DNA of 64,000 bases from an uncultured Lachnospiraceae bacterium (GTDB taxonomy: Bacteria; Bacillota; Clostridia; Lachnospirales; Lachnospiraceae): contig CAMEOT010000011.1 in assembly GCA_945929965.1 (NCBI GenBank), positions 1 to 64,000 on the forward strand, in the 5' to 3' direction. A program made the position numbers and the translations under genes. The notes under the pieces are model-generated. The model ran no database searches. It was given only the letters and a program-made list of their open reading frames with translations, and was not told the origin of the DNA. Numbering within the stretch: the first letter of the stretch is position 1; every line of letters begins with the position of its first letter. Of this stretch, positions 1 through 64,000 are shown piece after piece.

Positions 1-208
1 GCAATTATCTCATGAATGTGGTAGTATTATAAGGTACGAGTGGTTGAAGATTTACTGTCAAAGGGTGTAAAAACTCAGTAACTATGCGGGTTCGCGTACT
101 GTTAAAGCAGTGAAAAACGACACCGCATTGCGAAGCAGTTACGCTCCTGACACGACAGAAGAAGTAACTGATAAGTCAGTTTGGTGTAAATAGTATAAAA
201 ACATTGGA
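1..208. other. left-edge intergenic stretch, no gene recognised
   Basis: I see no reading frame with a ribosome binding site here. The stretch has partial inverted repeats (for example CAGTAACT near 76 against AGTAACTG near 166) and leads into a terminator hairpin, so it is probably the 3' trailer of a gene lying left of the window or a degraded palindromic element. Confidence 0.4.
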
Positions 209-262
209 TTCCGTACAAAAAAGTTCCGAAATCAGGAATTTTTGTACGGAATTTCTTTTATT
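209..262 (+). terminator. intrinsic terminator
   Basis: TTCCGTACAAAAA at 209-221 pairs with TTTTTGTACGGAA at 239-251, extended inward by TTCC/GGAA, and is followed by a T-rich tract. It would end transcription entering from the left edge. The A/T content of the arms means it could work in both directions. Confidence 0.75.
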
Positions 263-401
263 TGCGTACTTGGCGAAAATAAAGCATTTTTATAATACAA
301 AATTACCTGCTTTTGTATTTTTTTCGCCGATATTGGCGTTTTAAATACAAGAAAATTCGTAGGGATCTGCAAGGCACTTTTACATTAGCTTTTTACAGTC
401 G

Positions 402-430
402 TTGACAGTCACTGCCTTTTACCATAAAAT
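402..430 (+). promoter_or_regulatory. sigma-A promoter for the TetR gene
   Basis: A consensus -35 TTGACA (402-407) is separated by 17 bases from TAAAAT (425-430), about 35 bases upstream of the regulator start codon. Confidence 0.7.
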
Positions 431-464
431 GAACAGTAAGAATGTATGAAAAGGGAAGAGAAAA

Positions 465-1121
465 ATGGGAAAATCCGAGAAACAGATGGATAAAGAGCAT
501 GAGCGCAACCAGCGGATCATCGATACAGCGTTCCGACTTTTTGTGGAAAAGAAAATCGAAGCGGTCAGTATGGATGAGGTCGCAAAAGAAGCCGGTGTGG
601 GACGTGCCACATTGTTCCGCTGTTACAACAATAAGACGGAGCTGGCTATTGCGGTCTGCGCATCGAAATGGAAGGATTATCTGGACAAGCTGGATGAGGT
701 AAGACCAATCTCTTCAATACACGATATCCCGGCAATCGACAGATTTACTTTCACTTTGGACAGTTATATCGGAATGTACCAGAACCATAAGGATATTCTG
801 CAGTATAATGATAATTTCAATAATTATGTGACGCATCAGACTGTGCAGGAAGAGGAACTCGCGAATTTCTACGCATCCTTGAATTCCGTCAACACAAGAC
901 TTCATATGATGTATGCGAAGGCAAAAGAGGACAAGACCTTCCGCACGGATATTCCGGAGGAACAGTTCATGCGTGTGACGGTGCATACCATGATGGCAGC
1001 GTGTACCCATTACGCAGGTGGTTTTATCTGGGGAGCAACGGACAACAAGGATTATACAGGAGATCTGCTGCTTTTAAAAGAAATGATCCTGAACTATGCC
1101 CAGAATGGCACCAATCTCTGA
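465..1121 (+). CDS. TetR/AcrR family transcriptional regulator
   Basis: A 218-residue protein with an N-terminal TetR DNA-binding domain. Residues about 14-60 form the helix-turn-helix, with the pattern IIDTAFRLF, then VSMDEVAKEAGVGRATLFRCY. The rest is the helical ligand and dimer domain, which I cannot assign to an effector. The start is set by AAGGGAAGAG just upstream, and a consensus promoter precedes it. It stands directly before the cobalamin riboswitch unit, but that unit has its own promoter, so a regulatory link is only possible. The first helix is charged (KEHERNQR), as is usual for the family. Confidence 0.85.
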   Translation: MGKSEKQMDKEHERNQRIIDTAFRLFVEKKIEAVSMDEVAKEAGVGRATLFRCYNNKTELAIAVCASKWKDYLDKLDEVRPISSIHDIPAIDRFTFTLDSYIGMYQNHKDILQYNDNFNNYVTHQTVQEEELANFYASLNSVNTRLHMMYAKAKEDKTFRTDIPEEQFMRVTVHTMMAACTHYAGGFIWGATDNKDYTGDLLLLKEMILNYAQNGTNL

Positions 1122-1127
1122 TTGACA

Positions 1128-1156
1128 TTGCAATTTCAGAAAATCTGTGATATAGT
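1128..1156 (+). promoter_or_regulatory. promoter of the cobalamin unit
   Basis: TTGCAA (1128-1133) and TATAGT (1151-1156) are spaced by 17 bases, just upstream of the riboswitch. An overlapping TTGACA at 1122 would need a 23-base spacer and fits less well. Confidence 0.55.
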
Positions 1157-1165
1157 AGCCACAAT

Positions 1166-1350
1166 TGAATATGGAGTATTCAGGTGCCGGAGCAGCCACG
1201 TAAGTAGCTGGCTCCGGTGAAAAGGGAAGCAGGTGTAAGTCCTGCACGAACTCGTCACCGTAATTAGGGAGCTGAAGCCGATAGATCACTGGGAGACCGG
1301 GAAGATGGCGGATGCAATGATCTTCAAGCCGGGAGACCTGCCTGAATGCT
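1166..1350 (+). promoter_or_regulatory. cobalamin riboswitch
   Basis: The stretch has the conserved elements of an adenosylcobalamin-class aptamer in order: AAAAGGGAAGCAGGTG (about 1219-1234), a GCC-rich core with CACTGGGAGACCGGGAAG (about 1288-1305), and the B12 box AGCCGGGAGACCTGCC (about 1328-1343). A further hairpin (GAATGCA about 1398 with TGCATTC about 1431) and a terminator follow. Ligand binding is expected to cause premature termination, lowering expression of the downstream transport and synthesis genes when B12 is sufficient. Confidence 0.93.
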
Positions 1351-1446
1351 GTACAGAAACATTTGTTTCAAAGCCACGAGTAACTGGTTGTACGTGTGGA
1401 ATGCAGAAGCGACAGAAGCTTTATTGCATTCGTTTCTTATGTGTAC

Positions 1447-1485
1447 AAACCCTTTACCTGATACAGGAAAGGGTTTTTGTTTTTG
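1447..1485 (+). terminator. riboswitch expression-platform terminator
   Basis: AAACCCTTT (1447-1455) pairs with AAAGGGTTT (1468-1476), with an inner CCTG/CAGG stem, and is followed by TTTTTGTTTTTGTT. It lies between the B12 box and the first gene, so this is a transcription-terminating riboswitch. Confidence 0.85.
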
Positions 1486-1576
1486 TTGCGAAAAACATGT
1501 TTCTGACTTACATATTTAAGGATACCGGGGTACCCCCGAAATGAAAAGAGACAGAAAAACTGTCAGAGGAGGAAAC

Positions 1577-2818
1577 ATGAAAAAAAGAATCGTAGCAGTA
1601 GTACTGGCAACCGTACTGGGCGCTGTATGCATCACCGGATGCGGAAATACCCAGGAGACCGTAGAGAGCACTGCACAGGCAAGCAGTGAGGCTCAGACCA
1701 CCCAGGCAGCGGAAACAGCAGCTACCGAAAGCACCGAAGATGCAGATCAGGCAGCAGCCGATGAAGTAGCAGCAATGATCGATGCCATCTATGTGCAGGA
1801 GAGAACTGAGAATACCGATAAGCAGTGTGCAGATGCCAAGGCAGCATGGGATGCACTGACCGACGCACAGAAGGAACTGGTAGAGGGGGAAAATGCAGAT
1901 CCTGATTATTTCGGCAGAGATACCGGAGATGCTTCCAAGGATGATCCCCGCAATCAGGATGAGATCGGTGAGAACGAGATTCTGGTAGTAAGCTTCGGTA
2001 CCTCCTTTAACGACAGCCGTGTGGCTGATATCAAGGGTATCGAGGATGCGATTGCAGCAGCCAATCCCGACTGGTCTGTAAGAAGAGCATTTACCGCACA
2101 GATCATCATCAATCATATACAGGCAAGAGATGATGAGCATATCGACAATATGGATCAGGCATTGGACCGCGCTGTGGCAAACGGTGTTAAGAACCTGGTA
2201 GTACAGCCTACCCATCTGATGCACGGGGCAGAGTATGACGAGCTGATGCAGGCAGTAGAAGCCTACAAGGATCAGTTCGCATCCGTAAAAGTCGCTGAGC
2301 CCCTGTTAGGTGAAGTTGGAGACGATGCAACCGTTGTCAATGTAGATAAGAAGGCAGTAGCAGAAGATCTGACTGCAGAAGCAGTGAAGACCGCTGGGTA
2401 TGACAGCCTGGATGCTGCAAAGGAAGATGGCGTGGCATTCGTATTCATGGGTCACGGAACTTCCCACACCGCAAAGGTGTCTTACAGCCAGATGCAGACC
2501 CAGATGAACGACCTCGGTTATGCTAACGTATTCATCGGAACTGTAGAAGGTGAGCCGGAAGAGACCGCCTGCGAAGAAGTCATCAAGGCTGTTGCGGAAG
2601 CAGGTTACACCAAAGTGGTTCTACGTCCCCTGATGGTAGTAGCAGGTGACCATGCCAACAACGATATGGCAGGCGAGGATGAGGATTCCTGGTTAAGCCA
2701 GTTCAACGCTTCCGGTAAGTTCGACAGCGTGGATACCCAGATCGCAGGCCTCGGTGGGATCAAGGCTATCCAGGATCTGTATGTGGCACATACCGCAGCA
2801 GCAATGGCTGAGAAATAA
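1577..2818 (+). CDS. cbiK: lipoprotein-anchored CbiK-type sirohydrochlorin cobaltochelatase
   Basis: Predicted to insert cobalt (or another metal) into sirohydrochlorin, the entry step of anaerobic B12 synthesis. The 413-residue protein starts at 1577 after GAGGAGGAAAC; an in-frame ATG at 1541 has no such site. Residues 1-22 are a lipoprotein signal with lipobox ITGC (Cys22), followed by a Thr/Ser/Ala/Glu-rich linker. Residues about 62-104 are a short helical module of the AWDALTDAQKELV type seen in Firmicute surface proteins. The CbiK domain runs from about 133: VVSFGTSF, QPTHLMHGAEYDEL (213-223), MGHGTSH (291-297) and GDHANND (358-364). His293 and His359 correspond to the family's metal-binding histidines. 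The signal puts it outside the membrane, unlike classical cytosolic CbiK. It is the first gene after the riboswitch. Confidence 0.9.
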   Translation: MKKRIVAVVLATVLGAVCITGCGNTQETVESTAQASSEAQTTQAAETAATESTEDADQAAADEVAAMIDAIYVQERTENTDKQCADAKAAWDALTDAQKELVEGENADPDYFGRDTGDASKDDPRNQDEIGENEILVVSFGTSFNDSRVADIKGIEDAIAAANPDWSVRRAFTAQIIINHIQARDDEHIDNMDQALDRAVANGVKNLVVQPTHLMHGAEYDELMQAVEAYKDQFASVKVAEPLLGEVGDDATVVNVDKKAVAEDLTAEAVKTAGYDSLDAAKEDGVAFVFMGHGTSHTAKVSYSQMQTQMNDLGYANVFIGTVEGEPEETACEEVIKAVAEAGYTKVVLRPLMVVAGDHANNDMAGEDEDSWLSQFNASGKFDSVDTQIAGLGGIKAIQDLYVAHTAAAMAEK

Positions 2819-2885
2819 ATAAGAATTAGAATAAGAATTAAAAAAGGAATTAAAATTAGGAATAAAATAAGGATTAAAATAAGCA
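2819..2885 (+). repeat. A/G/T-only degenerate short tandem repeat
   Basis: The spacer between cbiK and the next lipoprotein is a run of AATTA, AATAAG and GGAAT-like units with no cytosine from 2819 to 2882. It supplies a loose AAGGA ribosome site. It looks like slipped-strand expansion. Confidence 0.6.
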
Positions 2886-3827
2886 ATGAAAGCAAAGACA
2901 GTAATGAATAAAATCATAATCGTGGGCGGACTGAGTGCCTGTCTGCTGCTTGGCGGCTGTGGAGCCGGTCAGGCAGCGGATGCGACATCCGCAGAAAGCA
3001 CGGCTGCCGCACAGGAAAGTACCGTAACACCGACAGAGACCACGGAAGCGGAAAACATCAGCACAGAGACTGCGCAGGACAAAGCACAGCTTCCTGACGG
3101 TGACTACACCGCTGAATTTTCCACGGACAGCTCCATGTTCCATGTCAGTGAGGCCTGTGACGGCAAGGGAACACTGACGGTAAAGGATGGCGTTATGACC
3201 ATTCACATTTCCTTAGGCTCCAAGAAGATCCTGAATCTCTATCCGGGTCTGGCGGAAGATGCAGCAAAAGATGGCGCAGTGTTGCTTGAGCCCACCACGG
3301 ATACCGTGACTTACAGCGACGGCATGACGGAAGAAGTCTACGGCTTCGATGTTCCCGTACCTGCGATCGGAGAGGAATTCAATCTGGCACTGATCGGTAC
3401 CAAGGGAAAATGGTATGACCATAAAGTAAAGGTATCCGATCCGGTAGCGGAAGACAGCCGGGAAGCTGCGAACGGTTCCTTTGCTATGAGTACGCTGGCA
3501 GATGGCAGCTACACCATCGAACTGACGATGGAGGGCGGAAGCGGCAGAGCCTCTATCCAGTCTCCCGCACAGCTTGCGGTAGCTGACGGAGCGGCAACGG
3601 CGACTCTGGAATGGAGCAGCCCGAACTATGACTATATGCTGGTGAACGGTGAAAAATATCTGCCGGTAAATACGGAAGGCAATTCGGTATTTGAAGTGCC
3701 GGTGAAAGCACTGGATGCACCCCTTACCATGATCGGCGATACCGTGGCAATGAGCACACCTCACGAGGTGGAATACACCGTAACTTTCCATTCTGAGACA
3801 CTTGAGAGTACAGAGAGCGGCAAGTAA
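2886..3827 (+). CDS. putative lipoprotein with two related beta-rich domains
   Basis: A 313-residue protein with a lipoprotein signal (LLLGGC, Cys about 27), a low-complexity Thr/Glu/Ala linker to about residue 65, then two domains opening with similar strands: LPDGDYTAEF (about 68) and LADGSYTIEL (about 205). Each is followed by a VKDG or VADG turn. The layout recalls small surface ligand-binding domains such as NEAT, but I do not see enough motif to assign that family. It lies between the lipoprotein chelatase and an ABC binding protein in a B12-riboswitch unit, so a role in binding a metal, tetrapyrrole or corrinoid at the cell surface is an inference from context. The biochemical function is unknown. 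Confidence 0.75.
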   Translation: MKAKTVMNKIIIVGGLSACLLLGGCGAGQAADATSAESTAAAQESTVTPTETTEAENISTETAQDKAQLPDGDYTAEFSTDSSMFHVSEACDGKGTLTVKDGVMTIHISLGSKKILNLYPGLAEDAAKDGAVLLEPTTDTVTYSDGMTEEVYGFDVPVPAIGEEFNLALIGTKGKWYDHKVKVSDPVAEDSREAANGSFAMSTLADGSYTIELTMEGGSGRASIQSPAQLAVADGAATATLEWSSPNYDYMLVNGEKYLPVNTEGNSVFEVPVKALDAPLTMIGDTVAMSTPHEVEYTVTFHSETLESTESGK

Positions 3828-3832
3828 TACAT

Positions 3833-3925
3833 ATGATGCCAGGGTCAAAAGGTCTAAGCCCACATGTTTAGCACGGACCGAAGCGGAGCGGAGACGTGGG
3901 AGTGCGTAGCACGGAGCAATCCGCA
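3833..3925 (+). repeat. intergenic palindromic element sharing a 22-nt head with one at 62.6 kb
   Basis: Positions 3833-3854 (ATGATnnCAGGGTCAAAAGG plus TC) match 62656-62677 at 20 of 22 bases. Downstream, CCCAC (about 3860) can pair with GTGGG (about 3897), and AGCACGGA occurs twice. No coding function is seen. It probably belongs to a dispersed repeat family. Confidence 0.5.
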
Positions 3926-3944
3926 GACACAAATATTGCAGGCT

Positions 3945-5165
3945 ATGAAAGGCATGATAACTTTGAGGTCAGGAAGAAATAGAAGAAAATGGATTTATGT
4001 TCTGCTTCTTATGGGACTGCTGGGGCTAACTGGCTGCGGCAGTCCTTCTTCTGCTTCTATAGAGACATCGTCGGAAGCGACATCGGAGGTTGCCCAGGCA
4101 GCAGAGACTACGCAGGAAGAACAGACAGAATTAGTAAAAACAGGCAGCATGGAGCTGCAATATGCGGAAAATTTTGCGGTGGACTATTACGAAGATGGTT
4201 ATAAGATGCTGACAACGCTTCCCGATAGTAAACGGTATCTGTTAGTGCCGGAGGGACAGCCGATGCCAAGGGGACTGGATGAGGACGTCAGCATCTTGCA
4301 GGAACCGTTTCAAAATATATATCTGGTGGCATCCGGCGTGATGGACATGTTTGCCTCGCTGGATGCTGTGGATCAGATCCGGTTCTCCGGGCAGAAGCAG
4401 GAGAACTGGTACATTCAGACAGCAAAGGATGCCATGGAGGCAGGGGACATGATCTATGCCGGAAAATACAGTAAACCGGATTATGAATTACTGGTGTCTG
4501 AAAGCTGTGATCTGGCGATCGAGAACCGGATGATCACGCACTCGCCGGAGGTGGTGGAAATGCTTCAAAGCTTTGATATTCCGGTGATGATCGAATATTC
4601 CAGCTATGAAAAACATCCTTTGGGAAAAGTGGAATGGGTCAAATTTTTCGGAGCCCTGACCGGCAAAGAAGCGGAGGCAGAAGAAACCTTTGCGGAGCAG
4701 ACAGAGATTCTGGAAGAGGTAGAAAGTGGGGAAAAAACAGGGAAGACCATAGCATTTTTCTATGTGACTTCCAACGGATTGATCCAGGTACGGCAGAGTA
4801 CGGATTATATTCCGAAGCTGATCGAACTGGCAGGTGGAAGATACATTTTTGAGGATCTTGAGGACAGCGGAAGCGGACGCTCTACGCTGAACATGCCGGT
4901 CGAAGATTTTTACGCCGGGGCGAAGGACGCAGACATCCTGATCTACAACAGCTCGATCGACGGTGGTGTGACCACGATGGACGAGCTGATCGGCAAATGC
5001 AATATTCTAAAAGACTTTAAGGCGGTACAGGAGGGGCAGGTCTATTGCACCACCAACGATATGTACCAGCAGTCCATGGCGATCGGGTATTTATTGCAGG
5101 ATATGCATACGGTGTTGACGGACGATGATACCGCTAAGCTGCGTTATCTGTTTCTCTTACAGTAA
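3945..5165 (+). CDS. ABC transporter substrate-binding lipoprotein (BtuF/FepB class)
   Basis: Extracytoplasmic receptor for the permease and ATPase that follow. From the chosen start the protein is 406 residues. The signal ends in the lipobox LTGC, preceded by a basic stretch RSGRNRRK, and a Ser/Ala/Glu/Thr linker follows. The body has the class III binding-protein layout: an N-terminal lobe, a long helix with SYEKHPLGKVEWVKFFGALTG, and a C-terminal lobe ending in QQSMAIGYLLQDMHTVL. ATG codons at 3945 and 3954 are both possible; neither has a strong ribosome site, and the frame is open back to 3864. Corrinoid is the likeliest substrate given the riboswitch; haem, siderophore or a cobalt complex cannot be excluded. 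Confidence 0.85.
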   Translation: MKGMITLRSGRNRRKWIYVLLLMGLLGLTGCGSPSSASIETSSEATSEVAQAAETTQEEQTELVKTGSMELQYAENFAVDYYEDGYKMLTTLPDSKRYLLVPEGQPMPRGLDEDVSILQEPFQNIYLVASGVMDMFASLDAVDQIRFSGQKQENWYIQTAKDAMEAGDMIYAGKYSKPDYELLVSESCDLAIENRMITHSPEVVEMLQSFDIPVMIEYSSYEKHPLGKVEWVKFFGALTGKEAEAEETFAEQTEILEEVESGEKTGKTIAFFYVTSNGLIQVRQSTDYIPKLIELAGGRYIFEDLEDSGSGRSTLNMPVEDFYAGAKDADILIYNSSIDGGVTTMDELIGKCNILKDFKAVQEGQVYCTTNDMYQQSMAIGYLLQDMHTVLTDDDTAKLRYLFLLQ

Positions 5166-5258
5166 GATGGAGGACTTAGAAACGCAGCGCAAGTATAAGA
5201 GCGTTAGAATGAGACTAGAATACGATTGGAATACGAATAGGAAAAGAAGGAGAAAAAC

Positions 5259-6275
5259 ATGCAGCAGCGCAGGAAAATCAGATATCTCATAGCGTTTGTT
5301 CTAATGACGGCAGGCATTCTCGTGCTGCTGCTTTGCAATATAGGAATCGGAACAGTGAAGATCCCGCTGACAGAAATACTGACTACGGGAAGAACCAAAG
5401 AAGGCATGAATGCCAGAATCCTGTGGGAGATCCGATTTCCCCGGACACTGGCGACGGGGATTCTGGGCGGAGCGCTGGCACTTGCCGGGTATCTGTTGCA
5501 GACCTTTTTCCACAATCCCATAGCCGGACCCTTCGTCTTAGGAATTTCTTCCGGGGCGAAGATGGTAGTGGCGTTGGTGATGGTATTTTTGCTGGGGAAT
5601 ACGATTCGGGTCAGCTCCGGACTGTTGATCCTGGCGGCATTTTTAGGAGCTATGTTGTCCATGGGATTCGTGCTCCTCATGGCGAGGAAGGTAGACAGCA
5701 TGTCCATGCTGGTGGTCAGCGGCGTGATGATCGGTTACATCTGTTCCGCCATTACGGAACTGGTGGTGACTTTCGCGGAGGACGCGGATATCGTGAATCT
5801 CCACAACTGGTCAAGAGGAAGCTTTTCCGGAATGACCTGGGACAATGTGAAAGTGATGAGTATTGTGGTGGCAGTAACTTTTCTTATGGTGATCCTGTTG
5901 GCAAAGCCTCTGGAAGCCTACCAGCTGGGTGAAACGTATGCGCAGAATCTGGGAGTGAACATCCGGACATTGCGGATCCTGCTGGTGGTGCTGTCCAGCG
6001 TACTTTCGGCATGCATCGTGGCATTTGCCGGACCCATCTCTTTTGTGGGGATCGCCGTGCCGCAGTTGATCCGTAAATTATTCGGCACCACAAAGCCGTT
6101 ACTCATGATACCGGCATGTTTCTTGGGAGGCAGTGTGTTCTGCCTGTTCTGCGATCTGCTGGCGAGAACCTGGATGGCACCCACAGAACTGGGTATCAGC
6201 ACAGTGACGGCAATCTTCGGGGCACCGGTGGTATTGTGGATCATGGTATCCAAGAGCAGACGGGAGCGTGGATAA
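5259..6275 (+). CDS. FecCD-family ABC transporter permease
   Basis: A 338-residue integral membrane protein with about nine to ten hydrophobic segments and the family sequence GGALALAGYLLQTFFHNPIAGP near residue 70. Other hallmarks are GISSGAK, a cytoplasmic coupling loop with GLLILAAFLGA nearby, and FAGPISFVGIAVPQLIR near 252. This family (BtuC, FhuB, FecC/D) forms a dimeric channel for corrinoids, haem and siderophores. AAGGAG before the ATG is a good ribosome site. The last 8 bases overlap the ATPase gene, which suggests translational coupling. The upstream spacer is purine-rich with repeated GAATACGA-like units. Confidence 0.92.
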   Translation: MQQRRKIRYLIAFVLMTAGILVLLLCNIGIGTVKIPLTEILTTGRTKEGMNARILWEIRFPRTLATGILGGALALAGYLLQTFFHNPIAGPFVLGISSGAKMVVALVMVFLLGNTIRVSSGLLILAAFLGAMLSMGFVLLMARKVDSMSMLVVSGVMIGYICSAITELVVTFAEDADIVNLHNWSRGSFSGMTWDNVKVMSIVVAVTFLMVILLAKPLEAYQLGETYAQNLGVNIRTLRILLVVLSSVLSACIVAFAGPISFVGIAVPQLIRKLFGTTKPLLMIPACFLGGSVFCLFCDLLARTWMAPTELGISTVTAIFGAPVVLWIMVSKSRRERG

Positions 6276-7422
6276 CTTACCTATGAAGACGCAGAAGCCT
6301 TATTATATTACAACAGAAAAAATGAGCGTGGGTTACGACGGAAAGCCTCTGATCGAAGAAGTGGATATCAAACTCAGGAAGGGAGAGATCCTGACGTTAC
6401 TGGGACCTAACGGTGCCGGGAAATCCACGATTTTGAAAAGTATTGCGAGACAGCTGTCCCTGATCGGGGGAACGGTGCGGCTGGACGGAGAAGATATGCG
6501 GACACTCACCGGGGCAGAACTGTCGAAAAAAATGGCAGTGGTAATGACGAAACGTCTGCGGGGGGAACTGATGACCTGCGAGGATGTGGTTGCCACCGGA
6601 AGATACCCCTATACCGGACGTTTCGGCGTGCTGCGGGCAGAAGATCATGCAGCGGTTCAAAACGCCATGGAACTGGTGCAGGTGGCGGAGATTGGGGATT
6701 CTCTATTTGACCGGATCAGTGACGGACAGAGACAGCGTGTGATGTTAGCCAGAGCCATCTGTCAGGAACCGGAGATACTGATCCTGGATGAGCCGACTTC
6801 CTACCTGGATGTGCGGCATAAGCTGGAATTTTTATCAATCCTGCAAAAGCTGTGCAGGGAGAGGGCGCTTACGGTGATCCTGTCCTTACATGAACTGGAG
6901 CTGGCGGAGAAGATCTCCGATAGGATCCTGTGTGTGAACGGCAGGGCAGTGGACCGGATCGGAACGCCGGAGGAAGTCATGACAGCCGGCTATATCACCG
7001 AACTCTATTGCATCCGGATGGGAAGCTATGATGAGGGCAGCAGTGATATGGAGCTGGCGGCGCCGGAAGGAGTACCACAGGTCTTCGTGATCGCCGGAGC
7101 CGGAAGCGGGCGGAAAGCTTACCGGCGTTTGCAGAGAGCGGGAATCCCCTTTGTCACCGGGATCCTGTATGAAAATGACCTGGATTATCCCGTGGCGAAG
7201 GTGTTGGCTGCGGAGGTGATCGCAGAGTGTCCTTTTGAGCCGGTGTCACAGGAAAAAATACAGGCAGCGAAGAAGCAGCTGGAAAAGTGCAACCGTGTTA
7301 TCTGCTGCCGGGAGAATTTCGGCAGTCTGGAGACTTATCAGAGAGAGCTTTTAGAGTACGCAGAACAGCTGGGGAAGCAGATAGAAAAGCCAGAAAGCCC
7401 GGAGCAACAGCGTGGGTGTTAG
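6268..7422 (+). CDS. ABC transporter ATPase with extra C-terminal domain
   Basis: Energises the preceding permease. Walker A is GPNGAGKST, the signature is SDGQRQR, Walker B is ILILDEPTSYLD, and an H-loop LSLHE follows. The core ATPase spans residues about 10-250. It resembles FecE/BtuD, which are about 250-260 residues, but this protein has 384. The extra C-terminal part (about 265-380) starts VPQVFVIAGAGSG, includes an ILYENDLDYPVAKVLAAE segment and two nearby cysteines (VICC), and resembles a nucleotide-fold regulatory or partner-binding domain that I cannot name. Start is GTG at 6268 after GGGAG, overlapping the permease stop; ATG at 6283 is an alternative. Confidence 0.9.
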   Translation: MDNLPMKTQKPYYITTEKMSVGYDGKPLIEEVDIKLRKGEILTLLGPNGAGKSTILKSIARQLSLIGGTVRLDGEDMRTLTGAELSKKMAVVMTKRLRGELMTCEDVVATGRYPYTGRFGVLRAEDHAAVQNAMELVQVAEIGDSLFDRISDGQRQRVMLARAICQEPEILILDEPTSYLDVRHKLEFLSILQKLCRERALTVILSLHELELAEKISDRILCVNGRAVDRIGTPEEVMTAGYITELYCIRMGSYDEGSSDMELAAPEGVPQVFVIAGAGSGRKAYRRLQRAGIPFVTGILYENDLDYPVAKVLAAEVIAECPFEPVSQEKIQAAKKQLEKCNRVICCRENFGSLETYQRELLEYAEQLGKQIEKPESPEQQRGC

Positions 7423-7479
7423 AAAACAGAGAAACGAAATTCCCGGGATGTCGTTGGCATCTGTGGGATGGAGAAAACG

Positions 7480-9003
7480 ATGGCAAAAGTTATTATGATA
7501 CAGGGCACCATGTCCGGTGCCGGGAAAAGTCTCCTGGTGGCGGGCCTATGCCGGATCTTCCGGCAGGACGGTTATCGGGTCGCCCCTTTTAAATCACAGA
7601 ATATGGCACTCAATTCCTATATCACGAAAGAAGGACTGGAAATGGGCAGGGCACAGGTGATGCAGGCGGAAGCGGCAGGGATCGAACCGCTGGTGTGCAT
7701 GAATCCTATTTTATTAAAGCCCACTAGTCATACCGGATCCCAGGTCATCGTGAACGGGGAGGTACGGGGAAATCTGTCCGCCAGAGACTATTTTGCCCAT
7801 AAGACAGAACTGATCCCGGATATCAAGGCAGCCTTCCGCAAGCTGGAGACTTATGCGGATATCATTGTCATCGAGGGCGCCGGAAGTCCGGCGGAGATCA
7901 ATCTGAAACAGAATGACATCGTAAATATGGGAATGGCGGCAATGGTGGATGCACCGGTACTTTTAGTGGGAGACATTGACAGAGGCGGCGTGTTCGCACA
8001 GCTTTTGGGAACCCTGATGCTGCTGACCGAAGAGGAACGGGAACGGGTAAAGGGATTGATCATCAACAAATTCCGTGGAGACAGCACGATTTTAGACCCC
8101 GGCATTCAGATGTTAACAGAACGGGGGCAGGTGCCGGTGCTGGGAACGGTACCTTATATGGAACTTACGCTGGAAGATGAGGACAGTCTGACGAACCGTT
8201 TCGATGCAAAACATGTGGGGAAGATCGATCTGGCTGTGATCCACTATCCCAGAATTTCAAATTTTACGGATTTTGATGTGTTTGAGCAGATGCCGGAGGT
8301 CAGTGTCCGGTATGTGACGAATGTAAGAGAGCTGGGGACGCCGGATCTGATATTTCTCCCCGGCAGTAAAAATACCATGGGAGATCTGAAATGGATGCGG
8401 CAGAACGGACTGGAGGCAGCGGTAAAACGGGCTGCGGGAAAAGTTCCCATTTTCGGGATCTGCGGAGGCTATCAGATGTTAGGCTGTGAGATCGCGGATC
8501 CGGACAGTGTAGAGGAAGGCGGACAGATCCGCGGCATGGAACTGCTTCCGGTACGGACAGTGCTGCAGAAGGAGAAACATCGCTGCCAGACAGCTGGAAC
8601 TCTGGATGCGGTGGAGGGTATTTTCTCCGGACTTACGGGATGCGAGTTCACGGGGTATGAGATCCATATGGGACAGACAGTGTATTGCAACGGGGATGGC
8701 AGCGGTGCGAAGGGGACAGTGGACAAGGTAGCCGGACCGGCAAATGGTGCAGAAAATGTAGTCAGTGACTCCACCGGCAGAATCTATGGTTCCTATATTC
8801 ACGGTCTGTTCGACAAGGGGGAGATCGCCGGGCGTATGATACAGACCCTGGCCCGGGAAAAAGGCATCTCTCTGGAGGACGGCGCCTGGGAGGATTACCG
8901 CACTATTAAGGAAAGACAATACGATAAGCTGGCAGATACCCTGCGGGAATATCTGCGTATGGAGGAAATCTATGGAATGCTCAGAGAAGCCCGTATTTCA
9001 TAA
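7480..9003 (+). CDS. cbiP: cobyric acid synthase CbiP (CobQ)
   Basis: ATP- and glutamine-dependent amidation of adenosylcobyrinate a,c-diamide at the b, d, e and g side chains. The 507-residue length fits the family. The N-terminal P-loop ATPase-like domain begins [11 protein letters not shown]. The middle has [11 protein letters not shown] and [12 protein letters not shown]. The C-terminal class I glutaminase domain has the nucleophile region [11 protein letters not shown] and a closing YIHGLFD histidine. Start 7480 is chosen because GGAG at 7470-7473 lies 6 bases upstream; an ATG at 7468 would put that site inside the gene. Its end overlaps cobT by 32 bases. Confidence 0.95.
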
Positions 9004-10060
9004 CTATACCGGACGGGAATTGGCGCAGATCCGGATCACGCCGCCGGACGAAGCAGTGAGAAAGCTTGTGAAAAAGCATTGGGACACTCTGGCAAAGCCG
9101 CTGGACGGCATGGGTAGCTTTGAAATCATCACGGCACAGATCGGAGCCATCTTAGGGACGGAAGTGATCGATATCTGTAAAAAGGGTGTGCTGATCTTCT
9201 GTGCCGATAACGGCATTGTAGAGGAGGGTGTGACCCAGTCTGGGCAGGAGGTTACGCTGGCGGTGGCAAAGTCCATGGCCAGGAAGGGTTCCTCCGTCTG
9301 CAGGATGGCACAGAGCATTGGTGCCGAGACGATCCCTGTGGACATCGGGATAAATAGTGAGGAATCCATTCCCGGAGTACTGGACTGCAAGGTGCGTCCC
9401 GGTACCCGGAATTTTCTCAAAGAACCGGCTATGACGGAAGAAGAGACCGTCCGTGCCATTGCCACAGGAATCGGACTGGTACAGGAGTGTAAGGAAAAAG
9501 GATACGGTATCCTTGCCACCGGGGAAATGGGAATTGGCAACACCACCACCAGCAGTGCAGTGACAGCCGCCCTATTACAGTGTGGGGCAGAGGAAGTCAC
9601 CGGCAGAGGCGCGGGACTGACAGATCAGGGACTGGCTCGGAAGCAACAGGTGGTGCGCACCGCCTTGGAAACCTATGATCTGTGGCATGCGGATGCCTTC
9701 ACGGTATTGCAGACAGTCGGAGGGCTGGATATTGCCGGACTGACCGGTATGTGCATCGGCGGAGCCTTGTGGCATGTGCCCATCGTGCTGGATGGCGTGA
9801 TCAGCATGGCAGCGGCCCTGGTGGCGAAGCGGCTGTTCCCCGGTGTGCGGGAATATCTGATCCCTTCCCATCTGGGGAAAGAACCGGCGGCAGTGAAGCT
9901 GGCAGATGCTTTGCAGCTGTCTCCGGTGATCCATGCGGGAATGGCACTGGGAGAAGGAACCGGAGCCGTTATGATGTTCACACTGCTGGATATGGCGATG
10001 AGCATTTATGGACAGAGCGCTACCTTCTCAGAAATCAAAGTAGAACAATATAAACGTTAA
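8972..10060 (+). CDS. cobT: nicotinate-nucleotide:dimethylbenzimidazole phosphoribosyltransferase CobT
   Basis: Activates the lower-ligand base (5,6-dimethylbenzimidazole or another base) as its alpha-ribotide for nucleotide-loop assembly. The 362 residues match the family. Visible landmarks are [10 protein letters not shown] near the N-terminus, [13 protein letters not shown], the [14 protein letters not shown] phosphate-binding stretch and the catalytic-glutamate region ALGEGTGA near the C-terminus. AGGAGG-like sequence just before the ATG supports the start, within the tail of cbiP. No bza (benzimidazole synthesis) genes are nearby, so the base is either made elsewhere or scavenged. Confidence 0.95.
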
Positions 10061-10220
10061 CAGTTCAGCCATGAACATATCCGGGCGCAAAAATCATGCT
10101 TGCATGATTTTTTGAGCGAATATGTTCATGAGATGAGCGCCGGTCTTTGAGCAAGGGTAGTCACGAAGTGACGTAAAAGCGTGATAACGCGACCTTGCGA
10201 ATAGGCGCGGCTGAACGTTA
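10058..10220. repeat. multi-hairpin palindromic element between cobT and cobU
   Basis: Outer inverted repeat: TTAACaGTTCAGCC at 10058-10070 against GGCTGAACGTTAA at 10209-10220. Inside are ATGAACATAT (10071-10080) with ATATGTTCAT (10120-10129), enclosing AAATCATGC-tt-GCATGATTT (10091-10110), and a second arm with GCAAGG/CCTTGC and TCACgaaGTGA. The shape is that of a miniature inverted-repeat or REP-like element. It has no reading frame. Confidence 0.65.
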
Positions 10221-10238
10221 ATCAAATGGAGAAGCAAC

Positions 10239-10808
10239 ATGATGACATTGATCCTGGGCGGCAGTGGCAGCGGGAAATCCGCTTATGCGGAAGATTATCT
10301 GCTGCGGGCTGCCGGTGATAAGAAAAAATATTATATCGCCACCATGCAGATCCGGGATGCGGAGATGCAGGCAAAGGTGGACAGGCATCACAGACTGCGA
10401 CAGGGGAAAGGCTTCACTACCATCGAACAGTCTACGGCTCTGGAGCAGGCAGTCTTACAAATGGAACCGGCAGGAGCTGCACTGTTGGAATGTATGTCAA
10501 ATCTCACCGCCAACGAAATGTTTTCCGGGGAACAGCCTGTGGATCGTCAGACGGTGATCACAAAAATTCTGCAAGGCATGGAAGGCTTAAGAAAACAGGC
10601 GGATCCGTTAGTCATCGTAACCAACAATGTATTTGAGGATGGAATTATCTACGATGATCCTACGATGGAATACATCGAGGCACTGGGGCGGATCAACGAA
10701 AGACTTGCCGCGGAGGCGGACGAGGTTGTGGAAGTTACTGCGGGGATCTCGCAGCGGCTCAAGCTGTACTCTGCAGAAGAAAAAACGTGGAACCGGCAGG
10801 ATGGGTAG
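10239..10808 (+). CDS. cobU: adenosylcobinamide kinase / guanylyltransferase CobU
   Basis: Phosphorylates adenosylcobinamide and then transfers GMP to give adenosylcobinamide-GDP. The 189-residue protein carries the P-loop LGGSGSGKSAYAE, then TMQIRDAEMQAKVDRHHRLR with the histidine used for GMP transfer, and the strand LLECMSNLTANEMF. It ends with the typical ADEVVEVTAGISQRLK. GGAG before the ATG is clear. It follows a palindromic element that separates it from cobT, and a 10-base tandem repeat follows it before cobS. Confidence 0.94.
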   Translation: MMTLILGGSGSGKSAYAEDYLLRAAGDKKKYYIATMQIRDAEMQAKVDRHHRLRQGKGFTTIEQSTALEQAVLQMEPAGAALLECMSNLTANEMFSGEQPVDRQTVITKILQGMEGLRKQADPLVIVTNNVFEDGIIYDDPTMEYIEALGRINERLAAEADEVVEVTAGISQRLKLYSAEEKTWNRQDG

Positions 10809-10820
10809 GATAGTCAGTCA

Positions 10821-10850
10821 AGATCAGACGAGATCAACATAGATCAGCAT
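10821..10850 (+). repeat. three 10-base tandem repeats before cobS
   Basis: AGATCAGACG, AGATCAACAT and AGATCAGCAT lie head to tail between the cobU stop and the cobS ribosome site AGAAAGGAAA. Confidence 0.8.
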
Positions 10851-10865
10851 AGAAAGGAAACAGAT

Positions 10866-11639
10866 ATGCGAATTATCAAATCATTTTTCATAGCGTTTTC
10901 CATGTATTCCAAGATCCCTATGCCACAGTTTCAGTGGAAGGACGAGGATATGCGGTACGCACTCTGCTTTTTTCCATGGGTGGGGGTGGTGATCGGTGCT
11001 TTGTGGTATCTGTGGAAATGGTTCTGTGACCGGTTCGCGGTGGGAACCCTGTGCTATGCTGCGGTGGGGACGGCAATACCGCTTTTGGTCACCGGGGGCT
11101 TTCATGTGGACGGTTTTTTAGATACCTGTGATGCCCTGCATTCCTACCAGCCAAGAGACGGGAAGCTGGAGATCTTGAAGGACTCTCATATCGGGGCATT
11201 TGCGGTGATCATGCTTGCACTGTACGGACTGATTTTTCTGGGAGGATTCTCGGAGATCACGACACTGCGCATGCTTACTGTGACGGGAGCCGGATGCTTC
11301 CTGTCCAGAGTATTAAGCGGTATCGCAGTGGTGAGCTTCCCTTCGGCAAAGCAGGAAGGGACACTGTATCTGTTTGCGGATAAAGCCCACAAAAGGGTGG
11401 TAAAAACTGCTTTATACGGACAGGGAATCCTTTGCATTTTATTTATGCTGTGGATATCTGTCGTGGCGGGAGGGCTCGCCGTGGCAGCAGCCCTGCTTAG
11501 CTTTGCATATTATTACCGGCGCAGCAAAAAAGAGTTCGGCGGCATCACCGGGGACACCGCGGGATATTTTGTAACACTCTGTGAAGGGTGCGTGGTGGCT
11601 GCCGTGGCAATCGCCCAACATCTGGTGCCGGTAGTGTAA
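10866..11639 (+). CDS. cobS: cobalamin synthase CobS (adenosylcobinamide-GDP ribazoletransferase)
   Basis: Joins adenosylcobinamide-GDP with alpha-ribazole(-phosphate) at the membrane, the last assembly step. The 257-residue polytopic protein has the family signature GGFHVDGFLDTCDAL near residue 78, with the acidic metal site, followed by KDSHIGAFAV. It has about six membrane segments. Start ATG follows AGAAAGGAAACAG. Its position between cobU and the second CobU-like gene fits nucleotide-loop assembly. Confidence 0.95.
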   Translation: MRIIKSFFIAFSMYSKIPMPQFQWKDEDMRYALCFFPWVGVVIGALWYLWKWFCDRFAVGTLCYAAVGTAIPLLVTGGFHVDGFLDTCDALHSYQPRDGKLEILKDSHIGAFAVIMLALYGLIFLGGFSEITTLRMLTVTGAGCFLSRVLSGIAVVSFPSAKQEGTLYLFADKAHKRVVKTALYGQGILCILFMLWISVVAGGLAVAAALLSFAYYYRRSKKEFGGITGDTAGYFVTLCEGCVVAAVAIAQHLVPVV

Positions 11640-11693
11640 GAATGTAGTACCTGAGATTTTTACCTAGGAGTGTATTGGAAAAGGGAGAGAGAA

Positions 11694-12089
11694 ATGATAT
11701 TGATCATTGGCGGATTTGCCCAGGGAAAATTGCATTATGTGAAGCAGCGTTATGTACACTGTGAGGATGGACGGGAAGTGACTGTTTTGGACGGAACACT
11801 GGCACTGCCCGCAGAGACAGGTGCAGGGCAGGTGATCGTCAATCATCTGCACCGCTATATCCGGGAGCAGCTGCGACAGGGAACAGACCCGGAGGCGATG
11901 ATAGAGAATTTTGGCAAGGAATATCCGGACTGCATTCTGATCTGTGACGAGATCGGCAACGGCATCGTCCCCATGGAAGCGGAGGAGAGAACTTACAGAG
12001 AGCGCACCGGCAGAATACTGGAACAGCTGGCAGCGCAGGCAGATGAGGTGGTGAGAGTGGTATGCGGAATCGGACAGAAGATCAAATAG
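11694..12089 (+). CDS. degenerate CobU-like paralogue
   Basis: A 131-residue protein whose ends resemble CobU: an N-terminal loop IIGGFAQGKLHY and a C-terminal ADEVVRVVCGIGQKIK. The P-loop lacks the Ser/Thr after Lys (GKL), and there is no counterpart of the guanylyl-accepting His region, so both activities are doubtful. The acidic strand ICDEIGNGIVPMEAEERTYRERTG resembles CobU's second half. Start 11694 follows GGGAGAGAGAA; a GTG at 11670 lies too close to its AGGAG. It overlaps the following cobC by 28 bases. It could be a partner subunit, a kinase-only relic or a regulator. Confidence 0.75.
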   Translation: MILIIGGFAQGKLHYVKQRYVHCEDGREVTVLDGTLALPAETGAGQVIVNHLHRYIREQLRQGTDPEAMIENFGKEYPDCILICDEIGNGIVPMEAEERTYRERTGRILEQLAAQADEVVRVVCGIGQKIK

Positions 12090-12778
12090 AGATTCATCTG
12101 ACCCTCATTCGGCACGGGGCGACGCTTTCCAATAAAGAGGGGCGATATCTAGGGAAAACGGACGAGACTTTAAGTCCGGCCGGCATCGGCGCACTGGAAA
12201 AATCCGTGGCAGACAGGAACTACCCAACTGCCGACGTCCTGTTTTCCGGTCCCATGAAGCGGTGCCTTGAGACCGCACAGATCCTGTATCCGGGGCAGAC
12301 TCCTATCATTATCCCGGAGTGGACAGAGATGGATTTCGGTGCGTTTGAGGGGCATAATTATCAGGAACTTTCAAAAGATCCGAACTATCAGAGATGGATC
12401 GACAGCGGAGGTACCCTGCCGTTTCCGGAGGGAGAGAGTAGGGAAAAGTTTATCCGCCGAAGTGTTGCCGGATACGAAAAAATGGTATATCACATGAAAA
12501 TGATCTGGGAGAGAAGTGCTGCATCGGGGCAGGGGGATCGCAAGATACAAAGTGTATCCGCGGTGGTTCACGGCGGAACTATCATGGCGCTGCTTAGTCA
12601 TTTCCTCGGTGGAGAATATTTTGACTATCAGGAAAAATGCGGACAGGGTTACAGTGGCAGGCTGGCATTTAAGGCAGGCGGAGGAGCCCCTCAGTGGAAG
12701 GAATTTCGCCCGCTGTCGGAAGCTACAGTATCGGAAGCTGCAGTATCGGAACTTACAAAAGGAGAAACGAACAGATGA
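12062..12778 (+). CDS. cobC: histidine phosphatase family, probable alpha-ribazole phosphatase
   Basis: Expected to dephosphorylate alpha-ribazole-5'-phosphate or adenosylcobalamin-5'-phosphate. The phosphoglycerate-mutase-like catalytic motif LIRHGATLSN lies near residue 15. Glu in EMDFGAFEGHNY and the second histidine in VVHGGTIM complete the site. The C-terminal tail carries a short Ser-Glu-Ala-x-Val repeat produced by a 15-base DNA tandem repeat. The gene starts inside the preceding CobU-like gene and ends overlapping cbiB by 4 bases (ATGA), so it is tightly coupled. Substrate assignment rests on operon context. Confidence 0.85.
   Translation: MRNRTEDQIEIHLTLIRHGATLSNKEGRYLGKTDETLSPAGIGALEKSVADRNYPTADVLFSGPMKRCLETAQILYPGQTPIIIPEWTEMDFGAFEGHNYQELSKDPNYQRWIDSGGTLPFPEGESREKFIRRSVAGYEKMVYHMKMIWERSAASGQGDRKIQSVSAVVHGGTIMALLSHFLGGEYFDYQEKCGQGYSGRLAFKAGGGAPQWKEFRPLSEATVSEAAVSELTKGETNR
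12716..12750 (+). repeat. 15-base tandem repeat at the 3' end of cobC
   Basis: TCGGAAGCTACAGTA is followed by TCGGAAGCTGCAGTA and a partial third copy, TCGGA. It is in frame and encodes the repeating tail of the phosphatase. Confidence 0.85.
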
Positions 12779-13758
12779 AATATCATATCCTGGCATTTGG
12801 AGCGGGATTTTTACTGGATCAGATCTTTGGAGATCCCTATTTTCTGCCACATCCTATCCGGGGAATCGGCTGGTTGATCGCGAAGACAGAAAAAGCACTG
12901 CGCAGCGGCAATCCAGAGGGAAATTCCCCGGAGAGAGAGGCAGCGGAGCGCAGACAGGGGAAACTTTTGGTGGTAATTGTTTTGCTGCTTACGGGAATGT
13001 TTACGGCATTGATCCTGGTGGGAGCATATGCACTTTATCCGAAGATCGGAATGGTGGTGGAAGCGGTCATGACCTATCAGATCCTGGCGGCGAGGTGCCT
13101 GCAGGTGGAGAGCGGAAAAGTATGGAAACAATTAAAGGCGGGGAATGTGGAGGCTGCCAGAGAGGCGGTATCCATGATCGTGGGAAGAGATACCCAGAAT
13201 CTCACTAAAGAAGGGGTGGCGAAGGCTGCCATCGAGACTGTGGCGGAGAATACTTCCGATGGTGTGATCGCGCCGATGCTGTATACAGCACTGGGAGGGC
13301 CGGTGCTTGGTTTTTTATATAAGGCAGTCAATACCATGGACTCTATGGTCGGTTATAAAAATGACAGATATCTGCACTTTGGAAGGGCGGCGGCGAAGCT
13401 GGATGATGTGGTGAATTTTCTTCCGGCAAGGATCAGCGCACTTTTGATGATCGGGGCGGCATTTCTCAGCGGAAAAAGCTATAACGGCAGGCAGGCATGG
13501 TGTATCTGGCACAGAGACAGCAGAAAGCACGCCAGTCCCAATTCCGCCCAGACGGAATCTGTATGTGCCGGCGCATTGGGAATACAGTTGGCAGGAGATG
13601 CCAGTTATTTTGGCAAAGTCGTGAAGAAACCCTATATCGGGGATCCGAAACGGCAGGTGGAATATGAGGATATCCGGAGAGCCAATCGTCTGATGAACCG
13701 GACGGCATGGATCTGTGAGCTGCTGTGCCTGGGGATCCTGATGGTTGTGGCAGTATAA
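12775..13758 (+). CDS. cbiB: adenosylcobinamide-phosphate synthase CbiB
   Basis: Attaches aminopropanol phosphate (or aminopropanol) to adenosylcobyric acid. This membrane protein of 327 residues has family landmarks FLLDQIFGDPYFLPHPIRGIGW at the N-terminus, SMIVGRDT, ETVAENTSDGVIAPM, NTMDSMVGYKN and a late HRDSRKHASPNS. The start at 12775 follows AAAGGAG; upstream in-frame codons belong to the repeat in cobC. A spacer with a hairpin separates it from cobD. Confidence 0.95.
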   Translation: MKYHILAFGAGFLLDQIFGDPYFLPHPIRGIGWLIAKTEKALRSGNPEGNSPEREAAERRQGKLLVVIVLLLTGMFTALILVGAYALYPKIGMVVEAVMTYQILAARCLQVESGKVWKQLKAGNVEAAREAVSMIVGRDTQNLTKEGVAKAAIETVAENTSDGVIAPMLYTALGGPVLGFLYKAVNTMDSMVGYKNDRYLHFGRAAAKLDDVVNFLPARISALLMIGAAFLSGKSYNGRQAWCIWHRDSRKHASPNSAQTESVCAGALGIQLAGDASYFGKVVKKPYIGDPKRQVEYEDIRRANRLMNRTAWICELLCLGILMVVAV

Positions 13759-13771
13759 GGAGGGCTTCTAT

Positions 13772-13814
13772 CCGCGTACTTGTGACTGCGCATTGTGCGA
13801 AAGCACCGTACGGG
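13772..13814. repeat. hairpin in the cbiB-cobD spacer
   Basis: CGCGTACttGTG (from about 13774) can pair with GCACcGTACG (about 13803-13812) around TGCGCATTGTGCG. No coding frame with a ribosome site is seen in this 158-base spacer apart from the cobD leader. Confidence 0.45.
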
Positions 13815-13916
13815 AAAATATGGATGGTAAAGCACAAGTTATGAAATGCTTGATGATTTGCAGATGAAAGAGAACATGAAAAACGCTATGGTAATAGGAA
13901 CCGGAAAGGGAGGAAA

Positions 13917-14984
13917 ATGCAGCAGAACATACATGGTGGTGACATATACAGCAGACAGATACGGCTGGATTTTTCGGTAAACGGTAATCCCTTGGGAATG
14001 CCGGCGGAGGCAAGGCTTTCACTTTTAGCAGCTATCAATCATGTGGGGGAATATCCCGATGCCGCAGCAGGAGAACTGACAGAGACAGTAAGTCATATGC
14101 TGTCGGTGCAAAGCGGCAGAGAGATCCCGGGGGAGTATCTGGTATTCGGCAACGGTGCGTCAGAACTTTTTCTGGCGATCATGCATGCACTTAAGCCTAA
14201 AAATATTGTAATCCCGGTGCCGTCCTTTTACGGATATGAGTATGCGGCGAAGGCGGCAGACAGCCATATAAAATATGTATATCTGTCGGAAGAGACCGCA
14301 TTTTGCCCGGGGAAGGAATTGTTACAGGCGCTGACGGCGGATACAGACCTGCTGTTTCTTGCAAATCCCAATAATCCCACAGGGCAGCTGATGAGTAGGG
14401 AATATCTGCGAGAGCTTATGGAGCATTGCAGACAGCAGGGAATCGTCGTAGTTCTGGATGAATGTTTTATAGAGTTCTGTGAGACTGATAGAGAGCAGCC
14501 CGTATCCCTGCTTGGTAAGATAGATCAGTATGCGAATCTGTTGCTGGTGCGGGCTTTTACAAAAAGCTTTGCCATGCCGGGGGTGCGCCTGGGGTATCTG
14601 GTGTGCAGTAATGAGGAGCTTCGGGAGAAAATCCGCAGACAGCTGCCGGAATGGAATCTGTCGGTGTTCGCCCAGAGAGCGGGCATCGTCTGCGCGGGGC
14701 AGGCGGAGCAATATCTGCAGGATACCGTGGAATATGTGAAAACCGAGCGGGCGTATCTTAGGGAAGGGCTGGAGGCACCGGGTATCCGGGTAGTGTCCGG
14801 AGAAGCGGATTTTCTGCTGCTCTACACCACACAGCCTATCTATGACAGATTGCTTGCAAAAGGCATTCTGATCCGCAACTGTGAAAATTTCCGGGGACTG
14901 GGAGAGGGCTATTACCGGATCGCGGTGAAGAAGCATGAAGAGAATGAAGTGCTCTTAGACGAGCTTGAACAGTGCCTGTCGTAA
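13917..14984 (+). CDS. cobD: CobD-like threonine-phosphate decarboxylase (PLP, aminotransferase class I/II fold)
   Basis: Expected to make (R)-1-amino-2-propanol O-2-phosphate, the substrate of CbiB. The 355-residue PLP enzyme has FGNGASELF for cofactor phosphate binding, ANPNNPTGQ, VLDECFIEF and the Schiff-base lysine in RAFTKSFAMPGVRLGY. The family also includes histidinol-phosphate aminotransferase, and the two are hard to separate by motif alone; location between cbiB and cbiC decides for CobD. GGGAGGAAA immediately before the ATG sets the start. Confidence 0.88.
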   Translation: MQQNIHGGDIYSRQIRLDFSVNGNPLGMPAEARLSLLAAINHVGEYPDAAAGELTETVSHMLSVQSGREIPGEYLVFGNGASELFLAIMHALKPKNIVIPVPSFYGYEYAAKAADSHIKYVYLSEETAFCPGKELLQALTADTDLLFLANPNNPTGQLMSREYLRELMEHCRQQGIVVVLDECFIEFCETDREQPVSLLGKIDQYANLLLVRAFTKSFAMPGVRLGYLVCSNEELREKIRRQLPEWNLSVFAQRAGIVCAGQAEQYLQDTVEYVKTERAYLREGLEAPGIRVVSGEADFLLLYTTQPIYDRLLAKGILIRNCENFRGLGEGYYRIAVKKHEENEVLLDELEQCLS

Positions 14985-15047
14985 AACACTGCAGGACGGT
15001 GGCCTGACGAAAAAAGATTGTGAAATAGATTACGGGAGAATAAACCT

Positions 15048-15704
15048 ATGGGAAAGTGGGAGCACAAGAACATCGAATATGTATTGCCGGAAGAGATCGA
15101 GAAGCGAAGCTTTGCGATCATTGCAGCGGAACTGGCAGAGCGGGGCGTCGTCCTGCCCGCAGAGCAGGATATGATCACCAGACGGGTGATCCATACCAGT
15201 GCGGATTTTGATTATGCGCAGACGATGACCTATTCGGAAAATGCAGTGGAGATCGCCAAAGACTTATTAAAAAACGGTGCGGATATCGTGACGGATACGA
15301 ATATGGCACTGGCAGGGATCAATAAAAAGGTGCTGGCTTCTTTTGGAGGGGAGGCACATTGCTACATGGCAGACGCTGAGGTGGCAGCAATGGCAAAGGA
15401 ACGCAGGACCACCCGGGCAGCGATCAGCATGGAGCTGGCATCAAAACGGGAAAAACCGGTGATCTTCGCTGTGGGAAATGCACCTACGGCACTGATACAG
15501 ATTTTCGAGATGATGCAGGAGAGCGACTGGCGTCCGGCATTCGTCATCGGAGTTCCCGTGGGCTTCGTGAATGTGGAGGCCGCCAAGGAACTGATCCTTC
15601 AGACGGATGTGCCCCATATTATCAACCGCGGGAGAAAGGGCGGCAGCAACGTGGCAGCAGCCATCTGCAATGCATTGTTGTATGAGCTGAGGAAGGAAAG
15701 GTAG
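15048..15704 (+). CDS. cbiC: cobalt-precorrin-8 methylmutase CbiC
   Basis: Moves the C11 methyl group to C12 to give cobyrinate. The 218 residues match the family. The catalytic histidine lies in RRVIHTSADFDY, and the conserved segments NGADIVTDTNMALAGI, GNAPTAL and IGVPVGFVNVEAAKE are present. A CGGGAGAATA ribosome site precedes the ATG. It lies 5 bases upstream of cbiD. Confidence 0.96.
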   Translation: MGKWEHKNIEYVLPEEIEKRSFAIIAAELAERGVVLPAEQDMITRRVIHTSADFDYAQTMTYSENAVEIAKDLLKNGADIVTDTNMALAGINKKVLASFGGEAHCYMADAEVAAMAKERRTTRAAISMELASKREKPVIFAVGNAPTALIQIFEMMQESDWRPAFVIGVPVGFVNVEAAKELILQTDVPHIINRGRKGGSNVAAAICNALLYELRKER

Positions 15705-15709
15705 CAGGC

Positions 15710-16897
15710 ATGCGGTACGGATTTACCACAGGAAGCTGTGCGGCAGCAGCGGCGAAGGCAGCCGCTTATATGCTGCTGACCGGCAGGGAGAAAACTAAGA
15801 TCACCATAGAGACACCCAAGGGCATCCCCTATACGGCACAGATCCTAAGAATCTGTCGTAAGGAGCGGGAGGTCAGCTGCGCCGTGGAAAAGGACGGCGG
15901 GGATGATCCCGACATTACCACCGGGGCATTGATCTGCGCGAAAGTTTCGTTTCCGGAAGAAACAGGACGGAAAGCAGGAGGAGCGCCTGAAAAGGAAACC
16001 GGTGGGAAGACCGGAACCGGACAGCCGCCTGAGCAGGCACAGATCGTAATAGACGGAGGCTTCGGTGTCGGACGGGTCACGAAACCGGGACTGGATCAAC
16101 CCGTGGGAAATGCCGCCATCAATCACGTTCCCAGAGAGATGATCGAACGGGAAGTATTACAGGTGTGTCAGGTGCTGGATTATTATGGAAGCCTGTCAGT
16201 GGAGATCTCTGTGCCGGAGGGCGAACATCTGGCAGAGCGGACATTTAATCCGAGGCTTGGCATTGTGGGCGGCATTTCGATCCTTGGTACCAGCGGTGTC
16301 GTGGAACCCATGAGTACCCAGGCCATTTTGGATACGATCCGTGTGGAACTGCGGCAGCAGCGGGCACTGGGAAGAGAAGACGTGGTGATCTCTCCGGGCA
16401 ACTACGGACTGGATTTTTTGAAAAATACTTATCACTATGATCTGGATAAAAGTGTAAAATGTAGTAACTTTATCGGCCTGACGATCGATATGGCGGTGGA
16501 AGAGGGCTTTAGGCGTCTGCTGCTTGCGGGACATATCGGGAAGCTCATCAAAGTGGCGGGCGGTATTATGAATACCCATTCTAGGGAGGGTGACTGCCGG
16601 ATGGAGCTGTTGACAGCCTTTGCCGTAAAATGTGGTGTGGCGGCAGTGGATGCTGCAAAGCTCCTGTCCTGTGTCACCACAGAGGAAGCTGTGCGGATTC
16701 TGGATGAGTGCGGCAGGAGACAGGAAGTCATGGATTATGCCATGGAGCGCATTTTATTTTATCTGGAAAAACGGGCACAGGGAAAGCTTGCGATCGAATG
16801 TATCATGTATGCCAATGATTTTGGAGCATTGGCGAAAAGTAAGGAGGCGGAGGAATGGTTTACTTTGTTGGCGCAGGAAGCGGAGCAGCAGATCTGA
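15710..16897 (+). CDS. cbiD: cobalt-precorrin-5B C1-methyltransferase CbiD
   Basis: Adds the C1 methyl group after ring contraction in the anaerobic route. The N-terminus RYGFTTGSCAAAAAKAA is diagnostic, as are VEKDGGDDPDITTGA, GFGVGRVTKPGL, NPRLGIVGGISILGTSG and LLAGHIGKLIKVAGG. Residues about 85-106 form a Gly/Lys/Glu-rich insert (near ETGRKAGGAPEKETG) that looks like a local expansion in a loop. Length is 395 residues, slightly above the usual size because of it. It overlaps cbiF by 43 bases. Confidence 0.96.
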   Translation: MRYGFTTGSCAAAAAKAAAYMLLTGREKTKITIETPKGIPYTAQILRICRKEREVSCAVEKDGGDDPDITTGALICAKVSFPEETGRKAGGAPEKETGGKTGTGQPPEQAQIVIDGGFGVGRVTKPGLDQPVGNAAINHVPREMIEREVLQVCQVLDYYGSLSVEISVPEGEHLAERTFNPRLGIVGGISILGTSGVVEPMSTQAILDTIRVELRQQRALGREDVVISPGNYGLDFLKNTYHYDLDKSVKCSNFIGLTIDMAVEEGFRRLLLAGHIGKLIKVAGGIMNTHSREGDCRMELLTAFAVKCGVAAVDAAKLLSCVTTEEAVRILDECGRRQEVMDYAMERILFYLEKRAQGKLAIECIMYANDFGALAKSKEAEEWFTLLAQEAEQQI

Positions 16898-17658
16898 TCA
16901 CGGTGCGGGGCATGCACATGCTGCAACAGGCGGATGTCATCATCTATGCGGGATCGCTGGTGAACCCGCAGCTGTTAGAATATGCCAGAGCTGGTTGTGA
17001 GATTCATAACAGCGCGCGCCTGACCCTAGAAGAAGTGCTTACGCTCATGCAGGAGGCACAGGTGCAGGGGAAAATACTGGTGCGTCTGCACACCGGAGAA
17101 CCCAGCATCTATGGTGCGGTGCGGGAGCAGATGGATGCACTGGACGAGCTGGGAATCCCTTATGAGAGCTGTCCGGGAGTCAGTGCCTGCTTCGGTGCGG
17201 CGGCATCGTTAAATCTGGAATATACCCTGCCCGGTGTCTCCCAGACTCTGATCATCACCCGTATGGAAGGACGGACCGGAGTACCGCAGAAGGAGAGTAT
17301 CGAAAGTCTGGCAGCCCATCAGGCTTCCATGGCGATCTATTTAAGCACGGGAATGCTGCGGGAGCTGAGCCGCAGACTGATCGTGGGCGGTTATGCGCCG
17401 GACACCCCCGCAGCCCTTGTCTACAAGGCAACCTGGCCGGAGGAAGAGGCTTATATCTGTACGGTGGAGACACTGGCACAGGTAGCGGAAGAACACGGCA
17501 TCAAAAAGACCGCACTGGTACTGGTGGGGGATGTTATCACCCATGGAAATTATCAGAAGTCGAGACTGTATGCGGCAGATTTCTCCACAGAGTTCCGTCA
17601 GGCAAAATGCGGTGCCGCACAGGCTAAGAAAACGCAGGAGGAACGGCGTGAAGATTAG
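16855..17658 (+). CDS. cbiF: cobalt-precorrin-4 C11-methyltransferase CbiF
   Basis: SAM-dependent methylation of cobalt-precorrin-4 at C11. It is a 267-residue member of the precorrin methyltransferase fold. The N-terminal VYFVGAGSGAADLITVRG, the YAGSLVNPQLL stretch, LHTGEPSIYGAVREQM and GVSACFGAAASL identify the C11 enzyme. GTAAGGAGGCGGAGGA upstream gives a strong ribosome site inside cbiD. Its stop overlaps the GTG start of cbiG by 11 bases. Confidence 0.95.
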   Translation: MVYFVGAGSGAADLITVRGMHMLQQADVIIYAGSLVNPQLLEYARAGCEIHNSARLTLEEVLTLMQEAQVQGKILVRLHTGEPSIYGAVREQMDALDELGIPYESCPGVSACFGAAASLNLEYTLPGVSQTLIITRMEGRTGVPQKESIESLAAHQASMAIYLSTGMLRELSRRLIVGGYAPDTPAALVYKATWPEEEAYICTVETLAQVAEEHGIKKTALVLVGDVITHGNYQKSRLYAADFSTEFRQAKCGAAQAKKTQEERRED

Positions 17659-18814
17659 TGTGATCAGCTTTACAAAAACAGGAAAACAGCTGGCGGAGCG
17701 GATCCGGGAGAGCATGGACGGGGAAGATGAGACCGTTATCCTATATACCAAATGCTCCCGAAAAAAGACAGTGCAGACAGCGAAAAACAGTGGGGACGTT
17801 ACAACGCAGACATTCGGGGGAATTCCGAACAAAGACAGTAACGTACCGACAGATAATACCGGGGATACAATAGCGGTACAGGAGAGCGTGTCAGCCTGGG
17901 CCGGTGAGCAGATGGCGGCTCACCATGCACTTATATTCATCGGTGCCTGCGGTATCGCGGTCCGTGCCATTGCCCCCTGGATCATGGATAAACTGCATGA
18001 CAGTCCGGTACTGGTGGCAGACGAAATGGGAAAGTATGTGATTCCCTTGTTGTCCGGACATGTGGGTGGAGCCAACGAACTGGCGGTCCGTCTGGCAGGA
18101 GCATTGGGTGCCATCCCGGTGATCACCACGGCCACAGACTTACATGACAGTTTCGCAGTGGATATCTTTGCCAAAAGGAATGATCTGCGGATCTGCAACC
18201 GGGAAGGGATTGCCAGAGTGTCTGCAAAAGTACTGGCAGGCGAGGAAATTACCATGTCGATACAGACAGGACATCTGGCTGTGGACGAGACCATTCCGTC
18301 AGGGATCCGGCTGTGTGCGTATCCCCCTGCGGGGAAGGTGGATGTCCTGATTGCGGACGGCACGGAAGAAATATTTCGAAAAGAGTCAGCAGAACTGTTG
18401 CTGCAGCCGAAAAAATATATTCTGGGCGTGGGCTGCAAGAGGGCTACGGACAGTGCAAAGCTGGATTTATTTTTAAAAAAAATACTGGAAGAACAGGGCA
18501 TTGTCATAGAGCAGATCGCAGCATTAGCTTCTATTGACGTGAAAAAAGAGGAACTATGCCTGCTGGAATTCAGTGAAAAATACAGGATACCGTTTAGGAC
18601 TTATACAGCGCAGGAATTACAGGCGGTGCCGGGAGAATTTCACAGTTCCGAGTTCGTAAAGGCACAGGTGGGCGTGGACAATGTATGCGAGCGCGCCGCT
18701 CTAAAAGCAGCCGGGACAGGCGGATGGATACTTTTAAGCAAGCAGGCGCAGGATGGTATGACGGCGGCAATTGCGGAGAGAGCCATGCAAAACCTACAAT
18801 GGATGGAAGAGTGA
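17648..18814 (+). CDS. cbiG: cobalt-precorrin-5A hydrolase CbiG
   Basis: Opens the delta-lactone and releases the C20 fragment as acetaldehyde. A GTG start at 17648 is chosen because CAGGAGGAACGGC lies directly upstream; the open frame further 5' is only the shadow of cbiF. The 388-residue protein has an N-terminal domain with FIGACGIAVRAIAPW, DEMGKYVIPLLSGHVGGANELA and TTATD, then a C-terminal CbiG domain with LGVGCKRATD and FVKAQVGVDNVCERAAL. Residues about 35-80 are a Thr/Asn/Asp-rich loop, longer than I would expect. Confidence 0.94.
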   Translation: MKISVISFTKTGKQLAERIRESMDGEDETVILYTKCSRKKTVQTAKNSGDVTTQTFGGIPNKDSNVPTDNTGDTIAVQESVSAWAGEQMAAHHALIFIGACGIAVRAIAPWIMDKLHDSPVLVADEMGKYVIPLLSGHVGGANELAVRLAGALGAIPVITTATDLHDSFAVDIFAKRNDLRICNREGIARVSAKVLAGEEITMSIQTGHLAVDETIPSGIRLCAYPPAGKVDVLIADGTEEIFRKESAELLLQPKKYILGVGCKRATDSAKLDLFLKKILEEQGIVIEQIAALASIDVKKEELCLLEFSEKYRIPFRTYTAQELQAVPGEFHSSEFVKAQVGVDNVCERAALKAAGTGGWILLSKQAQDGMTAAIAERAMQNLQWMEE

Positions 18815-18859
18815 GAGAAGCTGGGCGTGGCTTGCCTATGATGGAGAGAGGAAAATCAG

Positions 18860-19606
18860 ATGAGCAATAGAATCTATATCGTGGGAATAGGTCCCGGCAG
18901 GGAAGAAATGATGACAGGGGAAGCCGTTGCTGCGCTGGAGCAGGCAGATGTGATCGTGGGTTATACCGTATATGTCAAATTACTGGGAGAACGGTTCGCC
19001 GGGAAAAAAATGCTGACCACCCCCATGAGGCAGGAGACAGAACGATGCGAACTGTGTTTTAGGGAGGCGGAAGCCGGGAAGCGGGTGGCATTGATCTGCA
19101 GCGGCGATGCCGGTATCTACGGTCTGGCATCGCTGATGTATGAACTGGGAGAAGAATATCCCCAGACGGAACTGATCGTGATCCCCGGTATTACAGCGGC
19201 AAGCAGTGGGGCGGCGGTACTGGGAGCACCCTTAAACCATGATTTCTGTGTGATCAGTTTAAGTGATCTGTTGACTCCCTGGGAGAAGATCGAAAAGAGA
19301 CTGCGGGCAGCAGCAACGGGAGATTTTGCTATGGCAATTTACAATCCTTCCAGTCATAGGCGAAAGGATTATCTGCAAAGGGCCTGTGATATTTTACTGG
19401 AAACCATAGAAGGGGAGCGCCCCTGCGGCTATGTGGAAAACATCGGCAGAGAAGGCACCCGGGCGGTGACCTGTACGCTGCGGGAATTAAGAGATCGGGA
19501 AGTCAATATGTTCACCACGGTATTTATCGGCAATTCGGAGACGGAGATCCTTAGGGACAAGCTGATCACAAAGCGCGGATATCATGTGGAGAATAACATA
19601 CATTAA
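18860..19606 (+). CDS. cbiH: cobalt-precorrin-3 C17-methyltransferase CbiH
   Basis: SAM-dependent C17 methylation with ring contraction. The 248 residues fit the family: IVGIGPGREEMMTGEAVAALE at the N-terminus, VVGYTVYV-like VGYTVYVKLL, CSGDAGIYGLASLMYE, then PGITAASSGAAVLGAPLNHDF and LSDLLTPW. GGAGAGGAAAATCAG precedes the ATG. It follows cbiG closely and leads into the cbiJ-E-T fusion. Confidence 0.95.
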   Translation: MSNRIYIVGIGPGREEMMTGEAVAALEQADVIVGYTVYVKLLGERFAGKKMLTTPMRQETERCELCFREAEAGKRVALICSGDAGIYGLASLMYELGEEYPQTELIVIPGITAASSGAAVLGAPLNHDFCVISLSDLLTPWEKIEKRLRAAATGDFAMAIYNPSSHRRKDYLQRACDILLETIEGERPCGYVENIGREGTRAVTCTLRELRDREVNMFTTVFIGNSETEILRDKLITKRGYHVENNIH

Positions 19607-19629
19607 GTTCTCTTTGGGAGGAGAGCAGG

Positions 19630-21852
19630 ATGAAAAAAATAGTAATTTTTGCAGGCACCACAGAAGGACGGTGGCTGTCGGAAATCCTGGCAGATGCCGG
19701 AATCGCGCATACCGTGTGCGTGGCAACGGAATATGGTGAGATCGTGATGCGGGAACAGACAAAAGGCATAGAGGCGGCAGGGATAAAGGGGCAGCCACTC
19801 GTATCTCTTCACCGCGGCAGAATGGACCGGCAGCAGATGGAAGAATTTCTGCGTAACGAGGGCTATGAGATCGTAGTGGATGCCACCCACCCTTATGCCC
19901 GGGTCGTTACAGAGAACATACAGAGCGCTGTGAATACATTGAGAGCTATGGAAAGGGAAACACAGTTCCCCATTTACCTGCGTCTGGAGCGGGAAATTTC
20001 GGAGATTCCGGAAGCAGAGAAACATGCCATAAGTATCCGGTATTTTGAAAGCAATGCTGACTGTGCCAAAGCGCTGGAGAATACAGACGGCAATATTCTG
20101 CTGACCACAGGGAGTAAGGAACTGGCGACATATTGTGCCTCCGGCAGATTGTATGACCGCCTGTATGTGCGGATCCTTCCGGGCAGAGAGAGCCTGGAAC
20201 TGTGTATGGAGCAGGGAATCAAAGGCAGACAGATCCTGGCATTGCAGGGACCTTTTTCCACAGAGATGAACGCCGCTATCCTGAAGCAATACGATATCCA
20301 TCACATGGTCACGAAAAACAGCGGACGCACCGGAGGGTACCAGGAGAAACTGGAAGCTGCGAAAATACTGGGAATTCCGGTGTATGTGATACAGCCTGCC
20401 AAGAAGGCTGTGGATACGTATTCTTTTGCGGAAATCTGTGGAAAACTGGAACAGCTCTGTAACTGTAAGCTCTCCGGGCAGGGCAGTATGGAGATCTGCC
20501 TCGCCGGAATCGGCATGGGCAGCAAAGACGGTCAGACACAAGAAGTGCAGCATGCGATCGAGACTGCGGATATTCTGCTGGGTGCGGAGCGCATGATCGA
20601 AAGATATTCTGCTAAAATCGAAAAAAGACCCTACTACATGACGGAGCAGATTCTGCCGTATCTGGAGCAATTACAGAAAAACGGTCTTACAGAACAGAAA
20701 GATCCCCTTCAGGTAACGGTCCTTTTTTCCGGGGATACCGGATTCTACAGCGGATGCAGGAAGCTGTATGTGGCATTGCAGGAAACCGTTGCCGCAGGAG
20801 CGTTGAACGCAGAAGTTCGGATCCTGCCGGGAATTTCTTCCGTGGTCACTCTGGCAGCCCGGGTGGGAGAAAGTTATGAAGATGCCGCCATTTTGAGCAT
20901 GCATGGTAAGAAGCTGAACCGGCTTTCGGCAACGGTGGAGAGCCATGAGAAGGTATTTTTACTGACCTCAGGAAGTGAGGACATCCGTAAGATCGGACGT
21001 CTGCTTGCAGAAGCGGGGATGACAGACTGTGAGGTGATCGTGGGATATCAGATGTCTTATCCGGAGGAAAGCATCCGGATCCTGACACCCGGGCAGTGTG
21101 AGGAGATTACAGAGGAAGGGCTGTATACCTGCCTGATCCGCAATCCTCACTGGCAACCGGAGCGCCTGACCCATGGAAGAGCCGACATCTGTTTCCTGCG
21201 GGATGCTTCGGAAAACGAGGGAAAGCTCCGCAGAACGCCAATGACAAAAGAAGAAGTCCGGGAAGTTAGCATCTGCAAGCTGCATCTGACACAAAACGCC
21301 GTGGTCTATGACATTGGCAGCGGTACCGGATCCGTCGCCATAGAGATCGCCGGGGTGCCCGGACGGGTGCAGGTCTATGCCATTGAGAGAAAGCCGGCGG
21401 CGGTGGAACTGCTTCGGAAGAACAGAGCACAGTTTCACATGGATAATATACAGATCATCGAAGCCCCGGCACCGGAGGGACTGGAGGAATTACCTGTGCC
21501 GACCCATGCCTTTATCGGCGGCAGCGGCGGCAAATTGATGGATATTTTACAGGTCTTGTACCGGAAGAATCCCCATATGCGTATTGTGATCAATGCCATC
21601 AGCATGGAGACCATTGCAGAACTTAAGGAGGTGCAGGATACTTTTCCGGTGGAAGAAGAGGAGATCCTGCAGATGCAGGTAAGCCGGGTGAAGAAGCTTT
21701 TAAGCTATCATCTGCCCCAGGCGGAAAATCCGGTATGGATCTGTTCGTTTACGTTTCGGGAGATAGGAACGGATCCTATGGAGAATTCGAAGAAAACAAA
21801 ACCGGGCGCAGAGGAGACCGGAAACGGTAAGAATGGAGAAGTACAGAGATGA
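19630..21852 (+). CDS. cbiJET: trifunctional CbiJ-CbiE-CbiT fusion
   Basis: One 740-residue chain carries three steps of corrin-ring synthesis. Residues about 1-275 are CbiJ, cobalt-precorrin-6A reductase (FAGTTEGRWLSEIL, DATHPYA, ALQGPFSTEMN, TKNSGRTGGYQEKL). Residues about 287-500 are CbiE, the C5-methyltransferase (ICLAGIGMGSKD, FSGDTGFYSGCRKLY, ILPGISSVVTLAARV). Residues about 520-735 are CbiT, the C15-methyltransferase/decarboxylase (RTPMTKEEVREVSICKL, YDIGSGTGSVAIEIA, FIGGSGGKL). No internal stop or frameshift separates them. GGGAGGAGAGCAGG precedes the ATG. CbiE-CbiT fusions (CobL) are common; inclusion of CbiJ is less usual. Ends in a 4-base ATGA overlap with cbiA. Confidence 0.95.
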   Translation: MKKIVIFAGTTEGRWLSEILADAGIAHTVCVATEYGEIVMREQTKGIEAAGIKGQPLVSLHRGRMDRQQMEEFLRNEGYEIVVDATHPYARVVTENIQSAVNTLRAMERETQFPIYLRLEREISEIPEAEKHAISIRYFESNADCAKALENTDGNILLTTGSKELATYCASGRLYDRLYVRILPGRESLELCMEQGIKGRQILALQGPFSTEMNAAILKQYDIHHMVTKNSGRTGGYQEKLEAAKILGIPVYVIQPAKKAVDTYSFAEICGKLEQLCNCKLSGQGSMEICLAGIGMGSKDGQTQEVQHAIETADILLGAERMIERYSAKIEKRPYYMTEQILPYLEQLQKNGLTEQKDPLQVTVLFSGDTGFYSGCRKLYVALQETVAAGALNAEVRILPGISSVVTLAARVGESYEDAAILSMHGKKLNRLSATVESHEKVFLLTSGSEDIRKIGRLLAEAGMTDCEVIVGYQMSYPEESIRILTPGQCEEITEEGLYTCLIRNPHWQPERLTHGRADICFLRDASENEGKLRRTPMTKEEVREVSICKLHLTQNAVVYDIGSGTGSVAIEIAGVPGRVQVYAIERKPAAVELLRKNRAQFHMDNIQIIEAPAPEGLEELPVPTHAFIGGSGGKLMDILQVLYRKNPHMRIVINAISMETIAELKEVQDTFPVEEEEILQMQVSRVKKLLSYHLPQAENPVWICSFTFREIGTDPMENSKKTKPGAEETGNGKNGEVQR

Positions 21853-23252
21853 CCGGAGCACAGAAAAAGAAGATACGCCGCATCATGATCGCCGCACCGA
21901 AGAGCGGCAGCGGCAAGACTACGATCACCTGTGGATTATTGCAGATTTTTAAAGAAGACGGAGAGGATATCTCTTCCTGCAAATGCGGTCCGGATTATAT
22001 CGATCCCATGTTCCACAGACAGGTGCTTGGGATTCCTGCCAGGAATCTGGATACCTTTTTTACCGGAGAAGAAGGCACCCGTAAGCTGTTTTTGAAGGAT
22101 CGCAGAGAAGGCGAGCTTGTGGTCATGGAAGGCGTCATGGGATTGTATGACGGGCTGGGCGGCATCCGTGAGGAAGGCTCCTCCTATCATCTGGCAAAGG
22201 TGACGCAGACCCCAATCATACTGGTAGTGGATGCAAAAGGCATGGGAAGATCGGTAATTTCTCTGATCGCCGGTTTTCTGGCTTACGATAAGGCACATCT
22301 GATCCGGGGCGTGATCTTCAACCGGATGTCCGCAGCCTATTATGAGATACTGAAGCCCTTGGCAGAAGATGAACTGGGCATTGCAGTACTTGGATATTTT
22401 CCGGAAAATAAGGACCTGCAGATCGCCGGCAGACATTTAGGTCTGTACATGCCGGGAGAACTGGAAGACTTGCAGGGACAGCTCCGTATGACAGCAGAGA
22501 GATTACGGGAGACCACAGACATTTCAAAGCTGTTGCAGATCGCAGAGGAAGCGGAGCCGTTGGAGGAAGAGACGCAAGTGGAGGACTCCGTAGAAACCAG
22601 CAAAGCAATACGCCCACGGATCGCCGTAGCCCGGGATGAAGCCTTTTGCTTTTATTACGAAGAGAACCTGCGACTGCTGGAACAGGCGGGCGCGGAACCG
22701 GTGTACTTTTCCCCACTGCATGACAGCGTATTGCCGGAAAATATTCATGGAATGTTATTGGGAGGCGGATATCCGGAACTGTATGCCGGGCAGTTAAGTG
22801 AGAACGATGCCATGCGTACAGCGATCCGGGAGGCAGTCACAGACGGCCTGCCCACAGTGGCAGAGTGCGGTGGTTTTCTATACCTGCATACGACCCTGAC
22901 GGACCAGGAAGGACATTCTTATCCCATGGTTGGAGCCCTGCCCGGAAAATGCTTCGACACCGGACATCTGGTGCGCTTCGGATACATTGAACTGGAAGAG
23001 AGCAGCGGATATTTTATGTCTCATGGCAGCAGCATCCGTGCCCACGAATTCCACTATTATGACAGTGAGGACAACGGCGCAGACTGCATCGCTACCAAAC
23101 CAGCCACCGGACGAAATTATCCCTGCATCCACGTGGGAGAGAATCACTGGTACGGCTTCCCCCACCTCTACTATCCCTCCTGCCCGGAGTTTGCAAAACG
23201 GTTTGTGGAGAAAGCAAAAAAATTCTCAAAAAGCGGAAAAGATGTGTTATAA
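21849..23252 (+). CDS. cbiA: cobyrinate a,c-diamide synthase CbiA
   Basis: ATP- and glutamine-dependent amidation of cobyrinate at the a and c side chains. The 467-residue enzyme has the N-terminal P-loop IAAPKSGSGKTTITCGL, KCGPDYIDPMFH, EGVMGLYDG, and a C-terminal glutaminase domain with GGGYPELYA, the nucleophile region AECGGFLYL and the histidine in IHVGENHWYGFPHL. It is the last gene of the cobalamin unit. The 3' end contains a likely promoter for the next gene. Confidence 0.95.
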   Translation: MTGAQKKKIRRIMIAAPKSGSGKTTITCGLLQIFKEDGEDISSCKCGPDYIDPMFHRQVLGIPARNLDTFFTGEEGTRKLFLKDRREGELVVMEGVMGLYDGLGGIREEGSSYHLAKVTQTPIILVVDAKGMGRSVISLIAGFLAYDKAHLIRGVIFNRMSAAYYEILKPLAEDELGIAVLGYFPENKDLQIAGRHLGLYMPGELEDLQGQLRMTAERLRETTDISKLLQIAEEAEPLEEETQVEDSVETSKAIRPRIAVARDEAFCFYYEENLRLLEQAGAEPVYFSPLHDSVLPENIHGMLLGGGYPELYAGQLSENDAMRTAIREAVTDGLPTVAECGGFLYLHTTLTDQEGHSYPMVGALPGKCFDTGHLVRFGYIELEESSGYFMSHGSSIRAHEFHYYDSEDNGADCIATKPATGRNYPCIHVGENHWYGFPHLYYPSCPEFAKRFVEKAKKFSKSGKDVL

Positions 23253-23253
23253 T
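23223..23253 (+). promoter_or_regulatory. possible sigma-A promoter before the DUF362 gene
   Basis: TATAAT at 23248-23253 is preceded 19 bases earlier by TTCTCA (23223-23228). It sits over the end of cbiA. The -10 is perfect, the -35 weak. Confidence 0.5.
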
Positions 23254-23285
23254 CGTAATATCTTTTTTGCACGGAGGATAAATCA

Positions 23286-24416
23286 ATGGAAAAATCAAAG
23301 GTATATTTTACAGATTTCAGGACCCGTCTGGGAGAGGGCCTTCCCAGTAAGTTAAAGCGTCTGATGAAGGCGGCGGGGATTCAGAATATTGATATGGATC
23401 ACAAATTTGTTGCCATCAAGCTGCACTTCGGAGAGCTGGGCAACCTGGGCTTCTTACGTCCGAATTATGCGAAAGCAGTAGCGGATGTGGTAAAGGAGCT
23501 GGGAGGTGTGCCTTTTTTGACTGACTGCAATACCCTGTATCCCGGCAGCCGTAAGAATGCCATCGAGCATATGTACTGTGCCTGGGAGAACGGTTTCACA
23601 CCCCTGACGGTAGGGTGCCCTGTGATCATCGGCGATGGACTGAAGGGAACGGATGACATCGAGGTACCGGTAGAAGGCGGCGAATATGTGAAGAATGCGA
23701 AGATCGGTCGTGCCATCATGGATGCGGATGTGTTTATTTCCCTGAATCATTTCAAAGGACATGAGACGGCGGGCTTTGGCGGTGCTATTAAAAATATCGG
23801 TATGGGCTGCGGTTCCAGAGCGGGCAAAATGGAGCAGCATGCGCAGGGCAAGCCGAAGATCAACGAGAGTCTGTGCCGGGGCTGTAAGCGCTGCATGAAG
23901 GAATGTGCCAATGATGGACTGGTATATGATGAGACCACACATAAGATGCACATTGATCATGAAAAATGTCTGGGCTGCGGACGCTGCATCGGCGCCTGCA
24001 ATTTTGATGCGATCCACAGCGGCGATGCTGCGGCGACGAAGGATTTCAACTGCCGCATGGCAGAATATGCGAAGGCTGTCGTGGACGGCAGACCGAATTT
24101 CCATATTTCTCTGGTAGTGGATGTGTCTCCAAACTGTGACTGCCACTGCGAGAACGATGCTCCTATTCTGCCTAATATCGGTATGTTTGCATCCTTTGAT
24201 CCACTGGCGCTGGATCAGGCCTGCGTGGATGCCTGCCTGAAGCAGACACCGCTGCCGAACAGCCAGCTGGCGGATGCTATGGCAAAAGAAGGCTTTTGCG
24301 ATCACCATGATCATTTTGAAAATACCACTCCCAATGCGGAGTACAAGACCTGCCTGGAGCATGCGGAGAAGATCGGCATCGGCAGCAGAGACTATGAACT
24401 GATTAAGATTTCGTAA
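23286..24416 (+). CDS. DUF362 protein with two 4Fe-4S ferredoxin motifs
   Basis: A 376-residue protein in which a DUF362 domain (residues about 1-185 and again after 245, with FGELGNLGFLRPNYA and LNHFKGHETAGFGGAIKNIGMG) surrounds a two-cluster ferredoxin insert at about 190-240 (CRGCKRCMKEC and CLGCGRCIGAC). Such proteins are common in anaerobes and are thought to take part in electron transfer or iron-sulfur chemistry; the substrate is unknown. ACGGAGGATAAATC precedes the ATG. It is probably transcribed separately from the cobalamin genes. Confidence 0.88.
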   Translation: MEKSKVYFTDFRTRLGEGLPSKLKRLMKAAGIQNIDMDHKFVAIKLHFGELGNLGFLRPNYAKAVADVVKELGGVPFLTDCNTLYPGSRKNAIEHMYCAWENGFTPLTVGCPVIIGDGLKGTDDIEVPVEGGEYVKNAKIGRAIMDADVFISLNHFKGHETAGFGGAIKNIGMGCGSRAGKMEQHAQGKPKINESLCRGCKRCMKECANDGLVYDETTHKMHIDHEKCLGCGRCIGACNFDAIHSGDAAATKDFNCRMAEYAKAVVDGRPNFHISLVVDVSPNCDCHCENDAPILPNIGMFASFDPLALDQACVDACLKQTPLPNSQLADAMAKEGFCDHHDHFENTTPNAEYKTCLEHAEKIGIGSRDYELIKIS

Positions 24417-24469
24417 GCTCGAAAAGTGAAGAAATCGTTTATGAAGTAATTTTTGGAGAGGATGAACTT

Positions 24470-25870
24470 ATGCGGCCAATGGTAAGCATCATTGTTCCGA
24501 TATACAATGCGGAGAACTATTTACGACGCTGTGTCGACAGCATTTTGAACCAGGAATATACGGATTTTGAACTGCTGTTGGTCAATGATGGCAGTACGGA
24601 TGCTTCCGGCGACATATGTGAAGAATACGGAGACCAAGATCCCAGAGTCATTGTGATCCAAAAGGAGAACACCGGAGTCTCCGACAGCAGGAACCGGGCG
24701 CTTGACCGTGCCCGGGGAAAATATTTACAGTTCCTCGACAGTGACGACTGGATCACACCGGATGCCACCAGACTATTCGTGCGGGCAGCGGAGGAGTACG
24801 GCTGTGATATGGTCATTTCCGACTTTTACCGCGTGGTAGGAGAGCGTCTGTCCACCAAGGGAGACATCGAAGAGGAGGGCGTGCTCACCAGAGAAGAGTT
24901 CGCAGCACATATGATGGAGAACCCGGCGGATTTTTACTACGGTGTGTTGTGGAACAAGCTGTACCGCAGGGATATTGTGGAAGAGCATAATTTGCGCATG
25001 GATACGGATATCAACTGGTGCGAGGATTTTATGTTCAATCTGGAATATATCCGCTATGCGAAAGTATTCTATGCCCTGCATGCACCCATCTATTATTATG
25101 TGAAGCGGAAAGGCTCTCTTGCCAGTCAGGGCATTAATATCTCGAAGACTGTGAAGATGAAGTTGAATGTATTTGAGTACTACAATAACTTCTACAAGCA
25201 TGTTCTGGAAGAGGAAGATTATGAGAAGAATCGTCTGCAGGTGTACCGTTTCTTTATCGATGCTGCGGGGGATGGAACCGTTCCGCCTTCGATCCTGCCC
25301 GGTTCCAAGAAGCTGGGAGACGAGAGAGTCTTTGTCAATCCGGAGATCTTACAGGCGGAAGGACTGGCGGGAGAGGATTACCGTAAGAGAAAATTATTAG
25401 AACATTATCTGGAGCCGGTGGCATTAAAAGGAGATCTGAAGGTCATGGATGTGCGACTGCTTTTGTGCCTGTGTGAAAAGCATGAATGGGACAGCAGACG
25501 GGAACTGGCGGATTTCGCGGGAATCTCACGGACGAATCTGACCAGCGGATTGCAGCGTCTGACCATGAAGGGATTCCTGAAAGTAGAAGAGGTGAAGGAA
25601 CCCAAGCCATCCAAAAAAGATAAGACGACTGGAAAAAATAAAATGAAGACAGCGGAGATGGCAGAAACGAAGCGGAAGGAACGGGGAGGCAGGATCGTCG
25701 CGACGATTCTTCCGGCAGCGGATGCCATTATGAAAGAACTAAAGATGGCACAGAGAGATTATGATGCTGCCAGATTCGCCGGCTTCACAGAGGAAGAGCT
25801 CATTCAATACGCTGACCTGTCCGAGAAGATCAAAGAGAATACAAAGAATATTTTATACTTTCTTAATTGA
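24470..25870 (+). CDS. family 2 glycosyltransferase fused to a MarR-like winged-helix domain
   Basis: Residues about 1-240 are a GT-A fold family 2 glycosyltransferase: SIIVPIYNAENYLRRCVDSIL, VNDGSTDASGDIC, the DXD-like LDSDDWITPD and WCEDFMFN. The C-terminal part (from about 325) has an unrelated pattern: VMDVRLLLCLCEKHEW, then RRELADFAGISRTNLTSGLQRL with MKGFLKVEE, a Lys-rich wing, and helices resembling the MarR dimer region (AGFTEEELIQYADLSEKIKEN). The frame is uninterrupted between the two. The donor and acceptor are unknown. AGAGGATGAACTT upstream of the ATG is the likely ribosome site. Confidence 0.85.
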   Translation: MRPMVSIIVPIYNAENYLRRCVDSILNQEYTDFELLLVNDGSTDASGDICEEYGDQDPRVIVIQKENTGVSDSRNRALDRARGKYLQFLDSDDWITPDATRLFVRAAEEYGCDMVISDFYRVVGERLSTKGDIEEEGVLTREEFAAHMMENPADFYYGVLWNKLYRRDIVEEHNLRMDTDINWCEDFMFNLEYIRYAKVFYALHAPIYYYVKRKGSLASQGINISKTVKMKLNVFEYYNNFYKHVLEEEDYEKNRLQVYRFFIDAAGDGTVPPSILPGSKKLGDERVFVNPEILQAEGLAGEDYRKRKLLEHYLEPVALKGDLKVMDVRLLLCLCEKHEWDSRRELADFAGISRTNLTSGLQRLTMKGFLKVEEVKEPKPSKKDKTTGKNKMKTAEMAETKRKERGGRIVATILPAADAIMKELKMAQRDYDAARFAGFTEEELIQYADLSEKIKENTKNILYFLN

Positions 25871-25896
25871 CATGGTAGTTTCTGAAAAGTTATGAT
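25867..25896 (+). promoter_or_regulatory. sigma-A promoter of citrate synthase
   Basis: Perfect -35 TTGACA (25867-25872), 18-base spacer, TATGAT (25891-25896). The -35 overlaps the stop codon of the preceding gene. Confidence 0.65.
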
Positions 25897-25937
25897 AGAT
25901 AAGTATATATAAATGTGAGGGAAAGGAAGGTATTTGG

Positions 25938-27284
25938 ATGAAGAAAAACGAAGAGTATATGTTGGAACATGCCGGCCTGTGCAGAGCGGCAGATAGATTG
26001 GAACCGCAGATGTTCGACGAATACGGTGTGCAGAGGGGATTGCGTGATAAGAACGGTAATGGTGTAGTCGCAGGCCTTACCAATATTTCACGGATCGAAT
26101 CCTTCAAAATGGAGGATGGCAAAAAGATCCCCTGTGAAGGTAAGCTGTGGTATCGCGGTTATGACTGTATCGAACTGGTCAACGGATTCCGCGGGGATCA
26201 TTTCGGATTTGAAGAGGTGGCTTATTTACTTTTGTTCGGTAAGCTGCCGAATCGCGACGAACTGAAGCATTTTAACGATATTCTGGCATCCAGCAGAACC
26301 TTACCAACCAACTTCACCAGAGATGTCATCATGAAAGCTCCCAGCAGTGACATCATGAATTCCCTGACCAGGAGTGTTCTGACACTGGCTTCCTATGATA
26401 AAAATTGCAGCGATACTTCCATTGAAAATGTATTAAGACAGTGCCTGGGACTGATCGCTGTGTTCCCTATGCTGGCAGTCTACGGCTACCATGCATATAA
26501 TCACTATTCCAATGATGAGAGTATGTACATACATCGTCCGCAGAAGAAGCTTTCCACAGCAGAGAATCTGCTGATGATGCTTCGTCCCGACAAACAATAT
26601 ACCGAACTGGAGGCCAAAGTACTGGATACCGCACTGGTGCTGCATATGGAGCATGGCGGCGGTAATAACTCCACCTTCACTACCAGAGTCGTAACCTCTT
26701 CCGGATCCGATACATATTCCGTAGTGGCAGCAGCGCTTTCGTCTCTGAAGGGACCCAAGCACGGTGGTGCCAATATCAAGGTCGTAGAGATGATGCGGGA
26801 TATCGAAGCCCATGTGTCTGACTGGACCGATGAAGATGCGGTAAGAGCTTATCTGAACAAGATTCTGAACAAGGAAGCCTTTGACGGCAAGGGACTGATC
26901 TATGGTATGGGGCATGCCGTCTATTCCCTGTCTGATCCCAGAGCCCAGGTATTTAAAAGCTTCGTAGAAAAGCTGGCAGTAGCCAAGGGCAGGGATAAAG
27001 ATTTCGCGTTGTATTCCATGATCGAACGGATGGCACCGGAGGTCATCTCCCAGAAGTCCAGAATCTATAAGGGCGTCAGCGCCAATGTCGATTTTTACAG
27101 CGGATTCGTATACAGCATGCTGGAGATTCCGCTGGAGTTATATACACCGATTTTTGCCATCGCAAGAATCGTGGGATGGAGCGCGCATCGTATTGAAGAA
27201 TTGATCAATATGGATAAGATCATCCGTCCCGCTTATAAGAGCGTGATGCAGGAACTGGAATATGTTCCGTTGAATCAGAGATAA
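25938..27284 (+). CDS. gltA: citrate synthase
   Basis: Condenses acetyl-CoA and oxaloacetate to citrate. The 448-residue protein has an N-terminal extension of about 40 residues typical of clostridial members, then YRGYDCIELV, the first catalytic histidine in MEHGGGNNSTFTTR, the second in GMGHAVYSLSDPRAQ, and the acidic region with ANVDFYSGFVYSML near the C-terminus. A methylcitrate specificity cannot be excluded by sequence alone. It stands alone; aconitase and isocitrate dehydrogenase are not adjacent. A terminator follows. Confidence 0.93.
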   Translation: MKKNEEYMLEHAGLCRAADRLEPQMFDEYGVQRGLRDKNGNGVVAGLTNISRIESFKMEDGKKIPCEGKLWYRGYDCIELVNGFRGDHFGFEEVAYLLLFGKLPNRDELKHFNDILASSRTLPTNFTRDVIMKAPSSDIMNSLTRSVLTLASYDKNCSDTSIENVLRQCLGLIAVFPMLAVYGYHAYNHYSNDESMYIHRPQKKLSTAENLLMMLRPDKQYTELEAKVLDTALVLHMEHGGGNNSTFTTRVVTSSGSDTYSVVAAALSSLKGPKHGGANIKVVEMMRDIEAHVSDWTDEDAVRAYLNKILNKEAFDGKGLIYGMGHAVYSLSDPRAQVFKSFVEKLAVAKGRDKDFALYSMIERMAPEVISQKSRIYKGVSANVDFYSGFVYSMLEIPLELYTPIFAIARIVGWSAHRIEELINMDKIIRPAYKSVMQELEYVPLNQR

Positions 27285-27290
27285 AAATAA

Positions 27291-27321
27291 AAAGGGACTG
27301 CGTATTTTTGCGCAGTCCTTT
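27291..27321. terminator. bidirectional terminator between gltA and a TetR gene
   Basis: AAAGGGACTGCG pairs with CGCAGTCCTTT around TATTTTTG, with one bulged G. A-tracts on the left and T bases on the right suit use from both strands, and the flanking genes converge here. Confidence 0.75.
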
Positions 27322-27338
27322 GCTGATTGTTATCATGA

Positions 27339-27860
27339 TCAGGAATAGATCTGACAGATAATGGATACGATCTCTTCAGCGGATTCCATGGAATTTTCCA
27401 TGATCCAGGTGACGTAGATATTGTAGAGGGAACCGGAGAACGCACGAAGCGTGTAATAGAAATCCCGGCCTTTATCTTCCGTATAATAGGTATCAAGGAT
27501 ATAACTGTCCAGGGCCTGCAGCAGCAGATGCCCCAGTCCTGTGTTCACCAGGCAGGCAATGAATTCTCTGTAATGATCAAAGTATTCATAGCAGTGCAGC
27601 ATATTGCGGTAGTCGTTATAATTGCCTTTATCCGGCCAGGCAGCGACATCCTGACGGTAGGCATCTAACAGATCCTTCAGATAACTGATGAAGATCTCGT
27701 CCATGGAGTTGTAATTGCGGTAATAAGTCATACGGGAGACTCCGGCCCGCTCGGTCAGCTCTGAGATGGTAATATTGGACAGAGATTTTGTCTGAAGCAG
27801 CTGTATCAAAGCCTGCACCATGCAATCTCTGGAAAATTGTTTGGAATGATTCTTGGACAT
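27339..27860 (-). CDS. TetR family transcriptional regulator
   Basis: A 173-residue protein with an N-terminal helix-turn-helix: residues about 28-50, ITISELTERAGVSRMTYYRNY. A compact helical C-terminal domain of unknown ligand follows. It is transcribed away from the DUF2974 gene, and the shared 97-base intergenic region contains a good palindrome (27883-27899), so it may control itself and that gene. AAGGTGATCTGCC upstream of the ATG is the ribosome site on the minus strand. Confidence 0.85.
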   Translation of the reverse strand: MSKNHSKQFSRDCMVQALIQLLQTKSLSNITISELTERAGVSRMTYYRNYNSMDEIFISYLKDLLDAYRQDVAAWPDKGNYNDYRNMLHCYEYFDHYREFIACLVNTGLGHLLLQALDSYILDTYYTEDKGRDFYYTLRAFSGSLYNIYVTWIMENSMESAEEIVSIICQIYS

Positions 27861-27882
27861 GGCAGATCACCTTCTTAATGTT

Positions 27883-27899
27883 TTCTACTGACAGTATAA
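27883..27899. promoter_or_regulatory. putative TetR operator
   Basis: TACTGaCAGTA (27886-27896) is a perfect 5-1-5 inverted repeat, extending to TT(c) and (t)AA with one mismatch pair. It lies in the divergent region between a TetR regulator and the DUF2974 gene, and overlaps a possible -10 TATAAA. Confidence 0.4.
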
Positions 27900-27957
27900 A
27901 ACGTAACACAATCCGGAAAAATACGCAAGGAAAGTTCCTCGCGGAAAGGAGCAGTAT

Positions 27958-29220
27958 ATGGCGGGAACAGTCATAGAATATTTAAAAAAATACGGAGATA
28001 TTCCATTTCGCGAAAAACCTCTGAATGATGTGGACAGTCTGGCCTTATGCCAGCTTTCTTATCTAAAGTTCGACGGAATGGTCAGTGACGTGCGTCACAA
28101 CGGTCCTTCCGTGACGCTGCGGGAGATCGCCAAACGGCCGGATGTGGATCAGCTGTTCGGAGATGTGCGTTTTGAAAAGGAGAACCGGGCACTGTTTGAA
28201 GGGCTGCTTAGCGGCAGACGCTTCCGGAATATGAAGCTGAATTGTTATATTAACCTGGTGGAAAAGGAGTGGGAGACCCAGTTCTCTGCGATTACCTTTA
28301 TCCTGGATGACGGAACACTGTTTTTGGCATTTCGCGGCACGGATGAGACTATTGTGGGGTGGAAGGAAGACTTCAATATGGCATTCCTGAATCCGGTACC
28401 GGGGCAGGAATACAGTGTCAAATATGTAAATATGGTCACCGGATGGCTGCATCAGCCCTTTTACATCGGAGGACATTCCAAGGGCGGCAACCTGGCGGTG
28501 TACAGTGCCATGAAATGTGCACCCTTTGTGCAGAAGCGGATCCAGAAGATATACAGTCTGGACGGACCGGGATTCCGGCCGGAGGTGCTGAAGGAATGTC
28601 ATTACAATGCGATAGAAGACAAGGTGGTAAAGCTGCTTCCGCATTCTTCTATGATCGGGATGATCTTCGAGAGGGATATTCATTACCGCGTAGTGGAAAG
28701 TAAAAGCCACGGTCTGCTGCAGCATGATCCTTTCTCCTGGCTGGTGAAGGATGATCATTTCGTGGATGTAGGCGATATCTATGAGAGCCAGAGGATCATG
28801 AATGATGCTTTAAATGAATGGATCCTGTCCCTGAACGAGGAGCAGGTCCGTACCTTTGTAGACACACTTTATCAGGTAATCTCCGCTTCACAGGCGGACG
28901 ATCTGATCACATTTACCGCAGATTGGAAAAAGAGTATGAATGCGGTAGTTACCGCATTGAAGGAAGTGGACGATCAGACAGCCGAGATGCTGCGTGGGAT
29001 CATTCGTTCGCTGTTTGAGATAGCCAGGTGCAAGGTGAAGGAAGAACTGACAGCCACCAAAAAAACACGACACAGATTTAAAAATACGAAGCGAGCAGGG
29101 AAAGCAGAGGAAGTCCGGCCGGATCCGGCAGCCTCTCCGGATGCCATTGTAACCCAAGAATCGGCAGCTCGTCATGCTCCAAAGCTTCGGGGCAGCCATC
29201 GTCAGGGCAGACCTGGATGA
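27958..29220 (+). CDS. DUF2974 (Mbeg1-like) alpha/beta-hydrolase-type protein
   Basis: A 420-residue protein with a lipase-like nucleophile elbow GGHSKGGNLAVYSA near residue 178 and LAFRGTDETIVGWKEDF near 125, matching the DUF2974 family related to class 3 lipases. The substrate is unknown. The last 48 or so residues (after KKTRHRFKNTKRAG) are basic and low in structure. They are read antisense through the end of the next gene, giving a 143-base convergent overlap. CGCGGAAAGGAGCAGTAT precedes the ATG. Confidence 0.85.
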   Translation: MAGTVIEYLKKYGDIPFREKPLNDVDSLALCQLSYLKFDGMVSDVRHNGPSVTLREIAKRPDVDQLFGDVRFEKENRALFEGLLSGRRFRNMKLNCYINLVEKEWETQFSAITFILDDGTLFLAFRGTDETIVGWKEDFNMAFLNPVPGQEYSVKYVNMVTGWLHQPFYIGGHSKGGNLAVYSAMKCAPFVQKRIQKIYSLDGPGFRPEVLKECHYNAIEDKVVKLLPHSSMIGMIFERDIHYRVVESKSHGLLQHDPFSWLVKDDHFVDVGDIYESQRIMNDALNEWILSLNEEQVRTFVDTLYQVISASQADDLITFTADWKKSMNAVVTALKEVDDQTAEMLRGIIRSLFEIARCKVKEELTATKKTRHRFKNTKRAGKAEEVRPDPAASPDAIVTQESAARHAPKLRGSHRQGRPG

Positions 29221-29701
29221 TCTTAAGGTGCTGACCTAAGCGGTCGATTCGTTGGTGGTGGGCACTGTTGACGCGCATTTTGACAGGAAAATACTTGAAA
29301 AGACGGGAATCCTCCGTCATAATGGAGGAATGGAAGGCATCACCGGAAGGCATACTATGTAGTTGATCTACGGGCATATCCTGCAGAATTGTGCCCCCGA
29401 AGGCAACATTGATGACCTGCATGCCCTTGCAGATCCCGATGACAGGGATTCCGGCGGCGATCGCTATGTCGAGAGCCTGGAATTGTAGGATGTCCAGTTC
29501 GGTGTCAACAGTGCGGGAACCTTTGTTTTTTTCACCGAAAAAAGCAGGAGTGATATCTCCGCCGCCCGGCAGGATCAGAGCGTCGCAGGAGATGACTTCC
29601 CCGGGGACTAAGGTTGTCACGGTTCTGGCGGGAAGCTTCCGAAAAAAGGTCTCGTAATTGCCCGTCTGATTCTTACGTCCCAAAATGACTAATTTTGTCA
29701 T
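29078..29701 (-). CDS. class I glutamine amidotransferase-like hydrolase (gamma-glutamyl-GABA hydrolase type)
   Basis: A 207-residue protein of the peptidase C26/PuuD group. The oxyanion strand is LILPGGGDITPAFFGE, the nucleophile Cys lies in IGICKGMQVINVAFGG (about residue 95), and the C-terminal LGLQWHPER gives the His-Glu pair. It probably cleaves a gamma-glutamyl amide. Its last 143 bases, including the His-Glu codons, are overlapped by the DUF2974 frame on the other strand. No polyamine genes lie beside it, so the precise substrate is uncertain. Confidence 0.85.
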   Translation of the reverse strand: MTKLVILGRKNQTGNYETFFRKLPARTVTTLVPGEVISCDALILPGGGDITPAFFGEKNKGSRTVDTELDILQFQALDIAIAAGIPVIGICKGMQVINVAFGGTILQDMPVDQLHSMPSGDAFHSSIMTEDSRLFKYFPVKMRVNSAHHQRIDRLGQHLKIIQVCPDDGCPEALEHDELPILGLQWHPERLPDPAGLPLLSLLASYF

Positions 29702-29787
29702 ATAATTTTCTGATACCTCATTTTTTTATAGTTAATATATGCCATAACTTATGATTTTTGCATAGGACAAATTAGCAAAAATGTATC

Positions 29788-29816
29788 TTACGCATTTTTA
29801 TAAATAGGAGTAAAAT
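29788..29816 (+). promoter_or_regulatory. possible promoter of the ATP synthase operon
   Basis: TAAAAT (29811-29816) with TTACGC (29788-29793) 17 bases upstream. The region is AT-rich, and the -35 is weak. Confidence 0.4.
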
Positions 29817-29824
29817 AGCAACGA

Positions 29825-29852
29825 CCCTGAGGGAGTGGAAACTCCTTCAGGG
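29825..29852 (+). promoter_or_regulatory. leader hairpin of atpB
   Basis: CCCTGAGGGAGT pairs with ACTCCTTCAGGG (12 pairs, one G-U) around a GGAA tetraloop. No T-run follows, so it is not a plain terminator. It lies about 25 bases before the atpB start and may stabilise the mRNA or affect initiation. Confidence 0.7.
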
Positions 29853-29877
29853 ATGTTTACGGAAAGGAAGTGGTATT

Positions 29878-30588
29878 ATGGAGGAATTGGCATCAGAACT
29901 GCTCAAAGAACTGAACTGTGATACGGCGTTTTCGATCAAGCTTCCGGCAGGTCTTCCACTGATCGGCGGAGTACAGCTGGATATTGCGGAATCGGTAGTG
30001 ATCACATGGGTAGTCATGGCAGTCATTCTGATCTTGTCGATTATCCTTACAAGCAACCTCAAAGTACACAATGTCAGCAGACGACAGCTGGTGGCAGAGA
30101 CAATCGTGACGAAGCTGGAAGGCATTGTTACGGGAATGATCGGAGAGGAAGGGAAACGGTATGTACCGTATCTGGTAAGTGTACTGTTATACCTGGGCAT
30201 ATCCAATATCATCGGATTGTTCGGCATGAAGCCCCCTACCAAGGATCTGAACGTAACAGCGGCACTGGCACTGATGAGTATCATCCTGGTGGAAGCAGCA
30301 GGCATCCGCAAAAAAGGCGTGGGCGGATGGATCAAGAGCTTCACCGAGCCTATCGCGATCGTAACACCCATCAATATCCTGGAGGTGTTCATCAAGCCCC
30401 TGTCTTTGTGTATGCGATTGTTTGGTAACGTTTTGGGAGCATTCGTTATCATGGAGCTGTTGAAGCTTCTGGTTCCGGTAGCATTGCCGGTACCCTTCAG
30501 CTTTTACTTTGATATTTTTGATGGACTGATCCAGGCGTATGTATTCGTATTCCTGACATCTATGTACATTAAGGAAGCCATTGAATAA
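29878..30588 (+). CDS. atpB: F1Fo ATP synthase subunit a
   Basis: Membrane stator subunit that forms the ion half-channels. A 236-residue protein with five to six membrane segments. The essential arginine lies in SLCMRLFGNVLGAFVIMELL near residue 180, and the last helices contain FDGLIQAYVFVFLTSMYI. GGAAAGGAAGTGGTATT precedes the ATG. It is the first gene of a complete operon; no atpI-like gene precedes it in the window. Confidence 0.95.
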   Translation: MEELASELLKELNCDTAFSIKLPAGLPLIGGVQLDIAESVVITWVVMAVILILSIILTSNLKVHNVSRRQLVAETIVTKLEGIVTGMIGEEGKRYVPYLVSVLLYLGISNIIGLFGMKPPTKDLNVTAALALMSIILVEAAGIRKKGVGGWIKSFTEPIAIVTPINILEVFIKPLSLCMRLFGNVLGAFVIMELLKLLVPVALPVPFSFYFDIFDGLIQAYVFVFLTSMYIKEAIE

Positions 30589-30634
30589 GTAACTATTCAC
30601 TAACAACACTTTTTTAAAACTAGGAGGATTCATT

Positions 30635-30850
30635 ATGATAGCTATTGGAGCAGGTATTGCAGCACTGGCATGTATCGGAGCAGGTATCGGTATCGGTATC
30701 GCAACAAGTAAGGCAGCAGAGGCTGTGGCAAGACAGCCGGAAGCAGAGAGCAAGATCACCAAGATCTTACTGTTAGGTGGTGCGCTGGCAGAGGCAACCG
30801 CTATTTACGGATTCGTTATCGGTATCCTGATCATTCTGTTCATGGCATAA
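30635..30850 (+). CDS. atpE: F1Fo ATP synthase subunit c
   Basis: Rotor-ring proteolipid of 71 residues with two hydrophobic helices joined by the polar loop ARQPE. The ion-binding glutamate lies in [11 protein letters not shown] in helix 2. Helix 1 is glycine-rich ([12 protein letters not shown]). The positions occupied by Gln and Ser in the sodium-binding Ilyobacter c subunit appear here as Ile and Ala, which favours protons. CTAGGAGGATTCATT is a strong ribosome site. Confidence 0.95.
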
Positions 30851-31056
30851 CTATCCGAAGCCGGAAACGGCACAAACGATCGTCGAATGCTTGCATTCGT
30901 AAGAGCGTTTGCGACGATTTACGGCGACTAAAACTCCATAAGCAAAAGAAAAGCATCGAAGATGCGGTTTTGCGCATGGAGGTTTCGGATAGTTATAAGA
31001 ACCGAAGCCGGAAACGGCACAAACGTATAACGAAACGTAAGAAAGGATGAAAGCAC
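30851..31056. repeat. structured 206-base spacer with 24-base direct repeats inside the atp operon
   Basis: An exact 24-base direct repeat beginning CCGAAGCCGGAAACGG occurs at 30855-30878 and 31002-31025. Between the copies are CTATCCGAA/TTCGGATAG (30851-30859 with 30984-30992), CGAATGC-tt-GCATTCG (30884-30899), and a long hairpin around GCATCgaaGATGC flanked by ACTCCAT and ATGGAGG. No coding frame is present. The second direct-repeat copy leads into the atpF ribosome site. Confidence 0.75.
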
Positions 31057-31545
31057 ATGCTGAGATTAGATATTAATATTGTATGGACCATCCTGAATCT
31101 GTTGATCATATTTGCCATTGTGAAGATCTTCCTGATCAAGCCCATCCACAAGATCCTGGATGCGAGACAGGCAGAGATCGATAAGCAATATGCAGATGCA
31201 AAAGCCGCACAGGACAGTGCCGAGGAACTTAAAACTAAGTACGAGGCATCCTTAAGCGGTGTCCAGGCAGAAAAGGAAGGCATCCTGAACGAAGCAAGAG
31301 GCAAGGCTGGCAACGAGTATGACCGTATCGTGGCAGATGCCCAGACCGAAGCAAAAAAGATCCTGGACAATGCCAACAAAAATGCCGCACTGGAAGAGCA
31401 GAAGCGTATTGAACAGGCACAGGAGCAGATCGCAGGTCTGGTAGTGGAAGCTACCGCAAAGCTGGTGGCAGCCAAACAGAATGCAGATTCAGACAGAGAA
31501 CTTTACAACCAATTTATAGCAAAGACAGGTGAAAAGATTGATTAG
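31057..31545 (+). CDS. atpF: F1Fo ATP synthase subunit b
   Basis: Peripheral stalk subunit of 162 residues: one N-terminal membrane helix (about 6-26, [17 protein letters not shown]) followed by a long, charged coiled-coil. AAGAAAGGATGAAAGCAC precedes the ATG. A structured repeat separates it from atpE. It overlaps the fused delta-alpha gene by 17 bases. Confidence 0.94.
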
Positions 31546-33553
31546 TACAGCTTTAGAATACGCAAAAAGATTGCGTGAACTGAATATCCCCGGAGACATT
31601 GTAGGTCAGACAGGCGATATCTTTAAAGCCGTACCGCAGGTGAAGTTGGATTTTGAATCTCCTGCCGTGGCACTGTCTGCCAAGCACAATGTAATAGAAA
31701 AAGTATTCCCCTTACAGATCAGAGATTTCCTGAAGGTCCTGTGTGATAACGGAGATATCTATCTGTGGGATGATATCTGCACTGCGTATAGAGAACTCTC
31801 TCCCGAGAAAAAGGGTGAATTCGTTGTGACCCTGTCCTATGTGACAGAACCGACCAAGGAGCAGTTACAGAATATCCGTGATTTTGTACAGAAGAAATAT
31901 CACAGAGACGATATGGCCTTCGAGACGAAGGAAGACCCGGCTCTGGGCGGCGGTTTCATCATCCGTGCCGGTAACGAAGTCTATGACTGGAGTACCAATG
32001 GTCGTATGAAGCAGTTCGCGGACAAGCTTTCCCAGGTAGGTAAGACTGCCAGTGAGCAGGGAATCATCTCTATCCTGAAGGGTGAGATCGAAGATTTCCA
32101 CCTGCAGGCACAGGAGCATGAAATCGGTTCCGTTAGCTGGGTAGGTGACGGTATCGCCAATGTCAATGGTATCGACCATGCCGAGTACGGTGAGATCGTT
32201 ATCTTCGATTCCGGTGTCAAGGGAATGGTACAGGATGTCCGCAGGGATGAGATCGGATGCATCCTGTTCGGTCATGATACCGAGATCCGTGAGGGTACCA
32301 GAGTCGTTCGTACCGGTAAGAGAGCCGGTATCCCCGTAGGTGACGGATTCAAGGGCAGGATCGTGGATGCTCTGGGAGCACCTATCGACGGCGCAGGTCC
32401 CATTAAGGAAGAGGGGTATCGTCCCATCGAGCAGCCTGCTCCTTCCATCGTGGACAGACAGTCCGTAGGTGTACCGATGGAGACCGGTATTCTGGCAATC
32501 GATTCCATGTTCCCCATCGGTCGTGGACAGCGTGAGCTGATCATTGGTGACCGTCAGACCGGTAAGACCTCCATCGCCATCGACGCCATTCTGAACCAGA
32601 AGGGTAAGGATGTGATATGTATCTATGTGGCCATCGGTCAGAAGGCATCCACCATTGCAAAGCTGGTGGGAACCCTGAAGAAGAACGATGCCATGGATTA
32701 CACTATTATCGTATCCGCAACCGCCAGCGATCCTGCACCCCTGCAGTACATCGCCCCTTATTCCGGTACGGCACTGGCTGAGTATTTCATGTATCAGGGC
32801 AAGGATGTCCTCATCGTATACGATGATCTGTCCAAGCATGCGGTAGCTTACCGTGCACTGTCCCTGTTACTGGAACGTTCTCCCGGACGTGAGGCATATC
32901 CCGGAGACGTATTCTACTTACATTCCAGACTGCTGGAGCGTTCCGCAAGACTGAGCGCAGACAAGGGCGGCGGTTCCATTACCGCACTGCCGATCATCGA
33001 GACTCAGGCAGGCGATGTATCCGCATACATTCCGACCAACGTTATCTCTATCACCGACGGTCAGATTTTCCTGGAGAGTGATCTGTTCTTCTCCGGTATG
33101 AGACCCGCAGTCAATGTCGGTCTGTCTGTATCCCGTGTCGGCGGTGCCGCACAGACCAAGGCAATGAAGAAGGCAGCCGGAAGTATCCGTATCGACCTGG
33201 CACAGTTCCGTGAGATGGAAGTGTTCACACAGTTTGCATCCGATCTGGACAATGCCACCAAGGAGCAGTTACAGCACGGTCATGTATTGATGGAGCTGTT
33301 AAAGCAGCCTCTGTGCAGACCTTTAAGCATGGCAGAACAGGTTATGACCCTGTGCGCAGCCAACGGCAGAGTAATGCTGGACGTGCCTGTAGATCATGTG
33401 AAGGATTTCCAGATGCAGTTCTTAAGTTACATGAAGGAGCAGCACAGTGACATCGTTCGTCAGTTAGAGACCACCAAGGCGCTGGATGACGAGCTGAATA
33501 AGCAGATCTGCGATGCAGCTGAGAAATTTAAAAAGGAATTCTTGCAAAAATAA
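31529..33553 (+). CDS. atpHA: fused F1 ATP synthase delta-alpha subunit
   Basis: A single 674-residue frame joins the OSCP/delta subunit (residues about 1-170: [43 protein letters not shown]) to a full alpha subunit (from about 178: [25 protein letters not shown], Walker [10 protein letters not shown] near 340, [12 protein letters not shown] and [20 protein letters not shown]). Delta and alpha are separate proteins in most bacteria. The reading frame across the junction (about 32030-32080) has no stop. The GTG start at 31529 is poorly supported by a ribosome site and probably relies on coupling to atpF. Confidence 0.93.
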
Positions 33554-33589
33554 TATTTGCAAACAGTGATAGTAATATAGGAGGTTAAC

Positions 33590-35928
<2,339 letters not shown>

Positions 35929-35945
35929 GGAAAGGCGGTGTGCAT

Positions 35946-36362
35946 ATGAACACCTTTAGTTTGAAGGTCATTGCCAGTGATAAAGTATTTTTCGATGGAA
36001 AATGCGGCATTATTATCGTACCTGCCCTGGACGGCGAGCAGGCCATTATGTCTCACCATGAGGATATGGTCATTGCCACGAGAGAGGGCGAGGTACGCTT
36101 CAAGGAAAAAGAGGAGGATGACTGGACCAAAGCCGTAGTCGGTGTGGGCTGTGTCTACATTTCTCATAACCGTGTGATCATGCTGGTAGATACGGCAGAA
36201 CGCCCGGAGGATATCGACAGAGTCCGTGCGGAGGCTGCCCTGGAGCGTGCGCAGGAACAGCTGCGTCAGAAGCAGAGTATCCAGGAGTATCATGTATCCC
36301 AGGCATCCATGGCGAGAGCAATGCTGCGCCTGAAAGAAGCCGGAAAATACGAAGTCAAGTAG
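35946..36362 (+). CDS. atpC: F1 ATP synthase subunit epsilon
   Basis: Regulatory shaft subunit. The N-terminal beta-sandwich has FSLKVIASDKVFFDGKC, and LDGEQAIMSHHEDMV matches the conserved epsilon stretch. A C-terminal helical hairpin rich in Ala/Arg/Glu follows (AEAALERAQEQLRQKQS). ATG at 35946 has GGAAAGG 10 bases upstream; GTG at 35940 is the alternative. It is the last gene of the operon. Confidence 0.92.
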   Translation: MNTFSLKVIASDKVFFDGKCGIIIVPALDGEQAIMSHHEDMVIATREGEVRFKEKEEDDWTKAVVGVGCVYISHNRVIMLVDTAERPEDIDRVRAEAALERAQEQLRQKQSIQEYHVSQASMARAMLRLKEAGKYEVK

Positions 36363-36434
36363 TAATACGTAAAACATATGTAAAAAGTAACAAAAATAAG
36401 CCTGTAATGTTAGCAAATGTGTGCAATTCGGAAA

Positions 36435-36463
36435 TTGTTATTTTTCTGTCATTGCGATAAAAT
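36435..36463 (+). promoter_or_regulatory. sigma-A promoter of the LtaS-like gene
   Basis: TTGTTA (36435-36440), 17-base spacer, TAAAAT (36458-36463), 30 bases before the start codon. Confidence 0.6.
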
Positions 36464-36492
36464 CTCTTCAGAATCGTAAGGAGAGTTAAGCG

Positions 36493-38355
36493 ATGGATTA
36501 TTTACAGAAAAAATCAATACGAAGTGTCGCAGCAACCATTGCAGGCTTTTTGCGTCACTGCGTTCGGAAAATAGGAATCACCAGAGAGAAGCTTCCTTCC
36601 TGCATAGCACTTGCGGTATGTCCGCTGGTGACATTTTATCTGTTTGAAATGTATACCCACAATCCTTTCACAACGATGCATTTCAAGACACAGATATTGA
36701 ACATGGCGTTTTATGTACTGAGCGCGCTTCTGTTATTCGGAATCGTTAAATATGTCCGGGCTGCTCTGATGCTGCAGACAACATTTTTCATGGCGGCAGG
36801 TCTTGCAAATTATTATGTGCTGAATTTCCGGTCAGCACCTATTATGCCCTGGGATATTTATTCCATCGGTACGGCAGCCAGTGTGGCAGGGAATTTTAAC
36901 TATACTCTGAAGGGCAGCACGGTGCTGGTCATCATAGGATTCCTGATATTGCTGTTGATCGAGAGCCGTTTTCATATGAAGGCTCCGGCGCGCGTAGCCA
37001 AAAGAGCGGCACTTATACTGCTTAGCATTGCATTGATCTACGGCTATACGGGTATGGTGCAGAGCGAGAGCTTTGTGCAGAACTTTGGCTTGTACGATAA
37101 GCTGTTTACCCCTACCGTCATGAACAAAAGAGACGGTAATATCGTGGCATTCCTGATGGAACTGGAGTATATGGATGTGGAGAAGCCCGCAGGCTATTCC
37201 GCAGATGGTACCGGAAGTGATTATGAACAGGCTGGTAAGGATTCCACGGGGCTTGCGGCAGCCGTGGAAGATCCAAAGAGCGTGAAGCGCCCCAATATCA
37301 TTGTCATCATGGATGAGGCTTTTTCCGATCTGGCGGTGAGAGGTGATTTCACCACCAACGAGGACTATATGCCCTTTATTCACAGTTTACAGCAGGGTGC
37401 GGAGAATACCAGAACCGGCTATCTGAATGTTTCCGTGCTGGGTGGGAATACTGCCAATACGGAGTTTGAATTCCTCACCGGCAATACCATAGGATTCCTG
37501 CCCCAGGGCAGTGTGGCTTACCAGCAGTATGTGCAGAAGGAGATGCCGTCTCTGGCATCCTATCTGAAGGAGCTGGACTATCATACCGTGGCGATCCATC
37601 CGTATTATGCCAGCGGCTGGGACAGAGACAGGGTCTATCCGCTACTTGGTTTTGATGAGTTTTTATCCCAGGAGGATTTCACGAATCCGAAACGGATCCG
37701 TAACTATATCTCCGATGAGAGCAGCTTTGCCAAGATCATCGAACTGTATGAGAATAAAAAAGAGGGAGAGCCTCTGTTTGTCTTTAACGTAACCATGCAG
37801 AATCACAGCGGTTACGAAGAGGAATTCCATAATTTTACCCCGGATATCACCGTGGACGGCATTGATTCCAAGGCGTTGTCTATGTATCTGTCTCTGGTAA
37901 AACAGACGGATCACGCTCTGCAGGGTCTGATCGATTATTTCTCTCAGGCGGATGAGGATACCATGATCGTATTCTTCGGGGATCATCAGCCTACGACCTA
38001 TGTGAGCAATCCGATCTTAAGAAATAATAAAGTGAATCCGGAGACTTTAACAGATGAGGAAAATCTGTTAAAATATAAAGTACCTTATGTGATTTGGAGC
38101 AACTTTGACATTGAGGAGCAGACGGGAGGAGAGACCAGTGCCAATTATCTGGCAATGGATGTGCTGGAGAACTGTGATCTGCCGTTGCCTGCCCTGCAGA
38201 GCAGTCTGACCGGGCTTCGGAAGGAATATCCGGTGATCAGTGCAGCAGGTGTGAGAGAGGCGGACGGCACTCTTACAACTGTGAAGGAATGTGGGGAAGC
38301 ATTGAACGATTACCGGAGTCTGGAGTATTATCTGCTGTTTGATTACGAAAGGTAA
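36493..38355 (+). CDS. LtaS-family phosphoglycerol transferase (sulfatase fold)
   Basis: A 620-residue membrane enzyme expected to transfer glycerol-phosphate from phosphatidylglycerol to a cell-surface polymer. Five N-terminal membrane helices (to about residue 190) are followed by an extracellular sulfatase-fold domain from about 262: NIIVIMDEAFSDL, the nucleophile threonine in GGNTANTEFEFLTG, TVAIHPYYASGWDR, and the metal site FFGDHQPTTY. The metal-binding glutamate of LtaS appears as Glu in MDEAF. Neighbouring YfhO also acts on lipoteichoic acid in other Firmicutes. The exact polymer is inferred. Confidence 0.88.
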   Translation: MDYLQKKSIRSVAATIAGFLRHCVRKIGITREKLPSCIALAVCPLVTFYLFEMYTHNPFTTMHFKTQILNMAFYVLSALLLFGIVKYVRAALMLQTTFFMAAGLANYYVLNFRSAPIMPWDIYSIGTAASVAGNFNYTLKGSTVLVIIGFLILLLIESRFHMKAPARVAKRAALILLSIALIYGYTGMVQSESFVQNFGLYDKLFTPTVMNKRDGNIVAFLMELEYMDVEKPAGYSADGTGSDYEQAGKDSTGLAAAVEDPKSVKRPNIIVIMDEAFSDLAVRGDFTTNEDYMPFIHSLQQGAENTRTGYLNVSVLGGNTANTEFEFLTGNTIGFLPQGSVAYQQYVQKEMPSLASYLKELDYHTVAIHPYYASGWDRDRVYPLLGFDEFLSQEDFTNPKRIRNYISDESSFAKIIELYENKKEGEPLFVFNVTMQNHSGYEEEFHNFTPDITVDGIDSKALSMYLSLVKQTDHALQGLIDYFSQADEDTMIVFFGDHQPTTYVSNPILRNNKVNPETLTDEENLLKYKVPYVIWSNFDIEEQTGGETSANYLAMDVLENCDLPLPALQSSLTGLRKEYPVISAAGVREADGTLTTVKECGEALNDYRSLEYYLLFDYER

Positions 38356-38384
38356 AACATTCAAGTTTGCAGGTTATTGAAAAT

Positions 38385-40994
38385 ATGAAGATTAAGATGA
38401 ACGGCAACAAGACGACAGCAATAAGTGCAGAACGCAGGACGCAGAGAGGAATCTCTGTGCTTGCGTTCTTTGTGCCTGCATTTATCATGCTGGTTCTTTT
38501 TATCATACGGGGCATATATCCTTTTGGTGACCGGAGTTTTCTGTTCTCCGACATGTACCATCAGTATATGCCTTTTTTAAGTGAATTCGTACATAAGATC
38601 AAAGCGGGAGAGGGACTGTCTTATTCTTACAACGTGGGGATCGGATCGAATTTCCTGGCGTTATATGTCTATTATGTAGCAAGTCCTTTTAACTGGCTGG
38701 TATTTTTGCTGCCGGAGAGCCTGATCATGGAATTCATGAGTTATCTCGTGATCCTGCGGATCGGTCTTATGGGGCTTACGTTCAGTATTTATCTGAGGAA
38801 GACTTTTGGCAAGGCAGATCCGGCGGTGATCCTGTTTTCCACCTGTTATGCCCTGTCCGGCTATCTGGCAGCTTATAACTGGAATGTGATGTGGCTGGAC
38901 TGCCTGATCCTGTTACCACTGATCCTTTTGGGAGTGGAGCGGCTGGCCAGAGAGGGCAGATGGGTCATGTACACTGTGACCCTGGGGCTTTGCATCCTGA
39001 CCAATTACTATATTTCCATTATGATCTGCATCTTCCTGGTGCTGTATTTCGGAATGCTGTTGATCACGGAATACCATATCATGACGGAAGGACAGAGCCA
39101 AAAAGTAAAAACGGTATTCGGCAGGATCGGAAGATTTGCATTTGCATCTCTGCTGGCAGGAGGGCTGGCTGCGGCACTGCTGATTCCGGAGGTCTGCGCT
39201 ATCTTAAGGACGGATTTTGGCAATTCGGATTTCCCCGGTACGTTGGACTCCTATTTTTCCGTGTTTGATATGCTGGCGAGACACTGCCTGTGCGTGACCA
39301 CGGAGAGAGGACTGGAACACTGGCCGAACATCTACTGTGGTGTGGCGGTATTTTTACTGGTGCCCATGTATGCACTGAATGAAAAAATATCGGTGAGAAA
39401 ACGGTTCTGCAATCTGGCACTGGCGGGATTTTTGTTGCTTAGCTTTGGGACCAATGTTCTGGATTTTTTGTGGCACGGTCTGAATTATCCGGATTCCCTG
39501 CCGGCGAGACAGTCTTTTCTCTATATTTTTCTGATCCTTGTCATGTGCTATGATGCTTTCCGGAATGTGGAGGGCACTTCTCCCGGGCAGATCATCTATG
39601 GGTATCTGGCGGCGGTGGTATTTTTACTTGCCTGTGAGAAATTCGTGGAGAGCGAGGATTTCGACACGGGTATTGAAGTGCTGACGCTGGTGTTCGTTAC
39701 AATCTACGGGGTGATTCTGTATCTGTACCGGACGAGGAAGAGCGAACTGACGAGGCAGGTGCTGGGGATTCTGGTGCTGGCGTGCGTAGTGGCGGAGCTG
39801 AGCATCAATACATTTAATACGAGTCTGGGTACTACCGGACGAAGCGCTTATCTGGAAGACCAGGAGGATTATAAGGCGTTGTATGCTCTGGCGCAGGAAC
39901 AGGAGGGGGATGACTTCTTCCGTATCGAGAAGTTTACCCGCAAGACAAAAAATGACGGAACCCTGACCGGGTACCCTACGGCTTCGGTATTTTCCTCCAC
40001 CATGAATTCCCGGGTCATGGATCTGTATAAGAAGCTTGGCATGCGTCACAGTAAGGTTTACTATGGATTCGACGGAGCGACGGCTTTCGTGTCGGCACTC
40101 CTGAATGTGGATTACATGTTCGGCGAATCGGATAAATACGAAAACGGTCTGTATGAGACTGTGAATAACAGTGGAGATGTTTATTTATATCATTGTAAAT
40201 ATACGCTGCCCTTTGGTTATGTGGCACCCACGGACTGGAATGTTACGGACGAGATCGGCACCGGTGTGAGAGTGCAGAATCAGTTGATAGAGGATCTGGG
40301 AATCGCAGAGCCCTTACTGGACCGGGCGACCAGTGAGGCTAGCGGGGACAATGTATGTATTACTGCGGACCGGGCAGGCTATTATTATGCAAGGATCAAT
40401 GCCACAGGGACGAAAAAGGTGCAGGTGCTGGGAGGAACGCTGGAAACTTGCGACTACGCGGATCTGAAGGATGGATCCATTCTGTATCTGGGATATCTGC
40501 AGAAGGGAGAGCGGGTCACCCTGACCAATGGAGATGATGCGGATGAGACGCAGAAGGTATCTGCGGAAGCCTATGTACTGAATGAAGAAGTGCTGGCACA
40601 GGCAGTGGAGATACTGTCAAAAGAACATCTGGAAAATGTAGAGATGGACAGCACCCATATTTCCGGAACATTAAGCCTGGAAGAAGCCGGCAGACTGATC
40701 CTGTCCGTGCCTTATGAGGAGGGCTGGACGGTGCAGATCGACGGGGAAAATGCAGAACCTGAGCGGTTTGGCGATGCCCTCATGGCATTTGATCTGGAAG
40801 CGGGAGAGCATACGATACAGATGCACTATGTACCGGAAGGACGGAATATCGGTATTCTGGTGAGTGCGGGAAGTGTACTGATCCTGTTGGGATGCGTGCT
40901 GTGTCAGAGGCGCGGCGGCAAGAAAGCGGATCGCAGAGAAGATGTAAGAGGAGATTCCTCCGACGGAAGGAATCGTCTGCGGAATGGAGGTTAG
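38385..40994 (+). CDS. YfhO family membrane protein
   Basis: A very large polytopic protein (869 residues from the chosen ATG) with about 12-13 membrane segments to residue 460 or so, then a long extracytoplasmic domain and a closing membrane helix near the C-terminus. Landmarks are GDRSFLFSDMYHQYMPFLSEF and AAYNWNVMWLDCLILLPLILLG. YfhO proteins are GT-C-like transferases; in Bacillus, YfhO is needed for lipoteichoic acid glycosylation. Next to an LtaS-like gene this suggests modification of the same polymer. No strong ribosome site is visible; TTG at 38367 and ATG at 38397 are alternatives. Confidence 0.85.
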   Translation: MKIKMNGNKTTAISAERRTQRGISVLAFFVPAFIMLVLFIIRGIYPFGDRSFLFSDMYHQYMPFLSEFVHKIKAGEGLSYSYNVGIGSNFLALYVYYVASPFNWLVFLLPESLIMEFMSYLVILRIGLMGLTFSIYLRKTFGKADPAVILFSTCYALSGYLAAYNWNVMWLDCLILLPLILLGVERLAREGRWVMYTVTLGLCILTNYYISIMICIFLVLYFGMLLITEYHIMTEGQSQKVKTVFGRIGRFAFASLLAGGLAAALLIPEVCAILRTDFGNSDFPGTLDSYFSVFDMLARHCLCVTTERGLEHWPNIYCGVAVFLLVPMYALNEKISVRKRFCNLALAGFLLLSFGTNVLDFLWHGLNYPDSLPARQSFLYIFLILVMCYDAFRNVEGTSPGQIIYGYLAAVVFLLACEKFVESEDFDTGIEVLTLVFVTIYGVILYLYRTRKSELTRQVLGILVLACVVAELSINTFNTSLGTTGRSAYLEDQEDYKALYALAQEQEGDDFFRIEKFTRKTKNDGTLTGYPTASVFSSTMNSRVMDLYKKLGMRHSKVYYGFDGATAFVSALLNVDYMFGESDKYENGLYETVNNSGDVYLYHCKYTLPFGYVAPTDWNVTDEIGTGVRVQNQLIEDLGIAEPLLDRATSEASGDNVCITADRAGYYYARINATGTKKVQVLGGTLETCDYADLKDGSILYLGYLQKGERVTLTNGDDADETQKVSAEAYVLNEEVLAQAVEILSKEHLENVEMDSTHISGTLSLEEAGRLILSVPYEEGWTVQIDGENAEPERFGDALMAFDLEAGEHTIQMHYVPEGRNIGILVSAGSVLILLGCVLCQRRGGKKADRREDVRGDSSDGRNRLRNGG

Positions 40995-40995
40995 T

Positions 40996-41859
40996 ATGAC
41001 GAAGAAGAGCATCAGCGATACCCTGCGGCGTACCTGCCTGATCCTGGCGGGATCTTTTATCATGGCTGTGAACTTAAAAAGCTTTGTCCGCACCGGAGGA
41101 CTGATCCCCGGTGGATTCAACGGTATGACCCGTCTGATCCAGGAGATCAGTGTACTGTTGTGGCATTGGGAGCCTCCGTTTTCTGTGATCAATTTTATTC
41201 TGAATGCCATTCCGGCTGTGATCAGTTTCAAATTTATCGGGAAAAAATTTACCGGCTATTCCTGCCTGATGATCGTAGTGAGTGGTATCCTGACAGATAT
41301 TGTGCCGTCATTTCCCGTGACGGAGGATATTCTGCTGATCTCCATCTTCGGAGGACTGATCAATGCATTAGCCATCAGTCTGTGCCTGTTTGCCAATGCC
41401 ACCAGCGGAGGCACCGATTTTATCGCAATTTTCCTGTCGGAGAAATACGGCATTGACTCCTGGAATTATATTTTCGCCGGAAATGTGGTGATCCTTGGGA
41501 TCGCCGGAGCACTGTTCGGATGGGACAAGGCGCTGTACTCCATTATTTTTCAGTACACCTCCACCCAGGTACTGCATGTATTGTACAAGCGGTATCAGAA
41601 GCAGACACTGATCATCGTGACCAAACGACCGGAGGATGTCTACGAAGCCATTGCAGAGATCACGAATCACGATGCCACGCTGATCAAGGGAGAGGGCTGT
41701 TATTCCAAACAGGAATGTGATGTGCTGTATTCCGTGGTAGGACGGGATGAAGTGAATAAGGTTGTGAATACAGTGCGTAAGACCGATCCCCAGGCTTTTG
41801 TTAATATGATCCGCACGGAGAACCTGGCGGGAAGATTTTATCAGAGACCGAATGATTAA
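40996..41859 (+). CDS. YitT family membrane protein (DUF161/DUF2179)
   Basis: A 287-residue protein with five membrane helices (KSFVRTGGLIPGGFNGMTRLI, ISLCLFANATSGGTDFIA are typical) and a C-terminal cytosolic DUF2179 domain containing KGEGCYSKQECDVLYSVVGRDE. Function is not settled for the family. Start 40996 is chosen because GGAGGTTAGT lies directly upstream; it is one base after the yfhO stop, so the two are coupled. Confidence 0.88.
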   Translation: MTKKSISDTLRRTCLILAGSFIMAVNLKSFVRTGGLIPGGFNGMTRLIQEISVLLWHWEPPFSVINFILNAIPAVISFKFIGKKFTGYSCLMIVVSGILTDIVPSFPVTEDILLISIFGGLINALAISLCLFANATSGGTDFIAIFLSEKYGIDSWNYIFAGNVVILGIAGALFGWDKALYSIIFQYTSTQVLHVLYKRYQKQTLIIVTKRPEDVYEAIAEITNHDATLIKGEGCYSKQECDVLYSVVGRDEVNKVVNTVRKTDPQAFVNMIRTENLAGRFYQRPND

Positions 41860-41873
41860 GAGTTGTAAAAAAG

Positions 41874-41909
41874 AGCCTGAGAGTCAGCAGCTTAACTGAC
41901 ACTCAGGCT
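41874..41909. terminator. convergent terminator overlapping the end of the AraC gene
   Basis: AGCCTGAG (41874-41881) pairs with CTCAGGCT (41902-41909), and GTCAG with CTGAC, with a short loop. AAAAAA lies to the left and TATTTTTT to the right, so it can serve both strands. Its right arm encodes the last residues of the minus-strand AraC protein. Confidence 0.75.
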
Positions 41910-42785
41910 TGCGTATTTTTTCGGGGAGACGCCTACGGCTTTGGTGAAGGCTTTGAAGAAATTGCTGTAATCTGTGAAACCACTGCGTTCGAAGGCCTCC
42001 ATGACATTACCGTTTTCGTTCAATACAGCTTTGGCGATACTGATGCGGCGGGCGGTGATGTATTTGTTGATCGTGGTGCCGGTGGCAGATTTGAAGATCC
42101 GGCAGATATAGGATTCACTTAAATAAAACTGCCCGGCTAACTGTTCTACGGTAATGGGCTGGGAGATATTCTGGTTGATGAAGTTTAAAATATCGTCCAC
42201 CTGATGGTTATAGCGGTAGGAGCTGTCCTTGTATTCCGCGGCGTCCGCAGTATTTTCTCCGGCACTGGTCTGCTCTGTGTTCCTGACGAACAGAGTGTTG
42301 AGCATGACCATCAGTTCCATGAAAGCGGCATATTCCGTAATGTCATGGGCGAAGCCCTCCGCAGAGGTGATTTTGTTGATATAATAGAGGAATCGCTTTT
42401 GCTGTTCCTTATTTAATGACAGCTTATGGGAAAAGGGGGCACTGCGGTGGGTGAAACAGAAGCTCAGATCCGTGTTCCCTGTGGAAATCTGTTTCATGAA
42501 GTCCGGTGCCACCGACAACACGATTCTCTCATGGACGGAATTGTCGATCTGGGTCAGCTTGTGACTTTCATACTGGTTGATGATAAAGAGATCCCCGGGG
42601 GCAATCGTATAGAAACAATTGTCGATGAGGAACTGCTTGCCGCCGCAGATGGAATAATAGATCTCATAGCAGTCATGGATATGCATGTCCATGGCTTTTT
42701 CTTCTTTGTATAAATGGGCAATGGCAAAAGTCCCGGAGGTCTTGCAATTCTCTATGGCTGTTTTACAGGAAGTAAGTTCTTCCAT
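41892..42785 (-). CDS. AraC family transcriptional regulator
   Basis: A 297-residue protein with an N-terminal cupin-like effector domain (HIHDCYEIYYSICGGKQFLIDN, then LFIINQYESHKL) and a C-terminal pair of helix-turn-helix motifs (about 195-292: ITVEQLAGQFYLSESYICRIFKSATG and GNVMEAFERSGFTDYSNFFKAFTKAVGVSPKKY). The effector is probably a sugar, as is usual for this cupin-AraC type, but no sugar genes adjoin it. It does not share an obvious promoter with its neighbours. Confidence 0.88.
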   Translation of the reverse strand: MEELTSCKTAIENCKTSGTFAIAHLYKEEKAMDMHIHDCYEIYYSICGGKQFLIDNCFYTIAPGDLFIINQYESHKLTQIDNSVHERIVLSVAPDFMKQISTGNTDLSFCFTHRSAPFSHKLSLNKEQQKRFLYYINKITSAEGFAHDITEYAAFMELMVMLNTLFVRNTEQTSAGENTADAAEYKDSSYRYNHQVDDILNFINQNISQPITVEQLAGQFYLSESYICRIFKSATGTTINKYITARRISIAKAVLNENGNVMEAFERSGFTDYSNFFKAFTKAVGVSPKKYASLSVS

Positions 42786-42855
42786 TCTTTCTTTCTCCTA
42801 TGATGACAACGTTTAAAAAGAGCCTTGGCACAGGCAAAGCAGCATGCTATACTGA

Positions 42856-43452
42856 TTAGGCAGACAGCTTCCGGCGTGCGAAGAACAGGCAGCAGGCGGC
42901 GAACAGGCAGACACACAGTCTGGACAGAACCTGGTGGCTGTAACATGCGTCAATCTGGGCAACCAGTGCATCGGACAGAATCAGAAAAGGATCGTCAGCT
43001 CCTGTGGAGACATAGACCCGGTTCCTGGGAAGGACCAGCGTCACATCCGCATTATGATTCAGGGCGATGTTCTCCGGTGCGAAGAAATGACAGGGATTGT
43101 ATTCCTTCTGAATCATACCGGCACTGCTTACGGTGACGGTCTTAATCCCGATCAGCTGCTCACTGTGCGGGAAGTCGAGCCGAAGTCCGGTAAGATGTCC
43201 CTCAAGGGAAGCGTCTAAGAGGAAAGACACCTGCATGGTATCGGGATCAAACGTGGAAGAGATACATTTCTCCTGTGAAAAATTACCGTCGGTATCCGTG
43301 GTGTAATACAGGGAACAGCCGTCTCCCTCAAACTCTTCAAAGGTGATCCGCAGATGCAGATCCGATGCCGGATGCGGGAAACAGACAAAAATTACAGCTA
43401 TAAGCAGGAGGATCAGACCACCTGCGAGATGTTTTTTAGATGGAAGATGCAT
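42856..43452 (-). CDS. unrecognised membrane-anchored protein
   Basis: A 198-residue protein with one hydrophobic helix at the N-terminus (LAGGLILLLIAVIFVCF, about 10-26), an extracytoplasmic part of about 140 residues rich in beta strand, and a second hydrophobic helix near the C-terminus (LCVCLFAACCLFFARR). I recognise no family. Its ATG on the minus strand is preceded by AAGGAGCTTTTC. It lies divergently from the polytopic protein at 43541, and the pair may work together at the envelope; that is only positional. Confidence 0.65.
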   Translation of the reverse strand: MHLPSKKHLAGGLILLLIAVIFVCFPHPASDLHLRITFEEFEGDGCSLYYTTDTDGNFSQEKCISSTFDPDTMQVSFLLDASLEGHLTGLRLDFPHSEQLIGIKTVTVSSAGMIQKEYNPCHFFAPENIALNHNADVTLVLPRNRVYVSTGADDPFLILSDALVAQIDACYSHQVLSRLCVCLFAACCLFFARRKLSA

Positions 43453-43540
43453 GAAAAGCTCCTTACGTGCGTGGCACGGTTTTATTTAAGATTTTTATGA
43501 TTTTATCATACGGGAAAAAAAGTAAAATCGCAAGGTATTT

Positions 43541-44836
43541 ATGAGGAAGGACAAGAGAATGGAACAAAATATGACAGAAAAAAGAAAAGGAACGGACAGG
43601 GAAGACCTGGTGGTGATCCTGTTCGGGATCCTGCTCGCCTGGCTGATCTATCAGATCGTATTAAAAGAACTTCCGGAGACGTTGTCGGACTATAATGGAC
43701 ATACTTATGTGTATCTGCCGTTGTTTAACCGTAGCACCTGGTTCCAGGGATGGAAGACGGTGCCTTACTGTCTGTGGCATCTGTGTGTGTTGGGACTGAA
43801 TCATATCCTGAGGATCCCGCTGGAGGTATCGGCGGCATATGTGACCGGTGCGTTTCACTTATTTGCTTATTTTGTCCTCTACTGGATGATCCGCAGATAT
43901 ACGGAGCGGTTCTGTGAGAAGGCAGGAGCCTGGAAGGCCGCAATGCTCGCTTTCGGCCTGTCTGTGGCGCAGGGACTGTATTTTTACTGGCTGGATGCCG
44001 GCGGACGTTTCTTAGGTATCTATTCCATGAATCCGATTCATAATCCGACCCATATGAGTGTCAGGGGCTTCGGACTGTTGTGCTTCTGCCTGGTCTACGA
44101 TATCTGGGGAGCACAGAAGGATCCGGCATACCGGGGCGTCTTTTTCCCGGTGGAGAGAAGTCTGAAAAAATATTACGGCGTGCTGGCAGGAGTTCTGTTC
44201 CTGACGGCCATGTCCAAACCGGTATTCGCGGAGATGTTCGTACCGGCAGTGGGTGTGATCATGCTGTACCGGCTGTTAAAGCTCTGCGTGCGTAAGGATG
44301 AACGGAAGACGGAATATTTCAGACACTGCGTGTATACTTTTTTGTGTGCGCTGCCGGCACTGTTTTACATATTGCTGCAGTTCTTAGCCTACTTTTTCTG
44401 GGGCGGAAGCTACGGGGCAGACGGCTCCTTCATGGTGACGAAGTGGATGGAAGTCTGGAGCATGTATTCCGAGAATATTATTCTGTCGGTGGCACTGGGT
44501 ATGGCATTCCCTCTTCTGGTGATCCTGTTTGACGCGGCATTTTTCGTAAAGGACGACCTGGGAATCCTGGCAATCGCCGGATATGTCATCGGTTTTCTGG
44601 AAGCGGCACTTTTCGGAGAGGGCGGAAGCAAATTAAGCCATGCGGACTTTTTATGGCCCATGATGTGTGGCATGATGTTAGTATGGGTGGCTGCAATGCT
44701 GCATCTACTGGTACTGGAGAAGAACGAAGACCAGCGCAGGGGACAGCGGGTTGCGGTCAATGTATGCTTCTTAATATTCGGCTTTCATGTGCTGTGTGGA
44801 CTGCTCTATATACAAAACACATTGACGGTAGGATAA
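43541..44836 (+). CDS. polytopic membrane protein of unknown function
   Basis: A 431-residue protein with about ten hydrophobic segments starting at residue 25 (LVVILFGILLAWLIYQIV). Aromatic, Gly-rich loops such as YNGHTYVYLPLFNRSTWFQGW follow the first helix, where GT-C-type glycosyltransferases carry acidic residues, and NPIHNPTHMSVRGFG is notable. I suspect a GT-C-like or polymer-export role but cannot name a family. An ATG at 43559 with GGAC-AAGAG upstream is an alternative start. A terminator follows at 44903. Confidence 0.7.
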   Translation: MRKDKRMEQNMTEKRKGTDREDLVVILFGILLAWLIYQIVLKELPETLSDYNGHTYVYLPLFNRSTWFQGWKTVPYCLWHLCVLGLNHILRIPLEVSAAYVTGAFHLFAYFVLYWMIRRYTERFCEKAGAWKAAMLAFGLSVAQGLYFYWLDAGGRFLGIYSMNPIHNPTHMSVRGFGLLCFCLVYDIWGAQKDPAYRGVFFPVERSLKKYYGVLAGVLFLTAMSKPVFAEMFVPAVGVIMLYRLLKLCVRKDERKTEYFRHCVYTFLCALPALFYILLQFLAYFFWGGSYGADGSFMVTKWMEVWSMYSENIILSVALGMAFPLLVILFDAAFFVKDDLGILAIAGYVIGFLEAALFGEGGSKLSHADFLWPMMCGMMLVWVAAMLHLLVLEKNEDQRRGQRVAVNVCFLIFGFHVLCGLLYIQNTLTVG

Positions 44837-44902
44837 AAGTTCAAAATTTGCAATGTTTTATTTAAAATATGAAAAGACTTTGAGAATCTTTTCTAGTATA
44901 CT

Positions 44903-44950
44903 GGGATCATGCAAAGAGAGAAAGCACTTGCATGATCCCTTCTTTTTTTA
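44903..44950 (+). terminator. intrinsic terminator
   Basis: GGGATCATGCAA (44903-44914) pairs perfectly with TTGCATGATCCC (44928-44939) around a purine-rich loop, followed by TTCTTTTTTT. Confidence 0.85.
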
Positions 44951-44968
44951 GAAAAAAGTAAAAAAAGG

Positions 44969-44998
44969 TTGGAAATGCTTACAATGATATGCTATAAT
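44969..44998 (+). promoter_or_regulatory. sigma-A promoter of the uronate unit
   Basis: TTGGAA (44969-44974), 18-base spacer, consensus TATAAT (44993-44998). A run of A/T precedes it. It lies 73 bases upstream of the kduI start. Confidence 0.7.
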
Positions 44999-45011
44999 GT
45001 AAGTGCTTTCA
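44998..45011. promoter_or_regulatory. probable cre (CcpA) site
   Basis: TGTAAGTGCTTTCA differs from the catabolite-responsive consensus TGWNANCGNTNWCA only at the central C (T here). It overlaps the end of the -10 and the expected start point, a position where CcpA represses. Confidence 0.5.
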
Positions 45012-45071
45012 TAAAAAGGTATCATTCAATGACGGCTCGCAGGTCGTCCGTTGAGGAAAGAGAGGCGTAAG

Positions 45072-45932
45072 GTGGAACTTAGAACAGCAGTATCACCAAG
45101 AGATGTGAAGCATTATACCACAGAGCGTCTGAGAGAAGAGTTTCTGATCCAGAATCTGTTCGTACCCGGCGAGATCAAGCTGGTATACAGCCACATCGAC
45201 AGAATCATTACAGGAGCAGCAGTACCTGTAAGCCCTATCACTCTGACCGCCGGAGATGAACTCCGTGCAGAGTATTTCTGCCAGAGAAGAGAACTGGGTG
45301 TGATCAATATCGGCGGAGCAGGTATGATTACCGTTGATGGCAAAGTGTACAAGGTAGGCTACAAGGAAGCTATGTACATTGGAATGGGCTCCAAAGAGAT
45401 CATTTTTGCAAGCGAAGATGAGAAGCAGCCCGCTAAATTTTATCTGAATTCCGCTCCCGCACATAAGACTTATCCGACTGTGCTGATCAAGCCGGAAGGT
45501 ACTCCCGAAGAGGGGGTAGTCATTGTAAAGGATGAGAATAAAGTAGAGCTGGGTACTCTGGAGGATGCCAACCACAGAGTTATCTGCAAATATATCCTTC
45601 CCGGACAGGTAGAGAGCTGTCAGCTGGAGATGGGTATGACAAAGTTAGAGCCCGGCAGTGTATGGAACACCATGCCCTGTCATACACATGACAGACGTAT
45701 GGAAGTATATCTGTATTTCGATATGCCGGAGGATGCATTTGTTATGCACTATATGGGTGAGCCCGATGAGACCCGTCATATCGTAATGCGTAATGAAGAG
45801 GCAGTGATCTCCCCCAGCTGGTCCATCCATTCCGGATGCGGTTCCAGAGCATACACCTTTATCTGGGGTATGGTTGGCGAGAATCAGGACTTCGACGACA
45901 TGGACGGTGTCGACAACAGAGATCTGAAATAA
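45072..45932 (+). CDS. kduI: 5-dehydro-4-deoxy-D-glucuronate isomerase KduI
   Basis: Isomerises 5-keto-4-deoxyuronate, the product of unsaturated uronate opening, to 2,5-diketo-3-deoxygluconate. The 286-residue cupin-fold enzyme has VSPRDVKHYTTERLREEFL at the N-terminus and the zinc site NTMPCHTHDRRMEVYLYFD near residue 195. FIWGMVGENQDFDDMD at the C-terminus is typical. GTG at 45072 is chosen with GAGG upstream; a TTG at 45051 would add seven unconserved residues. First gene of a five-gene uronate unit with highly biased codon use. Confidence 0.94.
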   Translation: MELRTAVSPRDVKHYTTERLREEFLIQNLFVPGEIKLVYSHIDRIITGAAVPVSPITLTAGDELRAEYFCQRRELGVINIGGAGMITVDGKVYKVGYKEAMYIGMGSKEIIFASEDEKQPAKFYLNSAPAHKTYPTVLIKPEGTPEEGVVIVKDENKVELGTLEDANHRVICKYILPGQVESCQLEMGMTKLEPGSVWNTMPCHTHDRRMEVYLYFDMPEDAFVMHYMGEPDETRHIVMRNEEAVISPSWSIHSGCGSRAYTFIWGMVGENQDFDDMDGVDNRDLK

Positions 45933-45990
45933 GATTTTTTGACAAATGTAACTAAAATAAGAGTTTTTATAAAGAAAAGGAGAAAAAACA

Positions 45991-46794
45991 ATGTCTGAAT
46001 TCACTAATTTCTCACTGGAAGGTAAGGTTGCACTGGTTACCGGCGCATCTTACGGTATTGGTTTCGCTATCGCTTCCGCATACGCTGAGTGCGGTGCTAC
46101 TATTTGCTTCAACGATATCAAGCAGGAACTGGTAGACAAGGGAATCGCTGCATACGCTGAGAAAGGCATCAAGGCTCACGGCTATGTATGTGACGTTACC
46201 AACGAAGAAGCAGTTAATGCTATGGTAGCTCAGATCGAGAAGGAAGTAGGCACCATCGATATCCTGGTTAACAACGCAGGCATCATCAAGAGAATCCCTA
46301 TGACCGAGATGACCGCAGATCAGTTCCGTCAGGTGATCGACGTAGACCTGAATGCACCTTTCATCGTATCAAAAGCAGTGATCCCTGCAATGATCAAGAA
46401 GGGCCATGGTAAGATCATCAACATCTGTTCCATGATGTCTGAGCTGGGTCGTGAGACCGTATCTGCATATGCAGCAGCTAAGGGTGGCTTAAAGATGCTG
46501 ACCAAGAACATCTGCTCCGAGTACGGTCAGTACAACATTCAGTGTAACGGCCTTGGACCCGGTTACATCGAGACTCCTCAGACGGCTCCTCTTCGTGAGA
46601 TCCAGCCCGATGGCAGCAGACATCCTTTCGACCAGTTCATCTGCGCTAAGACCCCTGCTAACAGATGGTTAAAGCCCGAAGAGCTGACCGGTCCCGCTGT
46701 ATTCCTTGCTTCTGAGGCATCCAATGCAGTCAACGGACACATCCTCTATGTAGATGGCGGTATCCTTGCTTACATCGGCAAACAGCCCCAGTAG
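45991..46794 (+). CDS. kduD: 2-deoxy-D-gluconate 3-dehydrogenase / KduD (SDR family)
   Basis: NAD(P)H-dependent reduction of 2,5-diketo-3-deoxygluconate to 2-keto-3-deoxygluconate. The 267-residue short-chain dehydrogenase has the cofactor motif VTGASYGIGFA, NNAG in ILVNNAGIIKR, and the catalytic Ser-Tyr-Lys set in ICSMMSELGRETVSAYAAAKGG. The C-terminal NGHILYVDGGILAYIG is typical of gluconate-type SDRs. AAAAGGAGAAAAAACA precedes the ATG. Confidence 0.93.
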   Translation: MSEFTNFSLEGKVALVTGASYGIGFAIASAYAECGATICFNDIKQELVDKGIAAYAEKGIKAHGYVCDVTNEEAVNAMVAQIEKEVGTIDILVNNAGIIKRIPMTEMTADQFRQVIDVDLNAPFIVSKAVIPAMIKKGHGKIINICSMMSELGRETVSAYAAAKGGLKMLTKNICSEYGQYNIQCNGLGPGYIETPQTAPLREIQPDGSRHPFDQFICAKTPANRWLKPEELTGPAVFLASEASNAVNGHILYVDGGILAYIGKQPQ

Positions 46795-46826
46795 AACCGG
46801 CGCAAAAGAAAAACAAAATAAATTAT

Positions 46827-46873
46827 CCACACCAGGTCAGTCGCAGAAGAATTTCGGCGGCTGACTGTTGTGG
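46827..46873 (+). other. intercistronic hairpin kduD to RpiB-like gene
   Basis: CCACAccaGGTCAGtCGC pairs with GCGgCTGACtgttGTGG around AGAAGAATTTCG. No T-run follows, so it is more likely an mRNA stabiliser or processing site than a terminator. It ends about 20 bases before the next start codon. Confidence 0.6.
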
Positions 46874-46894
46874 CGTTTGGAAAAGGAGTATCTC

Positions 46895-47533
46895 ATGAAG
46901 ATAGCTTTGATCAATGAAAACAGTCAGGCTGCCAAGAATGAAATGATCTGTGCTACTCTTAAAAAAGTAGTAGAGCCCATGGGTCATGAAGTATTCAACT
47001 ATGGTATGTGCGGCGCAGAGGATCCCAATTCCCTGACCTACGTACAGAACGGTATTCTGGCAGCAGTTCTTTTGAACTCCGGTGCAGCGGATTTCGTGAT
47101 CACCGGATGCGGAACCGGCGAAGGTGCCATGCTTGCATGCAATTCTTTCCCCAAGGTTCTGTGCGGACATATTGAGTCCCCTCTGGATGCTTACCTGTTC
47201 TCTCAGGTAAACGACGGTAACTGTGTGGCACTTCCTTTTGCTGAGAACTTCGGCTGGGGCGGTGAACTGAATTTACAGTATACCTTTGAAAAGCTGTTCT
47301 GTGCTCCCGGCGGCGGTGGATATCCCCCTGAGAGAGTGGTTCCCGAGCAGCGCAACAAGAAGATCCTGGATCAGGTAAAGGAAGTAACTCATACCGATAT
47401 GGTTACTATCCTGAAGAATCTGGATCGTGAACTGGTAAAGGGCGCTTTATCCGGTGCCAAGTTTAAGGAGTATTTCTTCGCAAACTGCAAGTGCGACAAG
47501 ATCGCTGAGGCAGTGAAGGAAGTACTGGCATAA
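46895..47533 (+). CDS. RpiB/LacAB-family sugar isomerase, DhuI-like candidate
   Basis: A 212-residue protein of the ribose-5-phosphate isomerase B fold: KIALINENSQAAKN at the N-terminus, then a catalytic-cysteine-type loop FVITGCGTGEGAMLACN near residue 70. The usual RpiB is about 150 residues; the extra C-terminal 60 residues here are longer than classical RpiB. In streptococcal glycosaminoglycan operons an RpiB-family enzyme (DhuI) performs the same isomerisation as KduI, so this gene may be a second route for the same step. Start 46895 follows AAAAGGAGTATCTC; the TTG at 46868 lacks one. Confidence 0.8.
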   Translation: MKIALINENSQAAKNEMICATLKKVVEPMGHEVFNYGMCGAEDPNSLTYVQNGILAAVLLNSGAADFVITGCGTGEGAMLACNSFPKVLCGHIESPLDAYLFSQVNDGNCVALPFAENFGWGGELNLQYTFEKLFCAPGGGGYPPERVVPEQRNKKILDQVKEVTHTDMVTILKNLDRELVKGALSGAKFKEYFFANCKCDKIAEAVKEVLA

Positions 47534-47629
47534 AAGTACTGGCTTAATTTTGCAGAAATATTTTCGGCAGGATCTCCTGCGAAGATTTTTCACATATCTA
47601 TTAGTCTATAAGACAGAAAGGTGTTATTT

Positions 47630-48595
47630 ATGAACGCAGTATTAGAGCAAATCAGCAAAATCGGTATCGTACCGGTTGTAAAAATTGACAACGCAGCAGA
47701 TGCACTTCCTCTGGCAAAGGCACTTTGCGCAGGTGGACTTCCCTGTGCAGAGGTTACCTTCCGTACCAGCGCAGCAGCAGAAGCTATCAAGATCATGACC
47801 GACAACTTCCCCAGCATGTGTGTTGGTGCAGGTACCGTTCTGAACGCAGAGCAGGTTGACGCAGCAGTAGCAGCAGGCGCTAAGTTCATCGTAAGCCCCG
47901 GCTTAAATCCCAGAACCGTTAAGTATTGTGTAGAGAAGAACATTCCTATCACTCCCGGTACTTCCAGCCCCAGCGACATCGAGCAGGCTATCGAACTTGG
48001 CCTGGATGTAGTTAAGTTCTTCCCCGCTGAGCAGTCCGGCGGTCTGGCTAAGATCAAGGCTATGGCAGCTCCTTATGTAAACATGAAGTTCATGCCTACC
48101 GGCGGTGTAAACGCTAAGAACCTGACTTCTTACCTTGACTTCCCCAAGATCATCGCCTGCGGTGGTTCCTGGATGGTTCCCGGTGACCTGATCAACGCCG
48201 GTGAGTGGGACAAGATCGAACAGCTGACCAGAGAAGCAGTACAGACCATGCTGGGCTTCGAACTGGCTCATGTTGGTGTTAATGCAGAGAACGAGGAAGA
48301 GGCTGTTAAGGCTGCGAACCGTTTCGCACTCATCTTCGGTATGCCCGCTAAGGTTGGCAACAGCTCCGTATTCGCAGGATCTGCTCTGGAAGTTATGAAG
48401 ACTCCTTACCTGGGCAAGAACGGCCACATCGCTGTTAAGACCAACTACATCGAGAGAGCTGTCAACTACCTGAGCACTGTTCTGGGTGTTGAGTTCAATG
48501 AAGAGTCCGCTAAGAGAGATGCCAAGGGCAACCTGAAGGCTATCTACCTGAAGGAAGAGATCGGTGGCTTCGCAGTTCATCTGGTACAGAAATAA
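47630..48595 (+). CDS. eda: KDPG/KHG aldolase with C-terminal VOC-like domain
   Basis: Cleaves 2-keto-3-deoxy-6-phosphogluconate to pyruvate and glyceraldehyde 3-phosphate. Residues 1-210 are a class I aldolase: Glu41 and Arg45 in CAEVTFRT, GAGTVLN, and Schiff-base Lys129 in DVVKFFPAE. Normal Eda stops near residue 210, but this 321-residue chain continues with a betaalpha domain (about 218-321: FELAHVGVNAENEEEAVKAANRF, then GHIAVKTNYIERAVNYLSTVLGVEF) that looks like the glyoxalase/bleomycin-resistance (VOC) fold. Role of the second domain is unknown. ATG at 47630 follows AGAAAGG; GTG at 47621 is an alternative. Confidence 0.9.
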   Translation: MNAVLEQISKIGIVPVVKIDNAADALPLAKALCAGGLPCAEVTFRTSAAAEAIKIMTDNFPSMCVGAGTVLNAEQVDAAVAAGAKFIVSPGLNPRTVKYCVEKNIPITPGTSSPSDIEQAIELGLDVVKFFPAEQSGGLAKIKAMAAPYVNMKFMPTGGVNAKNLTSYLDFPKIIACGGSWMVPGDLINAGEWDKIEQLTREAVQTMLGFELAHVGVNAENEEEAVKAANRFALIFGMPAKVGNSSVFAGSALEVMKTPYLGKNGHIAVKTNYIERAVNYLSTVLGVEFNEESAKRDAKGNLKAIYLKEEIGGFAVHLVQK

Positions 48596-48891
48596 ATCAT
48601 AAGCAAATTTTAAGCCGTACGGTTGCAGCAACTGCATATTTCAGTTTCAGACGCGCTTCCGCTGTAATATAGCGATTACACGGTGAAATGAATAGGATTT
48701 AGAACAATCAGGTTGGACGGTTGCGTGTTCCGACACGGACTTTAACCGACCGTCGGTACTTAGATGCTGTATTTTAGCATCTTACGTACCGCTACGGGAG
48801 GGCCGAAGCGAGAGCGGGTCCGTGACGGAATATGCAATCGGAACAACCGAGGATAATAGACAATTTTAATTTGAGAAAGGAATATACCAAA
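48596..48891 (+). other. long structured spacer before kdgK
   Basis: Nearly 300 bases without a supported gene. It holds several hairpins: GTAAT/ATTAC near 48664, GACGGT/ACCGTC (about 48716-48753), and a strong stem GGTAcTTAGATGC/GCATCTtACGTACC (about 48753-48790). A GC-rich tail, GGGCCGAAGCGAGAGCGGG, resembles part of the element at 3.87 kb. It may be a dispersed repeat and part of the kdgK leader. Confidence 0.5.
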
Positions 48892-49923
48892 ATGGCAAAA
48901 GTAATTACCATGGGTGAGATCATGCTGAGACTGTCCACCCCCAACAACGAGAAATTTATCCAGGCAGACGAGTTCGATATCAACTACGGCGGCGGTGAAG
49001 CTAACGTAGCAGTATCTCTGGCTAACTACGGTCATGACGCTGAGTTCGTTACCGCAGTTCCCGACAACGAGATCGGTGAGTGCGCAGTAGCAGCTCTGAG
49101 AAAGTACAACGTAGAGACCAAGCACATCGCAAGATGCGGTGAGAGACTGGGTATCTACTACCTGGAGAGCGGTTCTTCCATGAGACCTTCCAAGGTTGTA
49201 TACGATAGAGCACATTCCTCTATCTCTACCGCAACCGAGGCAGACTTCAACTTCGATGAGATCTTCGAAGGCGCTGACTGGTTCCACTTCACCGGTATTA
49301 CCCCCGCTGTATCCGACGCTGCTGCAGAGCTGACCGAAAAGGCTCTGATCGCTGCTAAGAAGCACGGCGTAAAGGTATCCGTAGACCTGAACTTCCGTAA
49401 GAAGCTGTGGAGCTCCGAGAAGGCTCAGAAGGTTATGACCAACCTGATGAAGTACGTTGATGTATGTATCGGTAACGAAGAAGATGCTGAACTGGTACTT
49501 GGCTTCAAGCCCGGCGATACCGATGTTACCAGCGGTGAGCTGGAGCTGGCTGGTTACAAGTCCATCTTCGAGCAGATGGTTGACAAGTTCAACTTCGAGT
49601 ACTGCGTATCCTCTCTGCGTGTAAGCCATTCCGCTTCCGATAACGGCTGGTCTGCTTGCATCTACTCCAGAGATACAAAGGAGTTCTATCACTCCAAAGA
49701 GTACAGCATCCATCCCATCGTTGACCGTGTAGGCGGCGGCGATTCCTTCGCAGGCGGCGTGATCTGCGGTATGCTGGATGGCAAGAACTTCAAGGATGCT
49801 CTTGAGTACGGCGTAGCTGCATCTGCTCTGAAGCACACCATCCCCGGCGACTTCAACCTGGTATCCAGAAAAGAAGTTGAGACCCTAGCTGGCGGCGACG
49901 CTTCCGGACGTGTACAGAGATAA
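48892..49923 (+). CDS. kdgK: 2-dehydro-3-deoxygluconokinase KdgK
   Basis: Phosphorylates 2-keto-3-deoxygluconate. A 343-residue PfkB-family kinase with GEIMLRLSTPNNEKF and NYGGGEANVAVSLANYG at the N-terminus and the catalytic base region DRVGGGDSFAGGVICG at about residue 285. GAGAAAGGAATATACCAAA sets the start at 48892; an upstream in-frame ATG at 48832 lies inside the structured spacer. Codon use is strongly biased (CTG, AAG, TAC, GAC), as in the rest of the unit. Confidence 0.94.
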   Translation: MAKVITMGEIMLRLSTPNNEKFIQADEFDINYGGGEANVAVSLANYGHDAEFVTAVPDNEIGECAVAALRKYNVETKHIARCGERLGIYYLESGSSMRPSKVVYDRAHSSISTATEADFNFDEIFEGADWFHFTGITPAVSDAAAELTEKALIAAKKHGVKVSVDLNFRKKLWSSEKAQKVMTNLMKYVDVCIGNEEDAELVLGFKPGDTDVTSGELELAGYKSIFEQMVDKFNFEYCVSSLRVSHSASDNGWSACIYSRDTKEFYHSKEYSIHPIVDRVGGGDSFAGGVICGMLDGKNFKDALEYGVAASALKHTIPGDFNLVSRKEVETLAGGDASGRVQR

Positions 49924-49952
49924 TCTTCTGGAAACAGAATAGTGTAAAAATA

Positions 49953-49998
49953 AAAAAATTCACCTGCGTGGTAACATGCAGGTGAGTTTTTTGTTTTG
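49953..49998 (+). terminator. terminator of the uronate unit
   Basis: CACCTGC (49961-49967) pairs with GCAGGTG (49978-49984), flanked by AAAAAAA and TTTTTTGTTTT. The symmetric flanks allow use by the converging pyrI as well. Confidence 0.8.
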
Positions 49999-50018
49999 AC
50001 ATCTTATGATCTGAAGAT

Positions 50019-50447
50019 TTAGCTTTCGCTGTATTTCTCTTCGCAGTATTTGCAGCGGTAGATTTCTTTTTTCTCATCGGAGAGGACGAATACGTGGGGC
50101 AGTCCCTGCTCGATGGAAGTGATGCATCTGGGGTTGCGGCATTTGATGACGTTTTTGATCTGTTTGGGAAGTACCAGTTCCTTCTTCTCTACGATCTCAC
50201 CGTTTTTGATGACGTTGACGGTGATGTTGTGGTCGATGAATGCCAGTACATCCAGATCCAGCATATCGATATCACATTCTACTTTCAGAATGTCCTTTTT
50301 GCCCATTTTTCCGCTGCGGGCATTTTTGATGATAGCAACGGTGCAGTCTAACTTATCCAGCTGAAGGTGCTCATAGATCGAGAGACTTTTTCCGGCTTTG
50401 ATATGATCGAGGACGAAGCCCTCTTCGATTTTTCCTACATTTAACAT
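50019..50447 (-). CDS. pyrI: aspartate carbamoyltransferase regulatory subunit PyrI
   Basis: Allosteric partner of PyrB in pyrimidine synthesis. A 142-residue protein with an N-terminal nucleotide-binding domain (VGKIEEGFVLDHIKAGKSLSIYE) and a C-terminal zinc domain with four cysteines: CRNPRC and CKYCEEKY. Start at 50447 is chosen because GGAG lies 7 bases upstream on the minus strand; an in-frame ATG at 50459 precedes that site. It follows pyrB in the same direction. Confidence 0.93.
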   Translation of the reverse strand: MLNVGKIEEGFVLDHIKAGKSLSIYEHLQLDKLDCTVAIIKNARSGKMGKKDILKVECDIDMLDLDVLAFIDHNITVNVIKNGEIVEKKELVLPKQIKNVIKCRNPRCITSIEQGLPHVFVLSDEKKEIYRCKYCEEKYSES

Positions 50448-50538
50448 AGTAATCTCCATTCTGCAGGCACAGAGTGCTGCGTATGTTAACTTTAATATAC
50501 GAATTCATAAGATAATTTTGCGGTCAGATGCCGGAAAA

Positions 50539-51450
50539 TTATGCCAGACCCAGCAAAGTCAGGATCAGGGCCATACGGACGTAGACACCGAACTGTGCCT
50601 GTTTGAAATAGGCGGCTCTGGGATCGTCATCGATCTCCACGGAGATCTCATTGACTCTGGGAAGGGGATGCAGCACCAGCATGTCGGGCTTCGCCAGTTC
50701 CATTTTTTCCGGAGTCAGTACATAGAAATCTTTCAGGCGGACGTAATCCTCTTCGTTGAAGAAACGTTCCTTCTGCACACGGGTCATGTATAAGAGATCC
50801 AACTCCGGCATCACATCTTCGAGACGGATAACTTCCTGGAAAGGAATGCCTTTCTCACGGAGCATGTCGGTGACATAGTCGGGGATCTTCAGTTCTTCGG
50901 GAGAGATAAAGATGAATTTGATGCCTTCATAGCGCACCAGTGCGTTGATCAGGGAGTGTACGGTACGGCCGAATTTCAGGTCACCGCACAGACCGATGGT
51001 AAAATTATTCAGATCGCCGTGGAGGCTGCGGATGGTCTGCAGGTCGGTCAGGGTCTGGGTGGGATGCTGATGTCCACCGTCACCGGCATTGATCACGGGG
51101 ATCAGGGATTTCTCTGCCGCTACCATGGGAGCGCCTTCCTTGGGATGGCGCATAGCGCAGATGTCCGCATAGCAGGAGATGATGCGGATGGTATCGGATA
51201 CACTTTCTCCCTTAGAAGCAGAAGAGGAAGCCGCATCGGAGAAGCCGATGACTCTGCCGCCTAAACGTGTCATGGCGGATTCAAAGCTTAAACGTGTGCG
51301 AGTGCTGGGCTCGTAGAAGCAGGTGGCGAGGATCTTGCCGTCGCATTTGTGGGCGTATTTGGCGGGATCCTTCTCAATGTCGTCTGCCAGAGCGAACAGC
51401 TTGTCCAGTTCCTCAACAGAGAAGTCAAGTGGGTTCATCAAGTGTCTCAT
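50539..51450 (-). CDS. pyrB: aspartate carbamoyltransferase catalytic subunit PyrB
   Basis: Forms N-carbamoyl-aspartate. The 303 residues fit the family: carbamoyl-phosphate loop [16 protein letters not shown], the flexible-loop region [30 protein letters not shown], and aspartate-binding [10 protein letters not shown] near the C-terminus. GAGGAAATGAAAAA precedes the ATG on the minus strand. pyrB and pyrI form a two-gene unit; no pyrR or other pyr genes are in the window. Confidence 0.96.
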
Positions 51451-51614
51451 TTTTTCATTTCCTCATTTCTGCGCTGCTATTTTCGACACAGTGACTGTAC
51501 GGAATAGAAGAATCCGTGCTCACTTGTGTATGCGACATCATAAGAATACAGCGCTTTTCTTATGATGCGGGTAGAAACAGGGTCCGCAAAAAGCGGACAG
51601 CTCATACCCTGACC
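51451..51614 (-). other. pyrB leader region with two hairpins
   Basis: On the minus strand the 160 or so bases before pyrB hold GTCCGC-ttttt-GCGGAC (about 51580-51596) and CATCATAAGAA/TTCTTATGATG (51536-51566). Neither has a following T-run, and no PyrR-binding consensus is visible. They may affect pyrB expression or be parts of a repeat. Confidence 0.45.
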
Positions 51615-51649
51615 AGAAAAAAGTCGAAGAGGAAAAACTCTTCGACTTT
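51615..51649 (-). terminator. terminator of the nitroreductase gene
   Basis: AAGTCGAAGAG (51621-51631) pairs with CTCTTCGACTT (51639-51649) around GGAAAAA-type loop. Read on the minus strand it ends in TTTTTT. Confidence 0.85.
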
Positions 51650-51653
51650 AAAA

Positions 51654-52193
51654 TTACTGTTGATAAGATAATAGATCCGTTACGGGTTTCCGTTTGGGAG
51701 CAACGGGTGCTTCTGCGGGATAACCGATGGGGATCAGTGCGATCAGGTCCTGATTTTCAGGAATCTCAAGGAGATCAGCAGCTTCCTGCTGATCGAAAAT
51801 ACCCATGATCACGGTGCCAAGGCCCTGCTCGTAAGCAGCCAGGCAAAAGGCTTCGCTGGCAACACCGGCATCGAACATCTGCCATGCATCGCCTCTGGCG
51901 GTAGTGAAGGAGCCGTCTCTCTCGAAACCGCTTCTGCCCTTTATCACGGTTACTGCAACGACCATGGGAGCGTTCTCCATGATCTTGCCATTACCCGGGA
52001 AGGAGGAAGTACATGCTGCCAGTTTCGTTTTCTTTTCGCCTTCAACAGCGATATAACGAACGATTTGCGTATGCTTCCAGCTGGGAGCATAAGAAGCTGT
52101 CTCTACGATCTGAGCCAGAAGCTCATGAGATACCGGCTGATCCGTATACTGACGGATACTTCTGCGGCCTGTGATACATTCTTTTGCGGTCAT
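51654..52193 (-). CDS. nitroreductase family protein
   Basis: An FMN-dependent oxidoreductase of 179 residues. The N-terminal ECITGRRSIRQYTDQPVS, the FMN-contact APSWKHTQ, and C-terminal GLGTVIMGIFDQQEAADLL with IPIGYPAE are typical. The physiological electron acceptor is not predictable. It is monocistronic, with its own terminator, and lies upstream of pyrB in the same direction. Confidence 0.9.
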   Translation of the reverse strand: MTAKECITGRRSIRQYTDQPVSHELLAQIVETASYAPSWKHTQIVRYIAVEGEKKTKLAACTSSFPGNGKIMENAPMVVAVTVIKGRSGFERDGSFTTARGDAWQMFDAGVASEAFCLAAYEQGLGTVIMGIFDQQEAADLLEIPENQDLIALIPIGYPAEAPVAPKRKPVTDLLSYQQ

Positions 52194-52307
52194 TGTTTAT
52201 CCTCCTGTATTTTTGCATTTGTAATATAATAGCATTTCTGAAGGGTAGAATCAAGCAGAATAAAGTGAAAAAATATATAAAATTTGTATGACTATGACAG
52301 AAAGGTT

Positions 52308-52336
52308 TTGCATTCCCGGATAGGATATCATATAAT
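52308..52336 (+). promoter_or_regulatory. sigma-A promoter of the PH-domain gene
   Basis: TTGCAT (52308-52313), 17-base spacer, TATAAT (52331-52336). The transcript would carry a leader of about 100 bases. Confidence 0.65.
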
Positions 52337-52442
52337 GAGGCAAAGAGAACTATACCGAGGAAGCGGATCGTGTAAAAGCAGGTTCCACTGTACGTTACAG
52401 ATGACTGTGGGACATTAGACCAAGCAATAAAAGGAGGGCACT

Positions 52443-52823
52443 ATGTCAGTAGAATTTGTGGAAAAGAAGCGCTGGTTATTTTTAGGATTACCTTTTACTT
52501 TTACCAAGTATGTGATCAAAGAGGATATGATCACTGTGGATACGGGTGTGTTCACCAAGGTGGAGAATGACTGTTATATGTACAAGGTACAGGATGTGGA
52601 GCATACGGCAAGTATCTGGGAGAGAATGGCAGGACTTGGCTCCATTGTCTGTTATACCGGTGATACTACTCATCCCAAACTGTTGATCGAGCATATCCGC
52701 AACTCCAAGCAGATCAAGGAATTTATTTTGAAGGAGTCAGAGGAAGCCAGATTGAAGCGCAGAACCGTGAACATGCTGGATATCGGTTCCGGAGAGCTCG
52801 GGGATATTGACGATATACAGTAA
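52443..52823 (+). CDS. small bacterial PH-domain-like protein
   Basis: A 126-residue soluble protein whose strands (RWLFLGLPFTFTKYVIKEDMITVDTG, YMYKVQDVEHTASIWERM, GSIVCYTGD) match the bacterial pleckstrin-homology (YdbT/DUF304-like) pattern without the usual membrane helices. A charged C-terminal tail ends in DIGSGELGDIDDIQ. Function unknown. AAAGGAGGGCACT precedes the ATG. Confidence 0.75.
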   Translation: MSVEFVEKKRWLFLGLPFTFTKYVIKEDMITVDTGVFTKVENDCYMYKVQDVEHTASIWERMAGLGSIVCYTGDTTHPKLLIEHIRNSKQIKEFILKESEEARLKRRTVNMLDIGSGELGDIDDIQ

Positions 52824-52856
52824 TATTGAGAAACAAGTATACATGTGTATGAGAGA

Positions 52857-52882
52857 CGGGACCTTCCGGGGTCCTGTTTTTT
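52857..52882 (+). terminator. terminator before the MATE gene
   Basis: GGACC pairs with GGTCC around TTCCGG, followed by TGTTTTTTC. Some read-through into the exporter gene is possible because no separate promoter is obvious. Confidence 0.65.
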
Positions 52883-52897
52883 CGGGAGAAGAGATTT

Positions 52898-54271
52898 ATG
52901 GAACTTGATATGACGAAGGGCAGCCCTTCTAAGCTGATTACGAAATTTATCATTCCTATTATCATAGGTAATATTTTCCAACAGTTATACAGTATGGTGG
53001 ATACCATTATCGTGGGTCGGTTCGTAGGTGTAGATGCATTGGCGGCAGTAGGAGCCACCGGGTCGGTAAGCTTCCTGATCCTGGGATTTACCCAGGGACT
53101 GACCACCGGATTTACTGTGCTGACGGCACAACGCTTCGGAGCCGGGGACCGGGAGGGGATGCGCAAAAGTATCGGAAGCGCAGCCATCCTGTCGGTGATC
53201 GTGACGATCGTGATGACAGCAGTCAGTATGGCCGGCATGGACAGCCTGCTTCGGGTGATGAATACTCCGGAAGATATTTTCGATATGACGAAGGAATACA
53301 TTATGATCATCTGTGCGGGAATTGTCTGCAATGTATTGTATAACCTGTTGTCCAGTATCCTGCGTGCCATCGGCAACAGTGTGGTGCCGTTAGTATTGCT
53401 GGTGATCGCTTCGGTGACGAATATTGTCCTGGACTATGTACTGATCGTTTACGGTCATATGGGAGTGGGCGGTGCAGCTTATGCTACTATCATTTCTCAG
53501 GGATTATCCGGTGTACTGTGTCTGATTTATATTATTAAGAGCGTACCTTCACTGCATATCCGTCCGGAGCATTGCAGACTGGAAAGTCAGTGTGTGAAAA
53601 ACCAGTTGACCGTGGGAATTCCCATGGCACTGCAGTTTTCCATTACTGCAATCGGCACCATTCTGGTACAGGCAGCACTGAATCTGCTGGGTTCTACCGT
53701 GGTGGCATCTTATTCTGTGTCCTGCAAGGTGGAGCAGCTGGTGACACAGCCCTTTGCCGCAATGGGTGTGACTATGGCAACTTACTGCGCACAGAACCGC
53801 GGTATCAATGATCTGGACCGTATACGGAAGGGCGTGAAAGCTGCCAATATCATGTCCGGTGTCTATGCGGTGATTGTCTACGGACTGGTATATATAGCGC
53901 TTCCTTATATTGTACCGCTGTTTATCTCCGAACAGGTTGAGATGGTATGCGGCTACGCCAGAACGTATATTACTATCTGTGGCATGTTCTTCATTCCGCT
54001 GGGAATGATATTTATCTTCCGAAATGCGCTGCAGGGCTGTGGCTTCGGCTTCATGCCCATGATGGGCGGAGTGGTGGAACTGTTGAGCCGTGGTATCGTG
54101 GCTTTTGCGGCAGCGCATCTGATGAGTTATGTGGGTGTGTGCTTTGCTAATGCCTCAGCATGGCTGACCGCAGGTATTTTCCTCTGGATCGCTTATCATT
54201 TCCTTATGAAGAAGATGGTGCGGGACAAAAAGGCTCATGAGGAACGGATGCTGGCGGAAGCAATGCAGTAA
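52898..54271 (+). CDS. MATE family efflux transporter
   Basis: A 457-residue cation-coupled exporter with 12 membrane segments. The N-terminal KLITKFIIPIIIGNIFQQLYSMVDTIIVGRFVG is the family hallmark, and the second half repeats the arrangement (VGIPMALQFSITAIGTILVQAALN). Substrate is unknown. GGGAGAAGAGATTT precedes the ATG. It follows the PH-domain gene after a terminator hairpin. Confidence 0.92.
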   Translation: MELDMTKGSPSKLITKFIIPIIIGNIFQQLYSMVDTIIVGRFVGVDALAAVGATGSVSFLILGFTQGLTTGFTVLTAQRFGAGDREGMRKSIGSAAILSVIVTIVMTAVSMAGMDSLLRVMNTPEDIFDMTKEYIMIICAGIVCNVLYNLLSSILRAIGNSVVPLVLLVIASVTNIVLDYVLIVYGHMGVGGAAYATIISQGLSGVLCLIYIIKSVPSLHIRPEHCRLESQCVKNQLTVGIPMALQFSITAIGTILVQAALNLLGSTVVASYSVSCKVEQLVTQPFAAMGVTMATYCAQNRGINDLDRIRKGVKAANIMSGVYAVIVYGLVYIALPYIVPLFISEQVEMVCGYARTYITICGMFFIPLGMIFIFRNALQGCGFGFMPMMGGVVELLSRGIVAFAAAHLMSYVGVCFANASAWLTAGIFLWIAYHFLMKKMVRDKKAHEERMLAEAMQ

Positions 54272-54285
54272 TGCTGTAAAACGGC

Positions 54286-54714
54286 TCAGGGCAGGATTTT
54301 TTCAAAAAACAGTCCAGCCAGGAACCACCAGGGAGCATAGTCCAGCCGGATGATCCGGTGGATGTGGAAACGGCTTTTGCCGTAATCCCAGGGGCAGAGA
54401 TCATGCTTCCACAATAGGCGCCCACTGAGATATTCCACGGTGAAGATCATTGCCATATAGAACAGCCCGCGCCCGGGACGACTGATGTGCAGGTGCTCAA
54501 ATAGCCGTTTGAAGGGTACAAGCAGGCAGGCGGAGCCGTAGATAGGGAACATCCACAGGGAAGTATTACCGGTAAGACGCAGATCCCTGCGCCGAAGGGA
54601 GTGCAGCGCCGTGAACAGGATCTCCATGCACCAGCCACACAGTCCACACAGGAGAAAGCTCCTGCCGAAGGTTTTAAAAGAGTTTGCGATGGATTTTGTC
54701 ATTTTCATGGACAT
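54286..54714 (-). CDS. putative ABC transporter permease, CmpB/DUF1113 type
   Basis: A 142-residue membrane protein with about four hydrophobic segments. CGWCMEILFTALHS at the start, MFPIYGSACLL, FTVEYLSGRLLWK and WDYGKSRFHIHRIIRLDYAPWWFLAGLFFE match the family now called putative ABC-transporter type IV. No ATPase partner is adjacent, so the transport role is unproven. It converges on the MATE gene and diverges from folC. Confidence 0.8.
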   Translation of the reverse strand: MSMKMTKSIANSFKTFGRSFLLCGLCGWCMEILFTALHSLRRRDLRLTGNTSLWMFPIYGSACLLVPFKRLFEHLHISRPGRGLFYMAMIFTVEYLSGRLLWKHDLCPWDYGKSRFHIHRIIRLDYAPWWFLAGLFFEKILP

Positions 54715-54755
54715 AGTATATGAAATTTTCAGCGTATGATACGGGAGAGATTGCT

Positions 54756-56072
54756 ATGAACTATCAGGAAGCAATGGAATATATGGAAAAAGTGGGAACT
54801 TACGGCATCGTTCCGGGGCTGGACAGCATCCGGGAACTGTGCAGGAGACTGGGAAATCCGCAGGATGAATTAAAATTTGTGCATATTGCGGGAACCAACG
54901 GAAAAGGATCCACACTTGCTTATATTTCCGGCATCTTACAGGCAGCCGGATACCGCGTCGGTAAATATATATCACCTGTTATTACTGAATATTGTGAAAA
55001 AATCCAGATCGGAAAGCAGAAGATCACGCATAAGGATCTGTGTGAAGGACTGGAGATCATAAAAAAGCATTGTGATGCTATGGTAAGTGACGGCTTCCAT
55101 CATCCGACGCCTTTTGAGATCGAGACGGCATTGGCCTTTTGGTATTTCCGGGAAAAACAGTGCAATATCGTCGTACTGGAGACCGGTATGGGCGGCAGGG
55201 AGGATGCTACAAATCTGATCACTACCACGCAGGTGGCAGTACTGGCTTCCATCGGTATGGATCATATGAAATTCTTAGGGAACAGTCTGGAGGAGATCGC
55301 AGCACACAAGACAGGAATCTGTAAGCCGGGATGTCAGGTGGTCTCCATGCGGCAAAAAGAAGCGGCACAGAAGGTTGTGGAGCAGACGGCGGCAGAACTC
55401 GGCTGCATGCTGACCATCGCAGATGTAGCAAATGCAAAACATGTGAAATACGGACTGAAAAAGCAGACCTTCGATTATGGAAATTATAAAAAGCTGGAGA
55501 TCACCCTTGCGGGGAAATTCCAGGTAGCAAATGCTGTGCTGGCGCTGGAAGCGGTGCAGGCTTTGGAAAAATGTGGTTATGAGATCAAAGAGACTGCCAT
55601 TCGGAAAGGCCTGAGGGAGACTGTCTGGGTCGGACGCCTGCAAATACTGGGAGAACATCCGTTATTTATAGTAGACGGTGCACATAACGAGGATGCAGCC
55701 GCAAAACTTGCGGATTCCATAGAATTCTATTTTACAAATAAAAGAATTATCTATATAATGGGAATGTTAAAGGACAAGGAAGTGGACCGCGTGATCGCGC
55801 TGACGGAGAAGTATGCAGATCAGATCCTCACGGTGACACCTCCGGACAATCCCAGAGCCATGCATGCTTATGATCTGGCAACAGAGGTGGCAAAGGTTCA
55901 CCCAGACGTGACGGCAGTGGACAGCCTGGAAGAGGCAGTGGAGCTTAGTCACCTGCTGGCAGGACGGGATGATGTGATATTGTGTTTCGGCTCTCTCTCT
56001 TATCTGGGAAGAATCCTGAAGCTCATGGAGAAGAGACAGACAGCAGGGAATAAACGGAAAGCGAAGCGGTGA
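54756..56072 (+). CDS. folC: folylpolyglutamate / dihydrofolate synthase FolC
   Basis: Adds glutamate to dihydropteroate or folates. The 438-residue Mur-ligase-type enzyme has the P-loop [40 protein letters not shown] and HNEDAAAKL near the C-terminal domain. Start 54756 follows GGGAGAGATTGCT; an ATG at 54720 has no site. It heads a folate operon: folC, folE, HD protein, folP, folB-folK. It overlaps folE by 4 bases. Confidence 0.93.
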
Positions 56073-56632
56073 AAATGGTAGATCAGAAGAAAGTACAGGA
56101 AGCAATAAAGCTTTTACTGGAAGGAATCGGGGAAGATACCGATAGAGAAGGACTGAAGGAGACACCGGAGCGGATCGGCAGGATGTATGAAGAGATCTGC
56201 GGCGGTATGGATCAGGATGCGGGAGAACATCTGTCGAAGGTATTCTCCGTAGACAATAACGAGATGGTACTGGAGAAGGATATTACCTTCTATTCTATGT
56301 GTGAGCATCATCTGATGCCTTTTTACGGCAAAGCTCATGTTGCGTATATCCCCGATGGCAAGGTTGTGGGGCTGAGTAAGCTTGCCAGGACTGTGGAGGT
56401 ATATGCCAGAAGATTACAGATCCAGGAGCGGATGACGGCACAGATCGCAGACGATATCATGAAATATCTGGCACCTCAGGGAGTTATGGTAATGTTGGAA
56501 GCGGAGCATATGTGCATGACCATGCGCGGGATCAAAAAGCCCGGCAGCCAGACTGTTACCATGGTGACAAGGGGAGTTTTTGCGGAGAATAAGGAATTGC
56601 AGGACAGATTTTTACAGCTGGTGAACCGGTAG
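56069..56632 (+). CDS. folE: GTP cyclohydrolase I FolE
   Basis: First step of pterin synthesis, converting GTP to dihydroneopterin triphosphate. A 187-residue enzyme with [21 protein letters not shown], the zinc ligands in [11 protein letters not shown] and the late Cys in [11 protein letters not shown]. Start is GTG at 56069 overlapping the folC stop, or ATG at 56075; both are close to GGAAAGCGG. Confidence 0.95.
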
Positions 56633-56675
56633 ACATTACGGATGCGGAAGAAAGCTGTTAAGAGACCGAGACAAT

Positions 56676-57173
56676 ATGGTGAAGACTTTGATGGATAGAA
56701 TTGATAAAATATTAAATCATGATTTGTTTCTATATCATTTAGGACGAAACAATGCGGCAGAAGCAGACAGACGCTTCTGCCGTCATAGTATGGTACATTT
56801 TCTGGATGTAGCCAGGATCGGTACGATCATAGCACTGGAGGAAGGGCTTAAGATCGACCGGGAATGGATCTATGCGGCGGCACTGCTTCACGATTGCGGG
56901 AAGCATGAGCAGTACGAGAATGGCACGCCGCATGAGCAGGCCAGTGCCCGGATCGCATCGGAGATTCTGAAGGCTTGTGGATTCGATGATGAAGAAACGG
57001 GTGTTATTGTAACGGCAATCTCCAGACACCGGGATCCTGAGGCGGCGAAGGAGAAGAATCTAAATGGCATCCTATACCGGGCAGATAAGGCAAGCCGTGC
57101 CTGCTTTGCCTGCGATGCGGAGAAGGATTGCAACTGGAAAGACGGCAAGAAGAACCTGACCATTAAGTATTGA
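56676..57173 (+). CDS. HD-domain hydrolase in the folate operon
   Basis: A 165-residue metal-dependent phosphohydrolase. The HD motif lies in ALLHDCGKHEQYENGTPHEQAS with an upstream CRHSMVHFLDVARIG histidine and a later ISRHRD. It ends in a Cys-rich stretch, ACFACDAEKDCNW. It sits between folE and folP, where the pathway needs removal of phosphate from dihydroneopterin triphosphate; that role is an inference from position. ATG at 56676 has AGACCGAGACA upstream, a weak ribosome site. Confidence 0.8.
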   Translation: MVKTLMDRIDKILNHDLFLYHLGRNNAAEADRRFCRHSMVHFLDVARIGTIIALEEGLKIDREWIYAAALLHDCGKHEQYENGTPHEQASARIASEILKACGFDDEETGVIVTAISRHRDPEAAKEKNLNGILYRADKASRACFACDAEKDCNWKDGKKNLTIKY

Positions 57174-57224
57174 TTGGTGTCGGGAATATCATAAATAATA
57201 TTAAGAAGCGTGGGGAGAAGACAA

Positions 57225-58037
57225 ATGAAGATTGGCAACAGAGAGTTTCAGACCAAGGGACATACTTATGTAATGGGAATCCTGAATGTGACCCCGGATT
57301 CTTTTTCTGACGGAGGAAAGTGGAATGACAGAGACCGGGCATTGAAGCATGTGGAAGAAATGATCGCTGAGGGGATGGATATTGTGGATATCGGCGGAGA
57401 ATCCACCAGATCGGGTTATACCCTGTTATCTGATGAGGAGGAGATTGCCAGAGTCGTACCCATGATCGAGGCGGTGAAGGCAAATTTTGACATTCCCATT
57501 TCCCTGGACACCTACAAAAGCGGTGTGGCAGAGGCGGGAATCCGTGCAGGAGCAGATCTCATCAATGATATCTGGGGACTGAAATATGATAACCGTATGG
57601 CAGAGGTCATTGCGAAGAGCGGTCTGCCCTGCTGTCTGATGCATAACCGTAAGGAAGCGGATTATCGGGATTTCATGCAGGATGTGGCAGCGGATCTGGC
57701 GGACACGATCCATTTGGCGGAAGCGGCAGGCATCGCGGATGAGAAGATCATCTTAGACCCCGGGGTGGGCTTCGGCAAGACCTATGAGAACAATCTGGAG
57801 ATCATCAACTGTCTGGAAGAACTGAATATGTTCGGTTATCCGTTGCTTTTAGGATGCAGCCGTAAATCCGTGATCGGACTGACACTGGATCTGCCGGTGA
57901 CGGAGAGAGTAGAGGGGACGCTTGTGACCACCATGTTCGGTGTGCAGAAGGGATGCATGTTCGTCCGTGTGCATGATGTGAAGGAAAATGTCCGCACCAT
58001 AAAAATGTGTGAAGCCATTTTAAACAGTAGCAACTGA
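57225..58037 (+). CDS. folP: dihydropteroate synthase FolP
   Basis: Joins dihydropterin pyrophosphate and p-aminobenzoate; the target of sulfonamides. The 270-residue TIM-barrel enzyme has MGILNVTPDSFSDGGKW, DIGGESTRSGYT, NDIWGLKYD, LDPGVGFGKT and the pyrophosphate-binding LLGCSRKSVIG. Start 57225 follows GGGGAGAAGACAA; an in-frame ATG at 57210 precedes it. The late VRVHDVKE is typical. Confidence 0.95.
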   Translation: MKIGNREFQTKGHTYVMGILNVTPDSFSDGGKWNDRDRALKHVEEMIAEGMDIVDIGGESTRSGYTLLSDEEEIARVVPMIEAVKANFDIPISLDTYKSGVAEAGIRAGADLINDIWGLKYDNRMAEVIAKSGLPCCLMHNRKEADYRDFMQDVAADLADTIHLAEAAGIADEKIILDPGVGFGKTYENNLEIINCLEELNMFGYPLLLGCSRKSVIGLTLDLPVTERVEGTLVTTMFGVQKGCMFVRVHDVKENVRTIKMCEAILNSSN

Positions 58038-58076
58038 TATTTTGTGAAGAAGTGTTGGGAAAGGCGGAGTCGGCAA

Positions 58077-58934
58077 ATGAAAAACGGTACTTATGCGGAC
58101 CAGATCCGTATCGAAGAACTGGAAGTATATGCGCATCACGGCGTATATCCGGAAGAGAATGAAAAAGGACAGCATTTTTATGTGAATGCCACGTTGTATA
58201 CAAATACCCGTCCGGCAGGACTGACGGATGACTTAAGTCTCTCCACCAATTACGGAGAGGTCTGCCAGTTTATCACGGAGTTCATGCAGCAGCATACGTT
58301 TCAACTGATCGAAACGGTGGCGGAGCGGTCTGCTTACGAAGTATTACAGCATTTTCCGCTGGTACAGGGAGTGGATCTGGAGATCCGCAAGCCTGAGGCT
58401 CCGATTCCGTTACCTTTTGGCAGTGTATCTGTGGCAATTCACAGGGAATGGCATGAAGCCTATATTGCCGTGGGTTCTAATATGGGAGACAGCAGAGAGC
58501 ATATCGCGCAGGCTTTGGGACAGCTTCAGAAGAACAAAGACATCAGAGTGGAAAAGGTGTCGGAGCTGTTGGAGACACTGCCTTATGGCGTCGTAGAGCA
58601 GGATAATTTCGTAAACGGAATGTTTGAGATCCGAACGTTGCTTGCACCGGAAGAATTATTACAGGAGCTGCATCGTATTGAGCAGATGGAAGGAAGAGAG
58701 CGTAAGCTTCACTGGGGACCCCGGACTCTGGATCTGGATATTATCTTCTATGATGATCTGGTGTATGCTTCCGAGGATCTGGTGATCCCACATATCGATA
58801 TGGAGAATCGTTATTTTGTACTAAAGCCTTTAAGTGAGCTGGCACCGAATTTCCGTCATCCTATTACGCATAAGACCGTAACACAGATGTTGTCGGAGCT
58901 CCCTGTGGATCTTACGGAAGGAAACGAAGCGTAA
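58077..58934 (+). CDS. folBK: fused dihydroneopterin aldolase - HPPK (FolB-FolK)
   Basis: Two consecutive folate steps on one chain of 285 residues. Residues about 8-120 are FolB: IRIEELEVYAHHGVYPEENEKGQ, then the VEIRKPEAP-like VDLEIRKPEAPIP. Residues about 125-285 are FolK: AYIAVGSNMGDS, PYGVVEQDNFVNGM, then the catalytic RKLHWGPRTLDLDIIFYDD and IPHIDMENRYFVLKPL. Start 58077 is preceded by GGCGGAGTCGGCAA; the ATG at 58044 is less likely. The 3' end converges and overlaps the next gene by 23 bases. Confidence 0.94.
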   Translation: MKNGTYADQIRIEELEVYAHHGVYPEENEKGQHFYVNATLYTNTRPAGLTDDLSLSTNYGEVCQFITEFMQQHTFQLIETVAERSAYEVLQHFPLVQGVDLEIRKPEAPIPLPFGSVSVAIHREWHEAYIAVGSNMGDSREHIAQALGQLQKNKDIRVEKVSELLETLPYGVVEQDNFVNGMFEIRTLLAPEELLQELHRIEQMEGRERKLHWGPRTLDLDIIFYDDLVYASEDLVIPHIDMENRYFVLKPLSELAPNFRHPITHKTVTQMLSELPVDLTEGNEA

Positions 58935-59409
58935 AACGGGCACAGAGACCGATGAACAGACCGGTCACCAGACCGCTTAACAGTAAAAACGGCAGATAGA
59001 CCAGCACAGCGGGAACAGAAGTCAGTAAAAACGCAACACCGATCTGCCCCAGATTATGAAAAACAGCTCCGGTCATACTTGCAAGGAACAGATAATGTCC
59101 ATGCAACAGCCATTGCACAAATACCATTGCCAGCAGGCACAGGAGACCACCGGAGAGGCTGTACAGGAAACTGATGGTCTGACCGAAGAACAGGGTCGCT
59201 AGAAGAATCCGCACCAGAAGCACGAAAAAAGCATCTTTTGCGGAATATTTCCATAGAACAACAAGCGTTATTATATTGGCAAGCCCCAGCTTAATGCCGG
59301 GGATTGGAACAATGGGGGGCAGAGCACTTTCCACGGCATACAGCGCCAGCGCAATGGCAGAGAGCATGGAAAGCGTCGTTAGTTTTTTGGTAGCTATGGG
59401 TGGTTTCAT
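58912..59409 (-). CDS. Gx transporter family membrane protein (EetB-like)
   Basis: A 165-residue membrane protein with about five helices. KLTTLSMLSAIALALYAVESALPPIVPIPGIKLGLANIITL is typical of the family once called heptaprenyl diphosphate synthase component I and now grouped with substrate-specific membrane components. In Listeria the homologue EetB lies with EetA and FmnB in the flavin-based electron-transfer locus. Start 59409 follows GGAGATTATTT on the minus strand; longer frames lack this. It is directly downstream of the NusG-II gene. Confidence 0.85.
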   Translation of the reverse strand: MKPPIATKKLTTLSMLSAIALALYAVESALPPIVPIPGIKLGLANIITLVVLWKYSAKDAFFVLLVRILLATLFFGQTISFLYSLSGGLLCLLAMVFVQWLLHGHYLFLASMTGAVFHNLGQIGVAFLLTSVPAVLVYLPFLLLSGLVTGLFIGLCARFTLRFLP

Positions 59410-59475
59410 AAATAATCTCCATAATCTCCGTGTTTTTGTAATTTGTAAACGCAGTGCAGGCAAAAGGATATTTTA

Positions 59476-59904
59476 TCAATAGGTCACGCCGTCCGGGACG
59501 AGCGTCGTGTCATCCAAACAGACAGCCTCTTCCTTTACCCGGATCACCAGCCGGTTGGGCAGACAGGTGATGGGAAGCAGTGAGGTGCTGATAAATCCCT
59601 GATGCACACAGATCTGATCCGGACAATTAGCAGAGATAATGGCGATGCTGCCCGGACGGACGCAGACGGTGTTCGAGGCGCCACCCTCTCCCGGAACTTC
59701 AAAGGTATATTCGTCAGTCACTGTGTCCAGACGTATGGTCTCAAGTAATTCACCGCTTTGATAAATGTCAGCATAGAGCGCCTGACCGTTTCCGGTGGAA
59801 CTGTGGGAGACCGCATAGATCCGGATTCCGCAAAGGATGGCTATTACAAGCAGAACTGCTGCAAGGAGAACTGCTTTTTTTCGATCATTTATGGAAGCAT
59901 TCAT
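59476..59904 (-). CDS. NusG domain II protein, membrane anchored (EetA-like)
   Basis: A 142-residue protein with an N-terminal membrane helix (about 12-30, AVLLAAVLLVIAILCGIRIYA) and an extracytoplasmic NusG-II-like beta domain ending VCVRPGSIAIISANCPDQICVHQG and ITCLPNRLVIRV. Cysteines at CPDQIC and C-LP are characteristic. Start is placed at 59904 because AAAGGAG lies upstream; longer frames cover the divergent promoter. It partners with the Gx gene and stands divergently next to apbE. Confidence 0.86.
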   Translation of the reverse strand: MNASINDRKKAVLLAAVLLVIAILCGIRIYAVSHSSTGNGQALYADIYQSGELLETIRLDTVTDEYTFEVPGEGGASNTVCVRPGSIAIISANCPDQICVHQGFISTSLLPITCLPNRLVIRVKEEAVCLDDTTLVPDGVTY

Positions 59905-59957
59905 AGGAATAAGGAACTCCTTTCGATGAGAACAGTATAACAAAAGGAATGTAAAAA

Positions 59958-61049
59958 ATGAAGAAGTATTTGAAAATGCCCCGGGCGGTGCGCCTGGCAA
60001 CGCTTTTTGCAATGATCCCAGCGCTTTTTCTGGGAGGCTGCGGACAGCAGACCAAATGCGAAAAAAGCATAGATACCGCCATGGGAACCGTGATCTCCCA
60101 GACCGTTTACGTGACCGAAAATTCCCCGACTGCAACGGACGGAAAAACAGATGAAAAGGTAACGGATGTTGTTTTGCAGAAACTAAACGATCTGGAACAA
60201 CAGGAACTTTCCTGGCGGTTGGATAGTGCGGAAGTGGCGAAGATCAATGCAGCCGCCGGAAAAGGGCAGATACAGGTCTCTACTGCGATGGCAGGCTGGC
60301 TGGAACGGTGTTTGCAGATCTCGGAACAGACAGGTGGGGCTTTCGATGTGAGCATCGGTAAGCTCAGCCGACTGTGGGACATTGATACCTGGGCGGCAGC
60401 AGATGACCCGCAGGACTATGAACTTCCGGGGCTGGAGGAAATAGAACAGGCATGCGCTTTGGCAGGCTGGCAGCAGATGATATTGGAACAACGGACGGAC
60501 AGTACGGCGGTGAGTATTCCGGCGGGAATGCAGATAGACCTCGGAGCAGTGGGAAAAGGGGTGGCACTGGATGAGATCCGTAAGACCCTGGAGGAACATC
60601 CTAAGGTAAGCGGTGCTGTGATCTCTGTGGGAGGCAGCATTTTAACCTACGGAAACAAGCCGGAGGGCGGCACCTGGCAGATTGCGGTGACAGATCCGCA
60701 GGATCCTTCGCAAAGTGTGGGAGTGCTGACACTGGATGGCGGGTACTGTGTATCCACCTCGGGGGACTACGAGCGGTATGTGGAAGTGGATGGTGTCAGA
60801 TATCATCATATACTGGATCCCAGGACCGGTTTCCCCGCACGCAGCGATGTGGCGGGAGTTACCATCGTGACCAAGGACGGATTTTTAAGTGATGCGCTGT
60901 CTACCGCCTGCTTTGTATTAGGATCAGAGGAAGGGCAGAAGCTCCTGGAAAAATACGATGCGGAAGGATTGTTCATCGACCATGCGGGAACGATTACCAT
61001 GACAGAGGGACTGCAGCAATATTTCCATTTGTCGAATTCTCAGAAATAG
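59958..61049 (+). CDS. apbE: FAD:protein FMN transferase ApbE, lipoprotein
   Basis: Covalently attaches FMN to Ser/Thr of extracytoplasmic flavoproteins. A 363-residue lipoprotein: signal with lipobox FLGGC (Cys about 29), then DTAMGTVISQTVYV, the GGAFDVSIGKLSRLW region, IDLGAVGKGVALDEI, VGGSILTYGNKP, and HHILDPRTGFPARSD with the Mg-binding SDALSTACFVLG. It corresponds to FmnB of the Listeria electron-transfer locus. No RnfG/RnfD or PplA partner is in the window. Confidence 0.93.
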   Translation: MKKYLKMPRAVRLATLFAMIPALFLGGCGQQTKCEKSIDTAMGTVISQTVYVTENSPTATDGKTDEKVTDVVLQKLNDLEQQELSWRLDSAEVAKINAAAGKGQIQVSTAMAGWLERCLQISEQTGGAFDVSIGKLSRLWDIDTWAAADDPQDYELPGLEEIEQACALAGWQQMILEQRTDSTAVSIPAGMQIDLGAVGKGVALDEIRKTLEEHPKVSGAVISVGGSILTYGNKPEGGTWQIAVTDPQDPSQSVGVLTLDGGYCVSTSGDYERYVEVDGVRYHHILDPRTGFPARSDVAGVTIVTKDGFLSDALSTACFVLGSEEGQKLLEKYDAEGLFIDHAGTITMTEGLQQYFHLSNSQK

Positions 61050-61130
61050 TGTATAGTAAATATAGTCAACCGTAGATAACAGCAGGTGCGGCAGGCATCC
61101 GCTGATACAGCAATGATAATGGAGAATACG

Positions 61131-61481
61131 ATGGAAGAGAAGAATAGTTATCTCTCCGCTGATCCGGAGACCATAAGACAGATCGATGAGAAGATGCCGC
61201 CGGAAGAAGAACTTCAGGATCTGGCAGAGTTTTTCAAAGTGTTTGGAGATGCAACGAGATTAAAAATTTTGTCGGTACTGTTGTGTTCTGAGATGTGTGT
61301 GTATGATATTGCCACGCTGCTGGGCATGTCTCAGTCTGCTATTTCTCATCAGCTGCGGGTATTGAAGCAGATGGATCTGGTGAAAAACCGCAGAGATGGC
61401 AAGACGATTTTTTATGCGTTGGCAGATGACCATATCATCACGATCCTGAATCAGGGTCTGAATCATATCGAAGAAGGTTAA
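61131..61481 (+). CDS. ArsR/SmtB family metal-sensing repressor
   Basis: A 116-residue winged-helix regulator. The DNA-binding core is FFKVFGDATRLKILSVLL, then CVYDIATLLGMSQSAISHQLRVLKQMDLV. The last helix carries Asp99-x-His101, then ten residues, His112-x-x-Glu115, the spacing of the SmtB alpha-5 zinc site. A zinc or cobalt response is therefore likely. Start 61131 has GGAG 6 bases upstream; codons at 61113 and 61119 lie before it. It is next to apbE, and its own target operator is not evident. Confidence 0.9.
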   Translation: MEEKNSYLSADPETIRQIDEKMPPEEELQDLAEFFKVFGDATRLKILSVLLCSEMCVYDIATLLGMSQSAISHQLRVLKQMDLVKNRRDGKTIFYALADDHIITILNQGLNHIEEG

Positions 61482-61520
61482 AAAGAGCCGCAGGCGAAAT
61501 GCCTGTGGCTCTTTTTGTCT
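61480..61520. terminator. bidirectional terminator
   Basis: AAAAAGAGCCGCAGGC (61480-61495) pairs with GCCTGTGGCTCTTTTT (61501-61516) around GAAAT. It lies between convergent genes. Confidence 0.9.
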
Positions 61521-61530
61521 GGTAATATAA

Positions 61531-62556
61531 TTACTTTTTCAGGACATCCAGTGCTGCCTCTCTGGCTCCGTCGAAGCTGCTGTAAGTCCATGTCCCCAGG
61601 GGTGAATGATACCAGGTGGAAGTCTCTCCGAACATCTGGAAGTAAACATACTGGGAAGTCATATGGATGGCGGTATAATTTCCCTCGGCAATAACCCAGG
61701 AATCGCTGCCGTCATCCCGCATGCATTTCAGACATGCCTCCTCGCCGTTCACCTGATAATACACATAGCCGTATCCCACATTGAAGCAGTCGATCCGTTC
61801 TTCGGTCAGAACTTCCACTTCATTCCGTGAGAGGGAATAACGGCAGAGTCTGTAATTATTTTCCACATCCATATAGTAGATATAGTCACCCTGTGCAATA
61901 GGGTACCATAGATTGCCGTCCCATAGAGTGGAGATGCTGTCCGTCGAGGTATTCAGCGCATAGAGATAATGATTTTCCTGAGTACCGTTGTAATAGATGG
62001 TACCGTTCACGGCACAGGCGGGATTGATCTCGTAATCTGCCAGATCCGTTTTGCCGGATTTGTCGATGCCCATGCGGTAAAATAAAGGTCCGTTATCGCC
62101 TGAGGTCATGATGTAGAGGTTACTTCCCACCAGCTGGGCGGAAACGATGGGATCTCTGGTAAGTCCGGTCACATCCGTACCGTTTAATTTACAGCGGTTA
62201 AAGGAACGAACGGTACGCAGGGCACCGATACCGGCATCCCCGGAAGCTCCGGTCTGGTAGTAGTAAAGATATTTTCCTCCGGCCAGAATATTTTTTGCGG
62301 AAGCATTGCCCAGTTTTTTGATATTCTGCTCCGAAGGATCCATGGAGTACAGGGTGTTACTGTCGTAAGCATTGGCAAAATACACCGTTCCGTCGTACTC
62401 ACAGAAGTAACCGGAATTGTTCAGATTGCCCGCGGTATTGCCTACCGTCTCCGGGGGATTGTCGGGGATCCGGTCGCCCACGATGGCAAGTGCGCCAACG
62501 ATGATCACGAACAGAAGAAAAGGAATTAAAATGAACAAGGCTTTTTTATCTTTCAT
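61531..62556 (-). CDS. DUF5050 membrane-anchored repeat protein
   Basis: A 341-residue protein with an N-terminal membrane anchor (about 6-27, LFILIPFLLFVIIVGALAIVG), then repeated strands of the type DGTVYFANAYDSNTLYSMD, GGKYLYYYQT, GSNLYIMTSGDNGPLFYRM, QGDYIYYMDVENNYRLCRY and YGYVYYQVNGEE. The repeats suggest an extracytoplasmic beta-propeller of the DUF5050 family. Function unknown. Its start on the minus strand is preceded by GAAAGAAGGTTAACAC. Confidence 0.82.
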   Translation of the reverse strand: MKDKKALFILIPFLLFVIIVGALAIVGDRIPDNPPETVGNTAGNLNNSGYFCEYDGTVYFANAYDSNTLYSMDPSEQNIKKLGNASAKNILAGGKYLYYYQTGASGDAGIGALRTVRSFNRCKLNGTDVTGLTRDPIVSAQLVGSNLYIMTSGDNGPLFYRMGIDKSGKTDLADYEINPACAVNGTIYYNGTQENHYLYALNTSTDSISTLWDGNLWYPIAQGDYIYYMDVENNYRLCRYSLSRNEVEVLTEERIDCFNVGYGYVYYQVNGEEACLKCMRDDGSDSWVIAEGNYTAIHMTSQYVYFQMFGETSTWYHSPLGTWTYSSFDGAREAALDVLKK

Positions 62557-62655
62557 GTGTTAACCTTCTTTCCAACAAAATGGAACGTAAAGTTTGTGTA
62601 ATATCTAATATTATACCGTGCTTCTTGCTTGCGAACAAGGAAAAAGTGAGATAGA

Positions 62656-62780
62656 ATGATATCAGGGTCAAAAGGTCAAAAAGCCGTTCGTGCTTGCACG
62701 ATAAGGCTTTTGAACTTGGGACCCTCCAAACATGAGGAAGTAGCGATTTACGCTGTAAATCAGCGGATTCCGAATGCTTG
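62656..62780. repeat. multi-hairpin palindromic element upstream of pheA
   Basis: AGGGTC (62664-62669) with GACCCT (62720-62725), AAAAGCC with GGCTTTT, and TCGTGC-tt-GCACGA (62688-62701) make one nested hairpin; GATTTACgctGTAAATC follows. The head matches 3833-3854 at 20 of 22 bases. No gene is present in the 288-base spacer 62557-62844 apart from this and the pheA ribosome site. Confidence 0.6.
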
Positions 62781-62844
62781 AGAATTGCGATAGCTGCTTT
62801 GCAGCGGAGAATTCGTGGATATCAGTTAAGTTAAGGAGAACAGC

Positions 62845-63969
62845 ATGGATTTATCACAGTTAAGACAACAGATCGACACCATCGACAGACAGATCGTGGA
62901 TCTCTATGAGAAGCGCATGGATGTCAGCAGACAGGTGGCGGAATATAAAATAGAGACGGGGAAAAAAGTATTCGACAAGCAGCGTGAGCAGGAGAAGATC
63001 GCCGGTGTCAAGGCACTGACCCACAACGATTTCAACAGTCACGGCGTGGAGGAACTGTTTGAGCAGATCATGTCCATGAGCCGGAAGCTTCAGTACCAGC
63101 TGTTAGCCGCCCACGGAAGTGAGGGAAGGCTTCCTTTTATCGGCGTGGAAGAACTGGAAACCGACTGTGCCAGAGTGGTCTACCAGGGAGCGGAGGGATC
63201 TTATTCCCAGGCTGCCATGCGCAGGTTTTTCGGGGAAAATGTCAATGCCTTCCATGTGGAAACTTTCCGGGATGCCATGAGTGCCATTGATGAAGGCAGC
63301 GCGGATTTCGCGGTACTTCCCATTGAGAATTCCACCGCCGGAATAGTGAATGAGATCTATGATCTGCTGGTAGAATTCGAGAATTATATCGTAGGAGAGC
63401 AGGTCATTCCCATCGAGCATTGTCTGCTGGCACTGCCCGGGACGAAGATGGAAGAGATCAAAAGAGTCTATTCCCATCCCCAGTCCCTGATGCAGAGTGC
63501 CAGATATCTTGCGGACCATGACTGGCAGCAGATCAGTATGCAGAACAACGCTTTCGCAGCATTAAAAATAGCGAAGGAAAAGGATAAAACCCAGGCGGCT
63601 ATCGCCAGCGAATACGCGGGAGAGACCTACGGACTGGAAATTCTGGAAAAAGGGATCAATGATTCCGACAGCAATTCCACCCGTTTTATCATTGTGACGA
63701 ACCAGAAGATCTTTTGCAAAAATGCCAACAAGATCAGTCTGTGTCTGGAGATTCCCCACAAGAGCGGATCCCTGTATCACATTCTGTCCCATTTTATTTA
63801 CAATAATCTGAACATGACTAAGATCGAGAGCCGTCCCATTCCCGACCGGAACTGGGAGTATCGTTTCTTCATTGATTTTGAGGGGAACCTTGCGGACAGC
63901 GCAGTGAAAAACGCACTGCGGGGACTTCGGGAAGAAGCCCGCAGCATGAAGATCCTGGGTAATTACTAA
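62845..63969 (+). CDS. pheA: bifunctional chorismate mutase / prephenate dehydratase PheA
   Basis: Two steps to phenylpyruvate for phenylalanine synthesis. Residues about 1-90 are an AroQ-type chorismate mutase (LRQQIDTIDRQIVDLYEKRMDVSRQVAEYK). Residues about 110-285 are the dehydratase (YQGAEGSYSQAAMRRFFG, LPIENSTAGIVNEIYDLL, and NSTRFIIV with the catalytic Thr). Residues about 297-374 are an ACT domain with the ESRPIP motif for Phe feedback. AAGGAGAACAGC precedes the ATG. No leader-peptide attenuator is evident. The gene ends 31 bases before the window edge. Confidence 0.95.
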   Translation: MDLSQLRQQIDTIDRQIVDLYEKRMDVSRQVAEYKIETGKKVFDKQREQEKIAGVKALTHNDFNSHGVEELFEQIMSMSRKLQYQLLAAHGSEGRLPFIGVEELETDCARVVYQGAEGSYSQAAMRRFFGENVNAFHVETFRDAMSAIDEGSADFAVLPIENSTAGIVNEIYDLLVEFENYIVGEQVIPIEHCLLALPGTKMEEIKRVYSHPQSLMQSARYLADHDWQQISMQNNAFAALKIAKEKDKTQAAIASEYAGETYGLEILEKGINDSDSNSTRFIIVTNQKIFCKNANKISLCLEIPHKSGSLYHILSHFIYNNLNMTKIESRPIPDRNWEYRFFIDFEGNLADSAVKNALRGLREEARSMKILGNY

Positions 63970-64000
63970 GTATTACGAATGTAAGAATTTGACGACCATT

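Follow-up and report, generated by a model that had tools for sequence, protein, structure and literature searches.

Organization of the Locus

The window analysed here is the 64,000 nt stretch formed by positions 1–64,000 (forward strand) of contig CAMEOT010000011.1 from an uncultured Lachnospiraceae bacterium (assembly GCA_945929965.1). A cobalamin riboswitch heads a block coding for three lipoproteins and a FecCD/ATPase importer, and the genes of B12 synthesis (cob/cbi, from cbiP to cbiA) continue behind it on the same strand. This arrangement had been proposed in a sequence-only reading of the locus and is confirmed by the riboswitch search and by the ORFs and profiles at 1577–7422. The features are as follows:

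1165–1359, +: cobalamin riboswitch aptamer (RF00174; cmscan, 106.1 bits, E 1.4e-25)
1447–1476, +: terminator-like hairpin, then a U-rich run (folding −15.3 kcal/mol, z −2.87)
1577–2818, +: CbiK-family chelatase, lipoprotein, 413 aa (PF06180; lipobox Cys22; Glu219/His293/His359)
2886–3827, +: lipoprotein with two predicted NEAT domains, 313 aa (PF05031 below cut-off, AlphaFold model, Foldseek)
3864–5165, +: substrate-binding lipoprotein, BtuF-like (PF01497, E 1.2e-27)
5259–6275, +: FecCD permease, BtuC-like (profiles)
6268–7422, +: ABC ATPase, BtuD-like (profiles)
7468–9003, +: cbiP (NF001989, 626 bits, cut-off 273)
8972–14984, +: cobT, cobU, cobS, cobU-like, cobC, cbiB, cobD (cobT, cobU, cobS and cbiB by profile)
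15048–15704, +: cbiC (PF02570, E 8e-77)
15710–16897, +: cbiD (TIGR00312, 429 bits, cut-off 200)
16855–17658, +: cbiF (TIGR01465, 325 bits, cut-off 259.65)
17531–18814, +: cbiG (CbiG_N/mid/C)
18860–19606, +: cbiH, earliest ring enzyme detected in the genome (TIGR01466, 304 bits, cut-off 246.35)
19630–21852, +: cbiJ-cbiE-cbiT fusion (TIGR00715, TIGR02467, TIGR02469, above cut-offs)
21849–23252, +: cbiA (NF002204, 440 bits, cut-off 254)

The aptamer passes the RF00174 gathering score of 31.5 bits. The hairpin at 1447–1476, equalled in folding by one of 200 shuffled sequences, is likely the expression platform of the riboswitch, as predicted from its folding. A sigma-70/terminator scan returned fewer promoter-like sites than found in shuffled sequences and missed this hairpin. 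In the segment 8972–14984, the cobU-like gene (11670) and cobC (12062) were called by inspection and cobD only as an aminotransferase, while cbiD, F, H, E, T, J and A passed equivalog or subfamily cut-offs. Comparison with the closed genome of a member of the same genus (G006) yielded dN/dS values of 0.056–0.270 across 20 genes, a set that does not include cbiA. The retained genes are thus under purifying selection.

An Exported Chelatase

The ORF of the chelatase spans 1541–2818 and its likely start, assigned by eye, is the ATG at 1577 downstream of a GGAGG sequence. The protein matches PF06180 with E 1.3e-69 (234.8 bits; curated cut-off 26.2) and carries, as judged from its sequence, a lipobox (ITGC, with Cys22). 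Since it scores 188.7 bits against the 400 required by NF047852, the NCBI equivalog for sirohydrochlorin cobaltochelatase, we file it as a member of the CbiK family and not under this equivalog. The active-site histidines of Salmonella CbiK, named His145 and His207 (PMC7689651), correspond in the alignment to His293 and His359 of the window CbiK. These two residues and Glu219 are identical in 81 of 81 proteins (the window CbiK and 80 homologues).

An export signal was recognized on the chelatase in all 80 related loci by pattern search and by eye. A lipobox Cys is present in 75 of them (74 by pattern and L108, where it lies behind a non-ATG start, by eye), and the other five have a Sec-type signal without the Cys, assigned by eye. 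A cytosolic protein annotated with a wrong start was considered and ruled out by the strong RBS of ATG 1577 and by these 80 signals, five of which are Sec-type instead of a lipobox. The exported CbiKs form one clade (support 100/98), which includes L108 and the Sec-type L102 and L120 and is marked by Met215. The tree sets 38 exported CbiKs beside 18 others and has several long branches; its exported set was drawn from the window, ten relatives and 27 of the 80 loci.

A Lipoprotein with a NEAT Fold and the Importer

The second lipoprotein reaches 27.9 bits with PF05031, under the curated cut-off of 32.8. Its AlphaFold model (pLDDT 81.0) was matched by Foldseek to IsdH N2N3 (E 8.6e-8, TM 0.25) and to the IsdX1 NEAT domain (E 2.5e-4, TM 0.71 by target length, rmsd 2.9 over 121 columns). 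According to the model, it is a tandem NEAT protein with the haem-binding fold, an assignment that goes beyond the sequence-only reading. It was revealed by fold comparison alone: a sequence search found no solved relative, and no NEAT chain was present among the 18 matches of a profile search. NEAT domains typically bind tetrapyrrole through a YxxxY motif. In the last strands of the two domains, the candidate counterparts of this motif are Y177xxxV181 and H293xxxY297. For the substrate-binding lipoprotein, no convincing solved relative was identified by sequence. The permease matches the FecCD family and scores below the NCBI BtuC equivalog cut-off (212.8 versus 334).

The Upper Pathway Is Missing from the Genome

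The host genome is 99.9% complete. Profile searches found in it neither HemB (PF00490) nor HemC (PF01379), and the best scores for CbiL (48.9) and SUMT (152) fall below the respective cut-offs of 163.25 and 185. The sequence-only reading had called for a search for a second cytosolic cbiX/cbiK; for these early chelatases (PF06180, PF01903) the genome has a single PF06180 locus, that of the window, with CbiX matches only inside it. The exported CbiK is thus the only one of the searched enzymes upstream of CbiH (HemB, HemC, SUMT, CbiL, CbiK/CbiX) that the genome encodes. Its four TP_methylases are cbiF, cbiH, cbiE and one elsewhere that was taken as rsmI. The closed G006 genome agrees on these absences.

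The bacterium, a relative of common gut species, thus appears to lack the first half of B12 synthesis. The genes upstream are missing and the corrin and loop genes are present, the pattern of a tetrapyrrole precursor salvager, while the corrin ring set is incomplete for want of a CbiL above cut-off. The absence of the hem genes, SUMT and CbiL, a point missed by the sequence-only reading, makes salvage necessary and narrows its substrate.

Related Loci and Genomes

The survey comprised 80 related loci, 61 genomes (the host and 60 relatives, the set in which HemB was searched) and 50 carrier genomes, the latter reached from 50 of the 80 loci, picked mostly for their longer contigs; the other 30 were studied at locus level. 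Of the 80 loci, 78 have a NEAT protein near the exported CbiK and 69 a BtuF-like one; in eight, no BtuF-like gene is present within 9–10 kb behind cbiK. All five parts of the block occur in 62. Domain fusions join CbiK to NEAT in 24 loci and NEAT to BtuF in 24. A B12 riboswitch precedes the exported CbiK in 40 of the 41 loci scanned, which are mostly short.

Exported CbiK was found in 11 of 18 genomes with ring genes and in none of 43 without them (n = 61, p 8e-8 in a test that ignores shared ancestry). Excluding the host genome leaves 10 of 17 (p 3e-7), and setting G033, counted as positive with two TP_methylase matches, as negative yields p 2e-6. Both CbiL and SUMT are present in 20 of the 50 carriers; the block thus also occurs where salvage is not obligatory. 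Another 12 have CbiL and lack SUMT, as does G022, which carries the same block and is additional to the 12 (G095 was counted as CbiL-positive at 142.6 bits, below the cut-off, and G094 passes, at 168.2, only with its neighbours in frame). Some of these absences may reflect gaps in the assemblies of the 50 carrier genomes. A second CbiK is encoded by 11 of the 20 genomes having both CbiL and SUMT versus 2 of the other 30 (a G099 match of 21.1 bits, under the cut-off, was left out); a lipobox was found in none of the nine examined from these 13 second CbiKs. Where present, cbiL can adjoin the block (L066, L093, L094, L109, L126); no riboswitch was found near the lone cbiL of G022 (L040). In 12 fetched regions from genomes without CbiL and SUMT, cbiD and cbiF are present in all, and cbiG, cbiH and cbiJET in 11. 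The twelfth region (G107) shows no CbiH because it ends at a contig end. In G075 only two TP_methylases were seen, and in G079 a fifth is present.

A Putative Route for Late B12 Precursors

We read the block, with moderate confidence and from sequence comparison, as a surface system for capture, cobalt loading and import of late isobacteriochlorin precursors of B12. Outside the membrane, the NEAT domains would capture a flat tetrapyrrole, either sirohydrochlorin or factor III (sirohydrochlorin methylated at C20), and the lipoprotein CbiK would insert Co(II) into it. The binding lipoprotein would deliver the cobalt-loaded product to the FecCD/ATPase importer, and CbiH with the retained cbi/cob enzymes would finish cobalamin inside the cell. 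Since CbiL is missing along with HemB, HemC and SUMT, we expect cobalt-factor III to be the compound imported here; relatives with a CbiL could import cobalt-sirohydrochlorin. Entry at cobalt-factor III would be later than precorrin-2, the latest type of tetrapyrrole precursor met in the literature consulted, and earlier than the cobyrinate or cobinamide used in salvage. The scavenging of a cobalt-tetrapyrrole outside the membrane, as suggested in the sequence-only reading, is in part supported: the export signals, the sole CbiK/CbiX match, the conserved NEAT and BtuF-like partners, the riboswitch and the occurrence only with ring genes in the sample fit it better than cobalamin or haem uptake. 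The metal, the substrate, the direction of the reaction, the import and the order of hand-over are inferred.

A possible, though less probable, variant keeps the same system with (cobalt-)sirohydrochlorin as entry compound, C20 being methylated by some other protein, such as a promiscuous CbiH or a methyltransferase that escaped recognition. Sirohydrochlorin is the known CbiK substrate and the relatives with CbiL and without SUMT carry the same block; against this, the genome has no spare TP_methylase beyond the presumed rsmI and its CbiH has an ordinary length (248 aa). A special CbiH replacing CbiL was rejected, as the CbiL-minus proteins are scattered over the CbiH tree and form no clade of their own. 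The tree has 14 changes of CbiL status, at least 9 of them forced, versus a mean of 19.1 after shuffling, so that the CbiL-minus proteins are somewhat clustered on it. It is unlikely that the block serves to take up ready-made corrinoids (cobalamin, cobinamide), with CbiK as a binding module and cbi genes that serve nothing or something else. The likeness of the permease and ATPase to BtuC and BtuD would suit such a role, as would a B12 riboswitch, usual for B12 importers. Several points argue against it: exported CbiK is missing from every one of the 43 sampled genomes that have no ring genes, the active site is invariant, the ring genes are under purifying selection, and the NEAT fold is known to accommodate flat ligands of the haem type.

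Still less credit can be given to a haem/iron or metalloporphyrin system like Iht of P. gingivalis, in which the lipoprotein would remove haem iron or swap metals. In its favour, haem is the usual ligand of NEAT domains, the window CbiK and FetB/IhtB are closely related (sequence E 5e-36; Foldseek 1.3e-19) and IhtC-E forms an importer of this type (PMC10913741). The B12 riboswitch, the direct run into the cob/cbi operon and the confinement of exported CbiK to those sampled genomes that have ring genes speak against haem. A recent loss of the upper pathway, with the remaining cbi genes and the block now decaying, is highly improbable: dN/dS is well under 1 in the 20 genes compared and the cbi genes persist in the 12 regions without CbiL and SUMT. 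G010, without CbiK, CbiH and CbiL, could nevertheless be a late stage of such loss, and the split of G009 cbiP and G061 cbiD over two ORFs may reflect decay or sequencing error.

Comparison with Known Systems

The cobalt-loading and import system proposed here has partial counterparts. Salmonella CbiK (1qgo, 2xwp) shares its fold and its active-site His and Glu with the window CbiK; it is cytosolic and acts on self-made sirohydrochlorin. The periplasmic CbiK of Desulfovibrio vulgaris (2xvx) is, like that of the window, an exported protein of this fold. It is not known to belong to a block with NEAT and importer. In the Isd systems of Gram-positive bacteria, NEAT receptors pass a tetrapyrrole to a lipoprotein and an ABC importer; the window block differs from this haem relay in being B12-regulated and joined to a chelatase.

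The closest known system is P. gingivalis Iht (IhtB/FetB, IhtC-E), which likewise combines a CbiK-like lipoprotein with a binding protein, permease and ATPase (PMC10913741). According to PMC6461909, this bacterium does not have the reactions leading to precorrin-2. Iht has an outer-membrane TonB receptor, IhtA, in place of which the window block has NEAT lipoproteins; no such receptor was found among the ORFs of the block. FetB/IhtB, the closest studied exported homologue, and Iht as a whole are discussed in terms of haem/iron or Mn-porphyrin (the Mn-protoporphyrin work of 2026 as summarized in a review), whereas the block of the window, in Clostridia, has a B12 riboswitch and continues into cob/cbi genes. 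The tetrapyrrole precursor salvagers of Shelton et al. (PMC6461909) also lack early genes and keep the corrin and loop genes. Their types span ALA to precorrin-2 (summary in PMC8123684), and 87.1% of 201 have a CbiL/CobI annotation, so that 12.9% do not (PMC6461909); the parts of that description consulted mention no surface chelatase or importer, both of which the window block has. Salvagers of cobyrinate, cobyrinate-diamide and cobinamide (Rodionov et al., PMC6593275; Shelton et al.) similarly finish B12 from an imported intermediate, but their entry point lies behind the completed corrin ring, while the genome studied here keeps the ring enzymes from CbiH on. No block with an exported CbiK, NEAT and importer was described in the titles and opening lines of the literature surveyed, mostly outside subscription papers, and in the parts of it consulted we found no documentation of factor III in the gut.

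A Possible Shared Precursor

A broader idea, which we consider rather improbable, is that gut and rumen Clostridia share factor III as a public good. CbiL producers would export it through an ABC-2 transporter and a membrane-anchored NEAT protein, the lipoprotein CbiK would add cobalt outside, and the same cell or neighbours without the steps upstream of CbiH would import the product, B12 synthesis being then partly extracellular and split between species. Should our main reading of the block prove true, a large number of Lachnospiraceae and Oscillospiraceae that pass for near-complete B12 producers would depend on a late intermediate so far not reckoned among shared nutrients, and genomes without CbiL would be a salvage type of their own rather than mere annotation gaps. 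The main reading would also allow IhtB/FetB and similar surface CbiK proteins, which have been studied as haem proteins, to be interpreted in terms of B12, and it is testable in cultured strains: Gemmiger formicilis DFI.6.10 (L096, G085) and Butyrivibrio sp. AE2015 (L106, G091) have genomes in which CbiL, SUMT and HemC are lacking. Speculatively, the matching exporter may be encoded by a CbiL-ABC-2-NEAT cluster detected in seven SUMT-positive genomes. Dorea sp. 5-2 (L107) and Petralouisia muris (L066) are among the strains with this cluster. The test of this association, set up after the cluster was seen, gives p 0.029 without G066, whose cbiL lies at a contig end.

Organization of the block in the window

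A cobalamin riboswitch, a CbiK-type lipoprotein, two further lipoproteins, a FecCD permease and an ATPase, which the sequence-only reading had described as one block fused to the cobalamin synthesis operon, were all recovered. The riboswitch is followed by a hairpin:

1165-1359, + strand, cobalamin riboswitch (covariance-model search, 106.1 bits)
between the riboswitch and the CbiK-family ORF, + strand, terminator-like hairpin (fold computation)

The likely CbiK start is the ATG at 1577, with GGAGG in front; the 413-residue precursor carries the lipobox ITGC, in line with the lipoprotein signal proposed for it. After the ATPase, genes continue on the same strand in the order cbiP, cobT, cobU, cobS, cobC, cbiB, cobD, cbiC, cbiD, cbiF, cbiG, cbiH, a cbiJ-E-T fusion and cbiA (cobC and cobD were assigned by inspection). 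A TetR-family regulator (465-1121, +; 94% identity to its counterpart in G006, a closed genome of the same genus) lies just 5′ of the riboswitch, and a DUF362 protein with 4Fe-4S domains (23286-24416, +) directly 3′ of cbiA on the same strand. The window also holds a Clostridiales-1 RNA (RF01699; 62657-62824, +; 105.1 bits).

The exported chelatase

PF06180 matches residues 135-410 of the window CbiK, numbered from ATG 1577. Only three solved chains were matched by its sequence, Salmonella CbiK (E 5e-38), P. gingivalis FetB (5e-36) and Desulfovibrio CbiK (4e-29), which are also the top three fold matches of its AlphaFold model. FetB, the name in the structure entry and a review, is presumably the same protein as IhtB. 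The NCBI sirohydrochlorin cobaltochelatase equivalog cut-off was missed (188.7 of 400 bits); the protein is therefore assigned to the CbiK family rather than to this equivalog.

The best 80 of 581 confirmed relatives, from named records, served as comparison set. All 80 loci have an export signal, which is a lipobox in 75 (74 by pattern, one by eye) and a Sec-type signal without Cys in five (L098, L102, L104, L113, L120). Thr212, His213, Glu219 and the two residues initially described as an intact active-site set, His293 and His359, are identical in the window protein and all 80 relatives. Met215 is likewise invariant, this position being Ile in 15 of 16 other CbiKs. The 38 exported forms in a CbiK tree of 56 rows form one clade (support 100/98). 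One locus, L138, has an ORF with two CbiK matches and no NEAT within the available sequence. CbiK is fused to CbiL in a single ORF at L041:11653-13218 (genome G023) and in L203/L230 (G073); SUMT was found over cut-off in G073 and not in G023.

The NEAT lipoprotein and the make-up of the block

The Pfam NEAT match of the second lipoprotein is sub-threshold (27.9 of 32.8 bits). Its structure model (pLDDT 81.0, pTM 0.49) aligns with the two-domain NEAT unit of IsdH at E 8.6e-8; the TM of only 0.25 presumably reflects a different placement of the two domains. Single NEAT domains are matched too, IsdX1 with a TM of 0.71 by target length. By fold, the second lipoprotein is a tandem NEAT protein. Haem binding is a known property of NEAT domains; the last strands of this protein carry Y177xxxV181 and H293xxxY297, probably at the place of the YxxxY of haem-binding NEATs.

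NEAT is present in 78 of the 80 loci, BtuF in 69, BtuC in 67, BtuD in 64 and all five parts in 62. Three of the 11 loci without BtuF have little sequence behind cbiK; the other eight have 9-10 kb, showing that the importer is not always adjacent to cbiK. G092 and G106 carry it on the same contig, but at another position. Fusions of CbiK to NEAT (24 loci), of NEAT to BtuF (24) and of both kinds (12) suggest that NEAT, CbiK and the binding protein work as a relay. Of the 41 exported cbiK genes that were scanned, 40 have a cobalamin riboswitch in front; for the remaining one the sequence starts 132 bases upstream. Among other cbiK genes the figure is 2 of 18, a contrast that partly reflects gene order, since many of these 18 may be internal to operons.

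Pathway content and distribution

The source genome of the window, 99.9% complete, has a single PF06180 locus. No second, cytosolic cbiX/cbiK, whose presence had been raised as a check, was found there: CbiX matches fall only inside that locus. Profile searches detected neither HemC nor HemB. Three of its four TP_methylase genes are cbiF, cbiH and cbiE; the fourth, on another contig, is read as rsmI because 37 of the 43 sampled genomes that lack corrin-ring genes (ring genes) have exactly one. Neither CbiL (best 48.9 of 163.25, cbiH) nor SUMT (152 of 185, cbiF) was found over cut-off. G006 gives the same HemB, HemC, CbiL, SUMT, chelatase and TP_methylase picture, as do G011, G018 and G053, each at least 90% complete. 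The steps covered by these searches are thus complete from CbiH onwards, and of the earlier ones there is only the chelatase, placed outside the membrane. dN/dS against G006 is 0.056-0.270 in the 20 genes compared, cbiA left out (cbiH 0.059, cbiC 0.056, cbiD 0.085, cbiK 0.076, NEAT 0.270); the genes are therefore not decaying. A related genome, G010 (L047), has the riboswitch, BtuFCD and cbiD, F, G, JET and A, with CbiK, CbiH and CbiL not found: an even later truncation, or decay.

In a sample of the source genome and 60 relatives, ring-gene genomes were defined as those with three or more TP_methylases, or G033. Exported CbiK occurs in 11 of 18 ring-gene genomes versus 0 of 43 others (Fisher p 8e-8), in 10 of 17 when the source genome is left out (p 3e-7), and with p 2e-6 when G033 (81% complete, two TP_methylases) is moved to the other group; all three values ignore kinship. 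Such tracking of ring genes is not what one would predict for a simple importer of cobalamin or haem. HemB is found in none of the 11 genomes with exported CbiK, and HemC in G004 only.

A second sample comprised 50 genomes drawn from the 80 loci, 49 with at least four TP_methylases. Neither CbiL nor SUMT was found in 13, CbiL only in 12, SUMT only in 5 and both in 20 (G095 scored as CbiL-positive at 142.6 bits). As the last group carries the block, it also serves cells without need to salvage. HemC tracks SUMT (24 of 25 SUMT-positive versus 1 of 25 SUMT-negative genomes, the one being a fragment at a contig end). A second CbiK is found in 11 of 20 genomes with CbiL and SUMT and in 2 of the 12 that have CbiL alone, but in none of the 18 lacking CbiL. 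Near cbiF of 17 CbiL-minus genomes lie cbiD (17), cbiG, cbiH and cbiJET (16 each), cbiC and cbiA (14 each), several misses being at contig ends. Six genomes with exported CbiK and cbi genes (G004 (L029), G061, G065, G070, G080, G088) have SUMT and HemC but no CbiL over cut-off; their own precorrin-2 is apparently not used for B12.

A possible salvage of isobacteriochlorins

The export signals, block make-up, riboswitch, ring-gene association and truncated pathway, which the sequences establish, incline us somewhat towards a salvage role. Cobalt would be inserted outside the membrane into a scavenged isobacteriochlorin (sirohydrochlorin or factor III), in this genome probably factor III, and the cobalt-loaded product would be imported and finished inside. 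The chief rival is that (cobalt-)sirohydrochlorin enters and is methylated at C20 by, for example, a promiscuous CbiH. This would also be salvage and would dispense with CbiL, but we hold it unlikely, since no special CbiH is apparent: the CbiL-minus genomes are dispersed over a 60-row CbiH tree, with 14 changes, of which no fewer than 9 are forced, against a mean of 19.1 after shuffling. CbiL has apparently been gained and lost repeatedly, though some absences may be assembly gaps.

Published work describes neighbouring cases. Tetrapyrrole precursor salvager types range from ALA to precorrin-2 (PMC8123684), with CbiL/CobI annotated in 87.1% of 201 such salvagers (PMC6461909); cobyrinate and cobinamide salvagers enter after ring completion (PMC6593275). 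P. gingivalis lacks the steps to precorrin-2 (PMC6461909). In its Iht system the CbiK-like lipoprotein IhtB is combined with a binding protein, a permease and an ATPase, and the literature treats the system as one for haem or iron (PMC10913741); a review reports FetB-dependent Mn-protoporphyrin (PMC13402209). Most Anaerostipes genomes are reported to lack cbiK, with a hint of a need for other bacteria for cobalamin (PMC12888040). No account of the CbiL-minus, surface-chelatase type was found in the titles and opening lines searched.

The CbiL-ABC-2-NEAT cluster

In 7 of 33 CbiL-positive genomes with exported CbiK (G067, G072, G089, G090, G092, G102, G106; all SUMT-positive), cbiL adjoins an ABC ATPase, an ABC-2 permease and a NEAT protein:

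L211:513-3455, CbiL-ABC-2-NEAT cluster
L202 and L220-L225, CbiL-ABC-2-NEAT cluster
L085, which likewise contains the ABC-2 pair

The cluster occurs in 7 of 20 SUMT-positive versus 0 of 13 SUMT-negative genomes (p 0.027, in a test chosen after the cluster was seen). In the one example read, its NEAT protein carries a C-terminal membrane anchor. Over 104 residues the NEAT domain of the cluster shares 45% identity with one of the window, so similar compounds may bind to both. Petralouisia muris (L066, L223) has the cluster directly behind the CbiK block and a further cbiL elsewhere; of the two CbiL genes in G067 (L200, L223), one belongs to the ring operon and the other neighbours the exported CbiK block. 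Most ABC-2 permeases work as exporters, and the cluster is possibly one. It led us to the speculative and rather improbable proposal that producers export factor III, and that others load cobalt onto it and import it. Four of the seven cluster genomes have a second CbiK, so that the exported form could already hold cobalt.
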